DNA of 47,860 nucleotides from Lichenibacterium ramalinae (lineage in GTDB: Bacteria; Pseudomonadota; Alphaproteobacteria; Rhizobiales; Beijerinckiaceae), in contig NZ_QYBC01000005.1 of the NCBI RefSeq assembly GCF_004137085.1, positions 1-47,860 of the forward strand, read 5' to 3'. Below, in pieces: positions 1 through 47,860 of the stretch; within the stretch, counting starts at the first letter, position 1; every line of letters begins with the position of its first letter. The translations under genes were made by a program, and so were the position numbers. The notes under the pieces are model-generated. The model was not told where the DNA came from. It saw only the letters and a list, made by a program, of their open reading frames with translations, and did not search any database.

Positions 1-116
1 CATGTTCTCACCCGAGGAATGTGCCGCCTACATCAGACATACAGGGTATGGTTCCAAAAGTGCCTGACAGACTCTAGAGCGCTTTCGCCTTGGGCGAATT
101 CGCTCCAGCTTCGAAT

Positions 117-179
117 CGAGAGCAGTTTCACCGGCTTAGAGTCGCCAAGGCGACTCGGAGAAAGCCGATGCTGCTCTCG
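117..179. repeat. Imperfect palindromic intergenic repeat (long hairpin)
   Basis: The outer arms, 9 nt at 117-125 and 171-179, are perfect inverted copies. An inner perfect 8-nt pair lies at 139-146 and 149-156. The DNA between them is partly complementary (CCGGCTT against AAGCCGA). RNA from either strand could fold into a roughly 63-nt imperfect hairpin. It resembles the dispersed palindromic intergenic repeats of alphaproteobacteria, but no second copy was recognised in this window. No T-tract follows, so a simple terminator is not supported. Confidence 0.5.
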
Positions 180-204
180 TGCCATGTTTTTGCGAGCATC
201 TTCA

Positions 205-232
205 CGCGATCAGGTGACGCGACCTGATCGCG
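205..232. repeat. Perfect 11-bp inverted repeat just downstream of the chemoreceptor gene
   Basis: The arms 205-215 and 222-232 are perfect reverse complements around a 6-nt loop. The element begins 7 nt past the stop codon of the minus-strand chemoreceptor gene. It could therefore stabilise the 3' end of that mRNA or contribute to termination. There is no run of T on the exit side, so an intrinsic terminator is only a guess. Together with the 117-179 palindrome it forms a block of stacked hairpins. Confidence 0.5.
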
Positions 233-239
233 ATCTGCT

Positions 240-2063
240 CTAGCCGACTCTCCTCAGCAGGGCGACGGGGCGCGCCTGCACCTTGCCGAGCTGGAAGCGG
301 TTCACCAGGCCCGAGAGTTCCTCGGTCTCGCGCGCCAGGGCCTGGCTCGCCGCCGTCGACTCGCCCGCCATGGCGGCGTTCTGCTGCGTCGCCTGGTCCA
401 TCTGGTCGATGGCCGTATTGATCTGCTCGAGCGCCGAGGTTTGTTCCTGCGCCGAGGCCGCGATCTCGCCCACGATCGTGCTGAGGTCCGCGACCTGGAC
501 CAGGATGCGGCCCAGCGCCTGGCCGGTTTCGCCGACGAGGCCGACGCCCAGCCCGACCTGGCGGCCCGAGGCCGAAACGAGGGTCTTGATCTCCTTGGCG
601 GCCTCGGCGGAGCGCTGCGCCAGGGCCCGCACCTCCGACGCCACGACGGCGAAGCCACGCCCCGCCTCGCCGGCCCGCGCCGCCTCCACGCCGGCGTTGA
701 GGGCGAGCAGGTTGGTCTGGAACGCGATCTCGTCGATGACGCCGATGATCCGGGTGATCTGGTCCGAGGCGTGTTCGATCCCGCTCATGGCTTCGACGGC
801 GCGCCGCACGACGAGGGCGGAGGATTCCGCGTCGGCCTTGGCGACGCCGACGACGTCCCGCGCCTGGGCGGCGCTCAGGCTCGTCCTGCGGACCGTGGCG
901 GTGACCTCGCCCAGCGCCGCGGCGGTTTCTTCCAGGCTCGCCGCCTGCTGCTCGGTGCGGCGGGACAGGTTCTCGGCCGCCGTGGAGATGTCGCCCGTGC
1001 CGGTGCGGATCGCCGACGTGTTCGTCGCCACCACGGTCAGCGTGTCGGCCAGTCTCGCCATGGCGTCGTTGAAGTCGACGCGCAGCCGCTCGTAGTCCCG
1101 CGCGAAGCTGCGCTCGAGCCGGAACGTGAGGGCGCCGGTGGCGAGCTGGTCGAGGCCCCGGCCGATGCCCTCGACGACCTCGGCGAGGTCCGCGGCGGCG
1201 GTCGCGCGATCCGCCTCGGCCCGCGTGCGCGCGGCATCGGCATCGTCCCGCACCCGTGCCGCCTCGGCCTGCAGCGAGGCCCTGCCGCGGGCCGCCGCCT
1301 TGAAGGTTTCGACCGCGCCCGCCATGGCGCCGAGTTCGTCGCGGCGCTCCAGCGACGGCGTGGGCGCGCCGTCGTCGCCGGCCGCCATGGCCGCCATGTG
1401 CCGCGCCATGGCGAGAAGCGGGCGGGTGACGCGGCGGGCCACGACGGCGAGCCCGAACAGGACGAGGCCGACCGCCGCGAGGCTGCCGACGGCCAGGGCC
1501 AGCCTGTAGCGGTCGACGTAGACGGCGGCCTGGGCCTCGTCGGCCGCGTTGGCGGCCGTCGTCGCCGCCACGATCCTGTCGATGATCTCGCGGTGCTCGC
1601 CGTAGGTCGTCGCCATCTCGTCCAAGGCGGTCGACACGGCGGCCCCGTCGCGGCGCGCGATCGCCGGGAACAGCTGCCCGTCGAGCAATCGCCAGAAGGC
1701 CTGCACCTTCGCATGCGACGTCACCGTGAGGTCCCGGGCGATGTCGGCGGGAAGGTCGGCCTTCGCCCAATGGTCGTGACGGGCGTCGTATTCGCCGTGC
1801 AAGGCGTCGATGCGGGCCTTGTGCTGGGCCGCCCGGGCGACGTCCCGCGCCGCGAGGTTGGCCTCGAGATAGGCCTCGATGATGTATTCGGGGGGAGGGA
1901 GGATGTCGCCGATCAGGTCCTTGCCGGAGACGATCTTGTCGTAGAGCGGGCCGTTCACCTCCAACTGCGCCAGCGCCGTCCAGCTCAGCCCCACGAGCGC
2001 CAGCATGCTGGCGCAGGTGAGCGCTCCGAACAGGATCATCGTCTGCGAAACCGTGAGTCTCAT
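240..2063 (-). CDS. Methyl-accepting chemotaxis protein with HAMP domain
   Basis: Transmembrane chemoreceptor that signals to a CheA/CheW kinase complex. With the start chosen here (MRLTVSQT) it has 607 residues. Membrane segment 1 is at about 8-28, followed by a mostly helical periplasmic sensor at about 30-186. Membrane segment 2 is at about 188-208, with a HAMP linker after it and possibly a second HAMP-like stretch near 300-352. The long cytoplasmic coiled coil carries the signature hairpin tip at 446-475 ([15 protein letters not shown] followed by [14 protein letters not shown]). No CheR-binding pentapeptide is seen at the C-terminus, which ends in a short basic tail. In-frame starts at 2075 and 2129 are possible; none has a strong ribosome binding site. 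The ligand cannot be deduced. The gene is monocistronic as far as visible. Confidence 0.93.
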
Positions 2064-2214
2064 CCGAACGCCCATCCATCGCCGGCCTGCGCCGACATCA
2101 CGATGCATGGTTGAATGGAGTGGGGCCATTCCGGTTAAATTGGCGTGAAGGGTCGGCGTCCCCGACAGGGGCCGGTGCCTCGCCGTCGCGGCGGTCCCGT
2201 GGCGGGCGGCCGCG

Positions 2215-3150
2215 TCAGAACAGGATGGCGCGGCGGATCGGGTGGTCGTGGTCGAAGGTGGTCTCGAACAGGGCGGCGAGGTCGCGGGTGAAGCCGTAGC
2301 CGGCGTCCTTGAGGTCGCGGAACACGGGGTCGTCGCGGTCCCGGCGCGTCAGGCGTTCCAGGTGGCGCCGCACGCCGGGCTTCGCCAGGCGGGCGAGGAA
2401 ATGGTCGTAGGCGTCGTAGATGGGGCCGACGGCCGCGGCGCCGCAGATCGCCGCCATGCGGTCGAGCGGCGTCAGGCCCAGCAGCGCCTGGAGCCGCGCC
2501 ACCTTGTCGGCCGCGGCGCCCTCGCGCGTGGCGCCGAGCGCGAAGAGCCCGCTGGCGTAGAGGAGCTTGCGGGAGAAGACGAGCTTGAGGTTGCGCAGGC
2601 CCCAGGGCTTGTCGGCTTCCCCGGTCTTGAACTCGTAGTCGACCGCGATGGTGCGGTAGTAGCGGATGAGGTCGTTGAGCAGGAACAGCGGCAGCATGCC
2701 GTCGCCGACGCGCGGCGCGATGTAGCGTTCGAGCAGGATGCGCCGTGCCGCATGGAAGCCGGCGGCCTCGCTCAGGGGCTCGCCTTCGAGCAGGAACAGC
2801 ATGCGGCGCGTCAGCCGCTGGTTGGTGTCGTCCTGCCCGCCCATGTTGCGCACCATGTCGGGCAGGTGCTCGATGGCGGCGAAGGGGCCGCCGCGCGCGG
2901 CTTCCACCGGCACGGCGCCCTTCAGCACCGCGTGCAGCGTCGCCGCCCAGGCGGGATCGGCCGCGTCGTCGTCCTCGCCGCGGATGATGAAATAGTCGAG
3001 GTCCGAGGCCGCGCAGGCTTCCCGCCGGGCGAAGGACCCGCAGGCCACCACCACGGCATCGCGCGGCACGGCGCCCTCCACGAGGACCTTCAGCTCGCCG
3101 AGCTTGCGGTCAGAATAGGTCCTGGCCTTCGCGATCGCCGCGTGCGTCAT
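2215..3150 (-). CDS. Nucleotidyltransferase-fold protein, function unknown
   Basis: About 311 residues. The N-terminal part has the Pol-beta-type nucleotidyltransferase signature: G38-S39 in ACGSFARRE, then D50 and D52 in SDLDYF, which would bind the metal and nucleotide. The rest is helical, with motifs such as [16 protein letters not shown] that resemble DUF294-like putative nucleotidyltransferases. The substrate is unknown. The start MTHAAIAK lies 41 bp inside the end of the upstream HD phosphohydrolase gene on the same strand, so the two are probably co-translated. A longer frame begins at 3186 but is less family-like. The pairing of a nucleotidyltransferase with an HD hydrolase suggests a shared nucleotide-related role. 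That is inference only. Confidence 0.75.
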
Positions 3151-4198
3151 TGAACAGGTCCTGTCGCAACTCCTCGATGCGCTCATCGGTCAGGTCGCTC
3201 ACCTCCAGGATGCGCTCGGAGCGCTGCTGGCGGTAGCGGGCCTTGTCGTGGCGCGCGAAGAAATCGCTGTCCGGGTCGGTGAAGAAACGCCGGGTGCGGG
3301 CCCGGAGCGGCGCCGTCAGGGCGCGGCGGGCTTCCCGCTCGAAGTGGGGCGCCGTCAGCAGGGCCCGCAGCTCCGGCAGCTTGGCGAAGAGCCGGCGCTC
3401 GGTGATGAAGTAGTCGGCGCGCGAGAAGCGGCCGATGGCGCGGCGCATGGCGTCCTGGCACACGGCGTCGGCCAGCATGCCCTTCTCGGAATTGATGATG
3501 ACGCCGTAGACCATGTCCTTGCAGCGCCAGAACTCGTCCACCGTGTCGCGGTCCGCCGTGTCGCGCCGCCGCACCGCCGCCAGCATGACGGTCTCGGGGC
3601 TGAGGCGGGGCGCCGGCCGCTCGTAGGTGTGGGAGCGCAGGATGCCCTCGATCGTGTCGAAGTTGATGGGGCCGCCGAAGAACCCCTCGTGGCCCGGGTC
3701 CTCGCCGTCGATCACGGCGGCGAGCCGCCCCACGTCGAGCCCCGCCCGTACCAGCAGCCCGTTGACGTCCTGGCCGAGCGGCACGCGGCCGTGGAGGATG
3801 TCGGCCGTGGCGGCGTGGTGGTCGATCCCGAAATGCTCCTTGAAGACGGGTTCGAGCGAGTGGGACAGCGGGGCGTGGCCGATGTCGTGCAGCAGGGCGG
3901 CGGCGCCGATCAGCCTGCGGTCCTGCGGGGGGAGCCCGCGCAGGTCGGCGTAGAGCAGCGCCAGCCGGGCCACGCCCAGGCTGTGCTGGTAGCGGGTGTA
4001 GCGCCGGCTTCCCGGCCTGCCGTTGGGCGCCGGGATGCGGGCATAGTCGATGCCGCCGAGGAAGCGCACGTTGCTGAGGCGCGCGAAGGCCGGGGTGGCG
4101 ATCAGGCTGGACAGGAGCGGATCGGTGCTGGCCGCGGCCGCGGCGTCGAGCGGCGCCTTGAAGTTGTAGTGTGGCCGCCCGTTCCCCTCTGACGTCAC
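3110..4198 (-). CDS. HD-domain phosphohydrolase (dGTPase/SAMHD1-like)
   Basis: 362 residues, a predicted soluble metal-dependent phosphohydrolase of the HD superfamily. The metal-binding set is visible: H72 in YTRYQHSLGVA, the H104-D105 doublet in LLHDIGHAPLSH (with H108 and H113), and D181 in INFDTIEGIL. The arrangement of an arginine-rich YTRYQHS stretch before the HD doublet resembles the SAMHD1/dGTP triphosphohydrolase group. A dNTPase or related nucleotide hydrolase is plausible, but the substrate cannot be read from sequence. The stop overlaps the start of the downstream nucleotidyltransferase-fold gene. The 150 bp upstream separates it from a divergently oriented GntR regulator. Confidence 0.85.
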   Translation of the reverse strand: MTSEGNGRPHYNFKAPLDAAAAASTDPLLSSLIATPAFARLSNVRFLGGIDYARIPAPNGRPGSRRYTRYQHSLGVARLALLYADLRGLPPQDRRLIGAAALLHDIGHAPLSHSLEPVFKEHFGIDHHAATADILHGRVPLGQDVNGLLVRAGLDVGRLAAVIDGEDPGHEGFFGGPINFDTIEGILRSHTYERPAPRLSPETVMLAAVRRRDTADRDTVDEFWRCKDMVYGVIINSEKGMLADAVCQDAMRRAIGRFSRADYFITERRLFAKLPELRALLTAPHFEREARRALTAPLRARTRRFFTDPDSDFFARHDKARYRQQRSERILEVSDLTDERIEELRQDLFNDARGDREGQDLF

Positions 4199-4348
4199 GC
4201 TCTGCCGCCTTCCCGCTGGCCGATGGGTCGCCCCTCTTAGCGGAAGCCGCCGGATCGCGACAGCCCGTGCGGGGCGCCCTCCACCGCTGCCTCGACCGCT
4301 GCCTCAACCGCTGCCTCGCCACCGCCCGGCGCTTGCGCTCCGTCGAGG

Positions 4349-5155
4349 ATGGCGCCAGAACGCCATGGTGGGTCGAAAGTCCCGGGTGGGTCGACAGGCC
4401 CGCCGCGCCGCAGGCCGGGCCGTCCGGCACCGAACCCCGGGGAGAGAGCGATCAGCCCGTCCAAGCCGTCCGGCGCCCGCATCCACGGCCAGATCGTCGG
4501 CACGCTCGCGCGCGACGTCCTGGGCGGCGCCGTGGCCCCCGGTGACGCCCTGCCCAACGAGGACCTGCTGGCGGCCCGCTTCGCGGTGAGCCGCTCCTCC
4601 GTGCGGGAAGCCGTGAAGACGCTGGCCGCCAAGGGGCTGATCGAAAGCCGCCAGCGCGTCGGCGCCCGCATCCGCCCCCGCGCCGACTGGCACATGCTCG
4701 ACCCGGACCTGCTGGCCTGGCACCCCGACATCCTGCACGACCGGCCCCTCATGGCGGGCCTGCTGGAAACGCGCCGCATCATCGAGCCGGCGGCGGCCGA
4801 ACTCGCCGCCCTCCGTGCCACGGCGGAGGATTTCGCCGCCCTCGCGGCCTCGCTCGACGCCATGGCGGATGCCGCGCCCCGCGACCTCGAAGCCTGCTGC
4901 GAGGCCGACCTCGCCTTCCACGGCGGCATCATCGCGGCATCCCGCAACGTGGTGCTGGACGGGCTCGTGGCGACCATCGCGGCGGCGCTGCGGGCTTCGC
5001 TGCGGGCCACCAACAGCATCACGACCGACCAGGCCCGCTCCGTGGCGGCGCATCGCGCCGTGCTGGACGCCCTGCGGCGGCGCGACGGCGCCGGGGCCCG
5101 GGCCGCCATGAACGCCGTGCTCGACAACACCGAGCAAGACCTCGGCGCCGTGTGA
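4349..5155 (+). CDS. GntR family transcriptional regulator, FadR/FCD type
   Basis: 268 residues from the first available start. Residues 43-115 form the GntR winged helix-turn-helix (LPNEDLLAARFAVSRSSVRE is the recognition region). About 133-260 is an all-helical FCD ligand domain with acidic and histidine residues typical of its metal site (D187 and H191, and a later VAAHRAVLDAL helix). FCD regulators usually repress sugar-acid or carboxylate catabolism genes. No such operon lies adjacent, so the ligand is unknown. The first 40 residues are basic and low complexity, so the true start may be downstream, near the ISPSKPSGARIHGQ segment. The gene is divergent from the HD phosphohydrolase gene. 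Confidence 0.88.
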   Translation: MAPERHGGSKVPGGSTGPPRRRPGRPAPNPGERAISPSKPSGARIHGQIVGTLARDVLGGAVAPGDALPNEDLLAARFAVSRSSVREAVKTLAAKGLIESRQRVGARIRPRADWHMLDPDLLAWHPDILHDRPLMAGLLETRRIIEPAAAELAALRATAEDFAALAASLDAMADAAPRDLEACCEADLAFHGGIIAASRNVVLDGLVATIAAALRASLRATNSITTDQARSVAAHRAVLDALRRRDGAGARAAMNAVLDNTEQDLGAV

Positions 5156-5162
5156 CCGCCCC

Positions 5163-6230
5163 ATGCGCCTCGCCCTGTCCCTGATCCCGCTCGTGCTCCT
5201 CGGCCCGGTCGCCGCCGGTGCCGCCGGGGCGCGGGAAACGAACTGGGCCGACGTGCCCGATGCCAGGGCCCCCGCCTACGCGCCGTCCCGGGCGATCTGC
5301 CGCAAGCTCGGAGCCGCCACGCTGCCGGCCGGCGACCTGCCGACGCCGGCCGAGGCCGCGGGCCTCGCCGATTGCTCGTCCCAGGCGCTCTACTACGGCA
5401 TCGGGCGGCCCGCCGACCCGAAGGCCGCGCGGCTCTGCGCCGTCGTGGAGAACCGGTCGGCGGACCCGCAGGTGACCGACTTCGGCTTCACGGGCGACCG
5501 CATGCTGATGACGGTCTACGCCAACGGCCGCGGCGCCGCGCGCGACCTCGACCTCGCCACCGCGCTCGCCTGCCGCGCCGGCGGCGCGCCGGCCGAGATC
5601 GACGGCCGCGTGCTCCACCTCGCCAAGCTGAAGGCCGAGGGCTGGACCGGCACGGACTTCAGCCTCTGCGACGACGCCACCAGCGGCCTGCTGCAGGGCG
5701 TCTGCGCCGACCACGACCAGCTGATCGCCCGGGACGGCCGGGCCCGCGCCTTCGCGGCCCTTTCGGTCCGGTGGACGGCGGCCGAAAGGGCCGCCGTCGT
5801 GCCGCTGCAGAAGGCCGCGGCGGCTTTCGTCGACGCGCGCGGCCAGAACGAGGTCGACCAGTCGGGCACCGGCCGGGGCGCCTTCGTGGTCGCCGCCGAG
5901 GAGAAGGCCGAGGGGGCCTTCGCCCGGCTCCTCGCCGATGCCGAGGCGGGCCGCATCGCCCCGGCCTCGGCCGACGACGCCAAGGCCGCCGATGCGGCGC
6001 TCAACGCCGGGTACCGGGCGCTGCTGGCCAAGGCGCCGGCCCTGGCCCGCGACACGACGCTGACGGCCGCCGGCCTCGCCGCGACGGAGCGGGCCTGGCT
6101 GCGCTACCGCGACGCCTGGCTGGCCTTCGCCAGGCTCCGCTACCCCGCGCTGCCACCCGACGCCCTGCTGGCCCGCCTGACGCGGGACCGCACCGCGCAG
6201 CTCGCCGACATCCCGGCGGCGACCGACTGA
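5163..6230 (+). CDS. Secreted protein with C-terminal LprI/DUF1311-type domain
   Basis: 355 residues starting with a clear Sec signal peptide (MRLALSLIPLVLLGPVAAGAA, cleavage near 20-23). The mature part has several cysteines (RAICRKL, LADCSSQ, LACRAGG, FSLCDD, GVCADH) suggesting periplasmic disulfides. The region from about 100 to 200 reads like a divergent Sel1-type or cysteine-rich domain. The C-terminal 110 residues contain the pattern of the lysozyme-inhibitor LprI/DUF1311 family, for example TERAWLRYRDAWLAFARLRYP with RDRTAQL near the end. It could be an envelope-protective or lysozyme-inhibiting protein, but activity cannot be claimed. It starts 7 bp after the regulator stop codon, so the two may be co-transcribed. 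Confidence 0.72.
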   Translation: MRLALSLIPLVLLGPVAAGAAGARETNWADVPDARAPAYAPSRAICRKLGAATLPAGDLPTPAEAAGLADCSSQALYYGIGRPADPKAARLCAVVENRSADPQVTDFGFTGDRMLMTVYANGRGAARDLDLATALACRAGGAPAEIDGRVLHLAKLKAEGWTGTDFSLCDDATSGLLQGVCADHDQLIARDGRARAFAALSVRWTAAERAAVVPLQKAAAAFVDARGQNEVDQSGTGRGAFVVAAEEKAEGAFARLLADAEAGRIAPASADDAKAADAALNAGYRALLAKAPALARDTTLTAAGLAATERAWLRYRDAWLAFARLRYPALPPDALLARLTRDRTAQLADIPAATD

Positions 6231-6264
6231 ACCCACCCCTGATGCCCGTCGAGGAGCAGACCCC

Positions 6265-7368
6265 ATGCCGAGCCCGGTCTCCTACATCCGCTACAGCGAC
6301 GCCATCGAGCAGGTGCCCGCCGGGGAGGACGCCACGATCGACGCCATCATCGCCTCCATGACGCACGAGAGCGAGAAGGTCGCGGCCCGCCAGCACCACA
6401 CGGTGCGGGCCTCGCACGCCAAGGCCTCGGCCTTCCTCAAGGGCGAATTGCGCGTGCTCGACGGCCTGCCGCCCGAGTTGCGACAGGGCGTCTTCGCGAC
6501 CCCGCGCAGCTACGACGTGGCGGTGCGGATGGCGCAGGGGCCGGGCGAACACCTGCCCGACAGCGTCCACACCCATCGCGGCCTGGCCGTCAAGCTGTTC
6601 GGCGTCGACGGGGACCGGCTGCCGGGCCACACGGACACCACGCAGGACTTCGTGCTCGCCACCGGCCCGGTGTTCCCCAACGGCGATGCCGCCAGCTTCC
6701 TCACCGCCATGAGGGGGCTCGAAGCCGGTGCCGGCGGGACCATGCCGGATGCCGTGAAGAGCGCGGTCTCGGCCACGTCGGGCGTCATCAACACGGTCGT
6801 GAAAGCCGTCACGGGCAGCGACAGCCCGCTGATGGACTTCTTCGGCCACACGCCGCGCCATCCCCTGACCGACTGCTACTACTCGCAGGCGGCGCTGCGC
6901 TACGGCGACTACGTCGCCAAGATCGTTGCAGTGCCGGTCGCGCCCGAGCAGGACGCGCTCGGCCGCGACGCGATGGACCTCCACGGCAACCCCGACGTGT
7001 TCCGGGACGCCACGGTGGCGTATTTCCGGGACCGGCCCGCCGTCTTCGAGATCCGCGTGCAGCTCTGCACGGACCTCGGCACGATGCCGGTCGAGGACGC
7101 CTCCGTGCCGTGGCCGGAGGACGAGAGCCCGTATCGCCCCGTCGCCCGCCTGACACTGCCGCCCCAGGACGCCCTGAGCGACGCCCGGCGCCTCTTCATG
7201 GACGACGTCCTGTCGTTCCGGCCGGGCCACAGCCTCGCCGCGCATCGGCCCCTCGGCTCGCTGATGCGGGCGCGCCTGCGCACCTATCCGGCGCTCTACG
7301 CCTTCCGCCAGCGGCAGAACGGCAGCCCGCAGGTCGAGCCGAAGAGCCTTGCCGACATCCCGAACTGA
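6265..7368 (+). CDS. Catalase-fold heme protein (catalase family peroxidase-like)
   Basis: 367 residues, shorter than classical monofunctional catalases (about 480 or more). The conserved heme features are visible. The distal histidine is H51 in VRASHAKASAFLKGEL, matching the R-x-x-H-x-K context of catalases. The core is HTHRGLAVKLFGV. The proximal region is GSLMRARLRTYPALYAF, where Y341 would be the axial tyrosine. Such minimal catalases usually act as peroxidases with organic substrates and are often cytoplasmic. No signal peptide is seen here. It follows the LprI-type gene after 34 bp and may share its transcript. Substrate preference is unknown. Confidence 0.85.
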   Translation: MPSPVSYIRYSDAIEQVPAGEDATIDAIIASMTHESEKVAARQHHTVRASHAKASAFLKGELRVLDGLPPELRQGVFATPRSYDVAVRMAQGPGEHLPDSVHTHRGLAVKLFGVDGDRLPGHTDTTQDFVLATGPVFPNGDAASFLTAMRGLEAGAGGTMPDAVKSAVSATSGVINTVVKAVTGSDSPLMDFFGHTPRHPLTDCYYSQAALRYGDYVAKIVAVPVAPEQDALGRDAMDLHGNPDVFRDATVAYFRDRPAVFEIRVQLCTDLGTMPVEDASVPWPEDESPYRPVARLTLPPQDALSDARRLFMDDVLSFRPGHSLAAHRPLGSLMRARLRTYPALYAFRQRQNGSPQVEPKSLADIPN

Positions 7369-7369
7369 G

Positions 7370-7406
7370 GCGCATCGGTTCGGAGGGCGGCACCGTGCCG
7401 ATGCGC
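7370..7406. terminator. Hairpin immediately after the catalase gene
   Basis: Perfect 9-bp arms at 7370-7378 and 7398-7406 flank a 19-nt loop, starting one base after the stop codon. It is GC-rich but has no T-run, so a role in termination or mRNA stability is only suggested. Confidence 0.3.
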
Positions 7407-7510
7407 GCCGGCTTCGCGGTCCATCGGGCCGTCCCGGCCGTTGCCGTCCGCAGCGCCTCGCGCATAGGCTTTCCCGCGTGGGCCGCACGGCCGCGACACG
7501 GGAGGACGTC

Positions 7511-8281
7511 ATGAGACTGCGTGGGAAGGTGGCCCTGGTGACGGGCGGGGCCGGAGGCATCGGCGCCGCCATCGCCGAGCGCTACGTCGCCGAAGGGGCG
7601 CGGGTGATCGTGGCGGACCGGTCGCTCGCGGCGGCTGAGGCCGTGGCGGCGAGGCTCGGTCCCGCGGCCTTCGGCTTCGCCGTGGACGTGGCCTCCATCC
7701 CGGCGGTCGAGGCCCTCCTGGAGGCCGCCGAAAGCCGCGTCGGCCCGCTGGACATCCTGGTCAACAACGCGGCCGTCTACGACCTGCAGCCGTTGCTGGC
7801 GGTCGATCCCGACAGCTTCGACCGGCTCTTCGCCATCAACGTCAGGGGCCTGTTCTTCACCATGCAGGCCGCGGCGCGCCGGATGGTGGCGGCCGGCCGA
7901 CGCGGCGCGATCATCAACATGGCGTCCCAGGCCGGACGGCGCGGCGAAGCGCAGTCGGCCGTCTATGCCGCCACCAAGGCGACCGTGATCAGCCTGACGC
8001 AGTCGGCCGCGCTCGCGCTGGTCAAGGATGGAGTGCGGGTCAACGCCATCGCGCCGGGCGTCATCGACACGCCCATGTGGGACCACGTCGACGCGCTCCA
8101 TGCGAAGCTCGACGGGCTCCCGGTCGGCGAGAAGAAGCGACAGGTCGGGGCCGCCGTGCCCTACGGCCGCATGGGCGTCGCCCGGGAGATCGCCGGCGCC
8201 GCCGTCTTCCTCGCCTCGGACGACGCCGAATACGTGGTGGGCCAGACGCTCAACGTCGACGGCGGCAACGTGCTGAGCTGA
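7511..8281 (+). CDS. SDR oxidoreductase, sorbitol/L-iditol dehydrogenase (SmoS)-like
   Basis: 256 residues, a classical short-chain dehydrogenase/reductase. It has the NAD-binding motif TGGAGGIG at 11-18, NNAA at 85-88, catalytic S139, Y152 and K156 (YAATK), and the C-terminal NVDGGN. Segments such as INMASQAGRRGEA, GVRVNAIAPGV and GEKKRQVGAAVPYGRMG closely recall the sorbitol (polyol) dehydrogenase SmoS of alphaproteobacteria. That enzyme oxidises D-sorbitol or galactitol with NAD. The start is supported by GGGAGGAC nine bases upstream of ATG. No polyol ABC transporter is adjacent, unlike in a classical smo operon. The physiological substrate therefore remains an inference from homology. Confidence 0.85.
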   Translation: MRLRGKVALVTGGAGGIGAAIAERYVAEGARVIVADRSLAAAEAVAARLGPAAFGFAVDVASIPAVEALLEAAESRVGPLDILVNNAAVYDLQPLLAVDPDSFDRLFAINVRGLFFTMQAAARRMVAAGRRGAIINMASQAGRRGEAQSAVYAATKATVISLTQSAALALVKDGVRVNAIAPGVIDTPMWDHVDALHAKLDGLPVGEKKRQVGAAVPYGRMGVAREIAGAAVFLASDDAEYVVGQTLNVDGGNVLS

Positions 8282-8331
8282 GGCGGGGACATCGCTCTCC
8301 GCGTCCGGGAAGGTGGCATGGCCACGGGTTC

Positions 8332-9555
8332 TCAGGTGAGGGTCACGGGCAGCGCCGCGAGGCCGCGGAAGTGGTAGCGGTCGGCGAAGCGGGGCGGTCC
8401 GGCGAGGCGGAGCCGGGGGAAGCGGCCGAACAGCACCGGCAGGGCGATCTCCAGCTCCAGGCGCGCCAGCGGGGCACCGAGGCAGAAATGCAGCCCGCCG
8501 CCGAAGGCGGTATGCGGGGCGGCGGGCCGCGCCGGGTCGAAGCGGTCGGGGTCCGGCCAGCGGGCCGGGTCGCGGTTGGCGGCGCCGATGAGAAGGCCGA
8601 TGCGGTCCCCGGCCGCGAGGTCGACGCCGCCCACCGTGGCGGGCTCCAGCGCGAAACGCGTGAAGAGGTGCAGCGGCGGCTCGAAGCGCAGCACCTCCTC
8701 GACGGTGGCGCTCGTCGCCTCCGGCACCCGCACCAGCGCCGCCGGATCGAGGCCGCTCGCCAGGATGGCGGCGACCCCGTTGCCGATGGCGTGGACCGTG
8801 GCCTCGTGGCCGGCATTGAGCAGCAGCACGGCATTGGCGACGGCCTCGTCCTCGGAGATGGCGTCGCCCGCCGTCGCCAGCAGCGTCAGGAGGTCGTCCC
8901 GCGGGGCCCGTCGCCGCGCCGCCAGATGGGCGCCGAGATAGGCCGAGAAGTCCCGCGTGGCGGCGACGGCGGCGTCCTCGTCGGCGCGCGTCCTGGCGGG
9001 GCGATACATCGCCACCATGGCGTGCGACCAGCCGAGCAGGCGGGGCGCGTCCGCGGCCGGCACGCCCAGGAGCTCGGCGATGACCGACACCGGGATCGGC
9101 TCGGCGAAGGCCGGCAGGAGGTCGACGGGCCCGGGCGGGGCGGCGGCGAGGCCGTCGGCGAGCTGCCCGGCCAGGGCCGCCACGCGCGGGCGCAGGCCTG
9201 CGATGGCGCGCGACACGAAGGCCCGGTTGACGAGCCGCCGCAGCCGCGTGTGGGCGGGCGGCTCGCGCTCCAGCATCGACAGGGCGTCGAGGTCGTGGAA
9301 CGGCTTCACGTGGGCGGGGACGGGCGGGGCGCCGCCCGGCGCCTCGCGCCCGAAGCGCCGGTCGCGGAACAGCGCCTCGACGCCGTCGGCGTCGGCGCAG
9401 CACCAGTGGCCGTAGTCTTCCCAGAAGAAGACCGGGCCGACGTCCCGCATGGCGGCATAGGCGCCGTAGGGGTCCTGCACGAAGGCGGGATCCGTCGGCG
9501 ACAGCCGCACGCGCCGCCGCGCGGCATCGACGGCGAGGCCCGGCGGGAGGCTCAT
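8332..9555 (-). CDS. Cytochrome P450
   Basis: 407 residues, soluble bacterial class. The heme-binding loop is FGGGLHFCLGAPLAR with the thiolate ligand C358. The K-helix ExxR is E287-R290 (EEVLR), and the C-helix region is PPAHTRLRRLVNRAF. The I-helix reads LLLNAGHEATVH (243-254). The residue after the acid, normally the oxygen-activating threonine, is alanine (A252), with T253 next to it. The gene starts 7 bp after the stop of an MFS exporter on the same strand, so the two are almost certainly one operon. No ferredoxin or reductase gene is in the window, so redox partners must come from elsewhere. The substrate is unknown. Confidence 0.93.
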   Translation of the reverse strand: MSLPPGLAVDAARRRVRLSPTDPAFVQDPYGAYAAMRDVGPVFFWEDYGHWCCADADGVEALFRDRRFGREAPGGAPPVPAHVKPFHDLDALSMLEREPPAHTRLRRLVNRAFVSRAIAGLRPRVAALAGQLADGLAAAPPGPVDLLPAFAEPIPVSVIAELLGVPAADAPRLLGWSHAMVAMYRPARTRADEDAAVAATRDFSAYLGAHLAARRRAPRDDLLTLLATAGDAISEDEAVANAVLLLNAGHEATVHAIGNGVAAILASGLDPAALVRVPEATSATVEEVLRFEPPLHLFTRFALEPATVGGVDLAAGDRIGLLIGAANRDPARWPDPDRFDPARPAAPHTAFGGGLHFCLGAPLARLELEIALPVLFGRFPRLRLAGPPRFADRYHFRGLAALPVTLT

Positions 9556-9562
9556 CCCCGTC

Positions 9563-11032
9563 TCAGGCCGATTCGGTACGGTCGTAGCCGTCGTTCAGCG
9601 CCGCCGCCGTCACCGGACGGGGCCGGCGGTGGCCGCTGATCTCGGCCCCGGCCTTCGGGGAGAAGCGCAGGTTCCAGATCGTGGCCGACAGCGAGATGCC
9701 GGTCACGACCAGGAAGGCGACCGAGAAGTCGCCGAGCTGCGGATGGGCATGGTCGCGCAGCACCATCGAGCCCTCGAGCGCCAGGGCCGCCGTGCAGATG
9801 CCGACCGACAGCATCAGCTGCTGGAACGTCGTGTAGAAGCTCGTGGCCGAACTCATGCGGGCGGGCGGCACGGCGTCGTACGCCACCGTGTTGTAGGCGG
9901 TGAACTGGAACGACATGAAGAAGCCGCACAGCATCAGGATGGCGAACATGGCCGGAAAGGGCAGGCCCGGCCGGAAGGCCGCGCAGCAGGCGTAGCCGCA
10001 GCTCGCCACGACGCCGTTGACGATGAGGCTCGAGCGGAAGCCGAACCGCCGCAGCAGGCCGGGCGCGAAGGCCTTCATCGACATGGAGCCGAGCGCGGTG
10101 GCGACGACGACGCCGCCGCTCTGCGCCGCCGTGAGGCCGAAGTCGAGCTGCAGCATCAGCGGCAGCAGGAACGGCTGCGCGCCCTGGGTGATGCGGGTCA
10201 GCGAGCCCGCGATGACCGAGGTGCCGAAGGACGGCAGCCGCATCAGCGACAGGTCCATGATGGGGTCGGCGGTGCGCCGGGCGTGACGCACGTAGAGCAG
10301 GCCGAAGCCGAAGCCGACCGCCAGCAGCAGCCCGACCAACGGCGCGAGGTCCGGGTGGCTGGCGAGCTCGAAGCCGAAGAACAGGCAGCCGAGCGCGATC
10401 CCCGACAGCGCCATGCCGGACCAGTCGAAGGGCCCGACCGCGTCGCCGTGGGTGTTCTCGATGAAGCGCAGCACGAGGCCGAGGCCGAGCAGGCCGATCG
10501 GGATGTTGATGTAGAAGATCCAGCGCCAGTCGAGGAAGGTGACGATGAAGCCCCCCACCGGCGGCCCCACGATGGGGCCGATCATGGCCGGCACCAGCAG
10601 CCAGGACATGGCCGACACGAGGTCCCGCCGCTCGACGGAGCGCAGCAGGACCAGCCGGCCCACCGGCATCATCATGGCGCCGCCGAGCCCCTGGAAGGCC
10701 CGGGCCAGGACGAAGAGCGGCAGGTTGGGCGCCTGGGCGCAGAGGGCCGAGCCCAGCATGAAGACCGCGATGGCGGCGGCGAAGACCGTGCGGGCCCCGT
10801 ATTTGTCCGCCACCTTGCCGCTGGCCGGGATGAAGATCGCCAGGGACAGGAGGTAGGAGGTGAGCGCGATGCTCATGCTGGGCGCGGCCACGCCGAAGTC
10901 TCGCGCCATGGTGGGCAGGGCGGTGGCCAGGATCGTGGCGTCGAGCTGTTCCATGAACATCGCGCTCGCCACGATCAGGGCGATGAAGCGGAAGTTCAGC
11001 GGCTGGGAGGCCGGCAGCGTGGCAGCGGTCAT
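9563..11032 (-). CDS. MFS drug/proton antiporter, DHA2 (EmrB/QacA) type
   Basis: 489 residues with about 14 predicted membrane helices. DHA2 landmarks are visible. MEQLDATILATALPTMARDF is the motif D1-like first helix. GKVADKYGARTVF is motif A. GPIVGPPVGGFIV is motif C of proton-coupled exporters. WRWIFYINIPIG follows motif C, as in EmrB relatives. It probably exports a hydrophobic compound from the cytoplasm. It is the first gene of an operon with the cytochrome P450, which suggests export or detoxification of a P450 substrate or product. The 399-bp upstream region has a 16-bp inverted repeat. No EmrA-type membrane fusion gene is nearby. Confidence 0.92.
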   Translation of the reverse strand: MTAATLPASQPLNFRFIALIVASAMFMEQLDATILATALPTMARDFGVAAPSMSIALTSYLLSLAIFIPASGKVADKYGARTVFAAAIAVFMLGSALCAQAPNLPLFVLARAFQGLGGAMMMPVGRLVLLRSVERRDLVSAMSWLLVPAMIGPIVGPPVGGFIVTFLDWRWIFYINIPIGLLGLGLVLRFIENTHGDAVGPFDWSGMALSGIALGCLFFGFELASHPDLAPLVGLLLAVGFGFGLLYVRHARRTADPIMDLSLMRLPSFGTSVIAGSLTRITQGAQPFLLPLMLQLDFGLTAAQSGGVVVATALGSMSMKAFAPGLLRRFGFRSSLIVNGVVASCGYACCAAFRPGLPFPAMFAILMLCGFFMSFQFTAYNTVAYDAVPPARMSSATSFYTTFQQLMLSVGICTAALALEGSMVLRDHAHPQLGDFSVAFLVVTGISLSATIWNLRFSPKAGAEISGHRRPRPVTAAALNDGYDRTESA

Positions 11033-11431
11033 GGACTCGTGCGGTCGGCGACCGGGGGGCTCGTCCGCGTGATGAGGTCCCCAGGTCAGACATCGGGCTC
11101 GTGGCGCGCCCGTCCGGGCCGGGCGATGCCGCGTCGCGATGTCTGACCTGGGCTCCCCGTTTGCCGCGCGCGGGCGCAGTCTCTCGATCTGCGGTGAGGG
11201 ACGTGGTTCGGCGGTCCTGTCACTCTTATAGGTCGCTCATGTTCGGCGAACAGTGCCGGTTCCCGATGGCGGCCATGCGCTGCGGCCGGGGCTGCCGTAA
11301 CGGAAAATTAGGGCTCCCCTTCGAAACCGCCCGAGCCCGAGCGGGGCGGCGTCGACGGGCGGGCGGCTGGCGATGCCGCGAGCGATGCCGCGCCGCCGGG
11401 TGGCCTCGTCCCGACGTCGGGCCGGCAGGCG
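11033..11431. other. Intergenic region between the MFS exporter and the OmpW gene
   Basis: 399 bp without a credible gene. It holds the 5' control region of the MFS-P450 operon, including the inverted repeat at 11080-11152, and a short palindrome GTTCGGCGAAC at 11241-11251. The OmpW-side half contains nothing recognisable beyond possible 3' sequence of the OmpW transcript. Frames crossing it show no family resemblance. Confidence 0.6.
11080..11152. promoter_or_regulatory. 16-bp perfect inverted repeat upstream of the MFS-P450 operon
   Basis: CCCAGGTCAGACATCG at 11080-11095 is repeated as its exact reverse complement at 11137-11152, with 41 bp between. It lies 48-120 bp upstream of the exporter start codon, a suitable place for an operator pair or a leader hairpin. 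No regulator gene of TetR, MarR or LysR type is adjacent. The binding partner is unknown. Confidence 0.45.
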
Positions 11432-12172
11432 TCAGAAGCGGTAGCCCAGGCCCGCGCCCACGATCAGCATGTCGAGCTTCACCGTGGCGGAGACCGGCCC
11501 GACGTGGGCGACCTGGACCGGCAGGAAGATCTGCTTCAGTTCGGCATTGGCGTACCAGTTGCCGCCGAGATGATAGTCGAGTCCGACCTGGATCATGGGC
11601 CCGACCTGCGGATCGGATTTGATCGCCGTGACGAGGGGCCGCGCCGGCTGGTAGGCCAACGGCACCGTCGCGCCGACGCCAACGCCGACGTAAGGGTTGA
11701 AGGTCGACAACGGGAGCAGGTGGTACTGCAGCGCAGCCGTCGTCGAGGCACTCCAGACGGTCCCGACCGGGAAGTTGCCCAGGAGCGAGTTCCGGATGGA
11801 CGTCCGCGTCGGCACGATGCCGAACTGCGCCGCGACGGCGAAATGGTCGGTCATGAAATAGGAGACGTCGAGGTCCGGCAGGGCCCGCGCCGGCGTGACG
11901 ATCCGCCCTCCGATCAGGTCGATCCGGGACCGCTGGTCGACCGGTATGGCGCCGATGATCCTGCCGCGCACCAGGAAGCTCCCCGCCGTCAGCCCGCCCT
12001 CGAGCGGCGGCGCCGCGGGTTGCGGCGCGACGGCCGCGGGCGAGCGGGCGGGCGAGGGTGCGGGGAGATCGGCCGCCCCCCCGGACGAGGGCAGGGCGAT
12101 GGCGCAGGCGATGAGCGCGGTCCGGCACAGGTCGCCGCGTCGCGTTCTGCTGCGTCGTTCGATGTGAACCAT
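11432..12172 (-). CDS. OmpW family outer membrane protein
   Basis: 246 residues. The ATG at 12172 is preferred because GAGG lies about 6 bases upstream and a signal peptide begins there (basic MVHIERRSRTRRGD, hydrophobic TALIACAIALPSS, cleavage near GGAA-DLP). A proline/alanine-rich linker (about 38-62) precedes the barrel. The barrel opens with GSFLVRGRIIGAIPVD, as in OmpW, and ends with VGAGLGYRF, a typical C-terminal barrel strand with terminal phenylalanine. OmpW proteins are eight-stranded porins for small hydrophobic molecules. Longer frames upstream to 12535 lack family similarity. It lies downstream of the c-di-GMP operons on the same strand, with 163 bp between. Confidence 0.85.
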   Translation of the reverse strand: MVHIERRSRTRRGDLCRTALIACAIALPSSGGAADLPAPSPARSPAAVAPQPAAPPLEGGLTAGSFLVRGRIIGAIPVDQRSRIDLIGGRIVTPARALPDLDVSYFMTDHFAVAAQFGIVPTRTSIRNSLLGNFPVGTVWSASTTAALQYHLLPLSTFNPYVGVGVGATVPLAYQPARPLVTAIKSDPQVGPMIQVGLDYHLGGNWYANAELKQIFLPVQVAHVGPVSATVKLDMLIVGAGLGYRF

Positions 12173-12335
12173 GGGATCCTCGACGGTCATGGCCATTTCG
12201 GGCCGACGGAAAAGAGACGCTGCCTCGGGGGGCGGGCGCGGCGATGGGGTCAGTGCCGCGGCGTGGCGATCGCTCGCGATCCGGAGCTGGAGCGGATCCG
12301 CCGAAGGCGGAAGCGCTTGAGCGGCGCGCGGTGCT

Positions 12336-13583
12336 TCAGGTGGGATGCCACAGGATCGAGGCCGCGGCCGTCTCGACCGCCTCGCCGTCGCGGGCCGCCG
12401 GAACGCCCGGCGGCGTGTCGGACCCGGGCTTGCGCGGCACGGGAAGCCAGCCCACCCTGACCTGATTGCGGCCGTTCCGCTTCGCGGCGTAGAGGGCCGT
12501 ATCGGCCCGGGCCAGGGCGGCGTCGATCCGGGCATCCCCCTCTGCCACGACCGAGACCCCGATGCTGGCCGTGACGGTGACGTCCGCGCCGCCGAGGACG
12601 AAGGGGCTCCCGCTCACCGCCAGGCAGAGCCGTTCGGCGATGTCGACCGCCGTGTCGACGTCGGCCCGGTCCAGCAAGGCCAGGAACTCTTCGCCGCCCC
12701 AGCGCGCCATGACGTCGTCCTGGCGCATGATGCCGCGAAGCCGCGCGGGGAAACCGGCCAGCACCGCGTCGCCGCCGTCGTGGCCGTAGGTGTCGTTGAT
12801 GGACTTGAAGTGGTCGATGTCGATCAGCAGGATCGCGCCGCAGGGAGGGCCGGCCCGGCGCGCCACGGCCGCGAACAGGCCCCGGCGGTTCGCCAGCCCG
12901 GTGAGCGGGTCGGTCGCCGCCAGGCCGGCGACCCTCGCGTTCGCCCGTTCGCCGACCATCGCCAGATAGCCGACCTGGATGAGGACTCCGCACCACTGGT
13001 CGAAGAGCATCGCGTAGACGGCGGATTCCGGCGAGGCCAGGCGCTCTCCCGCGACATGGGCCAGGCCGATCGATGCGACGAAGGCGGTCGCATAGAGGCA
13101 GAAGCCGAATGCCACCAGGTATTGCGTCCACAGACGCATCTGGGACGTGGGCTTGAGGATCTCGAAGACGCAGAGGCCCGCCGTGAAGGCCATGATGACC
13201 AACTCCCCGGACAGCGCCCACGCCACCGAGAACTTCAGATGCAGCAACAGGCCGTACAGAAGGCCGGGACACAGGCTCAGCCCGGCCATGGCACGGACGG
13301 CGATGGACCTTTCGTGGAAGATGCGCAGGCCACACCAGGACAGCGCCAGGCTCGAGCCGTAGAGCGTGTAGACGATCGTGCCCAGGCCGACCCGCAGCGG
13401 CACGGCCGAAGGGCTGCCCAGCATGAGCACCGAGGCGATCAGCGAGCAGACGAGCGCGCCGGCCCACACCGCGAAATAGGTTTCCTTCGGCTGCCGCAGC
13501 AGGGTCACCAGGAACACGCTGACGAAGGCGAGGCGGCTGCAGATGCTGGCGACCCCAAGGGTGTGGAAGTCGAGCGCCGTCAT
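12336..13583 (-). CDS. Membrane-bound diguanylate cyclase (GGDEF)
   Basis: 415 residues. The first 210 contain about six hydrophobic helices forming a membrane sensory module without a named domain. The GGDEF domain occupies about 220-385. It has DPLTGLANRRG at its start, IDIDHFKSINDTYGH, the catalytic signature GGEEF at 296-300, and an intact inhibitory I-site R287-Q-D-D290 five residues before it. It should synthesise c-di-GMP from GTP with product feedback inhibition. The start ATG overlaps the stop of the upstream EAL gene as ATGA and has GGGAGG upstream, so synthesis is translationally coupled to a phosphodiesterase. The C-terminal tail of about 30 residues is unrelated to the domain. 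Confidence 0.92.
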   Translation of the reverse strand: MTALDFHTLGVASICSRLAFVSVFLVTLLRQPKETYFAVWAGALVCSLIASVLMLGSPSAVPLRVGLGTIVYTLYGSSLALSWCGLRIFHERSIAVRAMAGLSLCPGLLYGLLLHLKFSVAWALSGELVIMAFTAGLCVFEILKPTSQMRLWTQYLVAFGFCLYATAFVASIGLAHVAGERLASPESAVYAMLFDQWCGVLIQVGYLAMVGERANARVAGLAATDPLTGLANRRGLFAAVARRAGPPCGAILLIDIDHFKSINDTYGHDGGDAVLAGFPARLRGIMRQDDVMARWGGEEFLALLDRADVDTAVDIAERLCLAVSGSPFVLGGADVTVTASIGVSVVAEGDARIDAALARADTALYAAKRNGRNQVRVGWLPVPRKPGSDTPPGVPAARDGEAVETAAASILWHPT

Positions 13584-14518
13584 CCCTGACCTCCCAGGGC
13601 CAGGCAGGCTCGGCCGGCCCGGGCCTCGCGCTCGACCGGCGCCGTCACGGGCCCGCAGGCCGTCGCGGCCCGGGCCGATCCCCGGTCCCATGTCGGGTCC
13701 GCCAGCAGCCGACGCACCGCCGCGGCGTCGACGGGCCGGCTGAAGAGGAAGCCTTGCAGCTCATCGCAGCCGATCCCACGCAGCAGCGCGACGGCAGCCT
13801 CGGTCTCGACCCCCTCGGCCGTGACGGCCATCCCGAGGCCGCGTGCGATGTCGTGCATCGCCCGCACCAGGACCCAGTTGGCCTGGCTTTCATCGATGCC
13901 CTGGATGAACGAGCGATCGATCTTGAGCCGGTCGAAGACGAAGCGCTGGAGATAGCCGAGCGACGAATAGCCGGTCCCGAAATCGTCGAGCGCCACGTTG
14001 ACGCCGAGCGCGCGGATGCGGCGGATGCAGTTGATCGCGGCGGCCACGTCGCTGACCATGACGGACTCGGTCAGTTCGAGTTCGAGCCGGTGCGGCGGCA
14101 GTCCGCTCGCCTCCAGGGCGCTCGCGACCCGGTCGAAGAGCCCGGGTTGCCGCAGCTGGACGGGCGAAACGTTGACGGACACGCGGCAGTCCCCGCGCCA
14201 TGTCGCGGCCTGTCGGCAGGCCGTGTCGAGGACCCAGGTTCCCATGGCGCCGATCAGCCCATGGCGTTCCGCCACCGGCACGAAGTCGGCCGGCGATACG
14301 GGTCCCAGGGCCGCGTGGTGCCACCGCAGGAGCGCCTCGAAGCCCGTGACGGCACCCGTCGCGGCGTCGACGAAGGGTTGGTAGGCCAGCATGAGTTCGC
14401 CGCGATCCAGGGCGAGCCGCAGGTCGTCGACGCGAAACCGCGGTCGCCGGGTCGGGCCATCGCGCTCGACCGTCGAGCGCGTCCCGCCGGGCGCCGGCGC
14501 TGGTGCGGCGATCCTCAT
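13580..14518 (-). CDS. EAL-domain cyclic-di-GMP phosphodiesterase
   Basis: 312 residues consisting of a short disordered N-terminus (about 1-28) and one EAL domain. Catalytic motifs are intact: FEALLRW (E61-A-L), NVSPVQL, ELELTES, ALDDFGTGYSSL with the double aspartate, LKIDRSFI and VTAEGVET. It should hydrolyse c-di-GMP to pGpG in the cytoplasm. There is no sensor domain of its own. It is followed by a GGDEF gene with a 4-bp stop/start overlap, so a phosphodiesterase and a cyclase are made together. The start MRIAAPAP was chosen because frames upstream are low complexity. It lies 289 bp downstream of the coumarate ligase gene and may have its own promoter in that gap. Confidence 0.92.
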   Translation of the reverse strand: MRIAAPAPAPGGTRSTVERDGPTRRPRFRVDDLRLALDRGELMLAYQPFVDAATGAVTGFEALLRWHHAALGPVSPADFVPVAERHGLIGAMGTWVLDTACRQAATWRGDCRVSVNVSPVQLRQPGLFDRVASALEASGLPPHRLELELTESVMVSDVAAAINCIRRIRALGVNVALDDFGTGYSSLGYLQRFVFDRLKIDRSFIQGIDESQANWVLVRAMHDIARGLGMAVTAEGVETEAAVALLRGIGCDELQGFLFSRPVDAAAVRRLLADPTWDRGSARAATACGPVTAPVEREARAGRACLALGGQG

Positions 14519-14807
14519 GGACGTCGCCCGACGTCTTGGCCTTTGTGCATGACCCGCAACCCTCCGCTGCGGATCTTGTAGAGTCCCGGGTTTAACCGAC
14601 CGTTGCAATACGCCCGTCGAACGGGGCAAGACTCAACGTCGTGAATCGATGTCGACGCTCGGGCAGCCGCGGTGGGACCCGACCGTCGCGCCCCGTCGGA
14701 CCGACGCGCGCCCGCTCACTGGGGATCCAGCCTTCCGCTCGAACGGGATGTGTGGTTTTGCGATGTCGGGGACGCGACGTTTCCGGGGCCGAGGCCGCCG
14801 GGCGGCG

Positions 14808-16013
14808 TCACCAGTCCGAGGCCTTGCCCAGCGGGCCGGTCGGCAGCCGAGGGCCGAAGGCGATGGCCACTGGCCGTTCGGCGACCGGCAGTTCGGCGCG
14901 GATCCAGCCGGACAGGTCGTCCCGCAGGACCGCGACGTCGGCTCCGGCCTCGGGGACCACGAAGGCCTTGAGGCGGGTGCCCTCGTCCGGGCGCATCAGC
15001 CTCACCGCCGCCTCATGGACGCCGGGGCGTCCGCGCAGGCGTTCCGCCACGCGGTCGGGGTGGACGTTGATGCCGCCGACCTGCACGGCGCCGTCCCGTC
15101 GCCCCGCCAGGCAGAACCGACGCCCCTCGCGGGAGCGGATCCGGTCCGGCAGCCCGGCGCGCCGGCCGGAGCGATGAAGGATCTCGGGCGTCGCGTCGTC
15201 CAGCGGCGCGGCGAAATCCCAATGCGGCATGAGCGTATAGGCCGCCTCCGGCCAGCGCCGCACCGCCACACCGGCCGTCTCGGACGAGCCGTAGACTTCC
15301 GTCATCCCCGCCAGCCCGCGCTCGTGCAGCGCCGCGATCAGCGGTGGCGGGCAGGGCGCGGTCGAAACCGCGCCCTCGACGTCCTCCGGCCAGCCCGGCA
15401 GCGAGCGCTCGAGCCAGAGCCAGCGTTCGGGGACCGTGACGACGAGATCGCCCGGCGCGAGGGTGCGGGCCACCTCGGAGGCGCCGAAGCCGGTCGCGTC
15501 GACATGCGGCACGCCGAGCGCGTCCGGCAGCAGCGCGGCGAAGAGGAGGCCGAAGGCGTGGTGGGCCGGCACGAGGGTCACGACGCGGCGCCTGTCCCGG
15601 AACAGCCGGCCGAGATATGCGGCTTCGGTCAGCAGGGCTTCGCCCGCATGCCGGCATCGCTTCGGCTGCCCCGTGGTGCCCGACGTCGTCAGCGTGAGGG
15701 CGGCGACGCCGGATCGCCACCCGGCCTCGATCCGGTCCATCCAGCCCCCGAACGTGGCTTCGGCGGGCAGGTCGGTGTCGCAGCCGGCCTCGTGGAGGTG
15801 GAACATCTCGTTCACCGCCGCGGCGAGCCAGAGCGTGTCCAAGGAATCGCACCCGAGCCCCTCCGCCCCCGTGCCGATCGGCATGGACTCGGGCCAGGCG
15901 GGCGGCAGGCCGCGCGGCAGGGACGTGTCAGAGCCCGCACGGCCGCGGGCGACCCGAAGCTCCGCGGCGAGCAGGCTCTGCAGAACGGCCGAGAGGGCGC
16001 GGCGCGACAGCAT
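14808..16013 (-). CDS. pcl: 4-coumarate-CoA ligase, photoactive-yellow-protein type
   Basis: 401 residues, a compact member of the AMP-forming acyl-CoA synthetase superfamily. The phosphate-binding loop is TTSGTTGQPK (109-118). YGSSETAG is the adenine/substrate motif, and GRRDGAVQVGGINVHPDRV matches motif A8. PTGPLGKASDW at the C-terminus carries the catalytic lysine. The N-terminal 100 residues include GCDSLD (54-59) followed by a helix, resembling a carrier-protein-like segment seen in ligases that activate p-coumarate for PYP. Its position at the end of the EAL-PYP-GGDEF operon, 17 bp after the GGDEF stop, supports a role in making the p-coumaroyl thioester chromophore. Substrate specificity is inferred from context and family. 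Confidence 0.82.
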   Translation of the reverse strand: MLSRRALSAVLQSLLAAELRVARGRAGSDTSLPRGLPPAWPESMPIGTGAEGLGCDSLDTLWLAAAVNEMFHLHEAGCDTDLPAEATFGGWMDRIEAGWRSGVAALTLTTSGTTGQPKRCRHAGEALLTEAAYLGRLFRDRRRVVTLVPAHHAFGLLFAALLPDALGVPHVDATGFGASEVARTLAPGDLVVTVPERWLWLERSLPGWPEDVEGAVSTAPCPPPLIAALHERGLAGMTEVYGSSETAGVAVRRWPEAAYTLMPHWDFAAPLDDATPEILHRSGRRAGLPDRIRSREGRRFCLAGRRDGAVQVGGINVHPDRVAERLRGRPGVHEAAVRLMRPDEGTRLKAFVVPEAGADVAVLRDDLSGWIRAELPVAERPVAIAFGPRLPTGPLGKASDW

Positions 16014-16030
16014 CGCGGTTCGGTGGCGGT

Positions 16031-17314
16031 TCAGGCGGCCGCCTGACCGGGGTCGGACGCGACGACCCGGTCGCGGCCCGTGCGCTTGGCCACGTAGAGC
16101 GCGCCGTCGGCCGCCGCCAGCAGGTCGGCCAGGGAGGTGATGCCGCCGCCGAGGGCGCTGCATCCGAAGCTCGCCGTGATGCGCAGCGGGATCCCGCCCG
16201 CCTCCATCTGCTGGGCGGCGAGCGAGGCGCGCAGGCGTTCCGCGACGACGGAGGCCGCCGAGAGGGACGCTTCCGGCATCAGCGCGACGAACTCCTCGCC
16301 GCCGAGGCGGGCGAAGAGGTCCTCGGGGCGCAGCCCCGCCTCGCAGCGCCGCGCCACCTCGCGCAGCACGGCATCGCCGGCCGCATGCCCGTGCTCGTCG
16401 TTGACGCGCTTGAACAGGTCGACGTCGAGGAGCACGAGCGCCAGCGGAGTCCCGTCCCGGAGCGATCGCAGGATCTGACGCTCCGCCGTCTCGAAGAAAT
16501 GCGCGCGGTTGCTGGCGCCGGTGAGGTGGTCGCGGGTCAGCATCCGCCTGAGGTCGGCGGCGTCGCGGTGCTGGCGCGTCACCGCGCGGAGGATCATGGC
16601 GAACCCTTGCGCGACCCCGTCGGAGGGGTGGCGGAGGGCGATCAGCCGCTGGCACCAGTAGCGGCCTCCGTCGGCCAGGGCGTGCCAGCCCTCGTGCAGA
16701 TGCCAACCGTCCCGTCGCGCCACCGCGATGGCTTCGCCGGGCTGCAGCGTCGCGGAAGCGCGGTCGGGGCGGTCGAAGGCGGCGAAGCAACGCCCGACCA
16801 GCTCCGTTTCGGCGAAGCCGGTCTGCCGGGTCGCCGAGGGCATGGCGGCGTCGATGCACCCGGTCGCGTCGATGGACAGGACCGCGACGTCGTCGATGCC
16901 GTCGAGGAGCGAGGCGAACCAGGTTTCCGCCTGTTTCAGGCGGCGCTCGCGGGCCACCTGCTCGGTCACGTCCGACAGCGTCGCGACGTAGCGGTCCTCC
17001 GTCAGCTTGGAAACGCTGCAGGCCAGCACGCTCGACCGCGCGCCCCGTCCCGTGATGATGCGGTGGCCCTCGCAGATCGTGCCCTGCGGGGCCGCGAACT
17101 GTTGGACCATGTTGCGCAACTCGGGGGCGCAGCCCTCGAAGACATCGAAGAGGTTGGCCACGAAGGGACGGCCGGCCATGGGCAGGAGGAGGCCCATGGC
17201 GGCCGGGTTGATCATGCCGATGACGCCGGCGGCCGAAAACTCGACGAGCCCAGCCGGGCAGGCATAGAGGAACTGCAGCAGAGCTGTGTTTTCGGTCTCG
17301 ATGTCGGTCGCCAC
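16031..17314 (-). CDS. PAS-PAS-GGDEF diguanylate cyclase
   Basis: 427 residues from a GTG start preceded by an AGGGGG Shine-Dalgarno sequence. PAS domain 1 spans about 10-120, PAS domain 2 about 130-248, and the GGDEF domain about 255-425. In the GGDEF domain DHLTGASNR and LDVDLFKRVNDEHGH lead to the active-site GGEEF at 338-342. The I-site is R329-P-E-D332. No membrane segment is seen, so it is a cytoplasmic c-di-GMP synthase whose PAS domains may bind a cofactor or a partner protein. It begins 11 bp after the PYP stop codon. The natural hypothesis is that PYP signals to this enzyme, but no interaction motif can be read from sequence. Confidence 0.92.
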   Translation of the reverse strand: MATDIETENTALLQFLYACPAGLVEFSAAGVIGMINPAAMGLLLPMAGRPFVANLFDVFEGCAPELRNMVQQFAAPQGTICEGHRIITGRGARSSVLACSVSKLTEDRYVATLSDVTEQVARERRLKQAETWFASLLDGIDDVAVLSIDATGCIDAAMPSATRQTGFAETELVGRCFAAFDRPDRASATLQPGEAIAVARRDGWHLHEGWHALADGGRYWCQRLIALRHPSDGVAQGFAMILRAVTRQHRDAADLRRMLTRDHLTGASNRAHFFETAERQILRSLRDGTPLALVLLDVDLFKRVNDEHGHAAGDAVLREVARRCEAGLRPEDLFARLGGEEFVALMPEASLSAASVVAERLRASLAAQQMEAGGIPLRITASFGCSALGGGITSLADLLAAADGALYVAKRTGRDRVVASDPGQAAA

Positions 17315-17325
17315 GGCTGCCCCCC

Positions 17326-17682
17326 TCAGCGGTCGATGAGAATGAAGCGACGCTCCATTCGCCGTGCCTTCAGCAGCCGCAGGCGCACGGGTGTCGGGCG
17401 CATGCGCAAGGTGAGCACGTAGTCGATCGTCGCGTCGATCTCGGCTTCGTCCTCGAGGCGCTGCGCGACCATGAAGTTGTTCATGCATTGCGCCGTCACG
17501 GAGAAGTAATGCGTGCCGACGACGGTGTCGCGCGGCAGGCCGGCCAGCTTGGCCTCCGTCGCGTTGTAGACCTCGACGTTGCCCTCGGACGAAAGCCCGA
17601 CGACCCCGAACGGCAACGTGTCGAGCGCTTCCTCGTCGAGCGCGGCGAGCGTGTCGAGGGCGATGGCGTCGAACGAGAGCAT
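17326..17682 (-). CDS. pyp: Photoactive yellow protein (PYP) blue-light receptor
   Basis: 118 residues, close to the 125 of Halorhodospira PYP, a soluble PAS-fold receptor carrying a p-coumaroyl thioester. Recognised features: FGVVGL at the start of the core and VYNATE with Y39 and E43 (equivalent to chromophore-binding Tyr42 and Glu46). The chromophore cysteine is C66 in VTAQC (Cys69), Y88 equals Tyr94, and M94 equals Met100 in RMRPT. Thr50, Arg52 and Pro68 are replaced by A47, L49 and Q65, so spectral and kinetic properties should differ from the prototype. The start at 17682 matches the family N-terminus; frames starting at 17727 or 17736 overlap the EAL stop. It is flanked by EAL and GGDEF genes. 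Confidence 0.9.
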   Translation of the reverse strand: MLSFDAIALDTLAALDEEALDTLPFGVVGLSSEGNVEVYNATEAKLAGLPRDTVVGTHYFSVTAQCMNNFMVAQRLEDEAEIDATIDYVLTLRMRPTPVRLRLLKARRMERRFILIDR

Positions 17683-17713
17683 GGCGGCGCTTTGCAAGGT
17701 CGATCCCCGACGG

Positions 17714-18523
17714 TCAGAGGGCAACATCGGCGACACGGTCGGCGACGGGCGCGTCGAGGCACGCCGCCGCGGGTTGCCGCGCCGGCCACCAGACCGGCGG
17801 CAGGGCCGCCACGGCCGGCTTGGCGAACAGGAAGCCCTGGAACAGGTCGATGCCGGCCGCGCGGAGGGTGGCCAGTTCGGCCTCGGTCTCCACCCCCTCG
17901 GCGATCACCACGACGTCCAACTGGCGCGCCATGGCGATCACGCCCCCGACGATGACCTGACGCGCGGTCGACGTCGCGATGCCGCGGATCAGCTCCATGT
18001 CGAGCTTGATGAAGTCGGGCTGGAAGCTCGCCAGCAGGTTCAGCCCGGCATAGCCGGCGCCGAAATCGTCGATGGCGGTGGCGAAGCCCTGCCGGCGGTA
18101 TTCGGCGACGATCCGCTGCACGTGGGCGGTGTCGGTCATCCGCTCGTTCTCGGTGAACTCGAACATGATCCGGCGGTGCGAGAACCCCACGCGACGGGCG
18201 GCGTCCAGCGTCGCACGGATGCAGGCAGCCGGTTCGTAGACGGCGTTCGGCATGAAGTTGATCGACAGCCGGGCCTCGGTGTTGGGGAACAGGCTCCGGG
18301 CGAGCTCGATCGCCGTGACGCGGCAGGCCTGGTCGAACTTGTAGCGGTTGACGTCGTCGACCATCGCCAGGATCTGGCCGGCGCCCTCGCCCGCAACGCC
18401 CCTGACAAGGGCTTCGTAGCCCCAGACGACCTGTCGCTGAAGGTCGATGATGGGATGGAACGCCATCGTGAACTCGAATGGCAGCGGTCCACCCTCTCGG
18501 CAGCCTTGGCACGCGGTTTTCAT
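17714..18523 (-). CDS. Stand-alone EAL phosphodiesterase with N-terminal CxxC
   Basis: 269 residues, nearly all EAL domain. Intact motifs: EALVRG (E37), INFMPN, MFEFTENE, AIDDFGAGYAGL (D152-D153), IKLDMEL (K173) and VIAEGVETE (E209). It should degrade c-di-GMP. The N-terminus MKTACQGC has a C5-x-x-C8 pair that could bind a metal or act as a redox switch; such cysteines recur in small EAL proteins of this type. It is the first gene of the PYP operon, with PYP starting 31 bp after its stop. The upstream 293 bp should contain the operon promoter and include TGACG-N5-CGTCA at 18576-18590. Confidence 0.9.
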   Translation of the reverse strand: MKTACQGCREGGPLPFEFTMAFHPIIDLQRQVVWGYEALVRGVAGEGAGQILAMVDDVNRYKFDQACRVTAIELARSLFPNTEARLSINFMPNAVYEPAACIRATLDAARRVGFSHRRIMFEFTENERMTDTAHVQRIVAEYRRQGFATAIDDFGAGYAGLNLLASFQPDFIKLDMELIRGIATSTARQVIVGGVIAMARQLDVVVIAEGVETEAELATLRAAGIDLFQGFLFAKPAVAALPPVWWPARQPAAACLDAPVADRVADVAL

Positions 18524-18575
18524 GGCTTACAGGTCTCGACCTCGCTCCAATAAACTAACTGCGCGATCGTTTCAT

Positions 18576-18590
18576 TGACGTAAATCGTCA
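18576..18590. promoter_or_regulatory. Candidate operator TGACG-N5-CGTCA upstream of the PYP operon
   Basis: The inverted pair TGACG/CGTCA separated by TAAAT lies 53-67 bp before the EAL start codon, in an unusually AT-rich stretch for this genome. It could be a dimeric regulator site near the operon promoter. It is a single short palindrome, so chance is possible. The rest of the 18524-18816 gap shows no gene. Confidence 0.35.
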
Positions 18591-18816
18591 GACGGCGCCG
18601 TCGCGCTGCGACATCTAGACAGCAAGCAAGGACGGTGGTGTCAAATGCGAATTATCGCCGCATTCAATGCGCGGATCTCTGGCTGCCTCCACCGACCCTG
18701 CGGAACCCTCGACAGGCTTTGCATCGGACGGCTGCCCGCCGGGTGACCAAGACTACGGCGATCTGTGGGAGGGTTGCTGAAACCGGAATCGGACGACGCC
18801 CGACGGCAGACTGGCG

Positions 18817-19257
18817 TCACGGGCGGTGCGGATCGCCGGCGTGGGGTTCGAGGCTGCGGCGGGTGCGCAGGATGCGGATGCCGACGCTGCGGCAGTCCGG
18901 GTACACGTCGAGCTTGCGAAGGTAGACTTCGACGGCGGCGACGTCGCGCGGCTTGAGGCAGAGCCCGGCCACGCGCTCGGCCAGCGTTTCCTGGAGGTCG
19001 ACGTGGGGCGCCTCGGCGAGGGCGGCGATGTCGCGCTTCACCGCATCGTAGTCGACCACCTCGGCGAGGTCGTCCGAGGCGAGTGGGGCCGCCGGCACCA
19101 CGAGGAGTTCGGCCGAGACCCGGACCCGCTGCGGCCCGTGCCGCTCGGCGGCATGGGCGCCGATGCGCAGCGTGAGGTCGAGGTCCTCGAAGACGATGAC
19201 GCGGGCCGCCTCGTCGTTCGACAGCAGCGCGGCCCTGAGGCTGGGGAAGGGTGACAC
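18817..19257 (-). CDS. folB: Dihydroneopterin aldolase family protein (FolB-like)
   Basis: 146 residues from a GTG start with GGAG about 12 bases upstream. Family landmarks: VIVFEDLDLTLRIGAHAAERHGPQ near the N-terminus, VVDYDAVKRDI in the middle, LQETLAERVAGLCL with the glutamate region of the active site, and VEVYLRKLDVYPDCRSVGIRI at the end. FolB enzymes cleave 7,8-dihydroneopterin in folate synthesis and form octamers. No folK or folP is adjacent, so it may be a paralogue or an isolated folate gene. A longer frame to 19368 adds 37 residues of low-complexity sequence and is not favoured. The gene is divergent from the response regulator gene. Confidence 0.85.
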   Translation of the reverse strand: MSPFPSLRAALLSNDEAARVIVFEDLDLTLRIGAHAAERHGPQRVRVSAELLVVPAAPLASDDLAEVVDYDAVKRDIAALAEAPHVDLQETLAERVAGLCLKPRDVAAVEVYLRKLDVYPDCRSVGIRILRTRRSLEPHAGDPHRP

Positions 19258-19435
19258 GGGATGGGCTCCGTCGCCGGGAGGACGCGCCACGACTGTGCAG
19301 CATCGGGCCGGCGCGCGCCATCCCGGCCTGGCGCCCGCCCATTTGGGGGATGAAAACCCGGGTCCCACAACGCCGCCGTTTCCGCTACGATGACGCGGCG
19401 CCGCCCCGCGGCGAAGCAGGCTTCAAGGGCGTCGC

Positions 19436-19819
19436 ATGCCGGACCAGCACCTCCAGGATTGCAGGATCCTCGTGGTCGAGGACACGTATTTCATCGCCGA
19501 CGACATCGGCGCCGCGCTGCGCCGCGCCGGTGCCGTCGTGGTCGGGCCGGCGCCGAGCCGCGAGGCCGCGCTGGCGCTCCTCGCGTCCGAGACGATCGAT
19601 GCCGCCGTGCTCGACGTGAACCTGCAGGGCGAGACCGCCTATCGCTTGGCCGACCAGTTGCTCGCGCGCCGCACGCCCTTCGTCTTCGCGACCGGCTACG
19701 GCCGCGCCTTCATCCCGGAAGCCTATGGCGCCATCTCCCTGTGGGAGAAGCCGTTCGACCCGCGCGCGCTCGTCGGCGCGCTGCCCGCGCTGATCGCCGA
19801 GGCCCGCGCGGGCGGCTGA
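19436..19819 (+). CDS. Single-domain response regulator (REC only)
   Basis: 127 residues forming a CheY-like receiver domain. The acidic pocket is E15-D16 (VVEDTYF), the phospho-acceptor is D60 (VLDVNL), the switch threonine is T86 (FATGY) and the conserved lysine is K105 (WEKPF). There is no output domain. Such regulators in alphaproteobacteria act in phosphorelays or as phosphate sinks. No histidine kinase gene is adjacent, so the partner is unknown. It lies between a divergent folB gene and a convergent sugar kinase gene. Confidence 0.9.
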   Translation: MPDQHLQDCRILVVEDTYFIADDIGAALRRAGAVVVGPAPSREAALALLASETIDAAVLDVNLQGETAYRLADQLLARRTPFVFATGYGRAFIPEAYGAISLWEKPFDPRALVGALPALIAEARAGG

Positions 19820-19907
19820 GGCCGGCTGGGGGAGGGGGTGCGGGATCCCCGGGTGACGAACGCGTCGAGCTCGTGCCGGAACGCCCTCTGGAACCGATCG
19901 GAAGTCT

Positions 19908-19930
19908 CCCTCCGTTCTCGGCGCGGAGGG
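19908..19930. terminator. Hairpin between two convergent genes
   Basis: CCCTCCG (19908-19914) and CGGAGGG (19924-19930) form a 7-bp stem with a 9-nt loop, between the convergent response regulator and kinase genes. Its position fits a bidirectional terminator, but neither side has a T-run. Confidence 0.35.
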
Positions 19931-19947
19931 CATGCGGTCACACGATA

Positions 19948-20949
19948 TCAGGCATCCAGCCGCTCGGCCCGGGCCAGGGCGGCGAGGTCGGCCACGGGGC
20001 GGGCCCCGACGTGGCCGATGATCTCGGCCGCGGCGAGCGCACCGAGCCGGGCGCAGTCGAGCGCGTCGCGCCCCCGGGCCAGTCCGGCCAGGAAGCCGGC
20101 GGCGAAGAGGTCGCCGGCGCCGGTCGAGTCGACCACGGCCGCCACCGGAAAGGCCGGCACGCCGCGCACGCCGCCGGGCTCCGCCACGACGGCGCCCGCC
20201 GCGCCGCGGGTCACGGCCGCGAGGGCGCAATCCGCCCGCAGGGCCGCCACGGCGCCGTCGAAGTCGGCCGTCTCGTAGAGGGCGAGCAGTTCCGCCTCGT
20301 TGGCGAAGACGATGTCGACCTGCTTCGACCGGACGAGGTCCAGGAACTCGTCCCGGTAGCGGCCGACGCAGAAACTGTCCGACAGGGACAGCGCCACCCG
20401 GCGGCCGGCCGCGTGGGCGAGGCTCGACGCCTTGCGGAATGCGTCCTTGGCGTGGGGCGGATCCCACAGGTAGCCTTCGAGGTAGGTGACGCCGGCGGCG
20501 GCCACGAGGGCGGGATCCACGTCGTCCACGGTGAGGTTCTGGCAGGCGCCGAGAAAGGTGTTCATCGTGCGCTGCCCGTCGGGCGTCACCAGGATGTAGG
20601 AGCGCGCCGTGACGGGGCCGTCGGCGGCGGCGGGGGTCCCGAAGGCGACGCCGGTCGAGCGCAGGTCGGCCGAGAAATAGCCGCCCACCTCGTCGTCGCG
20701 GACCTTGCCGATGAAGGCGGAGGCCGCGCCGAGCTTCGCCGCCCCGACGGCCGTGTTGGCGGCCGAGCCGCCCGAGACGATGACGGTGGTGCCCATGGCG
20801 GCATGGAGCGCCTCGGCCCGCGCCTCGTCGATGAGGTTCATGCCGCCCTTGGCGATGCCCCACGTGTCGAGGAAGGCGTCGTCGACGCTGGTGAGGACGT
20901 CGACGATGGCGTTCCCCAGGCAGAGGAGGTCGAGGGTCTGGGCGGGCAT
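19948..20949 (-). CDS. PfkB family carbohydrate/nucleoside kinase (adenosine kinase-like)
   Basis: 333 residues, ribokinase-type fold. The N-terminal signature is GNAIVDV, SGGSAANTA at 59-67 is PfkB signature 1, and DSTGAGDLFAAGF has the catalytic base D280 and anion hole. FANEAE is the conserved phosphate-contact region. The overall length and the GNAIVD and GGSAANT motifs resemble the bacterial adenosine kinase-like group common in alphaproteobacteria. It would phosphorylate adenosine or another nucleoside/sugar with ATP in purine salvage, but specificity is not proven. It is monocistronic, with the 259-bp gap upstream shared with the divergent mscS gene. Confidence 0.87.
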   Translation of the reverse strand: MPAQTLDLLCLGNAIVDVLTSVDDAFLDTWGIAKGGMNLIDEARAEALHAAMGTTVIVSGGSAANTAVGAAKLGAASAFIGKVRDDEVGGYFSADLRSTGVAFGTPAAADGPVTARSYILVTPDGQRTMNTFLGACQNLTVDDVDPALVAAAGVTYLEGYLWDPPHAKDAFRKASSLAHAAGRRVALSLSDSFCVGRYRDEFLDLVRSKQVDIVFANEAELLALYETADFDGAVAALRADCALAAVTRGAAGAVVAEPGGVRGVPAFPVAAVVDSTGAGDLFAAGFLAGLARGRDALDCARLGALAAAEIIGHVGARPVADLAALARAERLDA

Positions 20950-21208
20950 GCGGTGATCCGGCGCGAGGGAAGGCCGCCGCCTCTCGCACCCCGGCGCCGG
21001 GCCCGTCAAGCCGCGGGCGGCCCGCCGGGGCAGGGCGGCCCGGGCCTTCGGGGCTTGGGGGCGATGGGCGAGCCCGCCCCGAAGATCGGTCCCGCCCTGT
21101 GCCGCACCCCATGAACCTTCCCGCCGACCATCGATTGGACGCGTGAGGCGCCCCAGCCCGTCGCCGCGCCGGTGATCCTGGTGGGCGGGGCCCGGCGGAG
21201 GGTCGTGA

Positions 21209-22234
21209 ATGCATTTCCTGGGCATCGACTGGGTCGGCGTCGATGCGGAGAACGGGCGCAAGCTCGTCCTGTCGCTCGTGTTCATCGCCGTCGTGGTGCT
21301 GGTCCGCGTGGGTCTGCGCGCCCTGGTCGGCCGGTTCGCCGGCAAGAGCTTCGACGCCACCACCCAGCTCCGGTTCTGGACGCGCCAGGGCATCAGCCTG
21401 GTCGCCGCCGTCGTGCTGGTGCTCGGCCTGCTGTCGATCTGGTTCAACGACCCGACGCGGCTCGCCACGGCCTTCGGCCTCGTTTCGGCGGGCGTGGCCT
21501 TCGCGCTGCAGCAGGTCATCACCTCGCTCGCCGGCTACCTCGTGATCCTGCGCGGCAACACCTTCACGGTCGGCGACCGCATCTCGATGGGCGGCGTGCG
21601 CGGCGACGTCATGCGGCTCGGCTTCGTCCAGACCACCATCATGGAGATGGGCCAGCCCCCGAGCGTCCAGGGCTCGGACCCGGCCATGTGGGTGAGGAGC
21701 CGCCAGTTCACGGGCCGCATCGTCACGGTCTCGAACTCGCAGATCTTCTCCGAGCCGGTCTACAACTACAGCCGCGACTTCCCCTTCATCTGGGAGGAGA
21801 TGGCGATCCCGATCACCTACCAGGCGGACCGCGCCTATGTGGAGCGCACGCTGGTCGAGGCGGCCCGCCTGCACGCCACCGACCCCGACACCATGGCGGT
21901 CGAGGCCAAGGCCCACCTGCAGGCGACCTTCGGCGTCGAGCCGATCGAGCTCCAGCCGCGCGTCTACTGGCGCATCACCGACAATTGGATGGAGCTGACG
22001 GTGCGGTTCATCGTCGGCACGCACCAGATCCGCGGCGCCAAGGACGCCATGACGCGCCACGTCATCGCCAGGCTCGACGAGGCCGGCATCGGCATCGCGT
22101 CGGCCACCTACGACATCGTCGGCCTGCCGCCGCTGCGCGTCGAACGCGCCGGCCGGGGCGACGCGCCCCAAGCCGGGACGCCGATCGCCGGCACGCCGGG
22201 CGTCGGGACGCCGGCGGCGGGCCAGCCCCGGTGA
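21209..22234 (+). CDS. Small-conductance mechanosensitive channel (MscS family)
   Basis: 341 residues. Hydrophobic helices lie near 18-38 and 60-80. The pore-lining helix is about 85-112 (FGLVSAGVAFALQQVITSLAGY), rich in Gly/Ala like TM3 of MscS. The beta domain follows: NTFTVGDRISMGGVRGDV, then RIVTVSNSQIFSEPVYNYS. The C-terminal alpha/beta vestibule ends with a low-complexity repeat of TPxxGTP type (about 325-338). It would open on membrane tension to release solutes during osmotic downshock. Its stop overlaps the GTG start of the following DUF2254 gene by 4 bp, so both are co-translated. Confidence 0.92.
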   Translation: MHFLGIDWVGVDAENGRKLVLSLVFIAVVVLVRVGLRALVGRFAGKSFDATTQLRFWTRQGISLVAAVVLVLGLLSIWFNDPTRLATAFGLVSAGVAFALQQVITSLAGYLVILRGNTFTVGDRISMGGVRGDVMRLGFVQTTIMEMGQPPSVQGSDPAMWVRSRQFTGRIVTVSNSQIFSEPVYNYSRDFPFIWEEMAIPITYQADRAYVERTLVEAARLHATDPDTMAVEAKAHLQATFGVEPIELQPRVYWRITDNWMELTVRFIVGTHQIRGAKDAMTRHVIARLDEAGIGIASATYDIVGLPPLRVERAGRGDAPQAGTPIAGTPGVGTPAAGQPR

Positions 22235-23502
22235 ACGCCCGCCTCCGCGCCTGGCTCGAGGACCTCGGCGACCAGTTCTGGCTGCGGCCCGCCCTCGTCG
22301 TGATGCTGTGCATCGGGCTGGCTCTGCTGGCCACGTCGTTCGACCGCACGGCATCGGCGTCCGACGCCGGCGCCTCCTCCTGGGGCTATTCCGGCGGCGG
22401 GGAGGGCGCGCGGTCGCTGCTGGGCGCCGTGGCGTCGTCGAGCATCGGCGTCGCCGGCACGATCTTCTCCATCACCATCGCGGCCCTGTCGCTGGCCTCG
22501 GGGCAGATGGGGCCGCGCCTGCTGCGCAACTTCGTGCGCGACAGCCGCAACCAGGTGGCGCTCGGCATCTTCCTCGGCACCTTCGCCTATGCGCTGATGG
22601 TGCTGCGCACCGTCCGCACGGCGAACGAGGGCACCTTCGTGCCCCATGTCGCCGTCACGGGCGCCATGGGGCTGGCCCTGGTGTGCCTCGGCACGCTGGT
22701 GTGGTTCGTCCATCACATCGCCACCTCCATCAACGTCGAGACGGTGGTGGACCTCGTCCATCGCGACCTCGTCGCGGCGATCGCCGACAAGACGCAGGAC
22801 GAGGCCCCGCTCCTGCCGCCCGAGGCGCCCCTGAGGGGACTGCCGGTGCCGGCTCCGGGCAGCGGCTTCCTCCAGGCGGTCGACGACGCCATGCTGGCCG
22901 ACTGGGCGGCGGGCCACGGCGTGGCGATCCGGATGCGGGTGAGGCCCGGCACCTTCGTGCCCAAGGGGGCGCCGGTCGCCGAGGTGTCGGCGGCGGTCGA
23001 CGACGTCGGCGCGGTCTTCGCCAAGGCGCTCACCTTCGGTCGCCGGCAGGCCGCCCTGCAGGACGTCGAATATTCGGTGCGCCAGCTCAACGAGATCGCC
23101 GTGCGGGCCTTGTCGCCCGGCATCAACGACCCCTTCACGGCCGGCAGCGTCCTCGACCACTTCGCCGACGCGCTCTGCCACATCGCGCCTCGGCACCTGC
23201 CGCGCGGGGCCGTCGCGCGCGACGGCGAGATCGTGCTCACCCTCGACGTGGTGGACTACGACGGCCTTTGCGACGGCATGTTCCACACCATCCGGCAGAA
23301 CGGCTCCGGCTCGGCCTACGTGCTGATCCGGCTGCTGGAGGTGCTGGCGCGCGTCGACGAGGTCGAACGGTTCGAGGACCGCCGGGCGACGCTCCGCCGC
23401 CACGCCGACCTCGCCCTCGCGGTGGCGCGGGGCGGGGTGAGCGACCCCGCCGGCCTCGCGGATTGCGAGGAGCGCCATCGCAGGTTCGGCGTCGGCGTCT
23501 GA
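22231..23502 (+). CDS. DUF2254 family membrane protein
   Basis: 423 residues from a GTG start that overlaps the mscS stop as GTGA. There are four likely membrane helices (about 18-38, 66-92, 110-130 and 145-170) in the N-terminal part. A soluble C-terminal region begins near 200, with features characteristic of DUF2254: GVAGTIFSITIAALSLASGQMGPR, VEYSVRQLNEIAVRALSPGINDPFTA and FHTIRQNG. The molecular function of the family is not known to me. Coupling to MscS and the downstream antiporter suggests a role in ion or osmotic homeostasis of the inner membrane. This is inferred from context only. Confidence 0.9.
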   Translation: MNARLRAWLEDLGDQFWLRPALVVMLCIGLALLATSFDRTASASDAGASSWGYSGGGEGARSLLGAVASSSIGVAGTIFSITIAALSLASGQMGPRLLRNFVRDSRNQVALGIFLGTFAYALMVLRTVRTANEGTFVPHVAVTGAMGLALVCLGTLVWFVHHIATSINVETVVDLVHRDLVAAIADKTQDEAPLLPPEAPLRGLPVPAPGSGFLQAVDDAMLADWAAGHGVAIRMRVRPGTFVPKGAPVAEVSAAVDDVGAVFAKALTFGRRQAALQDVEYSVRQLNEIAVRALSPGINDPFTAGSVLDHFADALCHIAPRHLPRGAVARDGEIVLTLDVVDYDGLCDGMFHTIRQNGSGSAYVLIRLLEVLARVDEVERFEDRRATLRRHADLALAVARGGVSDPAGLADCEERHRRFGVGV

Positions 23503-23553
23503 CCGCGGACCGCTTCCCGCACCCACCGCCCCGACGCTCCAACCCGGTTCCCG

Positions 23554-24813
23554 ATGTCCATCCTCGACCTTTGCGCGATCCTCCTCACCCTGTCGGCCGT
23601 CTTCGGCTGGCTGAACCGCAAGTTCGTGCTGCTGCCCCACGCCATCGGCCTCCTGGTCATGGGCGTGGTGGCGTCCCTCGTGCTCGTCGCCCTCGACGCG
23701 ATGCTGCCGGACCATCGCGCTTCGGCGACGCTCGGCAAGGTCCTGGGGCAGATCGACTTCAGCGCCGTCGTGATGGACGGCATGCTGGCCTTCCTGATCT
23801 TCGCCGGCGCCCTCCACGTCGACGTCGGCAAGCTGCGGAACCACGCCGTGCCGGTGCTGGTGCTGGCGATCCTGGGCACGGTCGTGTCGACCGCCATCGT
23901 GGGGTGCGGCTTCTGGACGGTCGCGCAGCTGTCCGGCCATCCGGTCCCGCTGGTCTGGGCCCTGGTGTTCGGGGCGCTCATCAGCCCGACCGATCCGGTC
24001 GCCGTGATGAGCACGCTGAGGACCGTGAGCATCCCGGACAGGCTCGAAGTGCAGCTGCAGGGCGAGTCGCTGTTCAACGACGGTGTCGGCATCGTGCTGT
24101 TCACGGTGCTGCTCCGCTTCGCCACGGGGGCGCCGGCGGCCGAAACGACGCCCCTCGCCGTCGGGGAACTGCTGCTCGTCGAAGCGGGCGGCGGCCTCCT
24201 GCTCGGCCTCGTCTCGGGCTACCTGGCCTACCGCGCCATGCGGGCCATCGACGATTATCCCGTCGAGGTGCTCATCACGCTCGCCCTCGTCACCGCCACC
24301 TATGCGACCGCCGAGGCGATCCACGTCAGCGGCCCGCTCGCCATGGTGGCGGCGGGCCTGCTCATCGGAGACCGCGGCCCGCGCTACGCCATGAGCGACA
24401 ACACCCAGAAATACGTCTTCGCCCTGTGGACGCTGGTCGACGAGGTGCTGAACTCGATCCTGTTCCTGCTGATCGGCCTCGAAGTGCTGCTGGTGAGCTT
24501 CGACGGCGGCAACATCGTGCTGGCCGTGCTGGCGGTGCCGCTGGTCATCGCGGCACGGGGCGCCTCCCTCGCCGTGCCGCCCGTGCTGTTCCTCCGGAGC
24601 CCCCAGTTCGCCGTCCGCAACATCCCGTTCCTGACCTGGGCCGGCGTCCGCGGCGGCATCTCGGTCGCGCTGGCGCTGGCCGTGCCCGACAATCCGGCGA
24701 AATCGGCCATCCTGGTGTCGACCTACGCGGTCGTGCTGTTCAGCATCGTGGTGCAGGGCTCGACGCTGGGCTGGATGGCGCGGCGGACGGTCGACCTGTC
24801 GCCGCCGGCTTAG
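23554..24813 (+). CDS. Na+/H+ antiporter, CPA1 (NhaP) type
   Basis: 419 residues with about 12 membrane helices. Ion-binding motifs are clear: ALISPTDPVAVMSTL with the TDP transport aspartate, QLQGESLFNDGVGIVLF with the ND pair, and FLTWAGVRGGISVALALAVP near the C-terminus. Cation/proton antiporters of this class exchange cytoplasmic Na+ (or K+) for H+. There is no large cytoplasmic C-terminal tail, unlike longer NhaP-type proteins. It starts 51 bp after the DUF2254 stop on the same strand, so an mscS-DUF2254-antiporter operon is likely. Confidence 0.92.
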   Translation: MSILDLCAILLTLSAVFGWLNRKFVLLPHAIGLLVMGVVASLVLVALDAMLPDHRASATLGKVLGQIDFSAVVMDGMLAFLIFAGALHVDVGKLRNHAVPVLVLAILGTVVSTAIVGCGFWTVAQLSGHPVPLVWALVFGALISPTDPVAVMSTLRTVSIPDRLEVQLQGESLFNDGVGIVLFTVLLRFATGAPAAETTPLAVGELLLVEAGGGLLLGLVSGYLAYRAMRAIDDYPVEVLITLALVTATYATAEAIHVSGPLAMVAAGLLIGDRGPRYAMSDNTQKYVFALWTLVDEVLNSILFLLIGLEVLLVSFDGGNIVLAVLAVPLVIAARGASLAVPPVLFLRSPQFAVRNIPFLTWAGVRGGISVALALAVPDNPAKSAILVSTYAVVLFSIVVQGSTLGWMARRTVDLSPPA

Positions 24814-24903
24814 CGTCGGTCAGGCCGGCGCCGGAATGGAGCTTGGTTTCGACGCGGTAACCGACCCGGTGTTGCGGCAACGGTTTGCGAGGCATTCCGC
24901 TCG

Positions 24904-25407
24904 CTACCGCGACCGAAACACCGCGAGCCCTTCGCCGTCGACATCCGTCTCGACGATGCTCCAGCCCAGCCGCTCGTAGAAGGCGTGGTTGTGCGGCATG
25001 GCGCAGAGATAGGCGGTCGCGAAGCCCGACCGTTTGGCCGCTTCCGCTCCGGCTCGCACGAGCCCCGAACCGACGTTCGCGTTTCGGTGCTGGGGATCGA
25101 CCCAAACGGCTGCGACCCAGGGCGTATACTGCGGCCGGATGCTGAGATCCGACGCGATCACCAGCGCGCTTCCGAGGAATCCGGTGGCGTCATGAGCCAC
25201 GAGCGCCGACGGAATAGGGGCGTCGGCGAGACATGTCCGCGTGAATGCCGCGATGGGAGCGAGGGCATGTCCTTTGGGCTTCCACCAAGCCCGCCACACA
25301 CGGTCGGCGACGACGGGCGCGAATTCTGGCCGTTCTCGAAGGTCGGCGACGGAGAACGGCGGAGAACGCATGCCGGCCACTGTGGGGAAGCTTGCGACCG
25401 TCCGCAA
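24904..25407 (-). CDS. GNAT family N-acetyltransferase
   Basis: 167 residues if translation begins at 25407, or 155 from the ATG at 25371. The acetyl-CoA binding motif A is WVAAVWVDPQHRNANVGSGLV, with R-x-x-x-x-G-x-G/A spacing, followed by an alpha helix. Motif B is HNHAFYERLGW, with the conserved Y-x-x-x-G-W ending. The substrate is unknown. It is convergent with the antiporter gene and divergent from the Rieske oxygenase gene, whose start lies 178 bp away. Confidence 0.87.
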   Translation of the reverse strand: MRTVASFPTVAGMRSPPFSVADLRERPEFAPVVADRVWRAWWKPKGHALAPIAAFTRTCLADAPIPSALVAHDATGFLGSALVIASDLSIRPQYTPWVAAVWVDPQHRNANVGSGLVRAGAEAAKRSGFATAYLCAMPHNHAFYERLGWSIVETDVDGEGLAVFRSR

Positions 25408-25585
25408 CTCGAAGCGACATCCCGCGGCCGTTCCGCCCGCGGGCGAGGCCGACAGGGGACCCCCCGGCGTCGCAACCGGGCCAGAATGGCGCGGCTGGAG
25501 GCTCGCGCGGCGCCGCGGCGCGCTGCTAGGCTGGCCGCCACCGTCAATCTAGCCCGCCGCCGCGCGGGCCGTCGTGGATCCCGCC

Positions 25586-26827
25586 ATGAGCCTCCCCCAG
25601 ACCATGCTGGCCCAGCTCAAGGCGCGTCGGCCCGGCTTCTCGCTGCCGCGCGCTTTCTACTGCGACCCCGAGTTCTTCCGGCTCGACCTCGAGAACATCT
25701 ACTATCGCGACTGGCTGTTCGCCGGCCACGATTGCGAGATCAAGGAGGCGGGGCAGTTCTTCACGATGCAGATCGGCGAGTATCCGATCATGATCGTCCG
25801 CGGCAACGACGGCGCCATCCGGGCCTTCCACAATTCCTGCCGGCACCGCGGCTCGCGCGTCTGCACGGTCGACCACGGCCGCGCCAAGCGCCTGGTCTGC
25901 CCCTACCACCAATGGTCCTACGACCTCGACGGCAGCCTGGCGCGCGCCCGCCACATGGATGCCGCCGTCGACCGGTCGGAACTCGGGCTGAAGCCCGTCC
26001 ACTGCCACAGCACCGGCGGCTACATCTTCGTCTGCGTGGCCCAGGAGGCGCCGGCGTGGGAGCCCTTCCGCGCCACCGTCGAGCCCTATCTGGCGCCGCA
26101 CGACCTCGCCGACACCAAGGTGGCCTTCAGCTCCACCATCGTCGAGAACGGCAATTGGAAGCTCGTGTGGGAGAACAACCGCGAGTGCTCCCACTGCGCC
26201 GCCAACCATCCCGAACTCTGTCGCAGCTTCCCCGAAGCCCCGACCTCGACGGGCGTCGACGCCGTGATGAGCGACCCCGCCATGCTGGAGCATTGGGGCC
26301 GCTGCGAGGGCGTCGGCCTGCCCTCGACCTTCCAGATCGCCGAGACCGGCCAGTACCGCATCACCCGCGCGCCGCTGATCGAGGGCGTCGAAAGCTACAC
26401 GATGTCGGGCGGCCGGGCCGTGAAGCGCCCGCTGACGCCGCGCGTGACCGAGCCCATGATCGGCACGCTGCTGCTGTTTCACTACCCGTCGACGTGGAAC
26501 CACGTGCTCGGCGACGTCGCCACGACCTTCCGGGTGATGCCGATCGACGCGACCCACACCGAGGTGACGACCAAGTGGCTCGTCGACAAGGACGCGGTCG
26601 AGGGCGTCGACTACGACATCGACGAGCTCACCAAGGTGTGGATGGCCACCAACGACCAGGACAGGCGGGTGGTGGAGGAGAACCAGCGGGGCATCCTGTC
26701 GCCCGCCTACGAGCCCGGCCCCTACTCGGCCGAGCACGAATCGGGCGTCATGCAGTTCGTCGACTGGTACGTCGGCGCGACCGAACGGGCCATTGTCGGC
26801 GAGCCGAAGCTGCGCCGCGTCGCCTGA
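25586..26827 (+). CDS. Rieske non-heme iron oxygenase alpha subunit, glycine-betaine demethylase (GbcA)-like
   Basis: 413 residues. The Rieske [2Fe-2S] ligands are C85 and H87 (SCRHRGS) and C105 and H108 (CPYHQWSYDLDG). The mononuclear iron site lies in WENNRECSHCAANHPEL (H203 and H208). This ENNREC-x-HC-x-x-NHPEL pattern is characteristic of GbcA and stachydrine-demethylase-type enzymes, which remove a methyl group from quaternary amines and release formaldehyde. The partner flavin/ferredoxin reductase (GbcB) is not in the window. The ATG at 25586 is used; an in-frame GTG at 25574 would add four residues. Osmolyte catabolism is plausible, but the substrate is an inference. Confidence 0.87.
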   Translation: MSLPQTMLAQLKARRPGFSLPRAFYCDPEFFRLDLENIYYRDWLFAGHDCEIKEAGQFFTMQIGEYPIMIVRGNDGAIRAFHNSCRHRGSRVCTVDHGRAKRLVCPYHQWSYDLDGSLARARHMDAAVDRSELGLKPVHCHSTGGYIFVCVAQEAPAWEPFRATVEPYLAPHDLADTKVAFSSTIVENGNWKLVWENNRECSHCAANHPELCRSFPEAPTSTGVDAVMSDPAMLEHWGRCEGVGLPSTFQIAETGQYRITRAPLIEGVESYTMSGGRAVKRPLTPRVTEPMIGTLLLFHYPSTWNHVLGDVATTFRVMPIDATHTEVTTKWLVDKDAVEGVDYDIDELTKVWMATNDQDRRVVEENQRGILSPAYEPGPYSAEHESGVMQFVDWYVGATERAIVGEPKLRRVA

Positions 26828-26871
26828 CGGCGGCGGGCGGCAGACCCGTCCTTCTGGGCGGCAGGCCCGCC

Positions 26872-26892
26872 CTCCTCCCCCTGGCGGAGGAG
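26872..26892. terminator. Hairpin between convergent oxygenase and glycogen genes
   Basis: CTCCTCC (26872-26878) pairs with GGAGGAG (26886-26892) around a 7-nt loop in the 116-bp gap between two convergent genes. The gap also contains an imperfect direct repeat of GGGCGGCAG. Placement fits a bidirectional terminator, though there is no T-tract. Confidence 0.35.
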
Positions 26893-26943
26893 AAGGGCGT
26901 GGACCCCAGGGGGGGGCGCGTCCGGCGGCGGCCCAGCCCGCCG

Positions 26944-29900
26944 TCACATCTCCAGGCCGTCGCCCCGGCGCCGCTTCGGCAGTGACCCGCCGGCGACGGC
27001 GAAGATCTCGGACACGTCGGGTGCGAGCTTGCGCTGCCAGTTCGGCCGCTCGTGGCTGGTGCCGGGCAGGTTGACCGCCACGGTCTCGCCGACCAGGTCC
27101 TCGGCCTGGGCCACGGCCAGGATGCAGGGCGTGTCGGCGACGAAGCGGTGGGCGGCGTCGATGACCTCGCGCGGCACCGCCGTCGCCCCTTCCAGCGACT
27201 GCACCCCGACGGCCTCGGCGAAGCGGTGCTTTTCCTCCACCCGGTCGGCCTCGGCCTTGGCGGCCTCCTCCGCCGGCATGTGGCCGATGGCGCCGCGCTC
27301 GCGATAGTCGGCGCCTTCCCACCAGCCCGCCAGCGTCGGCAGGTCGTGGGTCGCCACGCAGGCCACCGCCTTGGCGGGATAGGCGGTGCCGGGCAGGAAG
27401 TTGAGCCCGTCCCGCTCGAAGAACATCACCCGGTAGCTCAGCACGTCGGCGGCATCGAGCCGGTCGCGGAAGCCGTCCGGCACCGTGCCGAGATCCTCGC
27501 CGATGACGAGGCAGCGGGCGCGATGGCTTTCCAGCGCCACGTCGGCGAGGTTGCGCTCGAGGTCGTAGCCCACATAGGCGCCCTGGGCGCCGCTGGCTCC
27601 GTCCGGCACCCAGAACAGACGCTGCAGCCCCATGGCGTGGTCGATGCGCAGGGCGCCGGCATGGCGCATGTTGGCCGACAGCAGGGTCGCGAACATCGTC
27701 GAGGCTTCGGCGACGGGGTTGGGCGGCGGCAGGCTCCACACCTGGCCGGTGGCGGAGAAGGGGTCGGGCGGGGCGCCGACCGAGACGCCGCGGGCGAAAT
27801 TGCCGGCCTCGGCCCAGGCTTCGGCGCCGTCGGGCGCCGTGCCGACCGCGATGTCGCGGTAGAAGCCGAGCGCGAGGCCCGCCGCCTCGGCCCGCGCCGC
27901 CGCGCCGGCGAACTGCACCGAAGCCTGCCACTGGAGCCAGAGGTGGTAGCGGACGCGGTGGCCGTGGACGGAGGCGAAATCCGCGATGCCGGCCCCGGTG
28001 GGCTCGCGCAGCGACGCGTCCCAGAGCTGCCAGGGCATGCGCGGCACGGTCTCGGCGATGCTTTCGAAGATGGCGAAGCGGCGCAGAGCCTCGCCGCCCG
28101 CGGCGAGGAACCGCTCGAAGTCCGCCACATCCCCACCACCGGCCGCCCGGCGCGCGTCGAAGCCCGCGAAGGCGGCCTCCAGCACGGCGGATTTGGCGGC
28201 CCAGACGCCCGTGTAGTCCACGGCATCGACGGCGCGCAGGTCGGCGAGCCGGCCGGCCTGGGAGTCGAGGATGCGGGCCGCCTCCGGCGTCTCGCCGAGG
28301 ATCGCCGGCGCCGTCACGTCGAGATAGGCGGGGTCGAGGAAGCGCCGGTCGGAGGGGTTGTAGGGGCTGGCGCGGTCGCGGTCGGCGGCGAATTGCGCGT
28401 GCATCGGGTTGAGGCCGACGAAGTCGCCGCCGTGGCGGGCGGTCTCCTCGGCGAAGATCCCCAGCGTGGTGAAGTCGCCGATGCCGCCGTCGTCGCGCCG
28501 GCGCAGCGTGTAGAGATGCGCCGAGACGCCGAAGCCGCGCCGGCCGTCCCGGTAGTCGGCCGGGATGAAGCAGCGGCGCGGCGCCACCGTCATCAGGCTG
28601 GCGCCGGCCGCGTCGCCGTCGAGCAGCAGCCGGTGCCGGCCGGCGGGCTGGGGCGGCAGCGCCAGCCGCACCCGCAGCCCGCGCCGCCCGTCGGGCGCGT
28701 CGAAGGCGCCGCGCTCGCCGCCGTCGAGGTCGAGGTTGTAGGTTTCCTCCGACCCGTCCTCGCGCCGCACGAGAAGCGCGTGCCGACCCGAGAGGCCCTC
28801 CGCCATCACGTCCACCGCCACCGTGGTGCCGGTGTGGCCCACGATGCTGGGCGGCAGCGGGCGCAGGCGCCGGTCGGACAGGCGGGCGAGGCTGTCGCGC
28901 GCTTCCCCGTCCGTGCCGGCTTCGAGCCCCATGGCGCGCAGCAGCGCCCGCTTCGTGTCGGGCGAGACGCGCTGGCGGCGGCCCGTGGCGGCGAACCATT
29001 CGGGCGCGACGCCGGCGGCCTCGGACAGCGTGTCGAGCACGTCCTCGGAGGACAGGCGCCGCACCCGCCGCGGAGGCGCGCCTTCGCGCTCGACGAGCAG
29101 CACGACGGAGCGCGGCTCGAGCGCCGCTTCTCCGAACTCGCCCGGCTGGGAGGGCGCGCCCTCGGCGGCGGTGTCGAGCGTGCGGAGCCAATGCCAACCC
29201 GGCCGCGGCTCGGGCAGCGCGACGGACAGAGCCTCCGAACCGGCGTGGAAGGCCAGCAGGATGCGGTCCGGCGGGGCGCCGACGTCGCGGCCGGGGGCCG
29301 CCAGCACGCCGATCAGCGTCGCGGTGGCGGGGTTCTCCCAGTCGCCGGCCGCGGGGGTGCGGCCGTCGGGCAGGCGCCAGGCGACGTCGGGCAGGTCGCT
29401 CCCCGCCACGGGCGCACCGGTGGGGAACGCGTCATGCGTGAGGGCGGGGTGGGCGGCACGCAGGTCGATCAGGCGGCGGATGAAGCCGCGCAGCGGGCTG
29501 TCGGTCCGGGACCAGTCGAGCCAGGTGGTGGCGTTGTCCTGCGAATAGGCATTGTTGTTGCCGCCCTGCGTGTGGCCGGCCTCGGTGCCCGGGCCGATCA
29601 TCGGCGTGCCGCGCGACAGGAACAGCGTGGCGAGCAGGTTGCGCTGGTCGCGCGCGCGGGCGGCCAGGATGGCGCGGTCCTCCGTCGGGCCCTCGACGCC
29701 GTGGTTCCACGACAGGTTCTCGTCGCGCCCGTCGCGGTTGCCCTCGCCGTTGGCCGCGTTGTGCTTGCCGTCGTAGCTGACGAGGTCGGCCAGCGTGAAG
29801 CCGTCGTGGGCGGTGACGAAGTTCACCGAGCGCGACGGGTGGCGCTTGGCGGCGAAGAGGTCGGCCGAGCCCGTGACCCGGCCCGCCAAGGCGGCCGGCC

Positions 29901-31203
29901 CGGCCCGGCCCGTCCAGAAGGCGCGGACGTCGTCGCGGTAGCGGTCGTTCCACTCGCCCCACAGCGCGTCGAACCGACCCACCTGGTAGCCGCCGGGGCC
30001 GATGTCCCAGGCCTCCGCCACGAGCTTCGACCGGCGCAGCACCGGGTCCTGCGCGATGGCGGCGATGATGGGCGCGTGGGGGTCGAAGCCGCCGCGGCGC
30101 CGGCCCAGCACCGGCATGAGGTCGAAGCGGAAACCGTCGATGCCGCCGTCCCGCGCCCAGGCGCGCAACGAATCCAGCACCAGCCGCACCACGGCCGGGC
30201 TTTCGGCGTCGAGGACGTTGCCGCAGCCGGCGTCGTTGACGTAGCGGCTCGGGTCGGAGGCGTCGAGCCGGTAGTAGGAGGCGTTGTCGAGGCCGCGGAA
30301 GCACAGGGTCGGGCCGTGCTCGTCGCCTTCGCCCGAATGGTTGTAGACGACGTCGAGCAGCACCTCGATGCCGGCCTCGTGCAGCGCCGCCACGGCCGCG
30401 CGCACTTCGGCCCAGCCGCCGGGGGCGAGGCGCGGGTCCGGCGCCAGCAGGGCCACGGGGTTGTAGCCCCAGACGTTGGTGAGGCCGAGCGGGCCGAGGT
30501 GGCGCTCGTCGGCCCAGGCCATGGCGGGCATCAGCTCCAGCGTGGTGATGCCGAGCGCCTTGAAATGGGCGATGCCGGCCGGCGAGGCCAGGCCCGCGAA
30601 GGTGCCGCGGATCTCCTCGGGAACATCGGGATTGAGCTTCGAGAAGCCGCGGACATGGACCTCGGCGATGCTGGTGCGCGGCCAGGCCGGGGCGCCGGAC
30701 CAGGCCGGGGCGCCGGTGGGCGTCGCCGCTCTGGCGTCGGGCAACACGGCTTCGAGCACGATGCCTTTGGGCATGGCGGGGCCGCTGTCGCGGCGGTCCG
30801 GCTCGGCGCTGCCGGGCGGGCTGTCGAACATCGTGTCGTCGAGCACGAGCGGGCGGTCGAGCGCCCGGGCATAGGGGTCGATGAGGAGCTTGGCGTCGTT
30901 GAACCGGTGCCCGTTCCAGGGCTCCCAGGGCCCCCGCGCCCGCAACCCGTAGCGGGTGCCGGGCTGCACCCCCGGGATGAAGCCGTGGAAAACGTCGCCG
31001 GTCCGCTCCGGCAGGGTGAAGCGCGACTGTTCGGCCCCGCCCTCCGCGTCGTAGAGGCAGATCACGATGGCGTCGGCGTGGGCCGAGAAGACCGCGACGT
31101 TGACGCCGCCGTCCATCGGCGTGACGCCGAGCGGCTCGGGTCGGCCGGGGCCGGGCTGGACCGCGGGGGATGCGGAGATGTCGGCCTGTCCGTCGTTCAG
31201 CAT
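26944..31203 (-). CDS. Fused glycogen debranching enzyme (GlgX) and 4-alpha-glucanotransferase (MalQ)
   Basis: One uninterrupted frame of 1419 residues, about twice the length of either parent enzyme. The first half (about 15-690) is GlgX/isoamylase type: CBM48-like GVNVAVFSAHAD, then VLLDVVYNHSGEGDEHGP, GFRFDLMPVLG (nucleophile Asp), KLVAEAWDIGPGGYQVG (acid/base Glu) and NFVTAHDGFTLADLVSYD. The second half (about 720-1419) is MalQ type (GH77): GVSAHLYTLRR, ALRIDHAMGLQRLFWVP, VIGEDLGTVPDGF and ATHDLPTLAGWW, with all three catalytic acids. It should cut alpha-1,6 branches and recombine the freed maltooligosaccharides. It is convergent with the oxygenase gene and lies apart from the main glg operon. 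The start at 31203 has AGGCAGGGCG upstream; longer frames to 31341 are low complexity. Confidence 0.92.
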   Translation of the reverse strand: MLNDGQADISASPAVQPGPGRPEPLGVTPMDGGVNVAVFSAHADAIVICLYDAEGGAEQSRFTLPERTGDVFHGFIPGVQPGTRYGLRARGPWEPWNGHRFNDAKLLIDPYARALDRPLVLDDTMFDSPPGSAEPDRRDSGPAMPKGIVLEAVLPDARAATPTGAPAWSGAPAWPRTSIAEVHVRGFSKLNPDVPEEIRGTFAGLASPAGIAHFKALGITTLELMPAMAWADERHLGPLGLTNVWGYNPVALLAPDPRLAPGGWAEVRAAVAALHEAGIEVLLDVVYNHSGEGDEHGPTLCFRGLDNASYYRLDASDPSRYVNDAGCGNVLDAESPAVVRLVLDSLRAWARDGGIDGFRFDLMPVLGRRRGGFDPHAPIIAAIAQDPVLRRSKLVAEAWDIGPGGYQVGRFDALWGEWNDRYRDDVRAFWTGRAGPAALAGRVTGSADLFAAKRHPSRSVNFVTAHDGFTLADLVSYDGKHNAANGEGNRDGRDENLSWNHGVEGPTEDRAILAARARDQRNLLATLFLSRGTPMIGPGTEAGHTQGGNNNAYSQDNATTWLDWSRTDSPLRGFIRRLIDLRAAHPALTHDAFPTGAPVAGSDLPDVAWRLPDGRTPAAGDWENPATATLIGVLAAPGRDVGAPPDRILLAFHAGSEALSVALPEPRPGWHWLRTLDTAAEGAPSQPGEFGEAALEPRSVVLLVEREGAPPRRVRRLSSEDVLDTLSEAAGVAPEWFAATGRRQRVSPDTKRALLRAMGLEAGTDGEARDSLARLSDRRLRPLPPSIVGHTGTTVAVDVMAEGLSGRHALLVRREDGSEETYNLDLDGGERGAFDAPDGRRGLRVRLALPPQPAGRHRLLLDGDAAGASLMTVAPRRCFIPADYRDGRRGFGVSAHLYTLRRRDDGGIGDFTTLGIFAEETARHGGDFVGLNPMHAQFAADRDRASPYNPSDRRFLDPAYLDVTAPAILGETPEAARILDSQAGRLADLRAVDAVDYTGVWAAKSAVLEAAFAGFDARRAAGGGDVADFERFLAAGGEALRRFAIFESIAETVPRMPWQLWDASLREPTGAGIADFASVHGHRVRYHLWLQWQASVQFAGAAARAEAAGLALGFYRDIAVGTAPDGAEAWAEAGNFARGVSVGAPPDPFSATGQVWSLPPPNPVAEASTMFATLLSANMRHAGALRIDHAMGLQRLFWVPDGASGAQGAYVGYDLERNLADVALESHRARCLVIGEDLGTVPDGFRDRLDAADVLSYRVMFFERDGLNFLPGTAYPAKAVACVATHDLPTLAGWWEGADYRERGAIGHMPAEEAAKAEADRVEEKHRFAEAVGVQSLEGATAVPREVIDAAHRFVADTPCILAVAQAEDLVGETVAVNLPGTSHERPNWQRKLAPDVSEIFAVAGGSLPKRRRGDGLEM

Positions 31204-31329
31204 CGCCCTGCCTGGGTGGATCACGGGAGCGTGACCCTTAGCATCGCTGCGGTGCACAGCGGAAGGTTTGGGCGGGGGGCGATCGCGCCATGAAGGCGTG
31301 CCGGCAAGCACGCCCATTCGGGCGCGCGT

Positions 31330-31348
31330 TGTTCGCACCATTGGAACA
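31330..31348. promoter_or_regulatory. Candidate operator of the toxin-antitoxin operon
   Basis: TGTTC (31330-31334) and GAACA (31344-31348) form an inverted pair with 9-bp spacing, 15 bp before the toxin start codon. HigA-type antitoxins usually repress their own promoter through such palindromes. Only the short symmetry supports this call. Confidence 0.3.
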
Positions 31349-31363
31349 TGCTAAGGAATGGCG

Positions 31364-31666
31364 ATGCGGATCATCGCACATGCCAATCTGTCGGCGTTCT
31401 GGGCCCAGCATCCGGACGCGCGGGCATCTCTGGAAAGGTGGACTGCGGTGATGAAGGGAGGCGATTGCGGCACGACGGCCGAGGTGCAAGCGCTGTTCTC
31501 GAAGGCCAAGGTGCTGGACGGACAACGCGTGCGTTTCGAGGTCTCGGGTGGAGATTATCGTCTGATCGCTTCCTTCAAGTTCAAGAACAGGATCGTCTTC
31601 GTCAAATCCATCGGAACCCATGCCGAGTACGACCGTATCGATGCGCTGGCCGTTTCTCAGTTCTGA
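31364..31666 (+). CDS. higB: HigB-type mRNA interferase toxin
   Basis: 100 residues from the ATG at 31364, with AAGGA six bases upstream; the in-frame ATG at 31358 abuts that site and is less likely. Features of the HigB branch of the RelE superfamily: MRIIAHANLSAFWAQHPDA at the N-terminus, DYRLIASFKFKNRIVFVKSIGTHAEYDRID at the C-terminus. The basic residues and the H-x-E-Y-D-x-I-D ending are those of ribosome-dependent mRNA interferases. It precedes its antitoxin by 18 bp, the inverted gene order typical of hig loci. Confidence 0.9.
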   Translation: MRIIAHANLSAFWAQHPDARASLERWTAVMKGGDCGTTAEVQALFSKAKVLDGQRVRFEVSGGDYRLIASFKFKNRIVFVKSIGTHAEYDRIDALAVSQF

Positions 31667-31684
31667 GTCCTTTGAGGCGAACCG

Positions 31685-32053
31685 ATGGACATCCGACCCA
31701 TCCGCACCGACGACGACCACCGAGACACCCTGGTGGAAATCGAGCGCCTTTGGGCCTACCCCGACGACAGCCCCGAGAACGACAAGCTCGACGTGCTGGC
31801 GACGCTCGTCGAGGTCTACGAGGCCCAGCGCTGGCCCCGCCGGGACTGCACGCCCGCGGAGATCCTGCTCCATGCGGTGACGGAGATGGGCCATAGCCAA
31901 GCCGAACTGGCCGAGCTGCTCGGTTCCCGTCCCATGGCGTCCGAGCTCGTGCGGGCCAAACGCCGCATCTCCCTCGCGGTCGCGCAGAAGATCAGCGCGG
32001 CCTGGCACATCCCCATCCAACTGCTCGTCGCGCCCTATGCGCTGGCGGCCTAG
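31685..32053 (+). CDS. higA: HigA-type antitoxin, HTH domain
   Basis: 122 residues with GAGGCGAACC as ribosome binding site. The N-terminal part (PIRTDDDHRDTLVEIERLW) is the long acidic arm seen in HigA proteins paired with HigB of this class. Residues about 55-115 form an XRE-like helix-turn-helix (MGHSQAELAELLGSRPMASELVRAKR). It should neutralise HigB and autorepress the operon. Confidence 0.9.
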   Translation: MDIRPIRTDDDHRDTLVEIERLWAYPDDSPENDKLDVLATLVEVYEAQRWPRRDCTPAEILLHAVTEMGHSQAELAELLGSRPMASELVRAKRRISLAVAQKISAAWHIPIQLLVAPYALAA

Positions 32054-32165
32054 CTTCACCCTCGGAGATCGGGCCGACATCGTCAGCGGCGGGCCGGAAA
32101 GCGACCCTGCGGGGCGATGGCGCGGCGGTACGATCGGGGGTAGGCTGCCGCACAGGGGAACCCAC

Positions 32166-32483
32166 ATGAGCACCGAGCCCGACAACCTCGTCCTCCAACT
32201 GCTCCGCGACATGCGGGCCGAGATGGCGACCAAGGCGGACATCGCCGACCTGAGATCCGAAATTCATTCGCTGCGGGCCGACGTGGCGTCGGACTTCATC
32301 GAGGTTCGCCGGGAGATCACCGGGGTCCGCAAGGATCTCGGCGAGCAGATCGTCGGGCTGCGCCGCGCCGTCGTCGAATACCACACCTCCGTCATCGGCC
32401 ATGGCATCCTCATCAGCGAGTTGGAGGCCCGCCTCCGCCGCGTCGAGCAGCACCTCGACCTGCCGCCGCTCGACGCGCATTGA
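32166..32483 (+). CDS. Small coiled-coil protein of unknown function
   Basis: 105 residues, preceded by AGGGGAA eight bases before ATG. After MSTEPDNLVLQLLRDMRAEMATKADI the sequence runs as heptads (ADLRSEIHSLRADVASDF, REITGVRKDLGEQIVGLRRAV), predicting one long amphipathic coiled coil. It ends with LRRVEQHLDLPPLDAH. It has no membrane segment. Similar short coiled-coil proteins with the ATKADIADLRSE pattern are common in alphaproteobacteria and have no established role known to me. It is 112 bp from higA and probably independent of it. Confidence 0.65.
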   Translation: MSTEPDNLVLQLLRDMRAEMATKADIADLRSEIHSLRADVASDFIEVRREITGVRKDLGEQIVGLRRAVVEYHTSVIGHGILISELEARLRRVEQHLDLPPLDAH

Positions 32484-32620
32484 GCGGCCGTCCGGCGGGA
32501 GGTGGGACGAGATGATCGACGCGGAGCGAGGTCGGCCGCGCGACCAGACCCTGCACGTCCCACACGACCGAACGCGACCCGTCGAACGCCGACGGGCGGG
32601 CCTTCGCCTGAGGAGGGACC

Positions 32621-33169
32621 TTGGAACCGACCGTCACCACCCGCATCCAGGCCGAGGCGCCGCGCCGGCCTGTCTCCCGCACCTCCCCGGCCATGCTGCA
32701 ACGCCGCCTGCGGGACATCCACCTCTACCTCGGGATGCTGTTCGCCCCCTCGCTGCTGTTCTTCGCCGCGACGGGCGCGCTGCAACTCTTCAGCCTGCAC
32801 GAGGTGAGGCCCAACCGCTCCTTCGTGCCGCCGGCGCTGTTCCAGGAACTCGGCATGGTCCACAAGGACCAGGTCTTCGCCCTGCCGCATCGGCGCGCGC
32901 CCCCGCCGGCGTCGCCGCCAGCCGCCGCCCCGGCCGGGGGCGACACCGCGCCCGCAGCTCGTCCGCCGGCCCCGCCTCAGGACGGCGGCAAGGGCGAGGG
33001 GTGGCAGGTCCTGGCGTTGAAGATCTTCTTCCTGCTGGCCGCCGTCGGGCTGTTCGCCTCGACCTGCCTGGGGATCTGGATCGGGTTGCGGCCGGGCCGC
33101 AATCGCGCCGCAGCCGCCGGCCTGCTCGTGGCCGGCGTGGTGATCCCGATCCTGCTCCTGGCCGTGTGA
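32621..33169 (+). CDS. PepSY-associated transmembrane protein, small form
   Basis: 182 residues from a TTG start, chosen because AGGAGGGA lies directly upstream. An in-frame ATG at 32693 is the alternative. The segment MLQRRLRDIHLYLGMLFAPSLLFFAATGALQLFSLHE is the PepSY-TM signature helix. Two more hydrophobic helices lie near the C-terminus (ALKIFFLLAAVGLFASTCLGIWIG and AAGLLVAGVVIPILLLAV). The extracytoplasmic loop between them is extremely proline/alanine rich (about 88-120) instead of the usual PepSY peptide-binding domain. This makes it a minimal version of an otherwise larger family. Relatives often sit near iron-uptake or reductase genes; none is adjacent here. Confidence 0.75.
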   Translation: MEPTVTTRIQAEAPRRPVSRTSPAMLQRRLRDIHLYLGMLFAPSLLFFAATGALQLFSLHEVRPNRSFVPPALFQELGMVHKDQVFALPHRRAPPPASPPAAAPAGGDTAPAARPPAPPQDGGKGEGWQVLALKIFFLLAAVGLFASTCLGIWIGLRPGRNRAAAAGLLVAGVVIPILLLAV

Positions 33170-33335
33170 TGCCGTCGGGCGGCCCGGGCATCGTCCGGCC
33201 CGACCCGCCCCGACGGATGGCTCGGCCCTCGGGCGTCGGTGGGCACGTCACGGCATGCCCACCATGCCCGTCACCTCTGCCGCAGCTGCGGGAACGGGCG
33301 GTCAAGACCCCGGGCCGGGCCTCCCACCACCTCCC

Positions 33336-37788
<4,453 letters not shown>

Positions 37789-37842
37789 GTCGTCTTCCCC
37801 CCGGTACGCTTATCGAATTCTGCGCTCAAGGACGCGGATCCT

Positions 37843-40047
37843 TCAATGGGAGCCGGCACCCGTGAATTGGAAATACACCGTCGCGAGCGGCGGCAGCACG
37901 ACCTCGGCCGAGGCCGGGAGACCATGCGACGGCTCCGGTCGGGCCGTGACGCCCCCGAGATTGCCGAGGTTCGAGCCGCCGTACCGCCCCGCGTCGGTGT
38001 TGACGATCTCCCGCCACGCGCCCGCGAAGGGCAGTCCCACGCGGTAGCGCTCGCGCGGGACGGGCGTGAAGTTGGACACGACCAGGACGGGCGCGTCGCC
38101 GGGCTCGCCGAAGCGCAGCCAGGCCAGGACGGAATTGGCATGGTCGTCGGCCACGACCCAGCGGAAGCCCTCGGGCTCGCAGTCCCGCACGTGCAGCGCC
38201 GGCGTCGCCCGGTAGGCGGCGTTGAGGTCGCGGATGAGGTCCTGCACGCCGCGGTGGATGTCGTATTCGAGGAGGTGCCAGTCGAGGCTGCGGTCGAAGT
38301 TCCACTCCGCCGTCTGGCCGAACTCGCTGCCCATGAACAGCAGCTTCTTGCCGGGGTGGCCCCACATGAAGCCGTAATAGGCGCGGACGTTGGCGAAGCG
38401 CTGCCAGTCGTCGCCCGGCATCTTGGACACGATGGACTTCTTGCCGTGCACGACCTCGTCGTGGCTCAGCGGCAGGACGAAATTCTCCGAGAAGGCGTAG
38501 AGCAGGCCGAAGGTCATCCGGTCGTAATGCCAGCGGCGATGCACCGGGTCCTGCGACATGAACTCCAGCGTGTCGTGCATCCAGCCCATGTTCCACTTGA
38601 AGCCGAAGCCGAGCCCGCCCGCGTAGACGGGGCGCGACACGCCGGGCCAGGAGGTGGATTCTTCGGCGATCGTCATGGTGCCGGGATGGGTGGCGTAGAC
38701 GAGCTGGTTGACGCGCTTCAGGAAGTCCACGGCCTCGCGGTTGTCGTTGCCGCCGTCCCAGTTGGGCACCCACTCGCCGGCCTTGCGCGAATAGTCGAGG
38801 TAGAGCATCGACGCCACGGCATCGACGCGCAGCCCGTCGATGTGGAACTGGTCGAGCCAGTAGACGGCATTGGCGGCGAGGAAGCCCGCCACTTCCGCCC
38901 GGGCGAAGTCGTAGATGGCGGTGTTCCAGTCCGGATGGAAGCCGCGGCGCGGGTCGGCGTAGTCGTAGAGCGAGGTGCCGTCGAACTTGGCGAGGCCGTG
39001 AACGTCCACGGGGAAATGCGCCGGCACCCAGTCGATGATGACGCCGAGGCCCGCCGCGTGGGCCCGGTCGACGAAGCGGGCGAAGTCCGCCGCCTCGCCG
39101 AAGCGCCGCGTGGGCGCGTAGAGGCCGACCGGCTGGTAGCCCCAGGAGGCGTCGAGCGGGTGCTCCGACACCGGCATGAGTTCGAGATGGGTGAAGCCCA
39201 TGTCGACCGCGTAGGGGATGAGGTCGTCGGCGAGTTCGGCATAGGTCAGGAAGGCGTTGCCGGCCTTGCGCTTCCAGGAGCCGAGGTGGACCTCGTAGGT
39301 CGACATGGGCTGGCGCCGCTTGTCGCCCTCCTGGCGCGACGCCAGGTAGGCCTCGTCCGTCCAGCGGAACGGCGTGGGGTCGACGACCTCCGAGGCCGTC
39401 GAGGGGCGAAACTCGCCCTGGAACCCGACGGGGTCGGCCTTCAACGGCAGCAGGCGGCCGTCGCGGCCCAGGATCTCGTATTTGTAGCGCGTGCCCGGCG
39501 TCACGCCGGGGGCGAAGATCTCCCACAGGCCGCTCTCGATGCGCTTGCGCATGGCGAGCCGGCGCCCGTCCCAGTCGTTGAAATCGCCCACGACCGAGAC
39601 GCGCTGCGCGTTGGGCGCCCAGACGGCGAAATGCACGCCCGCCGCGCCCTCGTGGGTGCGGGCGTGGGCGCCGAGCTGCCGGTAGAGTTCGCGGTGGGTG
39701 CCCTCGACGAAGAGGTGGTCGTCGAGCGAGCCCAGGACGGGGCCGAAGGCGTAGGGGTTCTCGAGGTCCCAGCCGCCGCCGGCATTGCCGGCCTTGAGGC
39801 GGTAACGGACGGTCCCGTCCGGCACCGGGCCCTCGAAGAACCCTTCGGCACCGGGACGCGCCTCGAGATCGTGCACGGCCCCGTCGGGCCCCACGGCGTG
39901 CAGCGTTTCGGCATAGGGCACGAAGGCCCGCACCACCGGGCCCGCCTGCGTCTGGTGTTGCCCGAGGACCGAGAACGGGTCCCCGTGGCGGGCGGCCACG
40001 ATGGCGGCGACATCCCCGTCGCTCGCCTGCCAGCCGCTCTCGACCAT
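37843..40047 (-). CDS. glgB: 1,4-alpha-glucan branching enzyme
   Basis: 734 residues, GH13. It creates alpha-1,6 branches in glycogen. Two N-terminal carbohydrate-binding CBM48-type regions (about 18-105 and 120-215, with [25 protein letters not shown]) precede the barrel. Catalytic motifs: [20 protein letters not shown] (nucleophile), [13 protein letters not shown] (acid/base) and [14 protein letters not shown]. The C-terminus carries the all-beta domain. The gene starts 11 bp after the glgP stop. All expected catalytic residues are present and the length is normal for the family. Confidence 0.97.
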
Positions 40048-40058
40048 GGTGCCTCCCT

Positions 40059-42560
<2,502 letters not shown>

Positions 42561-42684
42561 GGTGTTCCCCCTGGAATTCTGTGTCGGATCCCGCCCCGGC
42601 AGGCCGGCGCCGCGACGGCTTGTCCGCGTCCGGCACCACGTCTCCCATCCCGGGGAGAATTTGCAAAGGCGTCGACGGGTCCCG

Positions 42685-42700
42685 GCACCGGCGCCGGTGC
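42685..42700. promoter_or_regulatory. Perfect 16-bp palindrome between acyl-CoA synthetase and glgP
   Basis: GCACCGGCGCCGGTGC is fully self-complementary. It lies 45 bp after the acyl-CoA synthetase stop and about 125 bp before the glgP start, both on the minus strand. It could be a hairpin ending the upstream transcript or a dimeric operator of the glycogen operon. No T-run follows. Confidence 0.35.
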
Positions 42701-42744
42701 GCGACCGCGCGCCAGTGTTGCACGATTCCCACCACGGTGCCGCT

Positions 42745-44460
42745 TCAGGGCGCGAGGTCGTCCGCCGTGAAGCCGGCGAGGTCGAAGACCGCCGCCCCGG
42801 TCGAGGGCGCCGCCTCCGGAGCGGCGCTTTCGCGGCGGCGCAGCTCGACGCGGCGGATCTTGCCCGAGATTGTCTTGGGCAGCGCGTCCACGAAGACGAT
42901 GTGGCGCACCCGCTTGAAGGGGGCGAGCCGCGCCCCGAGCAGGCGGAAGATCGACAGCGCCGTGGCGCGGTCGGGCGCCGCCCCGGCCGCCGGGATCACG
43001 TAGGCCACCGGCACGGCGAGGCGCAGCGGGTCCGGCCTCGGCACCACGGCGGCCTCGATCACGGCCGGATGCTCGACCAGCACGCTTTCGAGCTCGAAGG
43101 GGCTGATGCGGTAGTCCGACGATTTGAACACGTCGTCGGCCCGGCCCACGAAGGTGAGGTAGCGGTCGGCGTCGCGGAAGGCCACGTCGCCCGTGCGGAA
43201 CAGCGCGCCGTCGGCGCCCCCGACCGTCCCGCCCTCGCCCTCGTATCCCTGCATGAGGCCGAGGGGCCGCGATGCGCCGAGCCGCAGGCAGACCTCGCCC
43301 TCCGCGGCGGGCCGCCCGTCCGGGTCGAGGAGGTCGACGACGTAGCCGGGCAGCGGGCGCCCCATGGCGCCGGGCTTGACGGGCTGGCCGGGGGAATTGC
43401 CGACCTGGGCGGTGGTCTCGGTCTGGCCGTAGCCGTCCCGGATGGTGAGGCCCCAGGCGCGGCGCACCGTCTCGATCACCTCCGGGTTCAGCGGCTCGCC
43501 GGCCCCGCAGACTTCGCGCAGGCTGGTCCGCACGGCCGCGAGGTCCTCCTGCACGAAGAGGCGCCAGGCGGTGGGCGGCGCGCACAGCGTGGTGACGCCG
43601 CAGCGCGCGATGGCGGCGAGCAGCGGCGCCGCCTCGAACCGCGGCTGGTTGATCGCCACCACGGTGGCGCCGGCCGCCCAGGGCGCGAAGACCGAGCTCC
43701 AGGCATGTTTGGCCCAGCCCGGCGAGGACACGTTGAGGTGGAGGTCCCCGGGCTTCAGCCCGAGCCAATAGAGGGTCGAGAGCGCCCCGACGGGGTAGCT
43801 GGCGTGGCTGTGGCGCACGAGCTTCGGCAGGGCGGTGGTGCCAGAGGTGAAATACAGCAGCAGCGGGTCCTCGCCGGACGCGCGCTGCGCCGGGGCGAAG
43901 CCGTCGGGCAGGCCCTCGGCCTCGTCGAGGCTGGTCCAGCCCGGCGCCGCCGGCCCTTCGGTGACGAAGCGCAGCGTCCCCGGCGACGCGACGGCCTCGC
44001 ATTTCGCCGCCTGGTCGGGCGCCGCCACAACGGCGCGGGCGCGGCCGCGCTCCAGCCGGTCGCCCAGTTCGGAGGCCGTGAGGGCCGTGGTCGCCGGGAT
44101 CACCACGGCGCCGAGCTTCATGGCGGCCAGCATCGCTTCCCAGAGCGGCTGCACGCTGCCGGCCAGCAGCACCACGCGGTCGCCCTTGGCGATGCCGCGC
44201 CCCGCCAGGAGGTTCGCCACCCGGTTCGAGCGGCGCGACAGGTCGGCGAAGCCGATCGACCGGTCGGTGCCGGCCGCGAGGTCGACGATGCGCAGGGCCG
44301 GCCGGTCGCGGCTGTCGGGCTCCGTGGCGAGCACGGCGTCGAACCAGTCGAGCGCCCAGTTGAAGTCCGTCGCATCGGGCCAGCGGAAGCCCGCCACGGC
44401 GGCCTCGTAGTCCTCCCGGTGGCGGAGCAGGAAGGCCCGGGCCTCGGCGAAGCTCGTCAT
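42745..44460 (-). CDS. AMP-dependent acyl-CoA synthetase
   Basis: 571 residues with GGGAGGTG as a strong ribosome binding site. ANL superfamily motifs: phosphate loop YFTSGTTALPKLVRHSH, YGQTETTAQVGN, the hinge/adenylate region FRTGDVAFRDADRYLTFVGRADDVFKSSDYRISP, and C-terminal LPKTISGKIRRVELR with the catalytic lysine. It activates a carboxylate (medium-chain or aromatic acid types are close relatives) as the CoA thioester through an acyl-adenylate. The substrate cannot be assigned. It stands alone between the glycogen operon and the flagellar cluster, reading away from the latter. Confidence 0.9.
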   Translation of the reverse strand: MTSFAEARAFLLRHREDYEAAVAGFRWPDATDFNWALDWFDAVLATEPDSRDRPALRIVDLAAGTDRSIGFADLSRRSNRVANLLAGRGIAKGDRVVLLAGSVQPLWEAMLAAMKLGAVVIPATTALTASELGDRLERGRARAVVAAPDQAAKCEAVASPGTLRFVTEGPAAPGWTSLDEAEGLPDGFAPAQRASGEDPLLLYFTSGTTALPKLVRHSHASYPVGALSTLYWLGLKPGDLHLNVSSPGWAKHAWSSVFAPWAAGATVVAINQPRFEAAPLLAAIARCGVTTLCAPPTAWRLFVQEDLAAVRTSLREVCGAGEPLNPEVIETVRRAWGLTIRDGYGQTETTAQVGNSPGQPVKPGAMGRPLPGYVVDLLDPDGRPAAEGEVCLRLGASRPLGLMQGYEGEGGTVGGADGALFRTGDVAFRDADRYLTFVGRADDVFKSSDYRISPFELESVLVEHPAVIEAAVVPRPDPLRLAVPVAYVIPAAGAAPDRATALSIFRLLGARLAPFKRVRHIVFVDALPKTISGKIRRVELRRRESAAPEAAPSTGAAVFDLAGFTADDLAP

Positions 44461-44522
44461 GAACACCTCCCGTGATCGCGGCCCGGGTTGTCCCGGTGCC
44501 GCGCCGGACGCTGCCGGTCCGC

Positions 44523-44577
44523 GCGCCTCGCGCCTCGCGCCTCGCGCCCTGCGCCCTGCGCCCTGCGCCTCGCGCCA
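44523..44577. repeat. Heptanucleotide tandem repeat (GCGCCTC / GCGCCCT), about 7.8 copies
   Basis: Seven full 7-bp units follow each other without a gap: three GCGCCTC, three GCGCCCT, one GCGCCTC, then a partial unit. It lies in the 233-bp intergenic space between the divergent acyl-CoA synthetase and motE genes. The period is not a multiple of three, and the repeat is outside the coding regions chosen here. Slippage would change promoter spacing rather than frame. It may also form G-rich structures on the minus strand. Confidence 0.8.
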
Positions 44578-44693
44578 CGATAGCAGAAGGCCGCGGGGGG
44601 CTGGGAAGCGGATTCGGCGCGGAACAGCCCGAGGCAAGTTCGGGGCGGCAGGGTTGGCCACGCAATCCCGCCACCGAGGCCGAACCCTCCGCC

Positions 44694-45257
44694 ATGCGCC
44701 CCAGCTTCGCCCGACATGGCCTCATCGCCGCGCTGCTCGGCCTCTGCCCCGTGGCGGCCCATGCGGCGGGGCCGGCGCCCGGCCCGGCCGTGCCGGCCGC
44801 CTTGCCCGCCGCCTTGCCGGCCCCGACCGACGCGCAGCGCTTCTGCCAGAACGTGGCGGCGGCGGCGGCCGACGCCCGCTTCGCCCTGCAGACCCGCAAG
44901 CTGAACGAGCTGCAGGCCGGCATCGCCGAGCGCGTCGCCGCGCTCGAAGCCAAGGAGGTCGAGGTGAAAGCGGTGCTGGCGGCGCACGAGGAGGCCCGCA
45001 AGCACGCCGAGGACTCGCTCGTCGCCATCTACGGCAAGATGCGCCCCGATGCCGCCGCCCAGCAGGTGGCGGCCCTCGACGACGCCACGGCGGCGGCCGT
45101 GCTGCGCGGCCTCAACGCCCGGCAGGCCTCCGCCATCCTGAACGAGATCCCGGCCGAACGGGCCGTGAAGCTCGTCAACACCATCGCGGGGCTCGTGCCG
45201 CCGCCCGACAAACCGCAGCCGCCGCCACCACCGCCTGCCGAGGAGCCGAGATCATGA
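44694..45257 (+). CDS. motE: MotE-family flagellar chaperone-like protein
   Basis: 187 residues. A signal peptide (MRPSFARHGLIAALLGLCPVAAHAAG) is followed by a proline/alanine linker, then a coiled coil at about 55-105 (RKLNELQAGIAERVAALEAKEVEVKAVL). The compact C-terminal domain has YGKMRPDAAAQQVAALDDATAAAVL and LNARQASAILNEI, typical of MotE/FliG-like magnesium-transporter-type domains. In rhizobia MotE stabilises the periplasmic motility protein MotC. The C-terminal PPPPPP stretch is unusual. It is the first gene of the flagellar block, and its stop overlaps the flgH start as ATGA. Confidence 0.85.
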   Translation: MRPSFARHGLIAALLGLCPVAAHAAGPAPGPAVPAALPAALPAPTDAQRFCQNVAAAAADARFALQTRKLNELQAGIAERVAALEAKEVEVKAVLAAHEEARKHAEDSLVAIYGKMRPDAAAQQVAALDDATAAAVLRGLNARQASAILNEIPAERAVKLVNTIAGLVPPPDKPQPPPPPPAEEPRS

Positions 45258-45982
45258 CGCGGACCGCCTTCCGCGCGTCGCGCGCTCCCCTGGCGCTGCT
45301 GCCCCTGTGCGCCGTGCTCGCCGCCTGCTCGACACCGCCGGCCGACATCGGCCGGGCGCCCGAAATGTCCGCCGTGGGCCACGGGCTCCAGTCCGACGTG
45401 ACGCCCTTCGCCGCCTACGGCTTTCCGGCGCCGCCGCGCTCGAGCCCGCAATCGCTGTGGGACGACGACCGCGCGAACCTGTTCCGCGACGTGCGCGCCG
45501 CGCGGGTCGGCGACGTGCTGACGGTGAACATCGCCATGGACGACAAGGCCAAGCTCGGCAATTCGTCGGACCGCACCACCACGGCCAAGATCGGCAACGG
45601 CTTCGACGTGACGCCCGGCCTCGGCTCGACGCCCTTCAAGATCGCGCCCCAGCTCGACATCAACTCGACCTCGGCGGCGTCGGGCGTGGGCAACGTCGAC
45701 CGCTCGGAGAAGATCACCTTCGCGGTGGCGGTGGTGGTGACGGGCGTGCTGCCGGACGGCAACATGCTGATCTCGGGCTCGCAGGAAATGCGGGTCAACG
45801 ACGAGTTGCGCGTCATCAACGTGGCGGGGGTGGTGCGGCCGCGCGACATCACCAAGGAGAACACCATCGCGTACGACAAGATCGCCGAGGCGCGCATCTC
45901 CTACGGCGGGCGCGGGCGCATGAGCGAGGTGCAGCAGCCGGGCTGGGGCCACCAGCTCTACGACGCCATGAAACCCTTCTGA
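45254..45982 (+). CDS. flgH: Flagellar L-ring lipoprotein
   Basis: 242 residues. The lipoprotein signal peptide ends in the lipobox LAAC, with C25 as the lipid-modified residue. Core motifs: SLWDDDRANLFRDVRAARVGDVLTVNI, SSDRTTTAKIGNGF, LPDGNMLISGSQEMRVNDELRVINVAGVVRP, and the C-terminal Y-G-G-R-G segment. It forms the outer membrane L-ring of the flagellar basal body. The start overlaps the motE stop. The length matches the family and nothing is missing. Confidence 0.96.
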   Translation: MTRTAFRASRAPLALLPLCAVLAACSTPPADIGRAPEMSAVGHGLQSDVTPFAAYGFPAPPRSSPQSLWDDDRANLFRDVRAARVGDVLTVNIAMDDKAKLGNSSDRTTTAKIGNGFDVTPGLGSTPFKIAPQLDINSTSAASGVGNVDRSEKITFAVAVVVTGVLPDGNMLISGSQEMRVNDELRVINVAGVVRPRDITKENTIAYDKIAEARISYGGRGRMSEVQQPGWGHQLYDAMKPF

Positions 45983-46000
45983 GCCGGGGACCGACGCGCC

Positions 46001-46492
46001 ATGGCGGACGACGCCCCCAAGAAGCCCTCCAAGATCGGCGCGCTGGTGCCGATCCTGGTGCTGACCCTGGCGGCCGGCGGCGGCGGCGCGCTGATCGGCA
46101 AGCAGATCGTCGCCATGACGCGCGCCGCCGCCGACAAGACCGCGGCCCCCCCCGAGGCCGCCAAGCCCGCCGCGGCCGCCGCGGGGGCGGCGGGGGGCGA
46201 GCGCGTGCTGAAGGAACTCGCCCCCGTCGTCACCAACCTCGCGGCGCCGGACGGCTCGTGGATCCGCTTGCAAACCGCCATCGTCTACGACAAGAACGAC
46301 GCGCCCGCGATGGAGCTCGTCGGCAGGAAGGTTGGCGAGGACATCCTGGCCTTCGTCCGCACGCTGACACTGGAGCAGATCCAGGGCGCGAGCGGCCTCG
46401 AAGCCCTGCGGGACGACCTCAACGAGCGGGCCCAGCTCCGGTCCGACGGCAAGGTGCGGGAGCTCCTGATCGAGATGCTGGTGGTGCGATGA
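46001..46492 (+). CDS. fliL: Flagellar basal body-associated protein FliL
   Basis: 163 residues. A short cytoplasmic N-terminus is followed by one membrane helix (about 12-38, IGALVPILVLTLAAGGGGALIG), an alanine/proline-rich linker, and the periplasmic stomatin-like FliL domain (ELAPVVTNLAAPDGSWIRLQTAIVYD to RELLIEMLVVR). It stabilises the stator-rotor contact of the flagellar motor. It is located 18 bp after flgH and 25 bp before fliP in the typical Rhizobiales order. Confidence 0.93.
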   Translation: MADDAPKKPSKIGALVPILVLTLAAGGGGALIGKQIVAMTRAAADKTAAPPEAAKPAAAAAGAAGGERVLKELAPVVTNLAAPDGSWIRLQTAIVYDKNDAPAMELVGRKVGEDILAFVRTLTLEQIQGASGLEALRDDLNERAQLRSDGKVRELLIEMLVVR

Positions 46493-46517
46493 GACGGGCC
46501 CGCAGGCGTTCGGCCCC

Positions 46518-47414
46518 ATGCTGAACCGGGCGACGCGCCGCGCCGCGACCCTCGGCCTGGCCCTGGCCTCGGTCCTGATCCTGGCAGCTATGGCGGCGGG
46601 GCCGGCCGCCGCCCAGTCGATCGACCTCGGCAACGTGCTGCCGCAGGCCGGCGGCACCGCGAGCGGCCGCATCGTGCAGCTCGTTGGGCTGCTGACGGTG
46701 CTGTCCATCGCGCCCGGGCTGCTCGTCATGGTGACGAGCTTCACCCGCTTCGCCATCGCCTTCTCGTTCCTGCGCTCCGGCCTCGGGCTGCAGACGACGC
46801 CCGCCAACATCATCCTGGTCAGCCTGTCGCTGTTCATGACCTTCTACGTCATGGCGCCGACCTTCGACCGCGCCTACGACACGGGGCTGCGCCCGCTGCT
46901 CGACGGCAAGATCGCCGAGGGCGAGGCCTATACGCGCATCACCGGGCCCTTCCGGGAGTTCATGCTCGGCCAGGTGCGCGACAAGGACCTGAAGCTCTTC
47001 GACGACCTCGCCCCGCCGAGCATCCGGGCCAACAACGCGGCGGCGGCCGGCACCGCCACCCCCGCCCCGGCGGCGCCCGGCGCCGCCAGCCCCGCCCCAG
47101 CCGCGCCCGGCGCGACGCCGCCCGCCGCTGCACCCCCTGCCGGGGCACCCGCCGCCGGTGACCGTGCGGCCGTGGACCTGCGCGTGCTGATCCCGGCCTT
47201 CATGATCTCGGAGATCCGCCGCGGCTTCGAGATCGGCTTCCTCATCGCCCTGCCGTTCCTCGTCATCGACCTCGTGGTGTCGACCATCACCATGTCGATG
47301 GGCATGATGATGCTGTCGCCCTCGGTCATCTCGCTGCCGTTGAAGGTGCTGTTCTTCGTGCTGATCGACGGCTGGAACATGCTGGTGGGAAGCCTGATCC
47401 GCTCCTATTCGTGA
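46518..47414 (+). CDS. fliP: Flagellar export gate protein FliP with Pro/Ala insertion
   Basis: 298 residues, longer than the usual 245. A signal-like N-terminal helix (1-32) is followed by TM segments with TSFTRFAIAFSFLRSGLG, LFMTFYVMAPTFD, and the C-terminal pair LRVLIPAFMISEIRRGFEIGF and MSMGMMMLSPSVISLPLK, all diagnostic. The periplasmic stretch REFMLGQVRDKDLKLFDDL is normal. Between it and VDLRVLIP there is a low-complexity insertion of about 43 residues (about 173-215) made of Ala, Pro, Gly and Thr. FliP builds the core pore of the flagellar type III export gate with FliQ and FliR, which are not in the window. Confidence 0.95.
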   Translation: MLNRATRRAATLGLALASVLILAAMAAGPAAAQSIDLGNVLPQAGGTASGRIVQLVGLLTVLSIAPGLLVMVTSFTRFAIAFSFLRSGLGLQTTPANIILVSLSLFMTFYVMAPTFDRAYDTGLRPLLDGKIAEGEAYTRITGPFREFMLGQVRDKDLKLFDDLAPPSIRANNAAAAGTATPAPAAPGAASPAPAAPGATPPAAAPPAGAPAAGDRAAVDLRVLIPAFMISEIRRGFEIGFLIALPFLVIDLVVSTITMSMGMMMLSPSVISLPLKVLFFVLIDGWNMLVGSLIRSYS

Positions 47415-47426
47415 AGGTGGAGAATT

Positions 47427-47456
47427 AAGGTTGACGGAGCGCCCGGCGTTAACCTT
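47427..47456. promoter_or_regulatory. Inverted repeat between fliP and the flagellin gene
   Basis: AAGGTTGACG (47427-47436) and CGTTAACCTT (47447-47456) match at 9 of 10 positions as an inverted repeat with 10 bp between. It lies 13 bp after the fliP stop and 147 bp before the flagellin start. It may end the fliP transcript or be a regulator site in the flagellin promoter region. The rest of 47415-47602 has no clear sigma-28-type sequence. Confidence 0.4.
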
Positions 47457-47602
47457 GCCGCAAGGGTGAACGGCTAGCTTGAAGTCACACGAGATCGAGG
47501 GCGGTGCCGGGCACCTCACCCCTCGAAGGCATGAAGCCGCGCCCGTGTCCGGTCGAAACCGGGATGTCCACCCCGATCCATTGACCCGCCGGAACCTTTG
47601 CC

Positions 47603-47860
47603 ATGTCGAGCCTGCTGACCAACAATTCCGCCATGACGGCGCTGCAGAACCTGTCGATGACCCAGAAGGACCTGGGCAAGACGCAGGCGCAGATCTCGTC
47701 CGGCCTCGCCGTCGCCCAGGCGTCGGACAACGCCGCCTACTGGTCGATCTCCACCAGCATGAAGTCCGACGTGAGCGCGCTCGGCGCCGTGTCGAACGCG
47801 CTGAACCTCGGCGCTTCGGTGCTCAACACCGCCACTTCGGCGATGAACAGCGTCGAGACC
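47603..47860 (+). CDS. fliC: Flagellin (5' part, cut by window end)
   Basis: The first 86 codons of a flagellin; the gene continues past the window. MSSLLTNNSAMTALQNLSMTQ is followed by DLGKTQAQISSGLAVAQASDNAAYWSIST, the conserved D0/D1 N-terminal helix region of alphaproteobacterial flagellins that is recognised by the export machinery and forms filament contacts. The SD is weak (GGAAC about 8 bases upstream). It is separated from fliP by 188 bp, which presumably carries its own promoter. Confidence 0.95.
   Translation, partial: MSSLLTNNSAMTALQNLSMTQKDLGKTQAQISSGLAVAQASDNAAYWSISTSMKSDVSALGAVSNALNLGASVLNTATSAMNSVET

Follow-up and report, generated by a model that had tools for sequence, protein, structure and literature searches.

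Which partner does a free photoactive yellow protein (PYP) address when its gene lies among those of a c-di-GMP phosphodiesterase, a diguanylate cyclase and a coumarate ligase? The question is raised by a locus of Lichenibacterium ramalinae, which we analyzed within a window (the whole stretch of DNA under analysis) of 47,860 nt, positions 1-47,860 of contig NZ_QYBC01000005.1 in assembly GCF_004137085.1. The original prediction described four minus-strand genes at 14808-18523, encoding an EAL protein, a PYP, a PAS-PAS-GGDEF protein and the ligase. All four reading frames open at the positions it gave and its gaps of 31, 11 and 17 bp are exact, while Pfam, NCBIfam and PDB-sequence matches, together with an AlphaFold model of the cyclase, agree with the gene identities.

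A compact unit with an unusual cyclase

In 33 of 82 loci compared (the window, L009 and L012-L091) the four genes share a strand and lie no more than 5 kb from PYP, which argues that the grouping is not due to chance. The proposal that receptor, chromophore ligase and both opposing enzymes make up one compact unit thus stands for many relatives, but the expectation that the four stay together across genomes holds only in part, as 48 of the 82 have no EAL gene near PYP. No sigma-70-type promoter was found in 14400-18900, a region with three terminator-like sites against 1.7 expected. This kind of operon is itself not new, since papers of 2022 and 2025 already report PYP next to GGDEF/EAL genes (PMC9664959, PMC12826048, as far as their available text goes); what the present analysis adds is a likely wiring, from PYP to the N-terminal PAS domain of the cyclase (PAS-N).

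Table 1. Features of the cassette, in window coordinates
Feature	Position	Strand	Basis
p-Coumarate:CoA ligase, 401 aa, presumed PYP-chromophore activator	14808..16013	-	TIGR02372 E 9e-82; AMP-binding E 2e-10
PAS-N - PAS - GGDEF diguanylate cyclase, 427 aa	16031..17314	-	Pfam GGDEF E 2e-39; AlphaFold model; motifs
GGDEF catalytic domain	16067..16534	-	Pfam match, residues 261-416
PAS-N, proposed dedicated PYP receiver, 117 aa, motif LLQFLYACPAGL...MINP	16943..17293	-	genomic linkage to PYP
Photoactive yellow protein, clade-C type, 118 aa	17326..17682	-	TIGR02373 E 6e-16; PDB PYP E 5e-11
Codon of C66, chromophore-binding cysteine (Cys69 equivalent)	17485..17487	-	sequence and alignments
Stand-alone EAL phosphodiesterase, 269 aa, BlrP1-like, N-terminal CxxC	17714..18523	-	Pfam EAL E 9e-52

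The window PYP scores below the curated TIGR02373 cut-off (58.6 vs 143.05 bits). Its Y39, E43 and C66, equivalent to Tyr42, Glu46 and Cys69, are kept in 131/131 clade rows (124 distinct sequences, with 50 rows from loci found through PAS-N), and a model of a 63% identical homologue (L024) matches the listed PYP entries with target-normalised TM-scores of 0.78-0.85 and an rmsd of ~2.2. Clade C is marked by retention of Met100 and loss of Phe92, Phe96 and Trp119 (Xing 2022, PMC9664959, available text); in an alignment to PDB sequences the window PYP keeps M100 and has I, L and F at positions 92, 96 and 119, so that it is of clade-C type as judged by alignment residues rather than by a tree with clades A and B. 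Because the clade has A/S in place of T50 and mostly L in place of R52 of the model PYP, spectral properties may differ.

The ligase falls below the TIGR02372 cut-off (274.8 vs 334.7 bits), though no other model comes close (next, 67.4 bits). The EAL protein, whose best PDB sequence matches are 6ifq/6ih1 and then BlrP1 (3gfx), contains EAL as its only Pfam domain and lies below the curated cut-off of the RimA-type model NF052265 (321.5 vs 430 bits). Eight positions taken as the metal- and substrate-binding residues of the family (E37, N89, E122, D152, D153, K173, E209 and Q229) are kept in all 34 aligned sequences, window included.

In the cyclase (motifs RPED-LFARL-GGEEF), both GG[DE]EF and the I-site RxxD are present. 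AlphaFold places a PAS domain up to residue 116, a helix, a PAS at 140-245 and GGDEF at 267-419 (mean pLDDT 83, pTM 0.46), and Pfam PAS_4 recognizes the second PAS only. PAS-N has the PAS topology in the model, with two strands, helices and three strands at pLDDT mostly above 85. None of 24 PAS-N members matched Pfam or NCBIfam at E 0.01, and PDB sequences gave no match at E 0.1; PAS-N as a diverged PYP was rejected, the hhalign probability being 13%.

Pairing of PYP with PAS-N across genomes

Of the 81 loci chosen by PYP (the window and 80 others), 80 have PAS-N no more than 200 bp downstream of PYP, the exception being L059 with a split PAS-N; the same holds for all 50 loci that were found by PAS-N first and contain a PYP. 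Both counts consider only PYPs scoring above 90 bits and PAS-N scoring above 60 bits. The same picture emerged from 40 whole genomes (our own plus the genomes of 39 among the 80 loci), where every PYP above 100 bits (45/45) is followed 23-120 bp downstream by PAS-N, once (G524, the genome of L059) as a 41-residue fragment. Weaker PYP homologues in these genomes had none downstream (0/9), and of 55 PAS-N matches, 54 adjoin a strong PYP and the remaining one reaches just 31.5 bits.

The reverse search, in which the best 18 PAS-N candidates were scored in each of 245 genomes of one family (that of G537), returned 92 matches in 48 genomes, forming 57 clusters; PYP is directly upstream in 50 and no PYP is adjacent in seven. 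PAS-N is present in 47/47 family genomes with a clade-C PYP vs 1/198 without; the Fisher p of 7e-50 for the PYP/PAS-N association is descriptive only, as related genomes are not independent. Six of the seven clusters away from PYP occur in genomes that hold a PYP/PAS-N pair elsewhere; one genome, G609, has a PAS-N cluster and no PYP that we could find, and one PYP (G623:C832) stops at a contig edge with its downstream neighbour outside the contig. Among 120 relatives (best 37 PAS-N candidates scored per genome), PAS-N is found in the four genomes with a clade-C PYP, and a fifth PYP match, in G053, is weak.

On plasmids, all 11 records with PAS-N are among the 13 with PYP, at 30-53 bp downstream, and 11 of 12 records with a clade-C PYP carry it. 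The twelfth, Comamonadaceae plasmid CP099603, encodes a full-length clade-C PYP (155.7 bits) with no PAS-N within ~4 kb and a convergent large PAS protein adjoining it, an exception that slightly lowers our confidence in the PYP/PAS-N reading. PYP and PAS-N remain together in Alpha-, Beta- and Gammaproteobacteria, an acidobacterium and a myxobacterium as the remainder of the enzyme and the operon changes: the output behind PAS-N in 80 loci is GGDEF only in 72, longer with EAL in six and short in two (Pfam domain check in three).

Covariation analyses used the 109 of 130 pairs that were of suitable length. In distance trees the partial correlation with PYP was 0.43 for PAS-N, 0.20 for the second PAS and 0.16 for GGDEF, with the lead of PAS-N over the second PAS held in just 72% of bootstraps, and mean-field coupling, too shallow at 73.9 effective sequences, did not single out PYP/PAS-N (further row selections comprised 55/108 PYP-only rows, 65/161 PAS-N-only rows and 72/83 cyclases). 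AlphaFold folded both members of a PYP/PAS-N pair well but, at pTM 0.60, gave no confident interface. PYP-cyclase fusions, which would be direct proof, were not met in the clade; the two fusions inspected are soluble MCP-PYP proteins with a low-scoring PYP part.

Choice of the PYP target

Our main reading, to which we assign a probability of about 60%, is a transferable cassette converting blue light into a c-di-GMP signal, in which PYP gates the cyclase by docking on PAS-N, with the EAL protein as counter-enzyme. By analogy with H. halophila, the ligase would make p-coumaroyl-CoA, loading the Cys69 equivalent of PYP. Holo-PYP would then act as a free subunit docking on PAS-N at the cyclase N terminus, and its photocycle would alter this contact and, through the helix and second PAS, turn GGDEF output up or down. 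The solo EAL of the same unit may remove the product and set a basal level, light shifting the balance between synthesis and degradation. Separate-protein wiring, as first proposed, is likely. The original prediction did not decide between the cyclase, the phosphodiesterase and both as targets of PYP; the cyclase, through PAS-N, is now favoured because PAS-N is the domain that pairs with PYP, whereas the EAL gene is optional and has relatives where no clade-C PYP was found.

Those relatives, 50-65% identical, occur in nine of 376 class genomes besides our own (best six EAL candidates scored per genome), and PYP was found in none of the nine (best 11 PYP candidates per genome); an EAL dedicated to PYP was rejected on these grounds. 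The relatives also weigh against the idea that PYP mainly controls the solo EAL in trans, leaving the cyclase constitutive or sensing something else. This has a precedent in Rhodopseudomonas palustris, where PapB (BLUF) controls the solo EAL protein PapA, likewise a free blue-light receptor on a separate c-di-GMP enzyme (PMC8846402, available text), and it fits both a BlrP1-like EAL with intact motifs and the 33 complete loci; however, 48 loci (some of them cut by contig ends) retain PAS-N but lack such an EAL within 5 kb on the PYP strand, and we consider the idea quite improbable. The PapB-PapA pair differs in using a BLUF/flavin receptor with an EAL target, whereas here PYP most likely addresses a cyclase that bears a receiver domain.

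A push-pull scheme, with light stimulating one enzyme and inhibiting the other, would also account for four genes on one strand and for the EAL domain behind PAS-N in six of 80 loci (seen by Pfam in three), but by Pfam the window EAL protein is a bare EAL domain, and the gene is so often absent near PYP that we regard the scheme as unlikely. Adjacency and shared transfer could tie the PYP and PAS-N genes together without contact between the proteins. In its full form, PYP would signal elsewhere and linkage would reflect joint operon transfer, in keeping with a cassette that moves as a unit and with CP099603; yet the pairing persists across phyla as its surroundings change, and six of seven PAS-N clusters away from PYP sit in genomes with a pair elsewhere, so that we give mere co-inheritance very little credence. 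For direct docking on PAS-N, the near-invariant succession of clade-C PYP and PAS-N offers a specific and cheap test.

Known systems, chromophore supply and transfer

In their available text, two papers describe clade-C neighbourhoods much like ours, with a single-domain PYP beside separate GGDEF/EAL proteins and pCL, and propose a c-di-GMP/biofilm role (Xing et al. 2022, PMC9664959; Dohmen et al. 2025, PMC12826048); Table 2 of the latter lists GGDEF in 29, EAL in 22 and pCL in 42 pyp operons. Signal transfer from single-domain PYP is called unknown or a gap there, and neither a dedicated PAS partner domain nor transfer of a four-gene cassette is described in that text. It also covers Idiomarina loihiensis, where a separate PYP is suggested to influence an adjacent GGDEF protein and biofilm, with a clade A rather than clade-C PYP, and Ppd of Thermochromatium tepidum, which couples PYP to c-di-GMP output in a single PYP-phytochrome-GGDEF/EAL fusion, unlike the separate, phytochrome-free subunits here. 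If our main reading is right, PYP together with PAS-N is a naturally occurring two-part light module that could be placed before other outputs, and light control of c-di-GMP spreads among bacteria as one cassette.

None of the four cassette genes encodes a lyase supplying p-coumarate. Three aromatic lyases are present in the L. ramalinae genome; one (L119) carries a Ser-His loop as in histidine ammonia-lyases, and another (L126) shows no MIO motif in a crude ORF pick. Aromatic ammonia-lyase gave no match in seven of 14 genomes examined, all seven with a ligase beside PYP, so holo-PYP there may depend on external p-coumarate. We tentatively entertain, at somewhat less than even odds, a broader view in which clade-C PYP and PAS-N are a portable two-part photoreceptor, a free light-sensing subunit with its own, previously undescribed receiver domain set before differing c-di-GMP enzymes, and in which genomes with no lyase match would form holo-PYP perhaps only on plant- or lichen-derived p-coumarate, making a gate that needs light as well as a host phenolic.

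Methylobacterium is the probable source of the cassette, judging from a tree and from DNA homology that ends at gene borders, including one at ~14802. As this homology stops there, the EAL and GGDEF genes at 12336-14629 were ruled out as members of the unit. Three of ten rpoB sequences (Methylobacterium J-077, L. minor and G001) are not counted, owing to a wrong ORF pick. A viral origin was also rejected, since the sole IMG/VR match (L103) shares 5309 identical bases with a Polymorphobacter contig. These PYPs escape current automatic annotation: a plasmid copy 81% identical to the window PYP is annotated 'hypothetical protein', and other plasmid labels read 'PAS domain-containing protein' and 'phosphonate transporter'.

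Gene content of the PYP cassette

The original prediction described a compact minus-strand operon of an EAL phosphodiesterase, a photoactive yellow protein (PYP), a PAS-PAS-GGDEF cyclase and a p-coumarate:CoA ligase, with PYP acting on the cyclase, the phosphodiesterase or both. Sequence, Pfam, NCBIfam and PDB-sequence checks reproduced all four genes with their coordinates and their gaps of 31, 11 and 17 bp, and the observation is correct. By alignment, the PYP retains the chromophore-holding Tyr42, Glu46 and Cys69 of the model protein, with Thr50 changed to Ala and Arg52 to Leu, and it carries the marks of clade C given in the available text of PMC9664959 (Met100 present; Phe92, Phe96 and Trp119 lost). 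Its score falls short of the curated PYP-model cut-off, in keeping with a plasmid copy of 81% identity being annotated as 'hypothetical protein'.

The EAL protein, best matched among PDB sequences by 6ifq/6ih1 and then BlrP1, belongs to an alignment in which 8/8 chosen catalytic positions are intact in 34/34 rows; an N-terminal CxxC pair, seen in most of these rows, is a possible metal or redox site. The cyclase has a GGEEF motif and an RxxD I-site, and its second PAS domain carries a strongly conserved motif (consensus RDGWxLxEGW...RYWCQRL), perhaps a ligand site. The ligase is matched best by a PYP-type model, with a score under the cut-off. In the Lichenibacterium minor homologue (L024:3530-4723, same record as L008) the ligase lacks the C-terminal lysine, having GE for GK; three other aligned ligases retain it.

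Features in and around the cassette
Feature	Position	Strand	Remark
Chemoreceptor (HAMP-MCP)	240-2129	-	
Second c-di-GMP pair	12336-14629	-	~0.2-0.3 kb past the ligase; outside the conserved cassette
GGDEF protein, second pair	12336-13592	-	hydrophobic N-terminal half
EAL protein, second pair	13580-14629	-	overlaps neighbouring GGDEF protein
Second PAS domain of cyclase	16580-16897	-	
Solo EAL protein	17714-18523	-	CxxC pair
HigB-type toxin gene, then HTH_3 gene	31358-32053	+	
fliL, fliP, flagellin-like start	46001-47860	+	

An operon of this type is already published. In the accessible parts of the two sources, clade C PYPs often lie next to GGDEF proteins and had until then no characterised member (PMC9664959), pyp operons include GGDEF in 29, EAL in 22 and the ligase in 42 cases (PMC12826048), and both propose c-di-GMP control. 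The nearest mechanism, in the available text of PMC8846402, is PapB-PapA, in which a free blue-light receptor acts on a separate c-di-GMP enzyme. The present analysis contributes a specific, testable wiring through PAS-N, the N-terminal domain of the cyclase, and a discrete, transferable cassette.

Gene order among relatives

A scan at one genome per species yielded 122 relatives; the 80 best loci were retained for analysis (by named record 43 Alpha-, 31 Beta- and 4 Gammaproteobacteria, 1 acidobacterium and 1 myxobacterium). Adding the window and locus L009 gave 82 loci, some of which end at contig ends. The original prediction had called for a search for the four-gene order in other genomes; PYP, cyclase, ligase and window-type EAL occur on one strand in 33 of the 82, with EAL first in 11 (the window, nine Methylobacterium and Lichenifustis) and last in 22 (20 Sphingomonas, Beijerinckia and one Rhodobacteraceae). 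Elsewhere the ligase occurs without EAL (11/82), neither is nearby (29/82), the ligase is on the opposite strand (6/82) or upstream (2/82), or EAL is present without ligase (1/82). The four genes thus stay together in many relatives; EAL has no fixed place among them, and what stays constant is PYP with the cyclase behind it. The viral label of one IMG/VR contig with PYP at its edge (L103) is doubtful, because it matches a Polymorphobacter multimanifer contig (L027) without a difference across 5309 bases.

PAS-N as a near-constant neighbour of PYP

The first ~117 residues of the cyclase, PAS-N, are common to the proteins behind PYP, whatever comes after: 72 of 80 have PAS-N/PAS/GGDEF length, a GGDEF motif and no EAL, six are longer and contain EAL, and two are short. 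The short proteins lack GGDEF and measure 266 aa (L074, where a second PAS-N enzyme follows) and 124 aa (L068) from the PAS-N start. AlphaFold models of the L. minor homologue and the window protein give PAS-N a PAS fold. At E 0.01 neither Pfam nor NCBIfam recognised any of 24 diverse members, and a profile built from them had no match to PDB sequences at E 0.1. We found no description of the domain in the literature searched, which covered main text, few subscription journals, and the available text of PMC10468136 and PMC6848086.

Among 81 loci picked by PYP, PAS-N lies less than 200 bp downstream in 80; in the sole exception, L059, it is in two pieces ~2 kb apart. In forty genomes, our own plus the 39 that harbour 39 of these 80 loci, PAS-N is just downstream of 45/45 PYPs scoring above 100 bits (as a fragment at L059) and of 0/9 weaker homologues, and 54/55 PAS-N matches are beside a strong PYP. 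Only our own genome among 385 of the class has PAS-N, which is absent from the eight others with low-scoring PYP homologues. Among 120 relatives it occurs in the four genomes with window-type PYP, and is absent from G053, with its weak PYP match, and from two PYP-less congeners.

Searching for PAS-N first, in 245 genomes from the family of the Massilia strain G537, yielded 92 domains in 48 genomes, forming 57 clusters, 50 of them with PYP directly upstream. For six of the other seven, one at a contig end, the genome has a PYP/PAS-N pair elsewhere, which fits action in trans; the remaining genome, G609, has no PYP found. By genome, both occur in 47, PAS-N alone in 1, PYP alone in 0 and neither in 197. 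Across 72,556 plasmid records, PYP is found in 13 and PAS-N in 11, all 11 shared, with a spacing of 30-53 bp. Of the PYP-only records, one holds a PYP of just 28% identity, but CP099603 is a true exception, with a full-length clade-C PYP (155.7 bits) and no PAS-N in the 8.3 kb read, so that plasmid pairing of PAS-N with clade-C PYP stands at 11/12. The CP099603 PYP adjoins a convergent PAS-domain protein of >1300 aa.

Because PAS-N stays with PYP while enzyme, ligase and EAL come and go, it is best explained as a docking or receiver domain of PYP. A distance-tree signal points weakly in the same direction, and coupling analysis and AlphaFold resolve no PYP/PAS-N contact; the contact is therefore something we infer. 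The solo EAL looks recruited, since relatives of 50-65% identity occur in nine class genomes where no PYP was found. Two soluble-looking MCP-like proteins with no evident membrane segment (L095, L097) end in a C-terminal PYP that scores low against window-type clade-C PYP.

Transfer, chromophore supply and possible outputs

In rpoB our own genome shares 88.5-89.2% identity with three readable congeners, against 87.2% with Beijerinckia and 82.8-84.0% with two Methylobacterium. The window PYP, by contrast, is 73-81% identical to those of eight Methylobacterium (64% to a ninth, L023) and 61-65% to those of congeners. On the PYP + cyclase tree (33 rows) the window lies inside the group of eight Methylobacterium (100/99), and constraining it with its three congeners, among which Beijerinckia also falls, was rejected (p-AU 3e-35). 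DNA matches to these Methylobacterium are confined to 14802-18529, with no other above 150 bits in 11001-20500, so the similarity does not reach beyond the gene borders. In Methylobacterium sp. FF17 the cassette sits on a 67-kb plasmid, a plausible vehicle. On that plasmid, pB, it is flanked by a chemoreceptor gene immediately upstream of EAL and, immediately downstream of the ligase, by another EAL phosphodiesterase.

Among 14 genomes examined, seven gave no aromatic ammonia-lyase match (two Methylobacterium, three Sphingomonas, Beijerinckia and Terriglobus), although all seven have the ligase next to PYP; these may depend on outside p-coumarate, a possibility that the available text of PMC12826048 brings up as well. 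We count three such lyases in our own genome, and the one read looks like a histidine ammonia-lyase. The chemoreceptor and flagellar genes at the window ends might be outputs affected by c-di-GMP.
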